A DNA stretch of 64,000 bases from NCBI GenBank assembly GCA_950295325.1, contig OX485804.1, positions 35,960,001-36,024,000 of the forward strand. The letters are read 5' to 3'. Numbering within the stretch: the first letter of the stretch is position 1; the number at the start of each line of letters is the position of its first letter. A program made the translations under genes and the position numbers. The stretch comes from Polytrichum commune (lineage: Eukaryota > Streptophyta > Polytrichopsida > Polytrichales > Polytrichaceae). A model generated the notes under the pieces. The model saw only the letters and a list, made by a program, of their open reading frames with translations. It was not told where the DNA came from and searched no databases. Positions 1-64,000 of this stretch are shown piece after piece.

Positions 1-215
1 CATCAAACTACTTGTTAGTCAATGTAGCAGCACTCTAAGGAGAATACCCAATACTCTAACCAAGATGCCACTTTTATTGACAAATGTGAAAGCACTCTAA
101 AGAGACTACACGGTACTCTAACCATCAAACCACTCATAAGCACAAATATAGTATCACCGTAAAGAAGCCACTTGATTTATAACCATCACACCACTACTAA
201 GCACAATTGTAGGAA
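1..215. repeat. Short tandem repeat in an intron
   Basis: About three and a half degenerate units of roughly 60 bp. Each has the shape CATCAAAC..ACT..., then AAGCACAAAT.TAG, then CACTCTAAAGAGACTAC and TACTCTAAC. The array lies downstream of a good splice donor at 270-275 (minus strand), so it belongs to an intron of the RING-type host gene whose remaining exons lie left of the window. No coding potential is seen. Confidence 0.55.
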
Positions 216-275
216 ATTCAGCCAAATATCAAAGCTCACTCAAAACCCACTGAAAAGTGGTGATGAAATACTTAC

Positions 276-630
276 TGCTGGGTACTTCATCTGTGTTCTC
301 TTGAATCAAAGCTTGTAGCAAGTCTTCACGTTGACATTTTAGACCTAGCTTCTCGGATTCCACCTTCAGTTCCTCGTCCAAGGCACGAAACCCCCACGAA
401 GTCCACCACTGTGGATGAAACAAAGTATCACAAGCATTGCACTTGTTTGAGTGTCTTGCAAGCTCCGCAATGCAAAATGGGTGAAACATGTGCATACAAG
501 GGGCCACCACTACGTCCATACAGGAATACCATCTACCACAAAATGCACATGCAGAGACATCAATCTGCCATGGAAGATCAACTAATCTATGAGAACTAGG
601 GTTAAGAACAGGTTTTGGCCACAAGGACAC
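276..630 (-). pseudogene. RING-H2 part of host gene, cut off by the retrotransposon
   Basis: This is the 3' part of the host exon interrupted at 626-630. It reads in frame from the insertion point to a consensus donor (GTAAGT, minus strand, 275-270), after which the gene leaves the window. It encodes a C3H2C3 RING-H2 signature: C-x2-C-x13-C-x-H-x2-H-x2-C-x10-C-x2-C, about residues 410-449 of the uninterrupted protein, including CMHMFHPFC. A Trp-rich stretch and a short charged helix follow. RING-H2 domains usually recruit E2 enzymes for ubiquitin transfer; that role is inferred here. The segment is now separated from its N-terminal half by 11.5 kb. I do not recognise the specific family. GACAC at 626-630 is one copy of the target-site duplication. 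Confidence 0.75.
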
Positions 631-2777
631 TGTGAGGCCAAACCCCCCACCCTTAAGCGTCCGTAGTCCGAGTAGTGGGTTTGGGCTCACATTCCTCCGC
701 GGTACTGGATTTGGACTTGGATGAGTCCATAGTGCAAGGTTCACCCTTCAAGTGGTCTTGGATTTAACTGGAATTTCACGTTTAACAACTCAATGTACGA
801 TTTCAATACGTATGTGGAGAATGCACAAGTTAACTATGTTATTTTAACCTCCTTATGCTCGGGTGCTATTTTGTCTTTGTTTGCTTCTAACGTCCATCCG
901 GCCGCTTTAGCTACACAAGCCCTTAAGGATATCCCTCTCCTAAATGGAGTCCGTGCCGTTGACTCTATACTACCACTTGAACTATCACTTGTGTATTCCG
1001 TATCGCTACTATAAGAGGTCTCACTTGGTGTCTCCATACCGTACATAAGCCTTTAAGTATTAAGAAATACTTATGTGACTTATGTCAATCTCTCCCTCGC
1101 ACCTTTGGTCTTTGCTTCCTTTGTCTTGCCATCGCGAGAGTGCTCCACATTCTCCATTAATTTGTGCACGTGGTTTATTTTTAAAGAGAGGATGCAAGTG
1201 TTAAAAAAACACTATTCTCTATAGTCAATCTCAAATACATTTACTTGTGAAAGCCACACATAACACTAACTAGCATAATGTAACTAACTACTTGTCTATG
1301 AGCTAATTAGGTAGGCTATCTACTAAGCTCCTTCATGAACCCATCTCTTTACTTTCTAATTACATAAACCTAGCTCCTTCATAAACCCAGCTTCTTAGCT
1401 TCTAACTAAACAAACCCAGCTCCTTCATAAACCCAGCTCCTTCATGAACCCAGCTCCTTAGCTTCTAACTAAACAAACCCAGGTCCTTCATAAACCCAGC
1501 TCTTTACTTTCTAACTAAACAAACCCAGCTCCTTCATAAACCCAGCTCCTTCATGAACCCACAACTTTGTAGTTGTAATCCCCAACTACCTCACTAATTA
1601 TTCAAGCCCTTAACTAATCTTCCTACCTAATTTCCCTAATTCTACTAACAACCCCTTTCTAATCACACAATTCTTCTCTAATCCTAAAATCCTAAAATCC
1701 TAGAGAGGAGAGGGGGAGAGAGAATTTCCTAACTTCACTAAGACCAACTAATCCACACAAGTATATTTTTGCACTCATTACAACATCAAGTGCTCAACTC
1801 TTAAACATGGAACTTGCAACCACGTGTATTCAAAACATGAACTTTAAGTACCACAAATTGGAATCATGAATTAACTTTAAAATCCTTCACGTCAACACTA
1901 ATTCTACCAAGAGGTCAAGCCTTCTTCAAGGCTAACAAGCCTTGGCTCTCAAACTAAAAACTAAGCACACACATGTGCTCCAATATGGCTTCCCACACCC
2001 ACACTTATAACTCGTGGGGTGCCTTGGAGCACAAAGGAAAGAGAGGATGAGTGAGGGAAGAATGAGGGATTATATAGTAAGCTTGAGGGGGTGAGCACCC
2101 TCAAGGCTCACGATAAGCCCTTGAGATTTCCTCCTACTTAGTAGGCGCCAATCCTATCTTCTAAGCCTTCCTCCCTCAAATGATCAACAAGGATCCTAAT
2201 TCGAACATTTAACTAGCCTTGGCTTTCTACCTACCACACTTTACCAAACTTGGGATGCTTCAACCCAAACTTAGCCTCCTTCGCTTTCCGCCGCCATAAC
2301 TTTCTCCCCTTACTTTCCCAAATCGTCGCTCACCACTTAATTCAAACCACGATGCTTAACTCGTGATTTGATTGGTGCTTTGAGAATTTGCTTATCCTCC
2401 ACCTTGCATTCTTCCTTGGGCCTTCCCCATTAAGTGGCCATGATGAGGTGGTCCACTTGTGCGCTCCATGTGATCCTCCATTCATCCCAATTCGAATGCA
2501 CTTGCCTCTTGAGTCACTTTGGTTGTCTCCATCCATTTGTACTAGCCTACTCACTAACTACTCAATCCAAGTTCTCCTTACCTATCCTCATTCACTCAAA
2601 TCCTTCCGAAGGTAAAAACACAATAACAACTCACATCCTAGCCTCTTACAACATGGTACTTCTAAGACTAACATTTCACTCTTTTTATATTTTTGTGAAG
2701 TAACATGCTACTTCAAAGTGCATCAACTAACGTTTCAAGGGTCTAAGACTAAATGTGGGCACCCTTTTGGGCTCACA
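631..2777 (-). repeat. 3' LTR of the Gypsy element
   Basis: Direct repeat of 9988-12134, with TG...CA ends and a 6-bp terminal inverted repeat (TGTGAG/CTCACA). On the minus strand U3 begins at 2777. A TATA-like box lies at 2077-2070. The LTR ends at 631, directly against the host RING exon. Short ORFs inside it are the same in both LTRs and show no recognisable domain. Confidence 0.95.
1325..1561. repeat. Tandem subrepeats in the LTR (3' copy)
   Basis: Degenerate array built from AGCTCCTTCATAAACCC and AGCTTCTAACTAAACAAACCC segments, about nine short units. It lies in the R/U5 half of the LTR. Confidence 0.75.
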
Positions 2778-2781
2778 TAAT

Positions 2782-2798
2782 TGGCGACCATCGGGGGA
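2782..2798 (+). other. Second PBS-like motif at the opposite internal edge
   Basis: Four bases (TAAT) inside the 3' LTR, the plus strand reads TGGCGACCATCGGGGGA, which looks like a primer binding site facing the wrong way. A polypurine tract would be expected here on the minus strand, and none is evident: the minus strand reads pyrimidine-rich CATCCCCCG. The spacer and first bases (TAATTGGYG) mirror the real PBS side. Confidence 0.4.
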
Positions 2799-2838
2799 TG
2801 AATCCAAACATCTCTTGCTCCAAGGGTAAGTTGCCTAG

Positions 2839-5800
2839 TCAAGCTCGGTACTCCTTACATCTACTTCCCGATGTACGGGTAGGAAAGAGCTCACCATTCA
2901 ACGTTTCCAATTGAATTGAATTATTAGGAAAGACCTCATAGACAAGGTAAGGTCCTAACCATACCGCATTGAATTTCGCCGGAAATTCAAGCTTTCGTGC
3001 GTCTTGAATCATGACCATCATTCCCGGTGTTAGGGCCCTTCTCTTATGTCGTTTGTCGAAAGTAATCTTTCTCCTTCTTTGGATTGCCTCAATATGTTGA
3101 GCCGCCATTCTCCTCCCTTCGTCAAGTGCTTCCAAATCGGTTAGTCGATTTCGTAAGGATTGACTTTCGGTAAGTCTCGTACTCACGGCCACCCTAAGTG
3201 ACTCGACTTCATATTCGATTGGTAGTGTCGCTTCAAGACCATAGACTAAGGAAAATGGTGTAGCACGCGTAGTTACCTTATAGGTTGTACGGTATGCCCA
3301 AAGTGCCGCCGTTAGTTTCGTATCCCAATCCCGCTTCGAGTCTATAACCGTCTTGCGTAGTATACTCACCAAAATTCCGTTAACCCTTTCCGTTTGTCCA
3401 TTGGTTTGTGGGTGGTAGGGAGTAGTCTTCCGGTGATCAATTTTAAATTTCTCTGTCATCTCTCGAATCAAGTCATTCAAAAAGTGAGTACCCCTATCGC
3501 TTACTAGGATCTTCGGCACCCCGAACCGCGAAATTATGTTTTCGTACATAAATGTTGCCGCGTGTTCCGCCGTGTCGGTCTTCACCGCTTTGGCTTCCGC
3601 CCACTTGGTGAGGTATTCGGTTGCCACCACAATATATTTCATTCCTTTTGAAGATTGGGGATGGACCTCACCCACATAGTCGATGCCCCATTTTTCGAAA
3701 GGAATTAAGGGTAATAATACATGTAAAGGCATCTCCATTCTAAGGTCGTTTCGGGCATACCGTTGGCAAGCGTCGCATTTCCTTACATAGTCATGGGCGT
3801 CCTTAAATAGTGTAGGCCAAAAGTAGCCCGCTCTAAGTATTTTTTGCCCGGTGAGTTGACCCGAGAAGTGACCGCCGCAAGCGCTATCGTGGCAAGCGAT
3901 TAAAATCGCTTCAACCTCCGTTTTTGACACGCATCGTCGTAAAATACCATCGGACCCCCTTCTAAACAACCTATGGCCCACTACAACAAATTGCCTACTA
4001 TTTACCCTCACCTTCCTTCTCTCTTCTTTTGTCCACTCTTTGGGCAACTTGTGGGTTGTTAGAAATTCCACTATGCCCGCATACCACGCCGGTGTAGAAG
4101 TGACCACAAAGAGGCTATCATCTACTAACATATCATTTACCGGATTTTTTCCTATCTCCTCCGACAACCTAGACAAGTGGTCCGCTTGTAAATGCATACG
4201 ACCCGGTTTATATTCCACCGTGTAGTCGAATTCTTCTAATAACAAAACCCACCTAGCTAACCTACCACTTAACTCCGCCTTGTTAATTAGATACTTGATA
4301 GCCATGTGGTCAACAAAAAATACAACCGGGTTGCACATGAGGTAATGCCTAAACTTTTTAACGGAAAACACCATGGCTAGGCACTCCCTCTCCGTTGTAG
4401 AGTAGTTTCTTTCGGCGGGGGTCAATTGCTTACTCGCATAAGCTATAGGTTGATCCTTCTCTTTTTCTCCCGTTGCTTGACAAAGCACACTCCCTATTGC
4501 CACATTACTAGCATCACAATAGACGTGAAAAGGTTTACCCCAATTGGGTGGTATCAACACCGGATAGGTGCTCAACCTATCCCGCAATTCCTCAAAGGCT
4601 TTTTGACAAGCATCCGTCCACTCGAATTTGACATCCTTTTTGAGCAAATGGGTAATAGGCACCGCTATCTTTGAAAAATTAGGAATAAGTTCCCGGTACC
4701 ATCCCACATGTCCTAACAACTTAGAGATCCCCTTGGAATTGGTTGGAGTTGCCAAGTCGCTTATGGCCGCAATCTTATCCGGATCGGGTTCTCTACCTTT
4801 CTCACTAACAACATAACCCAAAAACACTCCCTTATTCACTCCCAAAAATGTCTTATCCGGGTTCAATGCTAACCTCATCTTCCTACACCTAACCAATGCC
4901 TCCCTAACACAATGTAGGTGATCATCCACATTACTTTGTGTGCTAAAATCGTCCACAAAGACGGTCATGGATTTGAACAACAAGTCGGTGAAGATATACA
5001 TTACTAATCGTTGGAAAGTAGCCGGGGCATTACATAACCCAAATGGCATCACTACCCACACAAAAGTACCCCAAGGTGTAGTAAAAGCCGTTTTATGGAT
5101 ATCTTGGAGGGCTATGGAAATTTGATTATAACCCGCATACCCATCCATAAAGGTATATCGCGAATGACCTCCAACCTCCTCAAGCAACAAGGTGATAAAA
5201 GGTAAGGGGAAGTGATCCTTTTGTGTGCACGAATTCAATTTCCTATAGTCGACACAAACCCTTAATTTCCCATTTTTTTTCTTTACTAAGACCATAGGAG
5301 AAACCCAATCCGTGATTTCCACCGGCTTGATAAACCCGGCCTTCAATAACCTTTCCAATTCCGCTTTCACCAACAATTGCAATTGAGGATTCATCCTCCT
5401 CTCCTTTTGTCTAATTGGCCTCGCCCCCGGAATTAAAGGAATCCGGTGCTCTACCATTTCCCTAGGAATTCCCTTAAGCTCATCGTAGGACCATGCAAAA
5501 GTATCACTAAACTCATCCACCAAATTGCTATACTCCCTAACCTCTTTCTCCCCCAATTTGGAGCCCATCTTCATTTGTCGGGTTTTTCCATTCTTTAATT
5601 TCACATCCACGTACCGCCAATCCGCTTCCGACACATATGCTTGTTCCTCTTTGTTCCGATACCAATCGGAAGGCACATTGGGGTAATCTTTCACATCTTG
5701 ACCTACAACTATCCCCGTAGACGTGGTCTTGAAATGTAAAGGCTCCTCCAATTTTGATGACTCAATAATCACATCCTCCTCTTGAGTCCCATCTACATGA

Positions 5801-8800
5801 ATTAAACTAACCTCACCCTCTTCCACGGCATCTACCCAAGGTGTTAATCCACCGCTAACCCACTCTTCCTCGGTGAGCACCTCACATGGCTCCAACAATG
5901 AGCCCTCTCCTAAACTAACACTAGGAAATTCACTCCCTAAGCCTACTTGGTGAAATGTAACCATTACATCAACCTCGGACTCGGGGTACTCCCTTAGCCA
6001 TTGGGCATAATCCCCATTATCCCCATAATTGTAAAAATTAGGACCTAGACTTCCCGAGCCCGAATCTATAACAACCCTTTGACCTTCGGGATGGACGACT
6101 CCCACCAATGCCTTGCCAATCTCATTCTCGTTTAAGTCATCAATTTCCTTCTCCAATGGCAAATACATCTCCTTCTCCATCCATCCTTCTAATGAACCAA
6201 TGGACACTATGACCCTATTACCCTCCGGACCATAAGTGATGGATGGTTTAGGTCCACCCCAATTGACCATAGCATTCGCCATCCGCAACCAAGGCCTACC
6301 TAGCAAAATGGGGAAGGTGTCCTTGTTGGAGTGCATTTTAATGACATGGAAGGTGACCAAGTACTCCTCACCTCCCGTAGTCATTCTACAATCCTTGATC
6401 ATCCCCAAAGGCGTAGTCGAACTTTGATTTGCCATATTTATGACCAAAGGTGAAGGCCCCGTGAGTCCAAGTCCCAATTTTTTCATAGTATCCTCCGGTA
6501 GTATATTTAGACTACTCCCTCCGTCGACTAGCACATTAGGAACCACCTTATCTACTATAACAACTTCTATTTCTATAGCTTTCACGTGTCTTCCACCTTG
6601 TGATTGGATCCTAGCGGCTATTTTAGCTTTCACCTTCCTCATCCTCTTGTGTACCGGCATTCCCTCCTTTAATGTTTTCCTTGCCGTGGGTGAAATTTCC
6701 AATAGTTGGCCGAAAGTAATATCCGCCTTGAGTGTACTAAGGTCCGCCCACAAGTCGTACCCGGTAGATCTTTCCACCTTAGAATTACCCACTACGTCGA
6801 ATTCGTCTACGGGAACCCCCGGTCCTTCCCATTCACCCACATCGCTATTATCCAAGTCATGTACCGCATTAGTCCTCTCCCTATCTTGTAAAATTATATT
6901 TTCCCTCTCCACATCCTTAGTAGCTCTTCTAGCTACCCTATCCAACTCGGAGAGATTAATCTCTTCATCCGAAGAGTAATTTCCTTGCTCTCCTATTCCT
7001 ACCTCCAACGGGGCATCCCCTCTTCTAGCCCTAGTAGTTACCGCTAGTGCAGGTGCTTCTTCAACCACACCCTTACCCTTCACTAACTCATATGTAATAG
7101 CATTGGTGTGAGGAGGCCATTGACTTTGCTCCTCTCCAATTCTCGTTGGGAGAGGAAGCATGTCATCACATGTGGCCTCCAACACTCCATCCATGAACCT
7201 AACATCTTGGGAGTTAGATGGTCCCGGATCCGTTGGAGGCGCTTGTCTCCCGTTACTACCATTAGGTGGAACTCCTTGTCTATTTTGTATTGGAATGTAA
7301 CCGGTTGTAGTTTGCAAGCCCGCCGGTGGATGAAAAGTTTGCCTAGCATTACTATGGTCATAGTATAAGTTAGGTGGCCTAAGTTCATTGGCCGGTACTC
7401 CTTGTGGCCTAGCACCTCGCATATTATCCCTTGCTTGTTGTTGTGGATTAGCCACCGGGTAAGGGACATTAATTATTTTGTCCGGTTGGCGACACGTATC
7501 CGAGGGATGACTTCCTCCACAATTGCTACAATTAAACTCTTGACCTTCGGACCAACATTGTCCTTGAGCGTGCCACCTTCCACAAAAGGGATGAAATTCC
7601 TTCTTCTCTAAATTTTGGCCACCTTGCCCTCTAGGTTGTGGTCCTCTATTGCTTCCATTTCCATAGTGAGGTGGCGCTTGACCTCGTTGATTTTGTTGAG
7701 GTGGGTTACCGTTTCCTCTTTGGTCACGGTTTTGTCCACTTCTACAAAATTGACGCGTGTGGCCCGGTTGGCCACATTGGACACACCATAATCCGGAAGA
7801 ATGCCTACCCGACTCAACCGGGGGTGGAGGCCCCGGTTGTTGACTCCGGATCATTAATGACATTTGATCCGTGAGGCTTTGCATTTGTTTTATCATAGCC
7901 TCTTGGAATCCTAGTTGGCTAGCACCTAGTCTTCTCTCAACCTCCTCCAAGTGTGGATCCGTTCTAGGGGCCGGTAGTGCCAAAAGAGGTGCCGGTTCCC
8001 TAACCGCTAAAGGTCGGGGGCCGGTGTCCACAATGGCATATGGAATTTGGTTCTCATACTTAGCGGGTTCTACCGCTACCACCCTAGGGCGTATGGGGAT
8101 GAATTGTGGGATCAATTCATCCTCCCTTCTCCATAGCCTTTCGTGATCTTTATCCAAGTTTTCAATATCTCTAGCCGCACGCTTGGCATCCGCCAAGGTC
8201 AAGGGATTCCTTTCTAGAACACCCCTAATAGTTCCGGACTTAAAAAACCCTTGAATGAAAAATTGCTTTAGCGTGTCGTCGTTGAGCATGGTACCCACAA
8301 ATCTAGTGCACACTAAATCAAACCTCCTAATGTAAGCCGAAATTTCTTCCTCCCTTCCTTGCTTCAATGACGACAATGCCCTTAATGCGGTACTTTGACC
8401 CACTTCCGGCCTAAATTCGTTAAGAAACTCCCTTTGTAATTGTTCCCATCCCCTAAAATGTCCCTCGGCATGATCCCGATACCATTCATAGGCTTCCCCC
8501 TCTAGAGTGGTAGGAAACCACACTAACCAATAACCCGGGTCGGTTATGAGGAAGCTAGCCAACCGTTCGATATACCGTTCCATGTGCCGAGAGGGGTCCT
8601 CATCCTTGGTCCCATAAAATTTAGGGAGATGAGATGGCATATCCATCGCCGCTAAATTTTGTGGAACCACAATTGGTAGGCCTCTTGGCCTAACCAATGG
8701 GTCTATTGGAGGTATAGGAGGTATGGGCGGAATTGGGGGTATGGGTGGTGGATCCATCCCCCGTTCCTCGGCCATGGTGACCGGTGAACTATTCAACAAT

Positions 8801-9078
8801 CCCCTATCAACTTCTACCGGGAATTCTTCTCTAAGTGTGTAATTTTCCGAAGAAGTTTCACCACTCAATTTGGAGGGAGTGATCTCCTCTTCAAGTTGAG
8901 CTCCAAGTTCTAAGGTGTCTAGAATTGACCTAGTCCTAGGTTCGACGTTCAAACAACTCTCTATTCTAACATTATCTTGTTCTAATCTATCACTGATTTT
9001 AGAGGACCGCCTCTTTCGAGTAGATTTCTCTAGTCCTACTATCAAACTTGGTTTTTGTGAGCGAGTCCTACCTTGCAT
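2839..9078 (-). CDS. Gypsy gag-pol polyprotein (2079 aa, intact)
   Basis: One open frame encodes the whole polyprotein. Domains in order, with approximate residues: a proline/isoleucine PPI repeat (110-125); retrotransposon gag core around EAYEWYRDHAEG (about 195); a CCHC zinc knuckle (CVQCGQPGHTRQFC, about 431-445) and a second cysteine cluster (CSNCGGSHPSDTC, about 520); aspartic protease with DGGSS near 851; reverse transcriptase (YRKLN about 1275, FVDDF about 1373); RNase H (YCDAS about 1518); and integrase with an HHCC finger (about 1730-1778) and D-D-E core (GIDYVGE, VSDRGTHF, QTERVNG, about 1800-1895). There is no chromodomain. Gag and Pol share one frame with no frameshift or stop between them. 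All catalytic motifs are present, so the protein could be functional. The stop codon is only about 60 bp from the 3' LTR. The start is the first ATG of the frame. Confidence 0.95.
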   Translation of the reverse strand: MQGRTRSQKPSLIVGLEKSTRKRRSSKISDRLEQDNVRIESCLNVEPRTRSILDTLELGAQLEEEITPSKLSGETSSENYTLREEFPVEVDRGLLNSSPVTMAEERGMDPPPIPPIPPIPPIPPIDPLVRPRGLPIVVPQNLAAMDMPSHLPKFYGTKDEDPSRHMERYIERLASFLITDPGYWLVWFPTTLEGEAYEWYRDHAEGHFRGWEQLQREFLNEFRPEVGQSTALRALSSLKQGREEEISAYIRRFDLVCTRFVGTMLNDDTLKQFFIQGFFKSGTIRGVLERNPLTLADAKRAARDIENLDKDHERLWRREDELIPQFIPIRPRVVAVEPAKYENQIPYAIVDTGPRPLAVREPAPLLALPAPRTDPHLEEVERRLGASQLGFQEAMIKQMQSLTDQMSLMIRSQQPGPPPPVESGRHSSGLWCVQCGQPGHTRQFCRSGQNRDQRGNGNPPQQNQRGQAPPHYGNGSNRGPQPRGQGGQNLEKKEFHPFCGRWHAQGQCWSEGQEFNCSNCGGSHPSDTCRQPDKIINVPYPVANPQQQARDNMRGARPQGVPANELRPPNLYYDHSNARQTFHPPAGLQTTTGYIPIQNRQGVPPNGSNGRQAPPTDPGPSNSQDVRFMDGVLEATCDDMLPLPTRIGEEQSQWPPHTNAITYELVKGKGVVEEAPALAVTTRARRGDAPLEVGIGEQGNYSSDEEINLSELDRVARRATKDVERENIILQDRERTNAVHDLDNSDVGEWEGPGVPVDEFDVVGNSKVERSTGYDLWADLSTLKADITFGQLLEISPTARKTLKEGMPVHKRMRKVKAKIAARIQSQGGRHVKAIEIEVVIVDKVVPNVLVDGGSSLNILPEDTMKKLGLGLTGPSPLVINMANQSSTTPLGMIKDCRMTTGGEEYLVTFHVIKMHSNKDTFPILLGRPWLRMANAMVNWGGPKPSITYGPEGNRVIVSIGSLEGWMEKEMYLPLEKEIDDLNENEIGKALVGVVHPEGQRVVIDSGSGSLGPNFYNYGDNGDYAQWLREYPESEVDVMVTFHQVGLGSEFPSVSLGEGSLLEPCEVLTEEEWVSGGLTPWVDAVEEGEVSLIHVDGTQEEDVIIESSKLEEPLHFKTTSTGIVVGQDVKDYPNVPSDWYRNKEEQAYVSEADWRYVDVKLKNGKTRQMKMGSKLGEKEVREYSNLVDEFSDTFAWSYDELKGIPREMVEHRIPLIPGARPIRQKERRMNPQLQLLVKAELERLLKAGFIKPVEITDWVSPMVLVKKKNGKLRVCVDYRKLNSCTQKDHFPLPFITLLLEEVGGHSRYTFMDGYAGYNQISIALQDIHKTAFTTPWGTFVWVVMPFGLCNAPATFQRLVMYIFTDLLFKSMTVFVDDFSTQSNVDDHLHCVREALVRCRKMRLALNPDKTFLGVNKGVFLGYVVSEKGREPDPDKIAAISDLATPTNSKGISKLLGHVGWYRELIPNFSKIAVPITHLLKKDVKFEWTDACQKAFEELRDRLSTYPVLIPPNWGKPFHVYCDASNVAIGSVLCQATGEKEKDQPIAYASKQLTPAERNYSTTERECLAMVFSVKKFRHYLMCNPVVFFVDHMAIKYLINKAELSGRLARWVLLLEEFDYTVEYKPGRMHLQADHLSRLSEEIGKNPVNDMLVDDSLFVVTSTPAWYAGIVEFLTTHKLPKEWTKEERRKVRVNSRQFVVVGHRLFRRGSDGILRRCVSKTEVEAILIACHDSACGGHFSGQLTGQKILRAGYFWPTLFKDAHDYVRKCDACQRYARNDLRMEMPLHVLLPLIPFEKWGIDYVGEVHPQSSKGMKYIVVATEYLTKWAEAKAVKTDTAEHAATFMYENIISRFGVPKILVSDRGTHFLNDLIREMTEKFKIDHRKTTPYHPQTNGQTERVNGILVSILRKTVIDSKRDWDTKLTAALWAYRTTYKVTTRATPFSLVYGLEATLPIEYEVESLRVAVSTRLTESQSLRNRLTDLEALDEGRRMAAQHIEAIQRRRKITFDKRHKRRALTPGMMVMIQDARKLEFPAKFNAVWLGPYLVYEVFPNNSIQLETLNGELFPTRTSGSRCKEYRA

Positions 9079-9964
9079 TCCATAAGAATCGATCGACCCT
9101 CACTTGACCACACATAATCCTAGCAATTCCCCTCTTAATATTTTCACTTGTCTTGGTGTGGTTATAATTTTTTTAGGAGGTGAGGAAAAGAACCTGCAAG
9201 CCCACTTAGGTGAAAGAATCCCAATAGGGGATAGGCATGTTCATGTTAATTTTTTGGTTAAGTCGGAGCATCACCTCCGCACCTTCCCGCAAATTAACAC
9301 TCACCACAATACCGATTGTGAGGGGGTGACCTTCCGAGTAGATTATGTTAAAAGTCGAGGCTTCACCCTTCAACTTCTCACACCATCCACAATTCGGGAA
9401 TTACCCTCTACAACGGATAACAACAATCACGAGTACAAAAGACATTCCTTAATTAGTTAATGAGTTCACTTTGAAGAAATAAACATACCTTGAGCAATCG
9501 CATCCTCCTGTGAGTTAGCACTCCCCTCAATCGTGACTCAATGTAACAACACCATAAACTTTGTGAAATATTAATTTAATCTAGAGCATGAAATGACAAC
9601 TCCCAAAACTTTGAGACTCACCCCGAGGTGAGTGTCAAAGTTCAATGTCCTAAGGTGAATTTACCCTCTAATGTTTTAATGAGCTACTCGGTTATAGGTT
9701 CCTTTTAAGTTCTTAGCAAATCCCCAAAAAGGTTGAGGACGTACCTTCGCCGCGCTCCTTCCTCAAAAATGAATTTGCGTAATTGACAATGCAATTCATT
9801 CCAAGGAATAGTTGAAATACAATGAATTCAAATGTAACCCAAAGAGAGAATACTTACCGAGTTTCGGGTGCTCCTTCCCTTCTCTCAAGTTTGTGTCTCC
9901 AATTTTTCCTAGTTGCCTCCAAGTCTCCTAGTCGCCTCCAAGTCTTGTAACTACCTTCCGCTTC
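9079..9964 (-). other. Retrotransposon 5' leader
   Basis: About 0.9 kb between the PBS and the gag-pol start. It probably holds packaging and translation-control sequence. A 118-codon plus-strand frame (9104-9460) matches nothing I know and is antisense to the leader. No splice-dependent extra ORF was recognised. Confidence 0.5.
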
Positions 9965-9983
9965 GCTCCCGGCGGACGCACCA
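9965..9983 (-). other. Primer binding site, probable tRNA-Arg type
   Basis: Four bases after the 5' LTR, the minus strand reads TGGTGCGTCCGCCGGGAGC. It begins with TGG, complementary to a tRNA CCA end, and fits an acceptor stem starting GCGTCCG. A stem of that kind resembles arginine tRNA (UCU), but the tRNA identity is from memory and uncertain. Confidence 0.6.
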
Positions 9984-10681
9984 ATTATGTGAGGCCAAAC
10001 CCCCCACCCTTAAGCGTCCGTAGTCCGAGTAGTGGGTTTGGGCTCACATTCCTCCGCGGTACTGGATTTGGACTTGGATGAGTCCATAGTGCAAGGTTCA
10101 CCCTTCAAGTGGTCTTGGATTTAACTGGAATTTCACGTTTAACAACTCAATGTACGATTTCAATACGTATGTGGAGAATGCACAAGTTAACTATGTTATT
10201 TTAACCTCCTTATGCTCGGGTGCTATTTTGTCTTTGTTTGCTTCTAACGTCCATCCGGCCGCTTTAGCTACACAAGCCCTTAAGGATATCCCTCTCCTAA
10301 ATGGAGTCCGTGCCGTTGACTCTATACTACCACTTGAACTATCACTTGTGTATTCCGTATCGCTACTATAAGAGGTCTCACTTGGTGTCTCCATACCGTA
10401 CATAAGCCTTTAAGTATTAAGAAATACTTATGTGACTTATGTCAATCTCTCCCTCGCACCTTTGGTCTTTGCTTCCTTTGTCTTGCCATCGCGAGAGTGC
10501 TCCACATTCTCCATTAATTTGTGCACGTGGTTTATTTTTAAAGAGAGGATGCAAGTGTTAAAAAAACACTATTCTCTATAGTCAATCTCAAATACATTTA
10601 CTTGTGAAAGCCACACATAACACTAACTAGCATAATGTAACTAACTACTTGTCTATGAGCTAATTAGGTAGGCTATCTACT

Positions 10682-10918
10682 AAGCTCCTTCATGAACCCA
10701 TCTCTTTACTTTCTAATTACATAAACCTAGCTCCTTCATAAACCCAGCTTCTTAGCTTCTAACTAAACAAACCCAGCTCCTTCATAAACCCAGCTCCTTC
10801 ATGAACCCAGCTCCTTAGCTTCTAACTAAACAAACCCAGGTCCTTCATAAACCCAGCTCTTTACTTTCTAACTAAACAAACCCAGCTCCTTCATAAACCC
10901 AGCTCCTTCATGAACCCA
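10682..10918. repeat. Tandem subrepeats in the LTR (5' copy)
   Basis: Counterpart of 1325-1561 at the constant LTR offset. The array has the same number and order of units in both LTRs, consistent with a recent insertion and no repeat slippage since. Confidence 0.75.
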
Positions 10919-11426
10919 CAACTTTGTAGTTGTAATCCCCAACTACCTCACTAATTATTCAAGCCCTTAACTAATCTTCCTACCTAATTTCCCTAATTCT
11001 ACTAACAACCCCTTTCTAATCACACAATTCTTCTCTAATCCTAAAATCCTAAAATCCTAGAGAGGAGAGGGGGAGAGAGAATTTCCTAACTTCACTAAGA
11101 CCAACTAATCCACACAAGTATATTTTTGCACTCATTACAACATCAAGTGCTCAACTCTTAAACATGGAACTTGCAACCACGTGTATTCAAAACATGAACT
11201 TTAAGTACCACAAATTGGAATCATGAATTAACTTTAAAATCCTTCACGTCAACACTAATTCTACCAAGAGGTCAAGCCTTCTTCAAGGCTAACAAGCCTT
11301 GGCTCTCAAACTAAAAACTAAGCACACACATGTGCTCCAATATGGCTTCCCACACCCACACTTATAACTCGTGGGGTGCCTTGGAGCACAAAGGAAAGAG
11401 AGGATGAGTGAGGGAAGAATGAGGGA

Positions 11427-11434
11427 TTATATAG
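11427..11434 (-). promoter_or_regulatory. Probable LTR TATA box
   Basis: CTATATAA on the minus strand, about 700 bp into the LTR. It is the best TATA-like site upstream of gag-pol. Transcription would begin near 11400, giving a U3 of about 0.73 kb and an R-U5 of about 1.4 kb. The same motif in the 3' LTR is at 2070-2077. The assignment rests on sequence only. Confidence 0.45.
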
Positions 11435-12134
11435 TAAGCTTGAGGGGGTGAGCACCCTCAAGGCTCACGATAAGCCCTTGAGATTTCCTCCTACTTAGTA
11501 GGCGCCAATCCTATCTTCTAAGCCTTCCTCCCTCAAATGATCAACAAGGATCCTAATTCGAACATTTAACTAGCCTTGGCTTTCTACCTACCACACTTTA
11601 CCAAACTTGGGATGCTTCAACCCAAACTTAGCCTCCTTCGCTTTCCGCCGCCATAACTTTCTCCCCTTACTTTCCCAAATCGTCGCTCACCACTTAATTC
11701 AAACCACGATGCTTAACTCGTGATTTGATTGGTGCTTTGAGAATTTGCTTATCCTCCACCTTGCATTCTTCCTTGGGCCTTCCCCATTAAGTGGCCATGA
11801 TGAGGTGGTCCACTTGTGCGCTCCATGTGATCCTCCATTCATCCCAATTCGAATGCACTTGCCTCTTGAGTCACTTTGGTTGTCTCCATCCATTTGTACT
11901 AGCCTACTCACTAACTACTCAATCCAAGTTCTCCTTACCTATCCTCATTCACTCAAATCCTTCCGAAGGTAAAAACACAATAACAACTCACATCCTAGCC
12001 TCTTACAACATGGTACTTCTAAGACTAACATTTCACTCTTTTTATATTTTTGTGAAGTAACATGCTACTTCAAAGTGCATCAACTAACGTTTCAAGGGTC
12101 TAAGACTAAATGTGGGCACCCTTTTGGGCTCACA

Positions 12135-13493
12135 GACACCCCTTCACCCCTCTTCATTTCCTGAAGTTGAAACTGAACAGCTTCCTTCAATCTCTCAACA
12201 ACTTGTAGCTCTCCCTTTATCACTCGCAAGTTGGATTCCATCTCCCACAGAGTTATCTCCGTATCCTGAAAGAGGTTCTCTCCTTGAATTGCCCTCTTTC
12301 TCTTATCCTCAAGCATGGTTTGAGAAATTGAAATATTTCTCTCTAGCAATTCCTGCTCGCCTTTAAGCTGGCACAATGAAGCTCTAAGGCTGGTCAAGGT
12401 CGTATTTTCATCTGTTGGTTGCTCTGGCAGTGTCTCCAACAAAGAAGCAACCTGTGAGCACCATAAAAAATTAGTGTGATATCCTAAACCATATTGATAT
12501 GACAAGAGAGTTCTTGATGTGAACACCCGCTTCAAAGTATATGCATCTTACAACATTCTCCAATATCTGTGTGATTTTATCCATGTTCTTATATTTATAA
12601 CTGTCTCAAATAACTGAAGAAGTTTGAAATGAACGAATATATTGATCTCAACAGCGCACCTCTGTTTCTAAGGCTGCATATTTATCAACAATGATCTTCA
12701 AATCTTGTTGAAGCAAAATTGTGCTTTCATCAGCCTCTTTAGCAATGGCCTTACGATCCTCCATGTTGAACCGTAACCCAATAAGCTGCTCCGAGATCTG
12801 CTTGTGGCGCAACAAATAGCTCCCAATTTTCTTGTTTTTTGAAGAAGATAATTCAGATTCAAATGCCAAAACCTCTTCGACCCTAGTGATCTCAGCCAAG
12901 GACAAAGGGCGTGGACATTTTACAGGTTCATTGAGCAACAAGCGGGCGCCAAAACTTCCCGATCCAATTTCACGACATTCAATAGATAGAGAGGAGCAAT
13001 GGTAACCTCTTGTTGACACAGAATTGCTCTGGAGCTTTTCAAGCTTCCGTTCATTACGTTGCTGCAATAAGGCAGCTGTACTAGCAGCGGCAACACACCA
13101 GTTAACTGGAAAAAATTTCTTCTCCGCAATAAAACCTTTCACCATCCAATCCATAAACTCATTGTTCGTCACATCAGACTTGCCGTAGATCTTTCTGTAC
13201 AATGCAACTAGCTCCTTCTTTGTCTCGGTGGTGAGATTGGAATTCGTAGTTTTGAATTTGAGGTCCTTTCCAAACATCTTCTCTATATCTAAGGCAGAAA
13301 CGTGTTCAGATGTAAGATCTTGTTTTGGATTCAAGCCTGAAGATGCTAAACCTCTCTCGACCCTAAAAAACTCCACCGTTTGTTTGCTGTACGCTTCCAC
13401 CAATGCGGCTAAAACCCTAGGGATTGGAGGCGCGGCAACAATCTTTTCCCTTTTCCCTTCTACCTTCACCCTCAATCCTTCCGTCTTCATCAT
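12135..13493 (-). pseudogene. N-terminal exons of the interrupted coiled-coil/RING host gene
   Basis: Exon 1 (12660-13493, 278 codons) starts at a double Met at 13493/13490. It ends at a GTGCGC donor in phase 0. Exon 2 starts at 12451 after a CAG acceptor and runs to 12135, where the retrotransposon begins. The first 278 residues are mixed alpha/charged with no domain I recognise; the exon 2 part is Glu/Gln/Leu-rich and looks like a coiled coil. Exon 2 continues in frame at 625 once the element and one GACAC copy are removed (GTGTCC spans the join), and leads into the RING-H2 domain. Read as it stands, translation enters the LTR, adds about 14 foreign residues and stops at 12092. The product would lack the RING. 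The specific family is not recognised. Confidence 0.75.
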
Positions 13494-13780
13494 GCTACCA
13501 CCCTAAACTCTGGAGTGACAATAATGAGGAAGTTCGAAGTTCTAAGCAAAGAGATCTTTGTCGATGTAAGCTTCTGAAACCAAAACCCTAAAACCTTTCG
13601 AATGTCCAATGCAACAAGGAAAACAAAACCAGATCACAACAAAGCAAGAGGACTGTAAGATTCGAGAAATGGATAGACAGGTTGCATTCGCCCGTGCCCA
13701 TCGCACTGAACGCCGATTCCGAGAAACAAGGCGACAATTCGAACATCCAGCCGTTCCAGCATAAGGACGGCGTCAAAGCA
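13494..13780 (-). other. Upstream region of the RING-type gene
   Basis: About 290 bp between the host gene start and the GC-rich block. It should contain the 5' UTR and part of the promoter. No clear TATA box was found. Confidence 0.35.
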
Positions 13781-16700
13781 CTCCCTAAGTGTGCACATGT
13801 GGGTCGTTTTATCTCGTTTGTACCCTCTACTAAATCTGAGATAACTGGGCGATCTGTACCACTTTCCGGATTGCCCCACCGAGGATCCGTGAGACCTTTT
13901 CAGAAGATCGGATGGCGTAAGTCCGGCACCTCCCGGATCTTACCCAGTCCTAACGACGGCTATCTCACATAGGCATTACCCAGACATCCGGAATAATGAG
14001 GATTCCTTCCCACTACACTCAGAAAGGAGCCATAGTACTGTAGTCGGATCCGATCCGGGTTTCCTCTCCTTGGTCCTATCCGTACTTCCTACTCATCCAT
14101 TCCCTCTAGATCTGCGACATTCTCCTAACCGTCCGTGCACAAAACAAGTCAGAATAGATGGAGAACTAGAGTTTTATTGAGTAGGGAGCAACAACATACA
14201 ACATCGGAGAAGAGAACCCTTTTCAAGCTCCTTATTCAGCCTTAAGTAGAGGCCACAATCCCTAACTACTGGTGGCGGCCCAGGCGGCCGCCCAGAAAAC
14301 CCCAGGCAACGGGAAATCCGGAAACGTGTCCTTTGCGGAATTTCCGGATCTCGATCCGCTTTTCGCGCTGACAAAATTTGAATTTACAGTTTTGCCAAAA
14401 ACTCAAAAGGGGATTCCTAACCTATGCCTACTTAATTCTGAACTATCTACAACTAATCTACCTAAGCCTAATTTAAGTGGTGCGGTGCTTCTTCGAAGCC
14501 GTCCCTTCCTTGGTTTGACTCGCGGGCCCGCCGATGGCGGAAGAGCCTCCCCCGGGGGTCAAAAGTCGTCGCTCCTGCAACCTTGTAAATACCCTCCTCA
14601 TGTTTGGGGAGGGGGCGACCTCTTCTTCGGAATCGTCTGCTGCGGCCGGATCCTCTCCCGATCCGTCACCCGATCCGGATTGCGCTGCACCGGAAGCATT
14701 CTTCTCCTTCCGGAACCTCTGGCCAGGTGAGGGGTCACTTCCGGTGGCCCGCTCCCTGTTCCGGCCACATGAGACGGAAGTCGTCCGGGGATCCCTCACG
14801 GACATCGCGTGTGAGGGTGGAGGAGCCCACGGCTCCACTATCATGCAGTCAAGAGCAGGAACGGGCGAAACCTGTGATACCAGTGCCTTACACCTATCCG
14901 GAGTCTTTGTCCGATCCGGCGTCCTCATCCTTTCCGGAGTCCTGGCCCTCTCCGGCGTTCAGGACCGCCCTGACGCCCTTCCCTGACATGGATTCGGTGA
15001 TTGTCCCCGTCCGGACCTGGTTGACCATTTTGTACTCTTCCGTCAAACTAGGGATGAGCTGGGCCATTCCGGAACAGGGGTCTTCTCTTGATCCGGATTC
15101 CGGTGGCTGGGAAGTTCCGGCTGGCTGACTGGGCCCTGCACCCGTTTGTGAGGCCGGAACCAGTTCCACTTCCCCAATAACCTCGTACAGAGTGCCCATC
15201 GGGGATCCGGGTGGACCCGGATAGAGCATCCGCCTGGGGGTATCACATGGCAGCAACTTTTGGATCTCCTTGAGCAGATCCTTCATTGAGCGGGAGTACT
15301 TTACCAGGATTGGGAGCGTTTGCCGGGCGGAAGACGGATCCGCGGACTCCATCAGCTGGTCGTAGAGGTGTGCCTTGTTGACGATCTCTCCCGGATGGCC
15401 CACCAACTCCCGGACCCGACTCAGAACCACAGCTTGTTCCGCCTGGTATTTCCGGATTTCTTCGCTCTTCTGGGCGAGCTCCCGGGTCATAGCGGCCACC
15501 TGTGCCGCCAGTTGTGCCTTCTACGTCTCCAGGGTCTCCACCTGTTTCCGGTCTGTCCGCTTGGCCAACTCCCGGAGGATATTTCCGGGTCCACAATTGC
15601 CTAAGGCCCTGTTCACTCCACAAGTGATGTGCTCCATCCGGAAGTACTGGTTTTGGAGCTCCGTCAACTCATCCCGGACGCGCTTAAAGGGGGCTTCCGG
15701 AAACTCAAAGGTGGAGAGGTCGATGTCCTTCCAGGGGATTTCCCGGCTGGGTCCGGCTTTCTGTCGAGGCGGTGGTGAGGCGGGTTTCCGGACCTTCGGA
15801 GGAGACGAAACCGGAGGTGGTTCCGGAACCACTGTGTCGCTCGAGTCCTCTGTTCCGGTCTCCGCAACTTCGACTTCCGGACCGATCTTGTACACCACCT
15901 CATCTTCCACTATTGTCAGCATGTCCTCCTCCTCTTCGTTGATGCAGCCGTGGTGCTGGTAGAGGTGGAGGATGTAAGGGGAAAGAAAGGAGGGTTTCCG
16001 GCCAATGTGGGGGATGGATTTCTCCACATACTCCTGAATTAATCTACCCAAATTGACAGGCCGGGCTCCGGACACGGCCTCGAACAGGGTGTTGGCCATG
16101 GTAATGCTGAGTCGCTTGGGTTTTTCCGGACTAAGGATGGGGAGAATGAATTCTATGACTCTCCTCTCTCTAAGGTTCCGGCAGTTCCCGGGATGGAATC
16201 CGTCCTTCGAATCCGGATCTGTTCGGAATTTTCCCACATAGAAACTATCCCTGCGGCTAGCCCAGCCCTCGCCCTTTCCTTTCGGAAACCCGTAAACTCC
16301 AGCCCATACCTCCTGCGTCCATTTCTCCGGCTCCTACCTCATTGTCCGAAGCCATTGATTTCCCTTCTCAAACAGAAATTCCCGCAATGTGGCCTCCGCC
16401 CGAAGATTCCAGGGCTTGGCAAGTAATCCCTCACAACCCATCCGGCTAAGGTCCTCTATGAGCTCCTTTAGCTCGGAATCTCTTTTCGGGGTGGCCGGCG
16501 ATACCGGTTTCACGGGAATTGGGACATGTTCCCTCTCATCTTCCTCTCTCGCTTCCGGCATTTTGCTTTGCACCCTCAATCCTCTAACAATCGCCGGCTT
16601 CTTCCCTCCGGAGTTCTATCCGCTAACCACTAAGGAATCCCAACAAACCAACTGTTGGTGACTCGAAAAACAGCTCACCACTCGTTCTCTCGACAATGCC

Positions 16701-17084
16701 GCTCGCGCAAATGGCTCGGAGAAGGAGAGAAATCCCTTCAAGTACTCTCTCCCTCTTCCTCTAACGGTTTTGGGTCCGTAACCGCTTCCTCCGCAACCGT
16801 TAGGATTCCGTTGCAACCGTTCGGGTTCCGGTGTAACCGTTTTCCGGACCGGACTGTTTCGGACCGGACCGTTTAAAAACGGTCTCCCTGGATTAAGTTC
16901 CGGTCCAGCCAAAGTGTCCGTTCTAACCATTTTAACGCGTAAGGTGGATGCTTAGAACCTTATTTCATAAAACAACTAACCTACCCTAGAAAACCCTACT
17001 TTGAGACCAATACCAGGGTATTATCCGGATATTAATCCGGTTAGGAAGCCAATCCGGACTTCCGTGGATTTTTGGGCTCCCACA
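13781..17084 (-). mobile_element. GC-rich, TCCGG-rich repeat element, decayed
   Basis: Composition changes sharply against the AT-rich flanks, and TCCGG/TTCCGG recurs dozens of times. The minus-strand end at 17084 begins TGTGGGAGCCC directly against a Gypsy integrase fragment, which looks like an insertion edge of LTR type. I could not find a matching second LTR or target duplication at the left, so the left boundary is approximate. The upstream 16780-16900 part repeats AACGGTT and CCGGTCC motifs. A polyadenylation-like AATAAA (minus) lies near 14172. The block carries one broken ORF. It is most likely a truncated or non-autonomous retroelement; this is inference. Confidence 0.5.
14473..16579 (-). 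pseudogene. Decayed gag-like or repeat-encoded protein
   Basis: Three minus-strand open stretches (16579-16334, 16237-15521 and 15499-14894) lie in one frame, separated by in-frame TAG codons at 16334-16336 and 15521-15523. Coding-like sequence continues through the gap between the first two (EPEKWTQEVWAGVYGF and onward). A Met at 16561 (MPEAREEDERE) is a plausible start. Regions: an acidic/proline N-terminus; a globular Trp/Gly-rich part with FHPGNCRN and IEFILPILSPEKPKRLS; a proline-rich linker; a coiled coil (AQLAAQVAAMTRELAQKSEE). A Ser/Gly/acidic tail lies in another frame (14928-14473), suggesting a frameshift near 14.9 kb. It is not a family I can name; the setting suggests a transposon protein. 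Confidence 0.5.
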
Positions 17085-17694
17085 CTTGATATGTCAAAAC
17101 CTCTGCTTGAGCTCCAAATCTAGGTAGAACCTGGTCTAGAAAAGTCATTGCTACTAGCTCAGAGAAAATTTGCGGTAGAGCAATTACTTCAATCTGTTTA
17201 CTCAAATGTTCCACCATTACAAGGACATATTTGACACCTTGTGATGTGGTCATCAATGGTCTTGCAAAATCAAGACTCCACCTATAGCGCAATCCCATAA
17301 TGGGTGATGGCCACAATTGTGAAGATAGAGTGTTGAAGCTCGATCTAACCCGATCACAAACCTCGCATCTCCTCACATAGGTTGTCACCTCTTGATGCAT
17401 GCCTATCCACCAATTATATCGACCACGTAACATCGCATGCGTGCACCGTACTCCAAAATGACCCAAGTCTTCATGAACTTGTTGAATCAATTCAAAACAT
17501 CGGGTAGGCCTGGGAACTACTCTTCGTGTTCCATCTAACCAACTTCGAAAGATGAGGTCATCCTTCCAACGAAATCGAACCATTCCATGAGCTATACGAT
17601 CTCGTTCCTGAAATGTGATATTTGGCGGAAACTTCCCACGTTGTAGTCGATATAGAAGCCCATTGTCTTTCCACACATCCAGGGTGAACTCCAA
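17085..17694 (-). pseudogene. Truncated Ty3/Gypsy integrase fragment
   Basis: About 200 residues encode the integrase zinc finger (H-x-H...CEVCDRV: HEDLGHFGVRCTHAMLRGRYNWW) and the start of the catalytic core (SLDFARPL with the first Asp, then KYVLVMVEHLSKQ). It ends at RFGAQAEVLT, just before the second catalytic Asp. The last 14 codons are read-through into the adjacent GC-rich block. No RT or RNase H is found upstream. It differs clearly from the integrase in the intact element at 2839-9078, so it is an independent and older insertion. Confidence 0.8.
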
Positions 17695-19670
17695 GGTCGG
17701 TTGCCCAGGTTAACAGAATGACTGTGTCCTTGCAATTATACTGTGTCCGCAAAAGACAGTTGTGGTCGCTGGGACTCTTCCCGAGTATCATGGAATTCTG
17801 AAGTCAGTGTGGAGGTCACCATTGCGTCACCACCACAGTTCGGATAAGTTAGGGTTCCCAGGAAATCACACAAGGGGATGCACTTACTGTAAGTTTATCG
17901 AACCAAGTGAAACTCACTCCTGTTGTGAATGCTGTTCAAAACGAAGTGCGATGATAGCATCGAAGCATTTGCCGAAATCTGCATGGCGCTGTTGCACCAC
18001 AGGCTCCGTCCTTCATCATGGCCTCCTTGGCCAAATTTATGAGTGGCACATTGCACTGTACTTCTTCAAGGCTTTGACGGATGTTCACTTGGACTCCAAA
18101 ATAACTACACTCAATATGATACTTAGGGCCGGTTTACACTATGGACCATGAAGTCGTCCCATAGTTTACACCAAGGAAAAAATGGCAGAGTGACCATGAA
18201 AGTCGAGGTCCCCAAAAGACATATTTTAAGGCCTAATTAATACGTTGACATGGTCCAATGGGTTTTGCGGTGAGAGAGGCAAGAGAGGTGGTCTGGTAGG
18301 AAAAGAGGTAAGGGCCCATGGCAAAGAAATGCCTTTACAATACTTTCTTAATGAATTTTCTTTGGGGCTTTATATACAACTCTTCCCACTAGGTAAGGCT
18401 CACAAAGCAAACTTTTCAACATAGACTATATGATGTAATGAATGTTGAGAAGCAAGTCCGCCCTGTATGTGCCTAGGTCCCACTTTGTAAAGTTTTGAGT
18501 GCAGCATTTTACTTTTTTGGGGGTTTTTTTTAAACCTTTTGTTTCCATGCATTCCACATCCCATGATGGATTCACGATGTGCCAAGTGGCAGGGAGAAAT
18601 AATGAGCTTCTGGAATATGGGTGTGGGCCAAGCGTGCACTCAATAGCTGTGAAAGGCCAGTTTTGGCGGATTGTGCTGTAAAAAGGAAGGTGGTTTTGTC
18701 TCTGTGGCCTGAAGATTGTGCTTTCAGATTTCTAGGCTAGTGTTGTTGCTTCTAGGCACGTGCATGGTTCACCTTGAGGATGGTTTGTGTATTGACCATG
18801 AAAGGCATCAATTAATACACTTTCTATGGCCCGTGTGATAGTCTGCACAAGCCCCACACAAGTATGACAATCAAATCACACTCGACCTATGAACCCAAAG
18901 TTCTCGGTTCGGTTCCGAATAAAATTGAGTACTCTTTGAACAGACTCGTCTTCAACAGACGACCACGAACAATTCACAGGCTCTTTTTCATATTTGAAAA
19001 TTGGATATGATATCGCACAAACTTGTGCACGTGTATGCAAAGTTTTCACATTATAATAATAATGATAAGAAAGTATGTTGCAAAGCCAAATGAAAATATA
19101 AGCAGATACTCAATTTTGTTCAAGTTGCTTACAAAATCTTTAGCAATTGGTCCAGTATCCCCTACTCTCTTCAACAAAATGTCAATTCTTTGTGGCATGC
19201 TCTCATAAAACGCCATGCATCTCCAACTCTCTGTATGTATAGTGGAGCTACACTAAATATGGTAGTTAGTGTCATGTGGTATTTTATGTCACTGTGGTAA
19301 CTTTTTGAATGACACTTGCCCATGTTCAAAAGATCCCGATGACCTACGACCATGTCCCCCTGCTCATACTATGCCCGCTAGGTCCCCCATATTACCCCCA
19401 ATATACCCACCTTTTTCACTTGTAGTCCCCTCACCTTTCCACATTTGTTTCCTCTAGTTTTATTTTGTCACTTTTTTTTCTTTTTCCTTTTCTTTTTTTT
19501 CGGGGGTGGGGTGGGGCAGAGGGACCTTTCGCACGTGGCTCTTTTTGTTTTAGAATTGTTTTTGTTTTCTAGGCAAGCATGGTGTGGAACGGTGGGGCTA
19601 TGGCCTCATCATCACCACCACCAGCACCACCACCATGTCTTCCATTGTATAAAGATACAAGACTTCGACT
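17695..19670. other. Gene-free spacer
   Basis: AT-rich and low-complexity sequence. GGGCCGGTTTACAC near 18126 resembles the ends of the Harbinger-like MITEs at 27.4-28.4 kb, but no partner end was found. A T-rich stretch (19470-19500) and a short CAC/CAT microsatellite (about 19605-19635) occur. Nothing supports a gene. Confidence 0.4.
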
Positions 19671-20153
19671 CCCGGGGGGTGGACATCTTCATACCACGTA
19701 CAAATTAACATGAGTGTAATAAGGGGTATTGTTTGAGGTATTACCTCACATAATATAAGGGAGAGGCATTGTTTTTTGGAATGTTTTTGAAGTAAATGTA
19801 GGATTCACAACAGGGGGGGCCTAAGGTTTAGAGGAAAATTTGGCAATAGATGTGCTAGTTTCATCCAATTTCCACTTTCGCACATTGTCGTGATATGGCA
19901 ATAGTTCCCAATGGCTTGTATATGCAAGAAAGGCCTATCTATGTCATGATTTTATATAGCTGTGTATGTAGTGGAGGCGTTTATCCCATTAAATTGAAAA
20001 GCTTAGTATAAATACACGAGTCCAATTTGTAGCCGAGCGTTAGTACACATGCATTTTTTTTCTTCTCTATAAAAAAATCTTGTATGTAGGGGGTTTTATT
20101 TCACAGTCACCCACGCACATCATTCAGCTTTCCACTGAAGAATCCACCCCCAG
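19671..20153. mobile_element. MULE-like MITE, copy A
   Basis: Imperfect terminal inverted repeats: left CCCGGGGGGTGGACATCTTC; right end, read inward, CCTGGGGGTGGATTCTTCA. The 9-bp flanks ACTTCGACT and GCTTTCACT match at 6 of 9 positions, so they may be a worn target duplication. The family motif just inside the left end (ACGTAC...TTAACATGAGTGTAATAAGGGG) recurs at 29, 37, 38, 51 and 53 kb. It has no coding capacity. Confidence 0.6.
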
Positions 20154-20591
20154 GCTTTCACTTCAATCCTTAATCAATACTTTCTATCTTGTCCATATGT
20201 CTTGATGCTTTCTTTTATATTTCAAGTATATTCTATTGTGGAAAAAATATTGTAATTATTTATTTATTTCTAAATAAGTTAGATAAATTTTGGTTGAAAA
20301 TAACCAAATTTGTACCATAACTATTAACTTGATGAGAAAACATCTGAGAGCATCCGCACCCATGCTCGCTATACCCGGCCTCAATGGATTTTGGCGGGCC
20401 CGGGTAGGAATGACCACCCCACCGCAACCCGGGCAACGGCTCTTTCAAGAGCGGGCTCGTGAAAAACTTCCCCTGTCGCGCCATTTTCCAGAGTCTTCGA
20501 GTTCTCTGCGCGCGCCCAAAAGCCGGGTGATTTAGGGAAGATTTTGTTCTAATTTTTTGTGTGCACCGCTGTTCGGAGAATTTTTGGCGGG

Positions 20592-22094
20592 ATGGCAGGA
20601 CGTGGCCGTGGGCACTCGGTGCTTCGAGGCCGTGGACGCGGTGGCTTGCAGCGAGGAGCGCCTGCGGCAACTGATTTCGGGGTTGGTGAGCGGGGATTCG
20701 ACGACGTCGAATTTGAGGGTTTGATGCGGGGGAGGCCGTCGCCGCGAGTGGGTGAAGCGAATGGTTTGCAATCTCGGCGAACTGGGCTCGATCGCAGCCA
20801 GCATGCGGGGATTCACTTGCAGCATTCAACTGGTTTCGGCGAACACGAAGCACCGACGGCCTCGGTGCCAGATGTGACTACTGGAGCAGGCCATCAAGCC
20901 CAGGTGAGTGACCCAGCATTCTCCCTGCATACTCAACCCTCTGTTGATTTTGGTCGAAGCCGAGGCAGGGGTCGTGGGGGAGGGTCTGTGCGGCCTGCGA
21001 AAGGTAAGAATTTTGTTCCTGAGGAAGAGCGCCAGTTGACTAGGAGTGTTCTCGCAATCTCTCAGGACCCAATTTGCGGGAATCAACAAAAGGGTAATGC
21101 TTTCTGAGAACGAATTTATTTGCATTATGATCAATGTAGACCAGGTGGACATAGGGGCGCGCGATCATTGGAATCAAAATGGGGCATGATTAAACACGAT
21201 GTGGGAAAATTCATCGGAGCCTATAATCAAATCAAAAGATTAAACAAAAGTGGTAGTAAAGAATCTGACATTATTCGCATGGCTAAAGATTTGTATCGTA
21301 CTAAAACTGCTAAGAACACTGAGTTCATGTTTGAACACTGTTGGGAATTGGTGAAAGATTTTCCGCGTTGGGCTGACGGTGTTAGTCCATCGCGTCAAAC
21401 AACTCCCTCTAGGAGGGTGTCTGGTTCTTCTGACCACGAGTCGCAATCGGGTTCCCAAATGGACACCCAAAATGGTGTGAGTGCTGTGGATACTACAGGT
21501 GAGGCAACTACAAGCATGACATTCAGAGAGAGGCCCGGAAGCACAAAAGTAGCAAAAGATGCCCAACGTGCTGACAAGGTGCACGAGAGAGCGGCTTTGA
21601 CTCAAGCCAAGGCCGCCGAGAAGATGGCGGAAGCAACACTTCGCAAGGCGGCAAGTTTGGAGTACCACAACATGCTACTCCTTTTCACCGCACCGATGAA
21701 CCAAGTTACCACGCCGGAGGCTCAAGAATTTATTCGTTTGCTTCGTGAGGAGGAGCTGCTCAAATTACGATGTCAAAGGGCGGAATCCGCGGCATTTGAG
21801 TTGCGTGAACAACAAGAGCGAGAGGTTTTTGAAATGTCCGAGGCGGCACGCGAACGAGAAGAAGCGGATAAGAGATCTCAAGAAGATGAGGAAACACTCA
21901 GGCAATTGCGGGATGCACGAGTGGAATTCGACTCTATGAGATCAAATTACGAGCATCCGGGTCATAGAGAAATTGGGGATTTGCAAGAATCCGACGAGGA
22001 AGACGATCTCGATTCTGAGGTGGATTCAATTTCTCGTACTAAACCAGCCACTTTGCTTGACTGTGAGCCTGTGATCCTGCTTGATAAAATTTGA
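20592..22094 (+). pseudogene. Harbinger ORF1 (Myb/SANT-like DNA-binding protein), one nonsense mutation
   Basis: The frame starts at 20592 (MAGRGRGHSVLRGRGRGG, RGG-rich N-terminus) and stays in one frame to 22094 except for TGA at 21105-21107. The family normally has FW-x-RI here; the sequence reads GNAF, stop, ERIYLHYDQCRPGGHRGARS, so a Trp codon (TGG) has probably become TGA. The Myb/trihelix-like domain spans the stop (SLESKWGMIKHDVGKFIGAYNQIKR). A Ser-rich linker and a Glu/Arg-rich coiled coil follow. In this family ORF1 acts with the transposase in binding the element ends. A 46-bp GT...AG stretch around the stop is too short to be a convincing intron and would delete conserved residues. 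Confidence 0.85.
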
Positions 22095-22279
22095 AATGTG
22101 AATGCTGGATTCACTTTCTGTGAGCCGACTGTGACCCTGTCCGAATTCTAATTCTCTTCTAGGGCAGACTGTGGCCGACTTTGAATGTGACTGTTTTTTT
22201 TTTAAATTTCCTGCAGGCAGTCTGTGTGAGTTATTTAGTTCTCGGTTATCTGCAGGCAGTCTGTGAGGGATAATGTAGG

Positions 22280-22534
22280 TTTTTTTTTTTTTTTCCTGCA
22301 GGCCCTGTATGTGGATTTTTAGGCTCTGATTTGATTGCAGGCACAAAAGAGATTAGTCTGAATGCTTCTTTTTGACAGGGAGAGGGTCTGTAAGGGTTTA
22401 GGGAAGGTTTTTTTTGTTTTTTTTTTCTGCAGGCCCTGTATGTGGATTTTTAGGCTCTGATTTGATTGCAGGCACAAAAGAGAGCAGTCTGAATGCTTTT
22501 TTTTGACAGGGGGAGGGTCTGTAAGTGTTAGTGT

Positions 22535-22565
<31 letters not shown>

Positions 22566-22655
22566 CCTGCAGGCCCTGTATGTGGCATTACATGCTCTGG
22601 TTTAATTGCAGGCACAAAAGAGAGCAGTCTGTGAAGGCTGAGTGTGAATGTAGGT
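22280..22655. repeat. Tandem repeat in the Harbinger spacer
   Basis: Two full units of about 128 bp plus a shorter third. Each unit is a poly-T run, then CTGCAGGCCCTGTATGTGG, a pyrimidine tract, TTGATTGCAGGCACAAAAGAG and GTCTGTAAG. A run of more than 20 T lies near 22538-22565. The motif GCAGGCAGTCTGTG recurs at 22250, 22700 and, beyond the transposase, near 24795. Confidence 0.8.
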
Positions 22656-23026
22656 TTTGGGTTTAGGGGTTTAGGGGGTTATTTAGTTCTCGGTTATCTG
22701 CAGGCAGTCTGTGAGGGCTGAGTGTGAATGTAGGTTTTTTTGTAATTTTTTGTTCTACAGACAGTCTGTGTGGTCTACAGTCAACGAGTTTGGTTGATGG
22801 AATGCAGCATTGCTGCCGACTGTGATTTGCAGGGCAGGCTGAGTCCGAGCATTGGCATGTTTGTGTGTGTGGATGATTCTGTTCTGCATGCATTCTGTGT
22901 GGATGTTTCAATTATGGACAATTTGTGGTCGAATGTGGCATTACGCCCGTGCTTGAATGTGTATGAGCTTGAGTGTGTCTAAGCCTTGAATGTGCCTAAG
23001 CCCTGTTTTGTTGTTTTTGATTGCAG

Positions 23027-23272
23027 GCACAACATGCGAATGAAGAGCATGATCCTTGTAATCGGCGATTCCGAGAAGATGGCGGGATTGCACCCGGTAG
23101 ATATGTAGATAGCCATGGTGATAGTGGTCAGTGGGATGACATTGAGCATGTTGGACCGGGGATGCCCACCACATGGGATGTCATGGTAGATCATGACAAT
23201 TCACAAAACATGTGCGCCGAGGATGACATTGGACTTGGTTTAGCATTGACTGGACATAGTTTTTTCCAATAA
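23027..23272 (+). CDS. Possible last exon of Harbinger ORF1
   Basis: Open for 81 codons after a good acceptor (TTTTTGATTGCAG). It encodes an acidic, Asp/Gly/His-rich peptide (RRFREDGGIAPGRY, then GQWDDIEHVG) and ends in HSFFQ. A phase-0 donor at 22020 (GAG then GTGGAT) would join it to the ORF1 coiled coil, replacing the terminal 25 codons. It has no known domain. It could instead be a chance ORF in the spacer. Confidence 0.35.
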   Translation, partial: AQHANEEHDPCNRRFREDGGIAPGRYVDSHGDSGQWDDIEHVGPGMPTTWDVMVDHDNSQNMCAEDDIGLGLALTGHSFFQ

Positions 23273-23395
23273 ATGTGATATTAGTCACACATTTGTATAT
23301 TATTTAAAAATTTCAGCATACATTCTTTCTCCGAAACTCACATGTATTGCAATTGATATGGCCAAACTTATGGATACTAGTCACCCCTTTATATA

Positions 23396-24691
23396 TTAGG
23401 CCAAATTGGTGTCTTTCAACATCCACAAGTGCTCAATTAGATCACCACGGAGACCAAAATGAGTGTCCGCATTGGTAATGTCCACGGTACTTGCCATATA
23501 CTCATAAAAGGACAAACCTCTTTGCATTGGGACATTTCCCTCATGCAACTCACCAATAATATCATCTAGTCCTTCAACACCTTCTTCGTCATCAATTATC
23601 ATATTGTGCAAGATACAACACGTGAACATGATGTTCGATATCACTTCCATGCTCCAATGCCGGCAAGGGTTGCGAATTATCGCAAAACGGGCCTGCAACA
23701 CCCCGAAACATCTCTCAACATCCTTGCGCACGGCCTCTTGTCTTTCCGCAAAATAGCTGCGTTTCTCATCTTGTGGTTGATGGATGCTTTGCACGAAGCA
23801 AGACCACTCGGGATATATACCATCCGTGAGAAGATAATATCGATCATACTGACACCCGTTAACCTCGAATTGCATGTCACGAGCTTCGCTAGTCAACATG
23901 TTGTGGATGAGCGGTGAACGATCCAACACGTTCAAGTCGTTGTTGGAACCGGGTAACCCAAAGAACGCATGCCATATGTGCAAACCACCATCCGCCACGG
24001 CCTCCAATATGATCGACTTCTTCCCATCTTTGTCACCGAAGTCCCCTTGCCAAGCAACCGGGCAATTCTTCCACTCGTAATGCATACAATCAAGTGAGGC
24101 AAACATGCCTGGAAATCCACGATCAGCATTAATTGCCAACTGTTTTTCAAAATCGGCACGAGTAGGTTGTCTCATATGGTATGCCTCAAACTCACACCTA
24201 ATTGCAATGCAAAATCGCTTCATAGATGTCATCGCGGTGGTTTCACTAGTCCTGCAATATTCGTCTGTAGCATCGGCATACAAACCGTAACACAACATCC
24301 TCAAAGCGGAGGTGATCTTCTGATGCGGGGACAACCCCAAAAAACCACATGCATCTTGTTTCTGAACAAAGTAATCGTCTCTAGCACAAACCCTATCCAA
24401 TATGGTCAAAAATAATGACCTCCGCATACGGTATCGACGGCGGAAAAAATTTGGGCCATACGTAGGTTCATCTGCAAAATAATCAGACATCATGCGGGCA
24501 TGCATCTCGTGTCTATGCCTGTCAATGTTGGGCGATTTCCCTGGACGTGATCCATGGACAATGCTCGGCATGTGACCACGTGGTGCACTCAACCCTAATC
24601 CAATAATCCAATTAACATTGAAATCATCTTCCTCATCGTCCTCCAAAATAAGCTCCCGAGTCGCAAGAAGGCGTTCCCGCCATTGATCCAT
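23396..24691 (-). CDS. PIF/Harbinger transposase (DDE superfamily)
   Basis: About 431 residues from Met at 24691 (MDQWRERLL). The frame extends seven codons further upstream to 24712, but an acceptor-like TTTTGTAG just before 24691 suggests the coding exon starts there. The helix-turn-helix-like N-terminal region contains FRRRYRMRRSLFLTILDRV. The catalytic triad is Asp in SLDCMHYEW (208, counting from 24712), Asp in LTDGIYPEW (297) and Glu in KDVERCFGVLQ (333), followed by the conserved RNPCRHWS and CCILHNMI blocks. It catalyses cut-and-paste transposition with 3-bp target duplications. No stop or frameshift interrupts the frame, and the length is normal for the family. It converges on ORF1. 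Confidence 0.95.
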   Translation of the reverse strand: MDQWRERLLATRELILEDDEEDDFNVNWIIGLGLSAPRGHMPSIVHGSRPGKSPNIDRHRHEMHARMMSDYFADEPTYGPNFFRRRYRMRRSLFLTILDRVCARDDYFVQKQDACGFLGLSPHQKITSALRMLCYGLYADATDEYCRTSETTAMTSMKRFCIAIRCEFEAYHMRQPTRADFEKQLAINADRGFPGMFASLDCMHYEWKNCPVAWQGDFGDKDGKKSIILEAVADGGLHIWHAFFGLPGSNNDLNVLDRSPLIHNMLTSEARDMQFEVNGCQYDRYYLLTDGIYPEWSCFVQSIHQPQDEKRSYFAERQEAVRKDVERCFGVLQARFAIIRNPCRHWSMEVISNIMFTCCILHNMIIDDEEGVEGLDDIIGELHEGNVPMQRGLSFYEYMASTVDITNADTHFGLRGDLIEHLWMLKDTNLA

Positions 24692-25455
24692 AAGATTAAC
24701 TACAAAATACACATGTCAAACCGAGGAACTCTATTAACTCAAACAACCCTAAACCTCCTTCAAGAGCAGAAAACAAGCCTCGCAGCTCTGTTTGCAGGCA
24801 GTCTGTGGTGGTCTGTGACAGTCGAAAAATCTATGTTTGCTCGCAGCCTCTGATGTGGCTCGTCCAACCTTTATTTGTTTTATCTGCGGGAGGAGTGACA
24901 GAGCCGCGCCGGGAGGCAGGCAGGCAGGCGGGGGAGTGACGGAGCAGCGCCGGGAGGCAGGCAGGCGGGGGAGTGACGGACCAGCGGCGGGAGGCAACGA
25001 GAGGGAGGGAGCGCCGGGAAGCAGCGCGAGGGCCTCTGGAGAGGTCTGGAGGAAGGGTGGGGGTCGCCATATTTGGCGAGGCCCTAGAGCCTTGTGGAGC
25101 CCTCTACTGGCCCTTTGAAGAGCCGGGTATAGTGAGCATGGGTGCGGATGCTCTGATAAGAATGTATTGACGTTTTCATGGATCAAATGCATGTCCCAAG
25201 GCTCATTTTTTCACCTGTCACAGAAGAATAAACCCAAAAAAGAGACTCTTTTATTACTATAGGTTGGAACCCCAATTGTTTTTTTTTTGAGAGAGAGGGA
25301 TATATATATACATACCAAAGAGAACTCTAATAGCCCCCTTCAATATACTCAATTCTTACACGTGGTTCCTCAATTTTTTAAATCACCCACATGAAAGTTT
25401 TTTATAGGACAATTTTCCTTTAGAAAATGTATAGGGAGAACCACACGACAATAGA

Positions 25456-25923
25456 GTTATCCGTAAAGTGAGCTGAAGAGAGGGTTTTGGGCCTGGATTT
25501 GAGAAAATTGTGTGACAGGCCCTAAAAGTGGAGCAGGTGTCTGTAGCTATAAAAAAACACAGGCACAAATCTTTTGAGGGACCGGAAATGATGAAAAAAA
25601 AAATTTGCTCCTGTGTTGCGAGCGCGCCCCGGGAATTTAGCGTCGTTTTGTCAGAGGGCCCTCTCCTGTTTCGCCAACAAAGAAGATCCATTGACAAGGC
25701 GGGGCAAAGTCCGCGGGGACAACCCCAAATTTGTCGCAACCTAAATCCGGAGAAACTAAAGGACTGCAGACCAACTCCAAAAACAAGCAGACCAGCTCTG
25801 ACCCTAAACCCTGGCCTTGTGTATTATGCCCCGGAATTCAAGAGCCTTACTTTGCGTTTCCATGGGTTTGTGTGAATAGTGCACTCAAAATCTGTCAAAA
25901 CACCAGCTCACTTTACGGATAAC
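25456..25923. mobile_element. Small inverted-repeat element with perfect 20-bp TIRs
   Basis: GTTATCCGTAAAGTGAGCTG at 25456-25475 is repeated exactly in inverted orientation at 25904-25923. The interior is 428 bp, GC-richer than its flanks, with no real gene. No clear target duplication was found, so the superfamily is unknown. Confidence 0.65.
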
Positions 25924-27396
25924 GCTAATGTGGGCCTTATATTTCTTTAATTTGTTAAGATATTTGTGGTAGCCAATGTTTGTAAAGGGGTTGGTGTACT
26001 TATTGTGGTTGGTTTTCTGCAAAACCAAAGTTCAAGAAAGTTAGGATTCAATTTTGCACCCATTATGGCGAACCTAAGTTCATAATATGGATAAGGGAAG
26101 CTAACATTAGCAATGAGTGGTGAGCATTGACACATGAGCAATGAGCAGTAATATGTGAACAATGAGGTCAAAATATAATAAATACATATGTAATTAGGAG
26201 TCAAACTCTAAATATGGCATTACATTAAATTCAATTGCTCAATCGTAAATTGCTAACATTTTGAATAAACAAGAATGAAGAGGAGGACCTATTATCTTGT
26301 ATCATTGAGAAAAGTTTGAGTCCATTGTTGATTTTTATTGTAATAATCCAAACCAAAAAAATAAAGTGCAGTAATGTATGCAACCATGGATTTCATTTGC
26401 ACCCCCATCCACCCTTCCAAAATTCCTCATTCAGACTAGAGTGTCTTTTAAGAGCATTAAAACTCAAGAACGAAGGTGATGTGACATGGGCCGGAGCAAG
26501 GGGTGGTTTGAATTTGTTTAGTTTTCTTTAGAACAAAATTGGGGGGGGGGGGGTTTGGTATGAGCATGGGAATTCACTTGGCATAAATTAGCAAACAATG
26601 CGAAGCTCTAACTATACAGTTTTTGTGATTTAAAATTCATATGCACAGGTGCTACGGGTTGGTAAGGAATTGAACCTAGCAATGCCTTCACTGCTTGAAG
26701 GCCAAGGGTCCCCCAATTCTTCATAGAACAATTGGATTTGGTCATGGAAAGGTTGCATAATTCAAAAAGTTTAAGGTTTAGGGTACTTCCTCAAGTGAAT
26801 CATCAGATGCCCCAGACAAATAGCGCTCTGGATGCTTCTGGTTGAAATCCAGTAACTCACAAGAAGAATCGGCTACATTTCCAGGACATTTTCTGGTCCA
26901 TCGGCTAATTGCCGGAGGATTGAAATTACAGTCGGATTGCCATCCGATGGTTGGAAATTTGGACCGGCCATGAGGGGAAATCCATCGGTTGATAATGAAC
27001 TAGCCGTCGGTTTTCCCCGAACATAGGCCACGACCATGGTTGGAATCATTTGTTGTTGTTGTGGTTGTTGTTGTTGTAGTAGTATTTTGTCTAATGAAAA
27101 AAATATCACCAAAGTATAGAATCGACAAGTGACCACACGAGAACTGTACATGTGGTTGGTTTTTGGCAATGAATCGGGAGTATATTGACCGGTAGTTATA
27201 GATATAACCAGTTGAGTTTGAGGTATAACCGGTTGAAGTTCAAGACTTTAGGAAAATTACCCATCGGTTTAGAGGAACCTATGGATTATACCCCATGTTT
27301 ACAAAGAACAACCGAAAGATTACTGTATGTAATTTGTTTGACTTGGAAACACCATGGTTTTGACCGATTACGCCCAAAAATCTTCTCGGACACTGA
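25924..27396. other. Gene-free spacer
   Basis: AT-rich. It contains a poly-G run (about 26539-26551), a GTT microsatellite (27049-27079) and, at about 27186-27315, a minus-oriented copy of a repeat marked by TAACCGGTT that recurs at 33.64-33.77 kb and more weakly at 40.2-40.3 kb. No gene is supported. Confidence 0.4.
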
Positions 27397-28425
27397 GGGC
27401 CACTTCACACACGAGCAATGACGATGAAATTGTGAGAGCCCAAAAGAAAGTGTCCAAAGGCCGTCCCAACACACCTCCAAAATCACATGGTGTGGTCACG
27501 GACCCTCAAGTGTAGTGTGAAGCCATATGTGACCGGGATGTCAACCTAATGCTATTTCAATGAATTTCTATTCATGCGGATCCTCGTGCATTATAGAATA
27601 AAATAAACCAACGGTTGTGAGCGTTCGGAGTGCCATGGTCTCCCGGTTTTGTGTTAGACCTACCTCCAAGAGGTGGTTTTTGATGATAGTCCAAGTGACC
27701 ATGAAACGTGATCCATTCGATGCCATGTAGGAATCCATGTAGACTTTTCTATCCATCTTGCATTCACATACTCCGTTGGTCCCTCAAGCATAGTGTGAAG
27801 TGAACTTGGACCGGCTCTGCCTTTTCCACCAATGAGAGTGCTTGAAGTGTAATGGTCACGGGCTCTCAGGGCCGCTTTACACCTAGAGGCCGGGCCAATT
27901 TCCCTTGAGGCCGATTGCACAAAATTTTAGCCTTTTTTGGGTTGGAGGCCGGCCTCTACTACACATTATAATAAGATTATACCGGGGGCCAATTTTCCCA
28001 TATGTAAAGGCCCTCGGGCCAAGAAGCCAAGCTGATTCAAAAAAATTAGCCTAATCCAACGGATGTAGCATAATCTAAGATAGAGCCTTTAGATTCCACA
28101 TAATCCAATGGATCTAGTTCACTTTAAAAAATTATACTTTATTTAAGAAGATTTTTTTAGTGGAATATGACATTGGCCTCTAGGCCAAGAATTGGCCTTC
28201 CATTTTGGGTGCACCCAATTCAACGAGCTCGGGCCGTGTCATAACATACATTCTTTAATTTAAAAAATCATACCACCAAATCGGCCCGGCCTCTAGATGT
28301 AAAGGGGTTGGGGCCGATTTGAGCCTTTTGACCAATCACAAATGAGGATTTCAAGCCTCTTACACAACGAATTGGCCCGGCCTCTAAGTGTAAAGCGGCC
28401 CTCAGTTTCGTGTGTGAAGTGGCCC
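27397..28425. mobile_element. Outer Harbinger-like MITE (hosts a nested one)
   Basis: Terminal inverted repeats GGGCCACTTCACACACGA at both ends, flanked by the 3-bp duplication TGA (27394-27396 and 28426-28428). The second MITE (27869-28401) lies near its right end, so the original element was about 0.5 kb. It is non-coding. Confidence 0.75.
27869..28401. mobile_element. Inner Harbinger-like MITE, nested
   Basis: Inverted termini begin GGGCCGCTTTACAC, then one mismatch, then TAGAGGCCGGGCCAATT. The 3-bp duplication is TCA (27866-27868 and 28402-28404). The interior repeats the GGCCTCTA/GGCCGG motif. The termini share GGGCCRCTTYACAC with the outer element, so the two are probably related subfamilies. 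Confidence 0.8.
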
Positions 28426-28969
28426 TGATATTTGGACTCCGACAAGTCCACGATGCTCATGTTGGAAGTACATGTTTATGGGTCCTTGTTACGTGGCCGC
28501 TTTTCTTAACTTACCCCAAAAAGTCGATTCGCAACTTTTGTGCTCGAGACAACCTTAAAATATGGTTAATTATCATTAAAGTCGGATCTTGATCATTTGA
28601 TGCAAAAAGTATTCATGGGACTTGTGTCAAGAGTTGGGCCTAGCTTTTTTGCTCGGCCCAACTCTCAAGACAAGTCTCATGTCTCACTTCCAAAAAGTGG
28701 TGGTGTGTTGGGCATCCATGTCATACTTGGGACTTAGGACTTGAGACCCCGTGTGAAGTGGTAAGTCCCAACTTCCATACTCTCACGCTTAGATTGCATG
28801 GATTGACTTTGAGTGACTTGGGACCCTGTGTGAAACGGCCCTTGCTATTCTTCCAAGATTCCAAAGTAGGTAACTAAGTGTCTCAACATGAATGCTAATT
28901 GTATTGTTCTAAGGACTAGTAATGCATCTCATTAATTGAAGGAGACAAAATGTCAGCGATCGACTGAGA

Positions 28970-29390
28970 AAGAAAGAGAATCTTCATTGAAGAATGTCTT
29001 GATCTTTAGTATGGCATGTACACTCTACTTCAATTTTGGAACTTGAAGTGATAATCTTTGCGATTCGAAATTGGTACATGCATGAGACAATACCAATTTG
29101 TGATATGATCTAATGCTCGACATTGTCTATGGAGTTGGAACTTGGAAGTGCCCACTATAAGGCCACATTATTATAAGTTGGCTCAATGATATGAAACTCT
29201 CCTTTAAACCTCAAGGCCCCCTATTGTACATCTACCTTTAATTCAAAACTCTTAATAATATTTTAAATGTACACACTAGAGAAAAACAATACCTCTGCTT
29301 TATGTATACTATGTATGCAAATGTCTCAAATAATACCGCTTCTTACATTCACATTAGTTCGTACATAGTATGAAGAGTCCACCCCCCGGG
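28970..29390. mobile_element. MULE-like MITE, copy B (worn)
   Basis: The right half matches copies C and F (GAGAAAAACAATACCTCT, then GAAGAGTCCACCCCCCGGG). The left end near 28975 is recognisable only as ATCTTCATTGAAGAA. No target duplication was found. Confidence 0.45.
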
Positions 29391-32027
29391 ATTATTGCTT
29401 CATGAAACCATGGAATACTCTTTCATCCATTGGATGCAACCCATACAAATTGGTTCCTACCATGAATGTCCTTGTATCCAATGCAATAACATTAAGAATA
29501 GAACCTCAACGCATGGATGGAGCTTAAACCAATGTCATGTCACCCCCTTAGCCTCAACTGTCTTAGCAAAGATTAAATTGTGTGCACATTAGTCAATGTA
29601 CTCAAAGGAATGTTGGTAGGAGCCATATCATGAGTAGTAGGATGAGCAAGTGCAACAATATGAGGACCATGCATATAATGAGCAAATGGAGGATGTGTGC
29701 GTTACACATGAAACACATGAAACCACATCACTTGCAATCATAGAATCCAAACATGAATAAAGAATAGAGAGAGAGAGGCTAATTGCCAACATCCCTCCTT
29801 AAAATGCTCATAGTTAGATTATTCCTACATTTAAGGAGGGGGACATTTTATTTGTAGGCAAAATACCCCCCCTCCCCCCTTTCCAATTAAAATCCCCTAA
29901 TCGCATGTGTAGGGGTACTAACTTCAAAGCTAGGTGACCTCCTCAAGCCAAGTATAATATGTGAGTTGCCCATTCAAGTAGAAATTTGGGATCTATAACA
30001 CCCTTAAACCTTAAAGAGCAAGAAGGACTTTTCTACTTGATAGCCACTTATTTGTGGTATCAAATGACAAACCTAGCAATGCCACATGGTGTCCCCAAAT
30101 TTTTAACCAATTTTTTGGGAGTTGGGGAAGGTGATGGCCCGAAACGGTTGAGGGCTTACTCAATAAGAATGGGAACATGTGGGGGCTAGGCCTTCAGGGG
30201 TTAACAAACTTTACTTTCATATTCAAAGTTGAACCCAAACGGGACCCATGCTTGAAGATTGGTTTTTTAAACTAAGATGGGTATTTTGTTGAGTGGAGAC
30301 CAGTGAGAGTTGGCGGGGAAGCAAGCCCACATTAGCACCACTTCATTTTTCAACACCTTCTACATGGACCCTAGTGTAAACTCCTCGGGTCCAAAATTTT
30401 GCTCGTGACCAAGAGGGTCTCTCGAATTTAGGTTTCTTTGTACTGGACCCCTTAGTGTTAACATGTTACAATTATAGAAGAGTATCTCCACTAGTCCGGT
30501 TACCGAACTTCCTCCCTTCAAGTCCCGGTGATTCCAAGGCTCGCATTGCACCACATGTGGAAATTTCCTCATAATGGAGACATTCATTTGGTTGTGCCAC
30601 ATGCAATTTCTTTTGATCATATTTCGACGAAACTTTTCTCACCTTTTCACTACCTTGGCCAACCACTTCCAAATAAGATAATATCAAACGATTTGTACTG
30701 AATGAAAAAGCAAAATGAATCTTGGACTCCTATACTGACATCAATGTGAGCCCGTTGGCCCTACCCTGGTCAAAAATCCCCTTTGGTGACATCTACCACC
30801 CACCTCAACCCCACGATATTTCATTATAACCGGACCCGTGCACATAATGAAGAGTCCTTAAAGCGGAAGTAGCTTCCTTGGTGGCATAAGCCAACACTGC
30901 AAGCTGTAATTGGAAACTTCACCTTCTTCACTTCTGAGATACTCATGTCCCCGCACTTAGTGTTCATATACCCACGATTCCATTGTAACTAATTCATTGT
31001 AAATTTCAATAAAATAGAATAAAATAGAATAACATATAGACATCTGGTTGGTTTTTTTTCCCTTTTCCGAAATCACAGTCAGAAAACTCTGGTTGGGGGC
31101 TGAATATGTAGAGCAGACAGACCCATTTCTGACACCCTCGATCTTATACATGGAGTGCCCTAAAGCTGTGAACTTCCACACATGTGGAGTAGAGGCACCC
31201 ACACCTAATCACTTGAGAGATTTTGCGTTGAGTCTAGAGAAGTATGAGGAGGTGCAAAGTTCTCTCATGTAGGAAGATAGAAATGAGGAGGACTATAAAT
31301 TTTTTGGGTAATTTTATTCCTTAAATTGAAAGTACTGTGGATTTTTGAAGTTAGAAGTTGGCCCAAACATGTTACCACTGTCTAGAGTCTACCATAACCA
31401 CTCATTCCTCCTCGCTTTAGCACTCAATACCAGGACATGTGTCATGACACTATTGGTTCCAGCCTGTTCGAAATTGAGTCCCATCATGATTGGAATTATG
31501 GTACTGATAGTCCTAGTTTTTTACCATCCTTTCAACCACTTTTTCCCTCGAAACTTACTCTCGTACTTCCCTTTCACTCCAAGATTTCTTCTTCTTTAAA
31601 CCCAAAACGTAAGCAAGTTAGGACCACTAATTTGTTAATGCCAAGAAGAGGCTCCTGACCCTATTAGTAGCATGCCCTGCCTCGTCTCAGTCATCTCTTT
31701 TTCACTCGCTCTTCCCCTCCGAGCACCAGAAGGTCTTTTCATGTAGTAGAAAATAGGCCTTGAGCTCAGAGATCATGTAAAGTCTTTTAGAGAATAAAGT
31801 AGTGACTTGCTTGCAAAGGGGCTGTGTGAAGTTGAAGCTCGTGAGTCTCGACGTTCTGTACAGGGAGCTTTTCCATTTCTTTTAGGTCCTATATGTGAGC
31901 GTGATTAGTTCATGAGATGGAACTGAGCCCCAACTGATTGTCACTTCACTTCTTCCAATGAATAAAGAGCTACCTTTGTTTGTAATATAGTGGTGGTCAC
32001 ACAGTTCAATCAAGTTCTGTCATGTAG

Positions 32028-32118
32028 TCGGTGCGGTGTAGCCAATGCGGCGCGGTGTAGACAATGCGGTGCGGTGCGGTGTAGCCAATGCGGTGTGGCC
32101 GGCGCAGTGCGGTGCGGC
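32028..32118. repeat. GCGGTGCGGTG minisatellite
   Basis: Short tandem array of GCGGTG and GTAGCCAATGCGGTG units, GC-rich within AT-rich surroundings. Confidence 0.7.
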
Positions 32119-32377
32119 TCCACGTTCCAACCTGAATAGATTATCTCGATTTATGAGATTATGCGATTTTTCTTTATAAAAATTCTACATGTTTCAGTAC
32201 CCCATAGATTGTTGATGGGGTCTTGATCGGGAATAAGCACCTCTACTATAGCCGTCATTTTCTAATGTGATGGAATAAGTCATGAAGAATCACACATGTA
32301 GCCGTCTCATTCAAAGTGAGAAACAAGTAAAGTAAAAAGGGCACGGATTTGGGATCCTTGACAAGGATACTAACCAC

Positions 32378-32785
32378 CAGAGCCCAACATTGGGCGCCCA
32401 TGCCCATGCCCATGGGTTTTGGGTGGGCATGGGTGCAATATTATTGTTCATGGGCGGGCATGGGTGGGCATCGCTGAGCTATTATTGTTCATGGGTGGGC
32501 ATGGGTGGGCATGGCTGCGATATTATTGTTCATGGGTGGGCATGGGTGGGCATGGGTGGGGCACAATTACACAATTACACAATTACACAATACACATTAC
32601 ATAATTTTTGAATACATGGGCGCAATTTGAATAGCATGGGTGGGCACATGTCATGCTATCTGTGGGCATGGGTGGGCATGGGTGCGCACATGTCATGCTA
32701 TGGGTGGGCATGGGTGGGCATAGGTCGCTGCTGATGGGCATGGTCTGGGTATGGGTGCAATTAGAAAGGAAAATGTTGGGCTCTG
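32378..32785. mobile_element. hAT-type MITE built of CATGGGTGGG repeats
   Basis: 14-bp terminal inverted repeats CAGAGCCCAACATT, with a perfect 8-bp target duplication CTAACCAC (32370-32377 and 32786-32793), the hallmark of the hAT superfamily. The body is mostly tandem CATGGGTGGG units, plus a larger unit of about 55 bp carrying ATATTATTGTTCATGGG. ORFs in it simply translate the repeat. Confidence 0.85.
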
Positions 32786-33233
32786 CTAACCACACTCAAG
32801 TTTTCGTCTCCTAATAACTGGAACTAAGTTGACTTATGCTATGAACATGGGTTGGGAGAGAATCTTGCCTTTGTAAAAACTTGGAAAGAAATTGTGATTC
32901 TTTTGTTAAACGTTGACAGGTTGTGACACCAATTTCTAGACCAGTGAAAAATAACTCCAATATCACACATGTACTACACTTATGCAAAATTGCTTAAGTT
33001 ATCTTGAATGGGTCTGTCTACAGGCACTATAAGAGCAGAGAGATGTAATTTGTACTACATAGAACGAGCTTTTTCCATTGATGGTTATGAAGTCAATGCA
33101 AAAGATCTCAAAATTGCATTGAGTGGACATAGGCACACCTTCAGGGGATATTATACCAAGTAGTAAGCGCGTATATTTTAGGATGTTATCATATTCCATA
33201 ACAAATATTCAACCCTTAGGGCCAGTGTATGGG

Positions 33234-33578
33234 CCCTGGGCTAAATCACATTTGTGTTCAGTTGGGCCCCGCCCCTCCCACACCTCCTTCACTGCCCGGT
33301 CTTCCTGCGTGGGAACTCTTCCTCGTTGGGAGCCAATGTGATAATACCCGGTCAAAATTATAAATATTCAAGTTGACATCACTTTCATTAACACCAAGTT
33401 AATTGATGGAGGTCCTTCACATGCCAAAGGAGCTTAATGGCTTAAGTGACCCGGATATTGTCACGTTGATTCCCAACGGGGAAGAGTTCCCACGCAGGTG
33501 CGGGCAAGAAGACTGGGCAGTGAAGGAGGCGTGGGAGGGGTGGGGCTTAGCTGAACACAAATGTGATTTAGCCCAGGG
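33234..33578. repeat. Long foldback (inverted repeat)
   Basis: The left arm 33234-33355 and right arm 33445-33578 are imperfect reverse complements (CCCTGGGCTAAATCACATTT, then CCTCCTTCACTGCCC and GCGTGGGAACTCTTCC). The loop is about 90 bp. Transcription would give a hairpin with a stem of more than 100 bp. It could be a foldback MITE or a small-RNA precursor. No coding function is supported. Confidence 0.75.
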
Positions 33579-33781
33579 CAGTGTACAGGGAGATTTTTGG
33601 GTATAATTGGTTGATACCTAGTCAAATAAGTTACATGTTGACATCTTTCGGTTTTTCTTTGTTGGAATGGGGTATACTCTATAAATTCCTCTAAAATGAT
33701 TAGTAATTTTTCTAAAGTCTTGAACTTTAACCGGTTATTTCTCTTACTCAACCGGTTCATTTGTAACTTCAAGAAATTCCT

Positions 33782-33990
33782 ATTTAGTGTCACTTATCAT
33801 TTGGGATTGCACAATGTTGTATCTATTTACTGTATATCTCATATTCTACCAACAAATGTGAATTTGGTTGTTTGGGCATTATAGAACATTAAGAACTTTA
33901 CTTAGTAAAAAATTACATCAATAGTAAAGAGATATAGCACTGTGTAATTCCAAATGGAAAGTGACACTAAATATCATATTTAGTGTAGTA
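33782..33990. repeat. Small hairpin element, copy 1
   Basis: Terminal inverted arms of about 50 bp (TATTTAGTGTCACTT..., then CATTTGG and TTACACAG-like sequence). A related element lies at 39782-39983. It is a likely small MITE with no clear target duplication. Confidence 0.5.
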
Positions 33991-35279
33991 ATCAGTTTCC
34001 CCTGTTCATTGCTTAGGGCATATTTTCATTCCAATTCTGGCGGAGCAAATAGAGTTCGGTAAGCTTTCGTAAGTATTTTCAAGCATCTTGATTGCTGAGC
34101 ACTTCCATGTGGAGGAGGGAGATAGTAGCTTCGCTTTGTTGTCTTAACACGAAAGTTGGAATGTGACCATCCTCACATTTACCCATTTTACATGTTGCAT
34201 GACTAGATTGATTGACCATCATGTCTCGAGATGCTAGAAATACGAAAATAAGCTAAAACATTTGAAAACTTCGGGCAAGGTTTGAAACAAAATATGGTAG
34301 CATGAGAATAAAAAATAGTATAGAATACAATAATCATGTCCACACCATGAACTTGTTTATAAAAATCAAATGTTCCTGCTCAAATGAAAGTCTATCTCCG
34401 GATTCCAAAAAAGGAGGTGGACAATGCCCCCTCCTCAAACTTCAACTATCCCCTACAATGTGCCAGTTGTTGACCTTTGTTTTCTAGAAAGTAAAATAAA
34501 AATTAAAGCACATTTCCATGTGACTTCCATGTGGAGGGGGGGTCCAAATCTTAATCATCGAACTTAGTGATTTTCACATACTTCGTTGGCACATAGAAAT
34601 GTGCCCCTACAAGGAGTTCTTTGGGTCTTAGAATATATAGAGATTTGTGCCTAGATAATTTCACAATGTTATGGGAACACCAAATTAAACTTAAAATCTA
34701 ATGTAGACATGCCAAATTTTGTCAGTGGCTCCAATTTTGACTCCTATATATTGTCCCAAAGTTAGGCTACATGCTGCAACATGAATACCGAGTTGTATAA
34801 TTTTAAGAACTAATAATGCAACTCATTAATTGAAAGAGACAAAATGTCAACGATCAATGTTGTCCACTTTGGGACCTCTTAACCACTTTGGATTGCAAAG
34901 GAATCTTGACTTTTATTAATTATTTCCAAGTCGCATGATGCTGAACTTTGATGAACTTAAATACATGAACCTCATGCATTTGCTAAGCTCTTCAAGATAT
35001 TCGTGATGTATGTTATATGTTGCATGTCAAGGATCTCAAGTGCTCAAAGCATCCGTTATAGGCATTTCTACCTTAGTATGCATGGTATGAAAAGATTCTT
35101 TTTTTCTTTTTTTCCTTTTGCATTTGTTAGTTGATCTAGATATCAATAATCACACAGGTCCATGATCCCATAAGTCTTCAAATTTGGAAGGTCACCATGT
35201 TAAATTGATAAAAGTACACAAAGTCTATCACCAGTATTCATCCTTATAGTTCATCCCTACAGTGAAGTTAACCATAAGT

Positions 35280-35400
35280 GTAAACACATTCCACTTGGCA
35301 ATAATATGCATAATAATATCTTTCTCTTGCATACTACAATATAAACACATAGCACTTGCCATTAATGTGCTCAAACTATTATAATTGTACGTATGAATCC
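35280..35400. repeat. Diverged 60-bp satellite units
   Basis: About two units resembling the array at 39365-39550 (ACACTTGCCATTA.T..GCTCAA and CTCTTGCATACTA). Confidence 0.45.
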
Positions 35401-36631
35401 ATCATCTCAACTCACTCATGATTACTAATATGGACACATGACCAAATCTTGCATATATTCACTTGTATGTACACTTACAAGTTGTATTGGTTGCATCCTT
35501 GTTATGGGACAATTCCAAGCCTCCTTCCAATGCCTTGGTCTCCCTAGGGTTGCTCCTATTGGCCATGCTACATGGTTTTCCTTGTAAGATATCTTTTCAC
35601 CTTCCAAAGGTAACCTAGCACCCATTATGTCATTGTTCATGTGGCCTATGTAGAATTTTTATACATGCATTTCAATGCAATCACTCATTTATAACTGACT
35701 TAGAGCCCTTCTATACACAACCTTGTAGTAGATGGAAATGGCAAAGAGGAGGATTGCATACCAAAGCCTGCTTGGAAATTCATCAATTATGGGATGGTAA
35801 AGATTTTGTAGTTATGGCCATGTTCATATAAATAAATGGCTCTAAATGAAGTGTCACAAAACAATACAACAAAGAAAAATGACTGTATGCAAGTGAGCCA
35901 AACCCTAACCATATGTGAATATCATAAACATATACAGCCCATATGAAACAAGAAAAGAAAAGAAAAAATAACGCCCGCATAAGTATACCGGCATGAATTC
36001 GAGCCCGTTGGCCTAACACTGATCATGGTAATCCGTGATGCAATGTACGGTTTTATACCTCCTTTGGGGAGGTGGGCTCTTGGGGGGGGGGGGGCACTAG
36101 TAGTCTAGTTTTAAGGTGGGGGGACAAGTGTTTGCTTGCTTGACATATGCAATATCTTTAGATATTAACGTAACCTATTCATGTGACTCAAGTGGGTCAC
36201 CACCTGATGTTCAAGGTGCAATTTTTGGACCTTGATTACGGCTTGGCTTCACCTTGGATTGGAAGCTTGTCGCAATTATAAGTTTTGATGAAGAGTATTT
36301 GGAACACGAAATCACTACAATCACTATATTCATTAATTAGAGACTTTGGAAAGTCTCAAAATAAATGCAAATGGTCTAATATCTAGTTCAATTTCTTATT
36401 GTGATGACATGTATTTGTGCCAAATTGGTTAGTGCCGCCCATGCAAATCACTTTATTAAGTCACTTGAAATTATTTTTGTGTTTTCTTGTTCTTTATTTG
36501 AAACACTATGTCCTTCAATAGTCTCAAAATCATGAAAAAATCTTTGATTACCAAATATAGTGATTCCACTAAACATTTGATTTAGTGGCATCTTCACAAT
36601 TCATCATTGACCCATATTAAACATTATTGGT

Positions 36632-37132
36632 GGGGGGTGCTCTCTTCATTGGAAACTTAGATTACATGTGAGGGTGGCTATGAAATAAAACCCCTTATAT
36701 CAGATAATTTTATAAAGAAAAGCAAACATATATACACTAACGGTAGATTATAAAATGGACTCACATATCTATACTAATATTTTAATTTAATGTGATAAAT
36801 GCTTCCACTACAAATACAAAATTTAAAACATGAAATAAATAGGTCTTTATTCCATATAAAAGTCATAAGGGACTACTACCAGATGACAACAATGGATGAA
36901 AACGTAAATTGCAAGAGAAACTATCACACCTATTGTCATTTTCCCCCTATAAACCTTAGGGCCTGTACTACATCTACCTTTACTTTGGAATTATTTATAG
37001 CCTTTTCAAAATTACACGCTAGAGAAAAACAATACCTCTCCAATCTATATACTATGTACGCAACTACCTCAAATTATATCCCTCTATACACTCATAGAGT
37101 TTGTAAATGGCATGAAAAGTCCATCCCCCGGG
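36632..37132. mobile_element. MULE-like MITE, copy C
   Basis: Left end GGGGGGTGCTCTCTTCATTG; right end, read inward, CCCGGGGGATGGACTTTTC. Internal AATACCTCT and TATGTACGCAA blocks align with copies B, D and F. It is about 500 bp and non-coding. Confidence 0.6.
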
Positions 37133-37286
37133 TCATTTTGCAATCAATAGGTGTCACCACAAAAGGTGACATGGAACACTTGTTGCTACATAACAAGTCA
37201 TGAAGGCCAAACTAGTCAACATCGCACATCAACTTCAAACCGTAAAAGCTTGGGGTCAGCTTGACTCAAAGATGTACTATAAACTA

Positions 37287-37573
37287 CTCCCTCTGTCCCA
37301 AACTCATTGTCCTACTTTTGGTATTTTTTTTGTCCCAAAACGATTATATGGTTATCTGCTCGGGTAGAAATTTGAGGCTCAAAGTAAAATATTTTTGTGC
37401 CAAACTTTCTATATCAAGAAGCCTTTCGACACCGCAACTTCCGGGGGCGTTTTGGAGTACTAGTTGTTTTTATTTATTTTAGGAGTCGTACTTACAACTA
37501 CTCGGTCAATGGCCAGCGGGCCTTAATCTCGCCAAAGTTAGAAACACGGACAATCATCTTAGGACGGAGGGAG
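37287..37573. mobile_element. Stowaway-like (Tc1/mariner) MITE
   Basis: Termini CTCCCTCTGTCC and, inverted, CTCCCTCCGTCC, flanked by TA on both sides (37285-37286 and 37574-37575). The length of 287 bp is normal for Stowaway elements. Tc1/mariner transposases act on TA sites. Confidence 0.8.
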
Positions 37574-38324
37574 TACGAATTAGAGATTTTATTTGGAGTT
37601 GGCATACAAGAGAAAGTTGTGGACCACATCCATATGGATTGAATAGGATTGATCTTCTTGATCTCCACAAAATCATTTTGAACATGTATTTTCTTTCACG
37701 AAGAAATTCAAATTCCAAGATGAATGGAAATTGCTTGATCTTTGACATCATTGGTCAAAACTATGAGTTTCTAAAAGTTGGTAGGGAAAACCAAAAATAT
37801 TCATGCCACGAACCATGCTACTTTCCTCAGATAATAAATTTTTTAACAAAGGAATATACAAGGGTTCCAACTACTTCAAGGTCCCCTTTGTACATCTACC
37901 TTCACTCACGGGGAGGTCACTCCATTGTAAAGTTGAACAACCACGTGCGAACACTTTACATGTAAAAAATCCTACTTTTTACATAAAGCATCACCAAAAT
38001 GGGTCAAACTTTTATCAAAAAAAATTCATGAGTAGATATACACGGTATCTATTACATAGGAAAAAGTGGTAACTAAATTTGATGATTTGTTTTTTTCATA
38101 AAACATACCGTTTCTAACTAGAATGACGTAGAATTGAACTAAAACAATTACTAAAAACTGAAGATGACTAAAAATTTCAAAAAGATATACAAAAAGATAT
38201 TATCAATGGTTATGTATATGTAGAAAAAATATCATAAATTTTAAAATTATCTATGGCATGTAATATAGGGGTAGCGAACTTTGTTTGCACGTGGTGTCAA
38301 CTTGACAATGAAGTGACCTCCCCA

Positions 38325-38486
38325 TGCCTTCACTTCAAAATTCTTCTTAGCCTATTTTAATGTACACATTAGAGAAAAACAATACCTCTCCCTTATATAG
38401 ATTATGTACGCTAATGCCTCAAATAATACCTCTTTCTACACTCACATTAGTTTGTACGTGGTGCTAATGAGAGTCCACACCTTGGG
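38325..38486. mobile_element. MULE-like MITE, copy D (one end only)
   Basis: Only the right-end half is recognisable (GAGAAAAACAATACCTCTCC, then GAGAGTCCACACCTTGGGG). The left part is lost or too diverged. Confidence 0.45.
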
Positions 38487-39364
38487 GGTGTAAAACTTAT
38501 GAAATTCAAAGTGCATGAAAAAACCTATGGAAAAAAATAGTTAACCTTGCAAAAAATATATCTTTAAAAAATGCCCACAACCTCTTTTTAGCTTCTTACT
38601 AAGCATTTAGAAATTAATGTCAAACTAGATTAGATAAGGTATATGGGTCTTAAGTGGCTCATTTTCTAAATGGGACCCTTATATTTGATTTGTATGTGAT
38701 TTTGTGAGGATCAAAGAGCAAACATCATAAAGACACATGTTTAAAGAAGATTGGACAACATCTTCAAATTTTAATAACTACTCTACACTCAATAGTGAAT
38801 GCAGTTGGGAGGACCTATGTATCCAGTTAAGAAACCAACAAACATGCAATTTTGATAACCATAACTTTTCAAGGGAGTCCGATTTTCAATTCGGTTTTTA
38901 CATATGTTTCATCGTAGATGCAACACAAGTTTTATTCTGTAAACCTAATCGGTAGAAGTTGGAGAACATGTAAAACACACCAAATAACACCCACATACCT
39001 TATACAAGTGTAGCATCATCATAACTCTATGCCCTTGAGGATATTGAGAAGGTGTCAAAACTAGAGAATACGTAGATGTCTTACAAGTTGTTTCATAACT
39101 TGCAGAAAATCACACTTTTACAACCTGTAAGGTCTAAGAGAATTTATGTAAAGCCCATGTTTATGGTTTTTAGTGTCACATCCGCAATAGTGTCACTTAC
39201 CCTATTCTGAGGTGAATGCTAGGTTACATTGATGATTAACAACTTCACTAGAAGTTTCACCTCATGACACTTGGAGTTCAAGTGCACTTGCTAATATGTT
39301 GGCATGAGTATGTTCAATAATGTTATGAGGTACATGCCTATGTAACACAATGGTCTACAACTTC

Positions 39365-39550
39365 ACTAAAATGTACATAAATGACACTTGTCATTAGTAT
39401 GCTCAAGAATATCTCCTCTTGCGTACTAAAATGTCAACACATGAACCTAGACATTAGTATTCTCAAAAATATCTCCTTTTGCGTACTGAAATTTCAACAC
39501 ATGACACTTGCCATTAGTACTCTCACAAATATCTTCCCCTTGCATACTAA
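39365..39550. repeat. 60-bp tandem satellite, three units
   Basis: Three units with the pattern AACACATGACACTTGCCATT, then AGTACTCTCAAAAATATCTCC, then TTGCGTACTAAAAT. Because the unit length is a multiple of three, the array makes a repetitive ORF that is not evidence for a gene. Confidence 0.75.
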
Positions 39551-39781
39551 AACAGACGACTATCATCTAAAGTATCCCAATCATAGTTGTTATGTACAAA
39601 AATTGGTACATTTCCTACCTTTTATAAAACGGTTTGGATTTTTTTCTTTTCACTCGAAGTATGTTGTTGCCCACCTTGGAGAAAAGTTGGTGTTGGAATT
39701 GGGTGCCTCTACCTCATGTGTTGTGAACCCTTACCCCCAAACTTTGTGATGAGGTCGAATATTGTTAGGGTACACCATTCG

Positions 39782-39983
39782 TGGTATTTAGTGTAACTTA
39801 CTACTCAAAGTTACACAATACTACAACTTTTTACTAAGAAGGTACATTATTACCAAGTAAAATTCATATATGGTATATAATGTCCATACAACCTATTTAA
39901 TCTTAGTAGATGCACAATGAAACCTATTGTAAGAAGTTATAATGTTGCATAATCCCAAATATAAAGTGACACTAAATACCATA
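39782..39983. repeat. Small hairpin element, copy 2
   Basis: Inverted arms starting GTATTTAGTGTAACTT (left) and ending AAGTGACACTAAATAC (right). It is related to 33782-33990. Confidence 0.5.
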
Positions 39984-42810
39984 ATCGGTGTAGCAGTAAG
40001 TTTTGAGTGTAACTTAACACTGAGTTTCAAAACATTGTAGATTCTAGTAATAATTCCAATCAAGTCTCAGTTTATCAATATAGAAGCTTTCATTCATTTA
40101 AGTTATCCACATGTCCCACACCCAATGGGCACGCTTAATTGGTCAAGATCCTAGTGGTGTTTCCAAGGCCTACCGGTCACGTGTTGTGCTCATTTAGCTT
40201 TTTCATTAATTTGAGGCATATTCTTTAAATTCCTCTCAAAGGATAAGTTTTTTTTCTCTAAAAGTTTTGAATTTCAAAGTTTATTACTCAAACTCAACCA
40301 ATTTATCTATAATTATAGGTCGGTTTCTTCCCGTTCATTGCGCGCATGCATGGGAGGGGTGGGTTTATCACTGTAATTGGAACCGTCTTCCGGTTGTAAA
40401 CAAAATGTACCGCCCCTTCATGTATAATAAATTTTATGTAATTAATTCAATTGAAAACGAGGAGCCTGTAAGTAATCAAGAACTTCTTTGAGATGTCCCC
40501 AAATCATATTCAATATATTGAATCCATGCAACTTGTTGGACTAACATTTCACCCAATTGGATAGAACGTGCATTCCTTCATTTCACAATTAGTCTTGGTT
40601 ATACTTCTCACCCCTTTAGAACCTTGACAATATGTGTGTGACAAAGTAATGCATGAAGATGAGAAACAATGCCATAGCCCCGTCATAGCTATGGAGGAGT
40701 AATAACCCCAAGAAAGGCACCTTGATGTATTAAGAACTTGTGTCAATTTAAACATAGGGTCCCAATAGGATTATATTTTTTTATTAATTGTAATATAGCC
40801 CTTGATATATGTGGCCATTGTGTGTAATTTTTAGCAAATGGATCTTACTAAAGAATGGCGCTAGAAAATTTAAATAAAAACAAATACCATTGTCCATTGC
40901 TCATATGATACTATTAGATTTGAATGGGATCAAATTTTTGAGGTTTCTTAGGATAGTATAAGATGATATTCCTAAACACCCGCACAAAGCATGAATGTAA
41001 AAGTGTGGATGAAAACATGTAATTTCTCCATCCACTAAATTTGGGATAAAAAAGAAGTTGATGATCCAATTCCATTACGTAACAACCCGACTTAACATAT
41101 CCTCATTTTCTCCATGGGTTTGCTCTGGTAGTGTTTGCTGCCACACCACAACTCTTCACAAGTCCTTTAGCCCTTAAATGCATGGGCGACCACAAGTGGT
41201 CAATTTATGGCCAAAGAGCCAAATCATCAATTTCCAAACCTATGTTGGAGATATTCCTTTCACAAGATGTTCAAGTTAGATTACTATGCATCCTTAGATT
41301 GTTGGGATTGAGCAAAGAACCTAATTTGTAGATTCTACATCATTGAGAAGATTGAAATTTGAGTGCTCAAAATGCAAATCGAATTCTAGAGATACTTCGA
41401 TTTTGTGCTTCTTATAACTTTTTCCTTCACAACTACCGTACCACAAGTGAAAATTTGTAATTTGTGGTAGGAATACATACTATCCCTACCACAAATGAAA
41501 TTTTGGATGAGATTTTATGGATATAATATATTTATTTTCAATTCTATCTTTTTTACATGGGAAAAATCATTACTAATCCGAATACAGTTCAATTAGTTTT
41601 GGTTATAGCTTCAAAATATATTGTCTACTTATGTATATTTGTCTACTTAATATATTTGTCTACTTTACACTTCTTCAAGTAGACAAAACTGCTCATGTGT
41701 ATTGCTTTGACTTTTGGGGGTAAATGCAACCATGCTCTCATTGAGTTTTGGAGTTTTTTTTTAAGACTAAAAATGCTCCTAGATTTCTACAGGTTTGAGT
41801 CAATACCATCCTATATTATTATTTAGAGTTTAGGATTTGATGAGTTGCCCAACTCTGCCCTCTGTCCACTTCTCAGTTAGGGAAAATTATATGATGTTAC
41901 TTGCAGTCATAATTTTTGTGCCATGCTACCCTTGACATCATCTTACTCTTCTAAAACCCTCCCCTTTCTTTTGTTTCTGAGCTGTTCATGGCTGAGTAAT
42001 GTTATGTTGCACTCCTCGTGAAAATGTCCACTGAAATAAATGTATGATTAAAATAAATATCCAGACTATGCATGCTTACCTTCACTTGACCTATAACTTT
42101 TGCATCTCAATTGTGATTGATAAACTTGAAATGACAATCTGCAGGATTCATCACAATTGCTAACCAGATGAGGCAACTCCTGATTCGATCCAACAGCCAA
42201 ACTTGTCTGTATGGTTGTATGCACCTCTAACATGTGCTCAGATGCCAGCATGTTTATTGTATAAACTAAGATGATGTCAATAACTGAGCTTCTCATACAG
42301 ATTTACCAGTTACAGTAGGACACCATGCAAGTATAAAGGCTAACAACTTTGAGAAAGGAGCACTGCAGCTGAGGTTCAACTTCAGAGGAACCATGGAAAA
42401 CGAGCTCCAGCATTTACAGGAAGAAGTCTCTAAAAATTAAGAATAATATGGTAGACACCACTCAAGATGTTCCGTTGTCTGCAGCAGTATACAAAGGACT
42501 GAAAGGTCCAAGGTGCCTCCACCTACTAGAAAGGAAATCTGTAAAACTATGACCTCAGTCTGTGAACTTGTTATCAAGGGAAGAAACAAATGTTCTTCAT
42601 TGGGATGGTACATCTCATGAAATACAGCCCAACACTCCCAACTTCCTTTCATTGCCATCAGCTTGTAAGGCAACCGGCGAGCACACTTCGTCCCGCGGAT
42701 TTGGCCTCAACCTCTTGCTGTGACCACTACCAATACCTTAAGAAGAAGCATGCAACAAAACTTTTGAGGGCACAATCCTGCACGAGGACCGTAGTTAAAA
42801 GTCCCTGAGG

Positions 42811-45800
42811 TTACTGCTTCTGCTCCATACTCTCATAAAATAAAATGTAGCCATGATCTGTATTGTTTGAATACTCTTGTGTGGAACCAAAAAATGTCTG
42901 CACGACGGATTCATCAATTATCTCCACGTTTTCATCATCGAAAAAAAGCCAGTGGTTGTGGCTCTTGACCAGACTCACATAATGACCATGGTTTGGCCCA
43001 CTCCCCACATGAACCACCACTGCAAATAATGAGTACTCAGCTTCAGATCCAGGTGCATCATCAGTCGTATTACAAAGCTTCAGCTCAAGTGGGAAAACCA
43101 CACGATAGGACAGCTTTTTGTAGCGACCCAACTGCTCAATGTACTTGAAGCGCTTGAGGTGGAGTGCTAGGATACGAGGCGGCGACTTAATCTTCATTCT
43201 CTTCTGTGCTTCCTGCAGACTGACAAAATATCATGTCCACCGTCAATATCGACACAGAAGAATCAAGGACCTGTGTTCAATATACAGGGCTTGATTACTG
43301 ACACTTGACAAAATCTTCTGCTGGTTCCTAAGCAAAAAGCCATCCACAGTAAGACTCGCACTCTGGACAGTGGCCTCAGAAGTCAGCCACACTTGCAAAA
43401 GAGCAGTACTCAAAATTCAATTGGCATTTGTAACTTCCAAAAAACCATTCGCACCTGCAGCACTTATCACAGAAGAATTTATCCTCAGCATTCAACGTCT
43501 CAGTAGAACTGAAATTGCGGAGACAACTTGTGATAGAGCTATTCTGCTCAATATCAAGACTCAGGTCCAGGAACGTCTCATCTCGAGCAGTTATAGTTTC
43601 ACAACGCAAACACCTGGTTTCATTTGTCAATGTTCCCTGCACAATAGACCATACCACATAGTAGATGTCAAGACACAAGAACCCCAGAGATGTCAAAGCA
43701 GCAGTAATTCAGATTCACATAGTAATGAAACTGAAACCCATCCATACTTCATATATTAAAAAGACGAAAAAAACAGCACACAATTGGTAGGCCCTTCATA
43801 CCTGGAAAATCTTGTGCACCCAAGTAACAATAGGTTCTTTATGGTTCCCATTTGCCAACCCATTGAGTGATCCATTGGCCCTTTTTTCTAGAGGAACTTG
43901 TGGATCTGAAATTGACTTGGCTGCCTTAGCCTCCTTTTCCAAAATGTCCACCAGCTCATTTAGGAGAAAGTTCAAAAACTCATGTGCATCCTGCACAAGC
44001 AAACAGGAAACAAAACAATTACAATTTCTTGCTCAGTACTTCAAAAATGCATCTGTATTCAATCATGAAGCTATGAATCACACTGGAATATGAGGTTATG
44101 GAATTTCTTTCTCATACAGAACTCGTTCTCAAGGAATAAAGGACTGGCGTTTACCATTCACCAATCGCCTTCATGAGACCCTAGAAAGGTACACTAGAAC
44201 ATTAATCCAGCCTGGCAGTAATTAACATAGGAAGGTGCTAGATTTTATCTCACCAATGCAAGTTCATCATTGATTACTACACACTGACCAATAAGTCCCT
44301 TATTGCAACTTGCAATCCTTGTAGTTGATATCTCACTCAAGTGACTGGAATCAAACACTCATCATCCGAACTTTGATATTTGTATGATTATGCTTTACCT
44401 GGTGCATGTAACTGCGGAAGAGTTCATTCTGCTTCTTCACCCTTTGTACAAAACGCTTTGGTGCAATCACTCCAGTCTTCTTCTTCTGTGAATTGATCTG
44501 CAAATCACATCAATTGTCAAGAACATCTAGTGTTAAGAAGTAGCTGATCAGACCATTTAATAAGAGGTCTTGACCACAATACCATCCATTCCAGGCCTTC
44601 CAAACAGGAAAACAATGCCGCAGAATCATCATGTAGACAATACTACACTCTGGATAAGATGAATAGCAGTTCAACAGCAGCACTCCATCATGCTCTCTAA
44701 GAATCTTGATTATTGGAGGTAATAAATATTGCTTTCTCTGGGCTCAACCTCAAGCATCTACTAGTTTTGTCAACAAACAAACTTTCTAATTGTGTAACAA
44801 TACAGTGGAAGAGCATACATTTCAAGTAAATAACACATGATGTAACAGGAATAGCAAACTCATGTTGACCAATATGAGCTCATCAGCTACAACCTTACTA
44901 TGTAGATACACAATCTGAGAAAGTAGTACAGAAGAATACTTGTGTAAATAAATCTGATAAACAAGTAAGAAGGTTCTCTTCCGATTCTGGAACAGTCTTG
45001 TTTTGACCGCAGTATTCCAGCAATTGATCCCTAAATGGCACGCAAAAGTACAGAGCCTGCACAGAGAACATGATTGGCAGCACAAAGTTCATAACCTTTG
45101 GCTTAAATTGCATAGAACGTTCACATGAATGTCAAATCAAGTAAATTACCCCTAAACAATAAATACACGTAATTACAAAATTGAAGCAACATTTCTTGCT
45201 ACAACAAGCTTCTGTGCAGAGCACAATACAAACAGAGAAACCTTCAACCTCATCCACTAATCACAGAGTACCTAATACACACACAGCATCATAAAGTACT
45301 GCTGCAGCAGTGTCTGGACAATTATCGAGGCAACAGAGTAAGAAAAAAGTTCAAAGGGCCAATAATGTCCTTTCAAGGATCCAAAATCCAAAAAACTCAG
45401 ACACTGGCAATTACGTAAAGAGAAATACAAATACGTCCAGTGCGAGAATAAACTTCCTTGTTCCAGCATCTAAACTATCAACCTATCTAAACATGGGTAG
45501 AGTGGTTCAGGTTGCATAACCGATGAATTTGATATGCCTGATACACAGAAGTCCAACAGGGCAAAGGGACATTGGAGGTCTCAAGCAGGTCTAATAATAA
45601 TTTGCCCAATAAGAAACTTACTGGGGCCAACATGCTACTACCACATATTCTCACCGCTAGATTGACCTTGTAGGGTTAAAGGAAACGGTATCTGGAAGCT
45701 CAAAAGGCTATCGAATTACATTCTTTCAGGAAAGAGGTGAAACTTGCCCAATTCTCCTAGAAGTTCCTTTCAGAATGTACTACTCAAGGAGATCAAGATT

Positions 45801-47094
45801 GTTGCATCATAATGTATTTTAAAAAGACACGGAAGACAAGACATAGGTACATAATAAAGGTCTAACTGTGAGCTTGATCGGTAGTGTATACACCAGGTCA
45901 TTCATATCCCCGAAAAATAACAATTCCCAAATCTTGACACATCCATCTTACCCCGAAAAGACGGGCTTAGTTTAAATCACAGAAATAGCAGCTCCCTATT
46001 GCAGGCTCTATTGTCCCTCGAGAAGATCAGTACCTCAATGTAGTCCGAGGCAACAGAGGAGTAGGTGAATTGGAAAATGAAGGTCAGGAACCTTTAAACC
46101 ACAATCTCAACTTCCAAATTAGATTCACTTCCTTAAGGTTCCAATGAAAGACATTCCTGAAACCATCTACATCCGCTGAATCTAATAAAGCCCTAAACAG
46201 GAATACCTGTAGAAGTATCATGCACGTCTACTGGCTCCCATGTGAAAACTCTAAACCATTCTATCTTCCACCATGCATGCAAAACAGCATAAGGCAGAGA
46301 AGTGCACCGTTTCACGGCCGCCCTCTTCATGACAGAATAGGAGTAGGGCACCCCAATTAAAGTAAGAAATTTTGAAGTGATAATTTGTCACATCTTCACA
46401 TCATCTCAAATCCTCAGAAAACCAATACCAACATCGCACATGGACCTAAACCGTGGACAAACAAACCCTCAACGGCCGAACACACACTCCTAGGGATGCC
46501 GATAAGCGACGGGTTGCCCTAATTCGATCATATTTCCCCCCCCAGCCCCCCCCCCCCAAAAAAAAAAAAAAAACTCCCCATCGATAATACCAAGGTCATC
46601 AAATAACAAACACCACAAAATGCGATTGTCAACGGCCCCATAATCATAGTCCCACCCGGTGGAGGCCTTTTCGTTTAACATGGCCCTAGCCATTGCCGGT
46701 GTCTCAAACCCCAATCGCCTTGTGAGTTCATTCAAACCCTGAGGACTTGCAAGTTCGAATGGAAAAGATACCTATTCTGCCTAATCCCATGGTCCTACCG
46801 CACTCATAAACAGGCATGTCATAAGCCTTGGCAGACATCAAAGAAGAAGGCACACGAATCCACACAACAACATTAATGGCGAAATCGGACCATCTGGCCG
46901 TCTCCCTCCTCCTCCTCCTCCTCATCATCATCATCCATCAATGATGATGCCCCCCCAACCCCAATTCCCCCACATACCTGCAAAACACTGTTACAGTAGC
47001 ACGTATTGCCAAAATTCTCGAGACCAAAGTATCGTTCGCCTTCTGGAAATTGGTCCCCTAATGCCTTCTCCAGCTTGGAGCCTGAGCTTCCCAT
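42811..47094 (-). CDS. Ubiquitin C-terminal hydrolase, UBP3/UBP4 type (complete)
   Basis: Six exons with GT-AG introns: 46978-47094, 44940-45056, 44399-44497, 43802-43990, 43455-43636 and 42811-43219. They give 1113 nt and 370 residues, matching the plant UBP3/UBP4 length. This USP-family cysteine protease removes ubiquitin from conjugates; in Arabidopsis the pair is nuclear and needed for pollen development (known of the family). Visible motifs: Cys box [14 protein letters not shown] with Cys32; zinc-binding C183-x2-C186 and C230-x2-C233; His box [12 protein letters not shown] with His314; and LFFDDENV with Asp329/330. Start [19 protein letters not shown] matches the family N-terminus at 47094; an upstream in-frame ATG at 47100 would add two residues. 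Intron 1 is 1.9 kb and carries a poly-C/poly-A run (46547-46573). No lesion was seen, so the gene is probably functional. Confidence 0.96.
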
Positions 47095-47700
47095 GACCAT
47101 ACGTCTCGCCGTCTTCTGCGTTTCTAATTTACCCTACCCTGCTCCAAACAATCCCCTAATCCCCCAACCTTCCCCCTAATCCACCACCCCTTCAACCCTC
47201 CTCTTTCCGCTCATACACACACCGCGAGCATGCAACACATCATCATTCTCCTTGCCGATGATGCTCTTCCCATCCCTTCCTCCGCTGCTTGCCCTAATGC
47301 TGTCTGTCTTGTGCTGTCTGAAGCTCCCGCTGCTTTCGATGCTTCCCAGCAAATAAGTGAAAGTTGAGTCCCTCGCGGCATGCCATCACGGGAAACAAAT
47401 CCCCGCTCGGGCTCCGTCGCTTATTTAGGCCCTGTTGCGATCGCCTTCCCGCACAGAAAAGAGCAGCAGCAGGGCGGCTCATCCCCTACAATTCCACAGG
47501 AGAATTATATGGCAGAATCGACCCCTTTCTTGCTGACGTGGCAGAACCAGCCGGGGCACTTTCTGGAACGTCTCCCACATTAGAGCAAGCCCACTCACCC
47601 TGCATCCGCATTTGCACTTTACATCCGCATATGCAAATGCAAATGCAGGAGAACGAGTTTAGTTGTGCCTGCATGAGTTAAATGGGATGAATAGTGATGC
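47095..47700 (-). promoter_or_regulatory. 5' UTR and promoter region of the UBP3-type gene
   Basis: Pyrimidine-rich 5' flank upstream of the start. Near 47620-47650 lies a direct CATATGCAAATGCAAATGCA repeat. No consensus TATA box could be fixed with confidence. Confidence 0.4.
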
Positions 47701-47859
47701 AGATCTTGGAGAGTTTTAATCTTTCTCGAGTGCTAACTTTGATAAGTCATCTCAAATTGTAATTATTTCTATTTTGAGTGGTCATTTCGTGCTCGTTTCG
47801 GTTTATGTACCTTGCTTTAAAATAATCTTCTCTGATTTGGATAAGTACCCAAATCACAT

Positions 47860-48300
47860 GTGCATAGTCCCTATGTCAAATCTAAGTATGAGTGTGTAAA
47901 GTTTCTAAGTAATCTGCAGGTCCTAAGTGTCTTGGTTTTTCCAAGGCTTTTAACCCTTTGGGTTTCAAGTATTCAAGTGACTCTAAGTACATGTCTCCAT
48001 ATTGCTCTAGTTAACCTAAGTTATGGGTCTTCCAGATCTCACATACAGTAACTCCGATTTTCAAGTGTACTAAATATCTAAGTATCTCAAGTAGCCTTTT
48101 TACATGTTTTTTAAGGTTTAAGTGAATTCCAAGCATCAAGCGAAAGTCTTCAAGCCTTCAAAATTCTAAGTAATTTCTATGAGAGAGACTCAATTGGAGC
48201 TTCCGGATTTCTAAGTAAAATCTTGCGTATATATGAGTCGAGTTCCAAGTGTCATTCTAGGTATCCAATTCTAAGTGCCAAGTCCCAAGTGGTTTCCCAC
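47860..48300. repeat. Dispersed CTAAGT/CAAGT motif cluster
   Basis: More than 20 copies of AAGT, mostly as TCTAAGT or TCAAGT, recur every 10-30 bp over about 440 bp (for example CTAAGTATGAG, TCCTAAGTGTC and CCAAGTCCCAAGTGG). It looks like a decayed short-unit minisatellite. No coding function is supported. Confidence 0.5.
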
Positions 48301-51300
48301 CTATATCAAGACCTTGGTGACACTTCATGTGACCAAATGAAGTGTATTAGGGCCCTTAACTTGGTCTTCTTATATAGTGTTTGACATCTAGGTATTTTCC
48401 ATATTTTTAGAAGTGTTTAATGTGGATAAAAATAACAACATGTTTAATTATATCATGTATTTAAAAGCTTAATTCTAACTTCCTAAATCTAAATATACTC
48501 AAAATGTTCTTCCTATCTACATACCTTTTGGTATCAAAATTCATATAGTGGTTGGATTTCCATTTAAGGCTCATCCATCCACCTATTCATCTAATCACAC
48601 ATTCCTATAAATAAAGGGTTGTGTGAGCCAAATTTTTGGTCAACTAGATTCACATAGGCAAATAAGAAGCAAGTAGATGAAGTTAGTGCCTAGGTTGATG
48701 AAAATAATTAACTATAGGCAATGATAGGTAGTTACAACCATAAGCACAAGCTTAGGAGCTCATAGTTGGTTACAATTCAACCATCGTCTACTCCGCCGAG
48801 CACAAAGAGGTTGGGGAGTTATTATAAGCAGTCATTTCTTTGGACAAAGTTTGAGAGGATAGTTAAACCAAACAATTTTGTCTTCCTCTGCACCGAGAAT
48901 GTGCAAGGTCACAATTAAACTATATTATGTAAACTAAGAGTAATCACCGCACTAATTGTGAGATTTGTGTCAAAGCACATTGTTATTATGAAACACAAGT
49001 CATATTGAGTAGCCAAAGTCCAACTGAATTACTTTTTTTTACTTATGATTGAGTGAATGTGAAATTGTGAACCATTCTCTATTGTTGTAACTGCAATTGA
49101 TTGAGTGTGAAATTGCAAGTATAGTTGAGCGAGTCAAAGTCATGAAACAAAATTGTGAAGAGCGATGTGCGAGATAACTATCATATGAGTAAGAGTCTTT
49201 TTAGTTAGAGAGATAGGAACAAAGGATAAGAGTGTTGAAAATAGGAAATCACGTAGAACTATGGGCAAATTGTCCCTTCGAGTTAAGAGCGTATGTGAAA
49301 TACTTGGCCGAAGTAGGTGATAGAGGGTAAGAGAAAGTGAGGGAGTAATCAGTCCAGAGTGAAACAAGTTTAATCATAGACAAGAGTTGCCTAAGAGCAG
49401 AGTCTTCCAACCACCAAGGCATACTTGAGTGGTAATATGATTAAGTTGGAACCTAGTCGAAGCCCATTTTTTAACGCAATTGTATGTTGAACAACCTATG
49501 AGAGGATACAACTAAGAGTGATCAAGGGTTGCATGAGATATGAATCACTTGAGAGAGAGTAAGTCTTGTGAAAGGCATCTTAGCGATTAAGAATTGAGAG
49601 GTCAAGGGTCAGTATGAGAAGGAAACTATTGATAATTGTTGAGGCATGTGAGAGGCAGAGAAAGAAAGAAAGGAAACATGATAAATCATGTAGTGGAGTT
49701 TCTAATTATCGTTACAATAAACACCATAGTTTTGTGGTTGTAAATATGCTAAGTCTGTTGAATTGGAGAACCCTCTATCAATTGAATGTGATGAGAAAAT
49801 GTCTCTGATCACTTGAATAGTAGTCAAAATGAGAGATTAAGAATGATAAAGTGAATTTGAAATAAAAGAGATTATCAAGGAGATATGGATTATCAAGGAG
49901 ATTAAGGCATGAGTTATCCTAGAGTTAATTAGAGCTTTAGATTGATACGTAGTCTAAAGACTTTGATCTTTGAGGATGAAATACAAGTTAACCAAATTAA
50001 CTATTGTCTTGTGTTGTTACCTTGGTCGTTGTTGCAAGTTGTGCATGGTAGCGAAGATTATAGCTTAACCTTGGTGTTCGATTTTGATTGCATAAGTTGT
50101 GAGTTCGGATTAAATCTTGAACTTAATAAATCAACAATTTATCTTGTATTGGAATTAGCATTACCAATTAAAAAGAAACTTGTGATGAATGAAAGATGCA
50201 TTGGCCAATGGTTGGTAAGACAATTGTGATACTCAAAGGTTGTTGTTCTCAAAAGACTATTGTTCTACAATCTCGTGATGAGATGAAAACCTATAGCCCA
50301 TTACTAACATACAATATTGAATGAGAAACATTGAGAAGAAACCTTGAGAAAAGGAGAGTAAAAGATGAATGAGTGATGTTTTAGAGTGAAAATAACAACC
50401 ATATTGTTTGATTAATGAACTATAATGTGATAATCGCATGTAACAAACATTAGTGAAGCATTCTTTGAACCTCTATACCCTAGATTTTGGAAATTTATGT
50501 TATGGCAAAAGCCAAACTACAAGCTCTTTGCCCGTGTTCCCAACCTTGGTGTGTTCCCGATCACAGACTCTTGTTCCCATGGCCTTTATTGGAGTTCCCA
50601 AGTCTCACTCCTCCTTCCTGTAGCCTGCCGTGTTCCCGAGGGGATGGGAACTTCATCTCCCTCCCCTGGCTTTGGCCATTTCCTTGTCTCTAGCTTCCTC
50701 ACACTCTCCACATGCTCTTGCCAAATTTGAGAATGCTTGCTTGGTGAATCTACAAAAACTTTGAGAAAAAATTGGTTTCTTTAATTGATTTTGATTATAT
50801 TTGGACAGTACATAAGTGGTAAGAGGAGCAAAGAGATGCATGTGCAAATAAATGGCAAATGTAATGAGAAGATGGTTAGTTTTGTAAAAGTAAAAACATG
50901 TTAGCACTTAAAATTCAAAGAAGCCCTCCAAGACTTTCCGGTTACACTCAAACAAGGGACTATTAGGGCATTTCAACCCTAATTCATCCCCAAACTTTAT
51001 GGTTGATTCTATTAAATCAAAATTGTACAAAACTTGACAAATCGATATAGGAAAACATTGGGTATTCACATACAATTATTAGCCACCATATGAATTGAAG
51101 AGGTAGTCTCTAATTTCATTCAAACTATCATATCTTTCAATGACATCTATAAACAATCGTCAAATTCTATCATCTTAAGACATATTATGAGTCTAGATGT
51201 GCTAACTAAACATAAGAACCATCAAGCTAACCCTGTGCATTGATGTGAACTTACTCGATGCTAAACTTAAATAGTGGAGTTCACTAAGCTATTTGAGATA

Positions 51301-51556
51301 CTAATTTTAAGGATGTGATCTTTAGATCAATATCAACAATTTGGCTTCTTGAGGTTTTCTTTAGCATTGCCCCCTCTTAAAACTAGGAAGTGAACAATTT
51401 GTGTTGAGCCTTTGGGGTCTAAAATTACTTGTTGGTTTTTACAAGACTAAGATAAAATGAGAATTACAAACAATCATGATGAATGGAAAAAATTCAAAAT
51501 AATATTGATTGGACTATGGAACAAAATATTCAAATATAATATACGACATAAGATCC
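48301..51556. other. Gene-free spacer
   Basis: AT-rich, with many GAGTGTGAAATTGTGA-like and AAGAG-rich segments at 48.9-49.9 kb, and a TGTTCCC-rich patch at 50530-50650. No ORF carries a known domain. The 49-50 kb part may be a heavily decayed transposon. Confidence 0.35.
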
Positions 51557-52259
51557 ATGGCATAGGAACTCCTCATGCCACATATGAACTAACATGTGTA
51601 TAAGAAGGGGTATTATTCGAGGCACTAGCATACATGGTACACATAAGGGAGGGGTGTTTTCTTTAGTGTGTACTAGGAATTTTGATTTTAAGGTAGATGC
51701 ACAAAAGGGGCCTTGAGGTTTAGAGGAGAGTTTCACAATATGCGTGTTAGTTTCATCCAATACACGTTTTCATCCATTGTTGTCATATTTCTTATAGTCC
51801 TCAATGACTACCATGTTCATTCTTTTTAGGGTTTGCATTTGGGTTCTAGTTTTTTTTTTACCCATGAGGCTCTTGAAGTGCTCATGGGCTCCCTTGAGTT
51901 TGCTCTACAAATTAAGACTAAGTTATTGTGCTCTTGTCTTTGTTTGTTTGATGCAATCATTGAGTTACATGCTATAAATGAAAAAAGATGTTCAATGATT
52001 TTCTCATTGGAAAGTGAAAGTGAATTTACATTTGTAATAAAGCCTACTCAATTCACGATCATGATCTTGTATACTTAGTGGAGGCGTTTATCACATTAAA
52101 TAAATAAAAGCTTAATATGAATACATGAGTCCATTTTCTAGCATGTTGTTCATACATATACATTTGTTTTCTTTACAAACCTCTTGTATACACGGGGTTT
52201 AATTTCAAAGTGACCTGTGCACATCATTCAAGTTTCCAATGAAGAGTTCACCCCCCGGG
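51557..52259. mobile_element. MULE-like MITE, copy E, with perfect 9-bp duplication
   Basis: Flanked by ATAAGATCC on both sides (51548-51556 and 52260-52268), a 9-bp duplication as expected of Mutator-like elements. The right end, read inward, is CCCGGGGGGTGAACTCTTCA. The left end is worn (GAACTCCTCATGCC). At 703 bp it is the longest copy. An 81-codon ORF inside has no recognisable domain. Confidence 0.75.
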
Positions 52260-52779
52260 ATAAGATCCTATATGTCACCCAATCGTGTTATTGTAGCTTT
52301 CTAGTACTAGGTTGCAAAACTTACAATTTACTTCTCATTAGGTGGTTGGTAGCATGGTACTAACCACCGTCCTACCCTTTTGCACAAGGTCATATACAAA
52401 ATGCAAAGCCCATGTCGTAAGTCAACATGGAAGTGTCCTTTTCACAAATTACAAGCATCCGATTTGTTTCCGTACATTCATGTTAGACATTTACGCCATA
52501 ATTTGAAAGAAAAATCATCTAATAGAAGAGAGCGATAGTAGTTTGTCGAGGGAATAAATTCATTCTTTTTGTATTTTTTGTGTCGTTTGTGTGTGATTGC
52601 ATTGTAGATCGTGCATGTTGTGGATCCTCACTTGTGTAAATCTTATGAGTATGTATGCCTTAATTCTTATCCCTTTGATTATTCATTGTTAGTATCCTCA
52701 TACTTGTGTAGACCTCATTAGTATGTGTTCTACATAATATTGCAAGATCTTACATACCAACGGCATCCTAAAAAATAGA

Positions 52780-53207
52780 CACATGTATTTATACTAAGCA
52801 TTTCAGTTTAATGCAACAAATGCCTCCACTACATATATAAAATTAAAAAAAATTAAAAAATCTTATTACATATACAATCCGCTTTCATTTTCCAATGAGA
52901 AAGTTAATAAGTTTTTTTTAATACCCATAGGGTTTAACTCAAAACAATATGACCATGAAACACACATCTTTGAAGCTAAGGCAATGAAACTAGCACATCT
53001 AATTTGATTTTTTTTCTCTCTAAATCTCAGGGCCCCCTTTTGTCCATCTATTTTACTTCAAAATTCTTATTTTTTCTATTTAAATGCACACACTAGAGAA
53101 AAATAATACCTCTCCCTTATGTATATTATGTATGCTAATGCCTCAAAGAATGCCCCTTCTTACACTCATGTTAGTTCGTATGTGGTATGAAGAATCCACC
53201 CCCCAGG
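52780..53207. mobile_element. MULE-like MITE, copy F
   Basis: The right half matches the family closely (GAGAAAAATAATACCTCTCC, TTAGTTCGTATGTGG, then GAATCCACCCCCCAGGG). The left boundary is only approximate. It lies about 0.5 kb from copy E. Confidence 0.55.
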
Positions 53208-54480
53208 GTACAATCCTAGTGTGGTTCTTGATCCAACACTTGCCCACACACACATCCACCTACATCCACATTAAGAGCAAAAATGTTTGGCGTCCAATTT
53301 TGCAAACACCTTTGTGTGTCTTCACTTCACATGAATAGAGGCCATGGTGCCATATATTTTTGTACTTTAGGGGTGGGTTCAATATATCATGTAATGTCCC
53401 ACCGTGAATCACGGAGGAAGATTTCATTGTGAAATGCTCACTCTATGTACCCTAAACCAGAGTTATCCAATCCAACTAAGATTCATCAACTAGACAATTT
53501 TGGGGATCTCTTCATTTTTGATAATTCCCTCACCACCCACATGGGGGGGGGGGGGGGATATGCGTTACGACAAGGCTGACACCACACGGTTTTTTATAGT
53601 TGGTGTTTCATAGTTAAAAAAAAAAACCAATCATATGAGGTCCAACAAAATTTGGTTTTATTCGGTTTCATTGTAGATGAGTTGAGATCATAGGGCAGAA
53701 GGCCCAATGTTCGCCAATGGTGGTGCCGATTGCCAAGTGCTGAGTGTTGGAATAAAACCATGATTTCATTCGCAGAAATTGGGTTTTTTGCATTAAAACC
53801 CAAAACCCAATGCATCGGCCAAGAAAAAGTTGGGTTTTGTTTTCCACCCTTCGTTTACAAACTGCTCTCGGGGTGGGCTCTAATGTGCATATTCAAAACC
53901 CCCCTTGCCCCCACGAACCTTATCTATCACGTATGGCATTCGCATACTTTCCTGTGTAAGAGCGTGTGCCTTACACACGTAATTCCCCGATTATGACGTG
54001 ACTACAAACATAACAACATATGAACCGTAGATCTTGGCACGCATCTGATGGTTGGAATTCGATATAGGACTTCACACTCGATAATGCCCTCAGAATGTGT
54101 CAGCTTGTGAAATAATGTTTTCTCGGGCTTGAATGGGCCATTATTTATTTGCAGAATGCTCTTGTTCTAGGGCTTTATCTATCACAAAATCTCCATGTCT
54201 TAACAAGCCCGTGTATATGCTTTACATTGACCATCCGGACCTGGACAATAACCTTATACACCAATGATTTCAATACCCGCCGGGCCTCAGTTTCCTATTC
54301 TACTCGTACCCGGGAGTTAAGGTGTCAGATATCCGGGTGTCTCCGCCTGACCCGGCGAAGACCCGGACCCGGTCCGCTCGTGGAAAGTGTGCCTCGAGAG
54401 GATTTGTTGCCCACCCGCTGATCAAGCCTGGAATCGCTGGATCACATTCGCAAACGTGAGAATTCAAGATTCGGACTCAC
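53208..54480. other. Gene-free spacer
   Basis: Contains a poly-G run (about 53545-53559). The 54.15-54.42 kb part is GC-richer, with CCGGG and CCCGG motifs. A 90-codon ORF there has no known domain and may be 5' flank of the bilin reductase gene. Confidence 0.35.
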
Positions 54481-54859
54481 TGGCGCAGGAACAAGCTTAG
54501 AGTACAGGTTCTGTGTAGGAAAAGGATTGGGGATTCATCAATCGGTAATAAGTCACGTCAAGGTGGGAGCGAGGCTCATCGAACGCTTTTTTTGTTGGCT
54601 CACGAAGAAGATTGCCGTGCCATCGTTGCACTTTTGGGGTTTGTCTGTGTTGTGTGAGTGAAAAGCAGCTGTGATTAGACGGATTCATGGAGTTTACCGG
54701 ACTTATTCAATTTCGTAGTCCTTTCAGCTTTTCGTTGCACTTCGGGATTCAGGTGTCCTCCGCTGTTCTTATTTCTCTTCAACCGAGGATGGCCAAATAG
54801 TTTCTCGTCGATTTCGTTGGTTGGTTCGTTGCCGTTGTGCTGCGTTCAGTAGAGCTTAC

Positions 54860-55118
54860 GGCCATTTATGTCATTCTTGACTATTAATTCTTGATTCCCT
54901 TGATGTTGACTTGCATTCTTTCAATCTTTTTTTTTGGCGGGGATTCGTGTCACCCTGTGGCGGATTGGAGTGAAGTCACCTGAGGTTGGGTTTTGACCAT
55001 TTATATCTTCTTGGCTCTTAATTTCTGATTCCCTTGATATCTTGTATTCTTGAAATTCTTTCGACTTTTTTTGGCGGGGGATTTGTGTCATCCTGTGGCC
55101 TGGAGTTGGGTTTTGAAA
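54860..55118. repeat. Tandem duplication upstream of the bilin reductase gene
   Basis: Two units of about 130 and 122 bp (54860-54996 and 54997-55118). Each has CCATTTAT.TC, TGATTCCCTTGAT, a T-rich tract, TTTGGCGGGG and GAGTTGGGTTTTGA. The array sits 250-500 bp before the ATG, in the presumed promoter or 5' UTR. Confidence 0.75.
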
Positions 55119-55361
55119 AGAATGCACATGAGACTCCCTTATTTCATTCGCATATACCAAGATTTGATCAGTACCTATTCCATGACGCGCTTTAGACGTG
55201 GTGCAATTGAGGATTGGGGAGTGGAGGTAAGAACGGTGAGCAATTCTTGAAGGCATTGATTGGAGTCTCCTCTTCCACACTTCTCATTGAGACAGATGGT
55301 TTGTTAGCTCTGACAATATAGGAGAGATTGCAGAGTACAGAGCATTTCCCCTGCATTACCA

Positions 55362-58330
55362 ATGGCTATGGCATTTGGCGTTCACCATGCATGGGTGGCT
55401 TCGGTCCCCATCCCACCCACCTTGAGGAATCCGAAGCTCAATCCACCCTTTCCTCCATTATCGGCTTCCTTTTCTCATCGAGCTCGAATTTCCACATTGA
55501 GGGTGTGTTCCGCTACCTCCAAGAATGATGACCCCAGCTCGGACCCAAGTCCAATGACTTGGGTAGGAGGGAGTGAGAGAGCTGACCATCATCGTGCGCA
55601 AGGTGTTCACAATCCACAGGAGGTATGCCAATTTCTTGGACTGAACCTCATAGAGAGATTTCTGGAGAGGGAGGTCCCATCGTGTCAATCAAGAAATTGA
55701 CAGGTATTTTGTCGCCTGCTCTGAATAATGCTCATGTTTCTGGTCGTTATCTTGGGCAAGTGTTCCAATTCTGTGTTCACATCCTGTCAAAAGATCGAGG
55801 GAACTATCTTCAGGGTCTGGTTTGAAACTGCTGAAAAATTGTTAAAAAACAGTATTCTGGAGCTGTTTTCATTTGATAAGCATTTTCAAGACTCGATCAA
55901 TTCTAAAGAAATTTCATATTCTGAATTTTCTTAGATGTGAGACGGTGACCCCTGCGATTAAAATAGACGATTCTAATTAGTTTTGAAAACGACATTTGAG
56001 AGTCAACCTTTTCTTAGTTCAGACACAAATGGTATCAAATGGGCTCCTCTCTCTTGGTGCCATCTTTCCAAGCATGCTGCTCCTCTTTGTGAAATAACAA
56101 ATTATCATTCATCAGAACCACTAGAAGTGATTTAGAAGCAGTTTTTCTCAAGGGGAGAGTTGTCACCCCAGGGAAGTTCATCCAACGAGTGTAGGTTAGC
56201 TGATGTCCATTTTCTGTGCATCTTGTGCATTGAGGTCAATGCTCACGCACGAGACACCGGATTAGGTATTTCCATCTTACTGAGACTGCGCCAAACATAA
56301 AGCTGAATCGCGTTGCAGTGTCTTCCAGGAACAGAAATGGGGCACTCGATCGAAGGTCCTGGAGTGAACCTCCTTTATGGGGCCTACATGGATCACCTGT
56401 GGGTTACTTTGAAAGAAAATCTACCCGGATTCCAACAATTGGATCTGGCTCCTGAATATCGAGTACAGAAAGCTAGCAAAGCAAGAGTTCACAACTGGCT
56501 TTGTTGTGGTGACAAGCTGCGAAGGGTTCGGCTTACATATTTTGATGGCGGTGCTAGTGGCCAAGCATTCAATAGCCTATTGTATCCTGATACCAGGTTC
56601 TAGGCTGGCCCTCTATCTTCAAATCGATGTTTTCAATGCATTTTAAAGTTATGCCCCTTAGCTTGCTACACAGTTGATGAATGTTATATACACGACCTGA
56701 AGAAATGAAGAGCGATTGTAATTTGTCAGTGTACAGTCTTCACAATTTGTTGTGGTTCTATGAAATTGAAGGAATGAGGCTTACGTACTCCCACTATCAG
56801 AGAAGCTGATTATGGGACGATGTGCATTACTTGTGAAGAGTCCAACGATGATATGGAGAGACACATAAATCACAAATGAAAACAAGAATACTAGTTGATT
56901 CAATTTGTCAACAAGCTCTGAGCACTTTTCTTGAATCCTTGATAGCAATGCAGAGCATCATAGGGCCTGGAATCAAACTCGATTTCTGGAAAATGGATTC
57001 ATTTTCTGAGTGTTTTGAGTGTCTATTCTTAAAATTGTTGATAGCAATGCAGGTTATGCAAGTGTTGTCTCTAAAAGTAGGTGTAAACGTGTCCAACTCC
57101 TGAATAATAACCCAATGCCATGAAAGGGAGAAAATAACACGATCATTATGCTCTTCATGCAGATGATCAGCTTTTCCCAATCTCATGAGAAAAATTGGAC
57201 AACTCTATCAACTTCCTTTCAGGATTATATTGAAATACAATGTATGCTTTCTAAGGTCCATTGTGCTGCTCTTTGACTAGGGAATTGACAATGTCCTTCG
57301 AATGAAAGTCAGCAACGTGTTTGTATAGTTTAAAAAATAACGTTCTCCAAACGTTGGGGATTATCCTTGCAGGTACGACCTCCCGTTGCTAGGGATTGAT
57401 CTACTGTCCTTTGGAAGCAACAAAGTACTCTGTGTTGTTGATTTTCAGCCACTGTGTCAAGATTCAGATTACCTCGACAGACATACCAGTGTGCTGGCAC
57501 CCGTCCATGCCCGGTTCCGTGATAAGTGTGGTAAGATGACAAGTAAATTCTTTGACGAAAACCAATTTTTCTCAAAGTATTTGATATTCTATCGATCAAG
57601 TTTGGGCGCAAAAGAGCCCGTGCTGCAGGTTCCTACTGGACAGTTATGGGAGGTGTATCGTGCATACGTGGATATCTATTTGGAAGCATTGAATGCTGCC
57701 CCAGCCAATGAAGATGTTGCATCAATGGAATATGTGCAATCTCGACAAGATGCATACGATCAGTATAATGCTGAGCGGGATCCTGCCATTAAGCTCTTCA
57801 ATACATACTTCGGCTCTGAGGTACTCACCTCCCCCAATTTAAATCCAAATTGTTCCCTGAATCAAAAGATTGAGGACTTTGACATGAGTGGAACTTACCA
57901 CTAAATTGTAAAACCTGAGTTTCTCGAGCAAAGTAGCAGCCAAAACGGTAATAGCGTAGTGGTCAGGCTAACCCATTCTGCTGACGTGTCTATTACTGAT
58001 TGGCTACAAGGAAACACATTATCACCAATAATGGATGAATCTGCCATGGCTGGACCACTGCGTCCAGTAGTGAACATGTGTCGCCTTGCCTGCATTATTG
58101 CCTGTAATAGGCACCCAATACCTACCTCACTGATATATTGGTTTGGTAGGACGGACGCTTACTATAGCCCATGGCAAGACTCCTCGCATCCATTTCCTAG
58201 TTCATAAGTATATACTCGTCTGGGATTACCAATGCAATCACAAGTATCCCTAAATTCTGGCTTGTGACTTGCAATGCAGTGGAGTGCACAATACACAAAG
58301 GACTTTCTATTCCCAGGAGCAACTCTTTGA
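55362..58330 (+). CDS. Ferredoxin-dependent bilin reductase, PebA/PUBS-like, plastid-targeted
   Basis: Four exons: 55362-55602, 56329-56596, 57373-57820 and 58280-58330. They give 1008 nt and 335 residues in frame. The first donor is inferred from phase; the other junctions are clear. The N-terminus (MAMAFGVHHAWVASVPIP, basic and Ser/Pro-rich to about residue 50) looks like a chloroplast transit peptide. Family blocks: NWLCCGDKLRRVRLTYFDGG; YDLPLLGIDLLSFG with Asp179; VVDFQPL; FFDENQFFSKYLIF with Asp231; QYNAERDPA; and the terminal exon WSAQYTKDFLFPG. The two Asp match the catalytic pair described in PebS (Asp105/Asp206). These enzymes reduce biliverdin IX-alpha with ferredoxin electrons to linear tetrapyrroles. 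It is closer to cyanobacterial PebA and moss phycourobilin synthase than to HY2, as recalled; the exact product is uncertain. Confidence 0.88.
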
Positions 58331-59975
58331 CCATTCTGGGTTGGCAGTATGTATCATATTCTAAGGTAATCATCTTCGTCGCCAGCGCTGTAATTTTGAA
58401 GATAACATGCGGTCACAGAATGTGATTTGTCCATGTTAATCTGGGTTTTTGAAGAGCCCTCTTACACAGAAGGTCAAGGTAGGACCAAAACGAGCAGCTA
58501 GTGGTCAATTCAATACTGTCATTAGTTGAAGCTTTGAAACTTTTGCAGCTTTTGTAATAGAACACAAAGAAATTCAGTTTTCAAAGCAATGCTTTTAAAG
58601 ATTGAACAGCTCCCCTCAATTTGAGAATGTCAACGAAGCGTCTGGCTTTCAACTTAGAATATCATCAATAGACTATAATACGAGCTTGAAAGAGTTCGCC
58701 ATGGTGACAGGATTTACACCAAAATATAGCACGTTTTTGACAATTTATCCACTCTGGACATTGCATAGTTTGAGGTCACAGCATATTTTTTATTTCTTCA
58801 TACAGTGTATAATGATGGCCAAGAGGCATTGATCTACTTTAATGTTGTCGACAATTGCCTGTTTTATCTCTTGTCACTGGCTGGTGCTTTGTGTATCGGT
58901 AGTTGTCAACTTTGTTCTCTCCTATTGAAGAAAGCTTGCAGAACACTCAATATAGTCACGTCTTCACTATTTCTCGTAAACTAAAAATTGCCAGACGTTT
59001 TCTAGTCAAGTGGAGTGTTTAAGGGGTTGTGGCTTATATCATAACCTTTACTTTGAGCAAAAGTATGGTACAGGATTCAATCTCAAGTCACTCGAGTGTT
59101 CCTGAGACGATCCGTATGTTTCCAACTCAGAAATTCTTCAATAGGTTTCCAGACGAGATGCATGTCACAATCAAAGTAGAAATAGACTTTGAGCTCGATG
59201 CGTTTCATTCAAGGTACTTGATATATTTCTGTTTTGTTGAAAAATATGGTCCCTTCCAAAAATGTCTATGGGTTAGCAAGATCAAACATTCAATATCACT
59301 CTGTACTAACCTTCAAATCTATATGTCCTACTCTACCACCAAAGAAACGGAAAAGATTTTCAGATGCCGAAGAATATTACGATCCATCAGTTAGCTCTGG
59401 AAGACTTTGCCAGTGTTACCAGATCAGAAATTATCCTCAGCTCGGCCTTGTCCGCACTTCGTGTGCATCCGAGGAAGGCACGCCTATACCTACCATGAGT
59501 TAAATAATCCTTTTGTAAATATGAAACTTGTAAGAATTACATCATGTAACTTTTGGACCCCAACTTGGGTGTGGCTGGCACTCATCAGTACATGCAGAGT
59601 TGCTTGCTGCCAGTTTATGTAGTTTCTTTGACCAGTGTTGAGTTTGACACGATTCGGCGGGTCAACATTGATACTTTCTGTATGGTATGAGAGCACTATA
59701 TCTGTACACGTCTTGTACAAATCACGGATCTTCGGCGTACAAGAACGGGGAGTAAATCACATGAGGCTCACCAACTGTACTGTACATATGAGGTAATTAC
59801 TCAAGAATATGAGAACTTGGCTCTTCTTGTGACAACTTTGAGAAGGACCTTAAACTGACGGATTCTTGCAGGAATGATGTCCAACCTGTTGCGAGGAGCC
59901 TGATCCCTCCGGTACTTTGTGATGATCTTCCCTCCACTAAAGCAGCATTTAAGCAACTAGTATACTTAATCCCCC
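58331..59975. other. Convergent intergenic region
   Basis: Holds the 3' UTRs of the two convergent genes. Plus-strand ORFs at 59029-59394 and 59234-59503 contain RMFPTQKFFNRFPDEMHV and PPKKRKRFSDAEEYYDPS. They look more protein-like than the background, but I recognise no domain and no start or splice structure could be fixed. Confidence 0.35.
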
Positions 59976-62900
59976 TCAGGTTGGGGGCCGATGGTCAACA
60001 GCGTCCAGTAGCTTGACAGCAATATAGCCTGCAAATGTTGACGATCCTTCCATGATCTGTACAGAAAGTTTTTTCATGCAGTTAGGCATCGAGAAAAGCT
60101 TCATAACAGTTTTTAAGCTTTGTGAGCTCATTCTCTTTCTACGTGGACTCAACGAACAAATCTCCAAGAGTGGCAACCTGCTGTTGTGATCCTATCTTGA
60201 TCTTGAGACACGAAGCCTTCACATACTCTCAAAATTAAGTATCAATGGCGCACAAATAGTTATCCTTAAAGTCTCTCAAAAACTCATGGTTGGTTACCGG
60301 TAGGGAATTTTGGCCGCTTACGACATTCCTTAATGTGTAACGAGTGTTCAAGTGGTGTCGAAACTCCTAATTCTAGTGAAATGAAGGTGAGGCATTTGAC
60401 TTTGGCCAAGAGATGGCTCAATAAAAATAAATATCATTGCAAACTTTTGAAGACACGTAGAGTGATGCCCTCCAAAGTTTGATAAGGAGCTCAATTTTAA
60501 ATAGCCGTCTTTTAGCTAAAGTCAAACACCTCCCCTTCATTTCACTAAAATTTTACAAGTTCCGACACCACTTGAACACTCCTTGCACAATATAAAATGC
60601 CAAAAAGTGGACCAAAAGTACTGAAAGTACCAAACCATGAGTTTTTGAGAGTCTTCAAGAATAACTCTAATCTTCTCTTCCAAGGCTTTCGATGCAAGAC
60701 ACAAAGCCACATTCTCTCAGATTAAGGCTTAAAATTACACAATATTCTCTTACATGGCTTTAGATGCTTGCATCAAAGTACTTTTGGTTCCCTATCCCAC
60801 GGAACACTCTTATATATAAAGCTTAATAATTTTACGGAGAATTAACGCCAAAAAATTGGAAATCCCTATGTGATGGAGAATCATGAGTGAAGATGATCAC
60901 CAAGTAGATGCAATTATTTACACAGAAATGTATGTCACAGACCTTGGTATTGAAGAGGAAGACGTCATGCTCGCCAATGCTGGCACCACTGGCTTGCAGA
61001 AGATCCAGCTGCAATTCTTGCAACACGGCAATGACATCCATGAAACAGTTTCGGCGTCTCCTTCGGCTGACTTTGATGGTCACCTCATCGTGCACGATGC
61101 GCACATCCACTTGCGTCCCTTCTTGTGAAGTTCTTTGTAGCCAGGAGCATCTCAGCTGCGACCCATCCGAAGAAAATGAGTTGTTTCCTTTCTGTATGAT
61201 GAAGTGATTCTTGGAAGCACTACTGTCTTCAGGCATGTTGTCCCCTGCATTGGCTCCTTGACCTTCGGTCAAATCCAGCTGAGAGCGGCGTCGTTTCTTG
61301 CCTCCCAGAAGATCCCCTGCTGCTCGCCGCTTCTCTTGCACCAGAAGCTGTAGCTCTTGAACTGTCCGTTTCAGTTCTTTCACGTAGTCTATTGCGTCTG
61401 CCACTATGGATGCCCTGTCTGCCTGTAGCCACATTCAAACAATGTCATCCTTATTCATCATCAACATTTCTTGCAGTTTAACACAACCGCAAGTTAGCTG
61501 CTAAGGTAGACGTGCCTAAACCCGATATAGCTAAAATCTGGACACCAATATTTATATTGAGTGATAGGCTGTTAGGTGCGGATCTAAGAACGGACACCAA
61601 AAATATATTTGTTTAAAAGAGATTGGACTACGTGTTCAACATCTGCTAAGCATTATAGGGTCAATAGTCAAGATGATTAGGGGGATTCTATATGACTACT
61701 TAATGAGTACAAGAATCTTCACTTAGAAGATGAATAAGATATTCATATGAGCTCCAAGAATTATGGGGCACATGGCTATAGGCACGGTTTGTCTAATCAT
61801 CTTGCACTAATTGCTTGTTTCATGTCCTAAGAGAAGTGGGCGCAGAGAGAAAGTATCCAAGGCGTGTTTACTTTACCTGCATTGGTTCATTGCAGGTTGA
61901 ATGGCATAGCTAGGCACAAAGGGTGCATTCTGAGCCATTAATTGCTGCTACTAAGAACTGAATAGAATGTCAAGCTGTCACTATTGAACTGATTTTGGTT
62001 GCAAATGACATTGCTAAGTATAAACCTGGCTTTCCCTAGGCATAAGTGGCAGGTCCAGGTTAGCAATGTCATACACCAATTGCGGTTTCATCACCGGAGG
62101 TCGAACCTGGAGCTACTTGAAAGCTGGCACTCCTTCAGTTTTTGTCACATCAGATTCTGACGAGTTCTACAGATGAATGATAAACTGAGCGTCTGCACTC
62201 AGGTTTCGAGAACTCTCCAAAGCAAGTAGATCATACCTATGTATACATCTAATGTTTTCATGTATTTCTGTTTCTGCATCCTGTGATATAAATTCCTCCG
62301 AACAATATGATAAAATGAGGAGTACGCAATCTGCCGAGATACGCACGCAGTTGGTGTCATAATATTAAAGAATAAGATGTCCACACTACTTTTGTAGCTA
62401 CAATGAATCATTTTGTAACTAGTATATGAATAAACCTACATCACAACACTGATTTCACATTGATTCCATCACATCAAACTAGAAAATGGAACAATGCCTC
62501 CCAAAGACAAGGTTGCAATATCAATCTTTTGTTTCTACAGTTCATATTTGCAGGACCTACGAGGTCAACTCATGAGTTGAATCAATGTTGAATGATACAT
62601 TAGCTAAATGTTGATGAGTAGGCACTGAAAAAACATTAAACCCTGAAGGATATGTATGTGTCAAATCACTACCTCGACATTCAACGCTGCTCAATTGCAT
62701 TTTAAGATGGTATTGACCAGGGAGAATCCAGAAACATACATGCAGAAGGAACCTACAAGGTTAACGTATGAGTTGAATCAATGTTGAATGATTCATTAGC
62801 TAATGTTGATGAGTTAGCACTGGAAAAACATTAAATCCTGAAGGAAAAGTATGTGTCAACACTACCTCAACATTCAACGGATGTCACTTGCATTTTGAGA

Positions 62901-64000
62901 TGGCAGTGAGCAGGGAGAATCCGGAAACATACATGGAGGAGGAAACGAAGACCAAGCGAAATGTTACCTTGGTAGGGTTAGGCACCAAGGAGCGCAGAGT
63001 TTGATACTTTTCATTCAAAAACTCTCGCCGCTGCCGCTCCGTCGCAAAGTGGTTCACTCCTCGAGGCTCCCCGGATTTCCCCAACGATGAGCCAGCTGCG
63101 TGATCACCACCCCGCTTCGACCCAAACAGAGACGTCGATGTCTTGCATCCGTCCATCAACTCGTCCCGATCCTGGTCGAGATCCACAAGGAGTGGCACCT
63201 GCCTACAGGTCAGGCCGTGGGTGGAGTTGGATCCCTCTTGTGTATCTCCACCTCCTCCAGCTCCTTGCGGCAGGCTGTGGAAGAAGCTGGCTGCCGACAG
63301 GGAGAAGCTGTGCAGGTTATTCTGCTGGCTGTGGATATTGGGGTTAACATGGCTACTGCATCTAATTCCTGCAGCTGAATCATACATGTTGCCTGTGTTC
63401 ACTGGGCCTGAAATTGTGGATGTGGAGTACAACGGACCTTTGCTTCGGCCGCTGTTGATGGTTGCGTAGGGTGAATTGGAGATTGCAGCGCTTCTCGGCA
63501 GCTGGAGAAGGTTGAGTAGGTCAGATTCGCCGGGGTACTTCGAACCATTGCTGATGATGTTGTTGTTGTTCTGTCCTGCGCTGATGCTTTGGCTGCCGGC
63601 GGTTCGAGAGAGGTGATGATCAGCTGCTGGTAGGTTATAGGATTGGCTGAGTACTTGATCAGACTGATACATGTGTTGATGTTGTTGCTGATTTTGCTGC
63701 TGTTGCTGTTGCTGTTGTTGCAGAAGAAGCATCTCCTGCAGAACATGGAGACTGTCCTCCCAAGCACTTGCCGCCGCTGCCTGCCGCACTTATTTAATTC
63801 GATCATCAGTACTACTGCATCATCATCAAAATCTGTAGCTACATAATTTCATCATTTATGCCAAGTCTCCTCGATATCATATACCAGATAAACCCACCTC
63901 TCATCTGTACCCCGCGAGGTTCATAACATTATTAAGCAGCTTCATTAGAGTGGTCCGTGGCGGTGGGAATTGGAAATCAAAGGCACTTTGATGCAAGCGT
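59976..64000 (-). CDS. bHLH transcription factor, bHLH010/089/091-like (5' end outside window)
   Basis: Exons: 63911 to beyond 64000 (reads QFPPPRTTLMKLLNNVMNLAG), 62968-63766, 60943-61422 and 59976-60056, all phase-compatible. The 63911/63766 junction uses a weak AAG acceptor and is provisional. Features: a polyglutamine tract (LLLQQQQQQQQQNQQQ); Asn/Ser-rich linker; a basic region with the H-E-R residues (NHFATERQRR) that read E-box DNA; helix-loop-helix split by an intron after NPTK and resuming ADRASIVADAIDYV; and a C-terminal ACT-like region (VDVRIVHDEVTIKV, then ASIGEHDVFLFNTK joined to IMEGSSTFAGYIAVKLL). This set fits the plant group of tapetum and spore-wall regulators (bHLH010/089/091, TIP2/EAT1). 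It acts in the nucleus, probably as a dimer. It is convergent with the bilin reductase gene. Confidence 0.88.
62551..62940. repeat. Tandem duplication at an intron edge of the bHLH gene
   Basis: Two units of about 196 bp (62551-62748 and 62749-62940). They share ATGAGTTGAATCAATGTTGA, AAACATTAAA.CCTGAAGGA and GAGAATCC.GAAACATACATG. The second unit ends about 28 bp from the splice donor of the bHLH exon (exon edge 62968). The units differ by small changes, so the duplication is not brand new. Confidence 0.8.

Follow-up and report, generated by a model that had tools for sequence, protein, structure and literature searches.

The locus described here raises the question of whose gene has been broken. 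In the window, i.e., the whole 64,000-nucleotide stretch of Polytrichum commune DNA that was analysed (C2:35960001-36024000), a retrotransposon lies within an exon of a gene encoding a coiled coil and a RING-H2 domain. An earlier note had described this arrangement as an in-frame split of a single gene, now a fresh knockout. The features of the locus are collected in Table 1, and relatives were searched for throughout the 408 Mb genome, seven large chromosomes of which make up approximately 406 Mb. The plastid contig of this assembly contains chlL, a gene whose presence rules out an angiosperm, as well as rbcL, which fits a bryophyte and is followed by accD.

Table 1. Features of the split gene, of the inserted element and of the DNA transposon around them (window positions unless preceded by C2).
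Feature	Position	Strand	Basis or remark
Exon 1, coiled-coil/RING-H2 gene, 278 codons	12660-13493	-	ORF, phase-0 donor GAG/GTGCGC, homologues
Intron 1, 208 bp, phase 0	12452-12659	-	C2:62.98 Mb relative has intron at same position and phase
Truncated copy of high-copy MITE-like repeat, inside intron 1	12483-12647		39 or more further copies scored in the genome
Exon 2, upstream piece (coiled coil)	12135-12451	-	interrupted at 12135
Exon 2, downstream piece with RING-H2 domain	276-625	-	donor AGCA/GTAAGT; weak zf-RING_2 match
Exon 3, outside window	C2:35959484-35959734		
Full-length Ty3/Gypsy LTR retrotransposon, 11,504 bp	631-12134	-	LTR pair, TG..CA ends, TSD, Pfam domains
Gypsy 3' LTR, 2,147 bp	631-2777	-	identical to 9988-12134
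Gypsy 5' LTR, 2,147 bp	9988-12134	-	LTR family with tens of genomic copies
Gypsy single gag-pol frame, 2,086 aa	2839-9099	-	Retrotrans_gag, RVT_1, RT_RNaseH, Integrase_H2C2, rve
Gypsy TSD GACAC, left copy	626-630		
Gypsy TSD GACAC, right copy	12135-12139		
DDE/D transposase-like gene	C2:35953502-35956795	+	convergent to RING gene, just left of window
Enclosing DNA transposon, in-window part	1-13825		whole C2:35952392-35973825; TIR/TSD
Right 27-bp TIR of DNA transposon	13799-13825	-	perfect inverted repeat; left TIR C2:35952392-35952418
DNA transposon TSD TCTA, right copy	13826-13829		TCTA also directly left of C2:35952392

The inserted element has the reverse transcriptase-RNase H-integrase order of Gypsy in its gag-pol frame, as judged from Pfam matches (RVT_1 at 1272-1430, RT_RNaseH at 1494-1624, Integrase_H2C2 at 1725-1782 and rve at 1800-1897), and it lies in the same orientation (minus strand) as the split gene. 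It shares with Ty3/Gypsy elements the succession of gag, protease, reverse transcriptase, RNase H and integrase, the LTRs ending in TG...CA and the 5-bp target site duplication (TSD), while differing from them in its long 2.1-kb LTRs and its one 2,086-aa gag-pol frame. Comparison of the two LTRs within the 64-kb window detected 0 mismatches in 2,147 positions, which sets a 95% upper bound of approximately 54-100 thousand years on the age of the insertion if substitution rates of 1.3e-8 to 7e-9 per site per year are assumed, these being values for angiosperms and not for this plant. Moreover, at least 40 matches to the LTR were scored genome-wide, several of them paired and 9.36 kb apart, indicating that the family is numerous and young. 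A derivative LTR subfamily lacking about 330 bp (LTR positions 140-472) was also observed, e.g., at C4:2908335, C7:27927142 and C2:67003614.

As previously noted, the codons on the two sides of the element rejoin. Read on the minus strand, the last bases of the left half are GAA GGG GTG TC, and the right half continues with C TTG TGG CCA; removal of the element and of one GACAC, between the GTGTC that ends at 12135 and the C at 625, yields a single open frame, MKRGEGVS/LWPKP (that is, ...QEMKRGEGVSLWPKPVLNP...). As a frame match alone is a one-in-three event, and could thus also be met with if the halves were separate genes whose joined frame is accidental, homologues are needed as the real test. 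In tblastn searches, the relatives at C2:62.98 Mb and C2:62.28 Mb, as well as others, align in one frame across the junction, which lies at query residue ~383/384, with alignments such as 'QVAAMRKGSGMSFWPIPQV' and 'QLEAMRSGGSLPLWPKLAL'. The junction is in fact a family motif, represented by MRKGSGMSFWPIP and MRSGGSLPLWPKL at the two C2 loci (62.28 and 62.98 Mb), and the homologues carry M+xGxGxS-[LF]WPxP uninterrupted within one frame. Furthermore, coiled coil and RING occur without interruption in a 401-aa frame at C4:34.116 Mb and in several further family frames of 500-577 aa; in the other family members overall, the N-terminal part, the coiled coil and the RING are contained in a single frame of 400-577 aa. 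Since homologues from this genome continue without a break across the corresponding position, the two halves (12135-13493 and 276-630) were one gene. Two separate genes were rejected as an explanation, and we consider the chance of an accidental joint frame to be practically nil.

Rejoined without the Gypsy element, the RING gene comprises 583 codons over three exons, with exons 1 and 2 open. As a small correction of the exon limits, the stretch given earlier as the N-terminal half, 12135-13493, consists of exon 1 (12660-13493), intron 1 and the upstream piece of exon 2. The third exon contains a TAG with approximately 84 further in-frame codons behind it, and this TAG may be either the true end of the gene or another stop. 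The zf-RING_2 match of the split gene (E=1.4e-4) reaches 22.5 bits, below the curated Pfam cut-off of 27.3, and the zinc-ligand spacing CxxC..CxH.[FY]HxxC..C is kept in 23 distinct sequences of the family. This RING-H2-like spacing is what the gene has in common with plant RING-H2 proteins (ATL and others); the sub-cut-off Pfam RING, the coiled coil, an HPxW tail and the transposon context set it apart from them. The split locus occurs in one copy in the one assembly examined. Regarding intron 1, the MITE-like repeat that it harbours has at least 39 other copies scored at approximately 86%, among 1,773 candidates genome-wide, and intact copies have the terminal inverted repeat (TIR) CACTATATTCGTTAATTTG. 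The possibility of this intron being an introner was rejected, as the repeat is a truncated MITE-like copy and as the C2:62.98 Mb relative has the same-position, same-phase intron without it.

We then considered to whom the reunited gene belonged. According to one reading, the Gypsy element recently knocked out an E3 ligase gene of the RING-H2 type belonging to the host, and several observations are in line with it: apart from the insertion, the frames of the split gene are open; the identical LTRs point to a recent event; and long open reading frames are retained in a few members of the family that have no transposase nearby. Against it, the relatives of the gene are dispersed in the genome and several of the close ones are full of stops. 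In addition, a transposase-like gene lies on the opposite strand, approximately 3.5 kb to the left of the exon that encodes the RING. Its protein found no useful match in Pfam, NCBIfam or PDB, and its assignment as a transposase comes from the architecture and from D..D..D/E-like motifs recognized by eye (the D of CIDFSESY, the D of WSDGC and the D/E of GHGKGEVDG). With this protein as query, the genome search returned 96 matches, in places that mirror those of the RING family. Of the 44 RING matches genome-wide, 30 have a transposase match no more than 30 kb away, and in 29 of these cases the two are convergent, as at the split locus; random placement gave a mean of 0.46 and a maximum of 4 in 2,000 trials. 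The closest relatives of the transposase (52% identity) and of the RING gene (38-40%) adjoin each other at C2:62.98 Mb, and the association recurs over deep divergence, with transposase identities of 36-52%. For the remaining 14 of the 44 RING matches, no transposase match lies within that distance, and some members of the family could therefore be genes of the host or copies in decay. Among such members, those at C6:128989, C7:459933, C2:65553044 and C4:55507292 have open frames, and are candidates either for domestication or for loss or divergence of the transposase.

The boundaries of the locus weigh further against a gene of the plant. In an inverted-repeat search of the wider region to the left, GGGTACAAACGAGATAAAACGACCCAC emerged as a perfect inverted repeat of 27 bp, and TCTA was then read off directly outside each copy. 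Because perfect 27-bp TIRs and TCTA stand on both sides, the split gene lies inside a DNA transposon, together with the transposase-like gene. This transposon measures 21,434 bp, or approximately 9.9 kb without the Gypsy element. Genome-wide, the core of the 27-bp TIR is found at only three sites, namely the two ends of the enclosing transposon and C7:15521702, where 1.07 kb from the left end of the transposon is present at ~99% identity, beginning exactly at the TIR and in other flanking DNA; the match at this site concerns the left end only. Moreover, the same gene pair is found in two further bounded copies, C3:44919897-44933695 and C4:24430666-24444513, which are near-identical to each other, contain both the RING and the transposase genes, and were delimited by where their mutual homology stops. 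They start with GGGTGTAAGCATCCTTGGGTGG and finish with its inverted counterpart, giving TIRs of ~35 bp, and their TSDs are TTGG and CAGC. Thus, the length of the TSD is constant at 4 bp over TCTA, TTGG and CAGC, and homology ends exactly at the TIR in the dispersed copies, i.e., in the C3/C4 pair and at the left end of C7:15521702. The terminal sequence of the C3 and C4 copies had no match at the split-gene locus, as termini differ between subfamilies, and a search for TIRs at the nearest relative, C2:62.98 Mb, returned nothing convincing. Regarding the group as a whole (4-bp TSDs, about 30 other loci), its members range from approximately 10 kb to, judging by gene spacing, possibly 25-30 kb. 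The larger copies encode a further 563-aa protein that shares the N-terminal domain (C3:44923483-44926785), along with a 290-aa frame that shows a RING-like match of the C3HC4 type.

Altogether, these results indicate that the Gypsy element is nested in the RING accessory gene of a DNA transposon, a transposable element within a transposable element, to which we assign a probability of about 0.93. The boundaries, the TSDs, the frames, the gene content, the order of nesting and the transposase stop described below can all be read directly from the sequence. The description of the locus as a fresh knockout is correct in that a recent LTR retrotransposon sits inside the exon and cuts off the RING half, but not in treating the gene as an ordinary one; knockout of one of the plant's own genes does not agree with a dispersed family that keeps the same convergent arrangement with a transposase-like gene next to it, and is very improbable. 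In the most plausible course of events, a DNA transposon of ~9.9 kb with 27-bp TIRs entered C2 and duplicated TCTA, its cargo being a plus-strand DDE/D transposase-like gene and a convergent, minus-strand coiled-coil/RING-H2 accessory gene. The Gypsy element then landed in exon 2 of this accessory gene, at a point between coiled coil and RING and in the sense direction; being nested in the transposon, it must be later than the transposon's own insertion. Transcripts from the accessory gene's own promoter would presumably run into the Gypsy 5' LTR, and reading into this LTR gives a predicted product of 397 aa without the RING. As the RING half has no ATG ahead of the first zinc ligands, it would be natural to regard RING function as lost for the split copy. 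The part played by the RING protein, as well as the catalytic role of the transposase-like protein, is likewise putative.

The enclosing DNA transposon is itself defective. Its transposase frame has a premature in-frame TAG where the 654-aa frame of a relative has a sense codon, and the transposase is thus broken independently of the Gypsy insertion. This observation bears on another explanation, in which a domesticated transposon gene, or a host gene captured by the transposon, was still serving the plant until the Gypsy element landed. Exons 1 and 2 remaining open despite a broken transposase in the same copy could be taken as a sign of such service, but the split copy may be too young for decay to show, and the recurrence of the RING gene with transposases of 36-52% identity fits a long-standing gene of the element. 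Overall, we consider domestication or capture at this locus very improbable, and nesting in an element gene remains the preferred reading.

Regarding classification, the enclosing transposon is possibly Sola-like, a lead that comes from published descriptions and not from comparison with a reference sequence. Sola elements are described as having 4-bp TSDs and a transposase of the DDD type and as reaching more than 15 kb in size, and have been reported from the moss Physcomitrella (PMC10741241). Compared by description, the RING-bearing transposons resemble them in their 4-bp TSDs, in their D...DGC...HGKGEVDG motifs (possibly DDD) and in their sizes of 9.9-13.8 kb. No RING/coiled-coil accessory gene for Sola or such elements was found in the literature searched, which covers few subscription papers or Repbase reports. 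Kolobok lineages likewise carry another protein-coding gene besides that of the transposase, and in one case it lies on the opposite strand; in contrast to the RING-bearing transposons, they are described as TTAA-specific, and their accessory proteins are nucleases, helicases or KolX and not RING proteins (PMC9587614).

Elsewhere in the window, an ORF with a NAM-associated domain (21108-22094, plus strand) is convergent with a Plant_tran/DDE_Tnp_4 transposase (23396-24715, minus strand), and the pair, 21108-24715, is probably a PIF/Harbinger-type element. Three tandem copies of a 131-bp unit lie between these two Harbinger-like ORFs, at 22280-22681. Moreover, a partial gene for a bHLH transcription factor, probably a real host gene, occupies positions 62884-63789 on the minus strand (E=6.3e-6 for the HLH domain).

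Nesting of one transposable element in another is a common event in plants, and the more interesting part of these results is the recurrent RING/coiled-coil accessory gene. We tentatively suggest, as an idea that may well prove wrong, that in a widespread and deeply diverged group of plant (probably moss) DNA transposons, the gene convergent to that of the transposase encodes a RING/coiled-coil accessory protein. This protein might be a ubiquitin ligase supplied by the transposon itself, acting against silencing by the host or in the tuning of transposition, and some of the copies with no transposase nearby may be domesticated. A clean-looking broken plant gene that is a transposon gene is a trap for the annotation of knockouts and pseudogenes. 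Furthermore, a transposon lineage that keeps a RING/coiled-coil gene beside its transposase over deep divergence raises the question of whether transposons carry ubiquitin-pathway proteins of their own.
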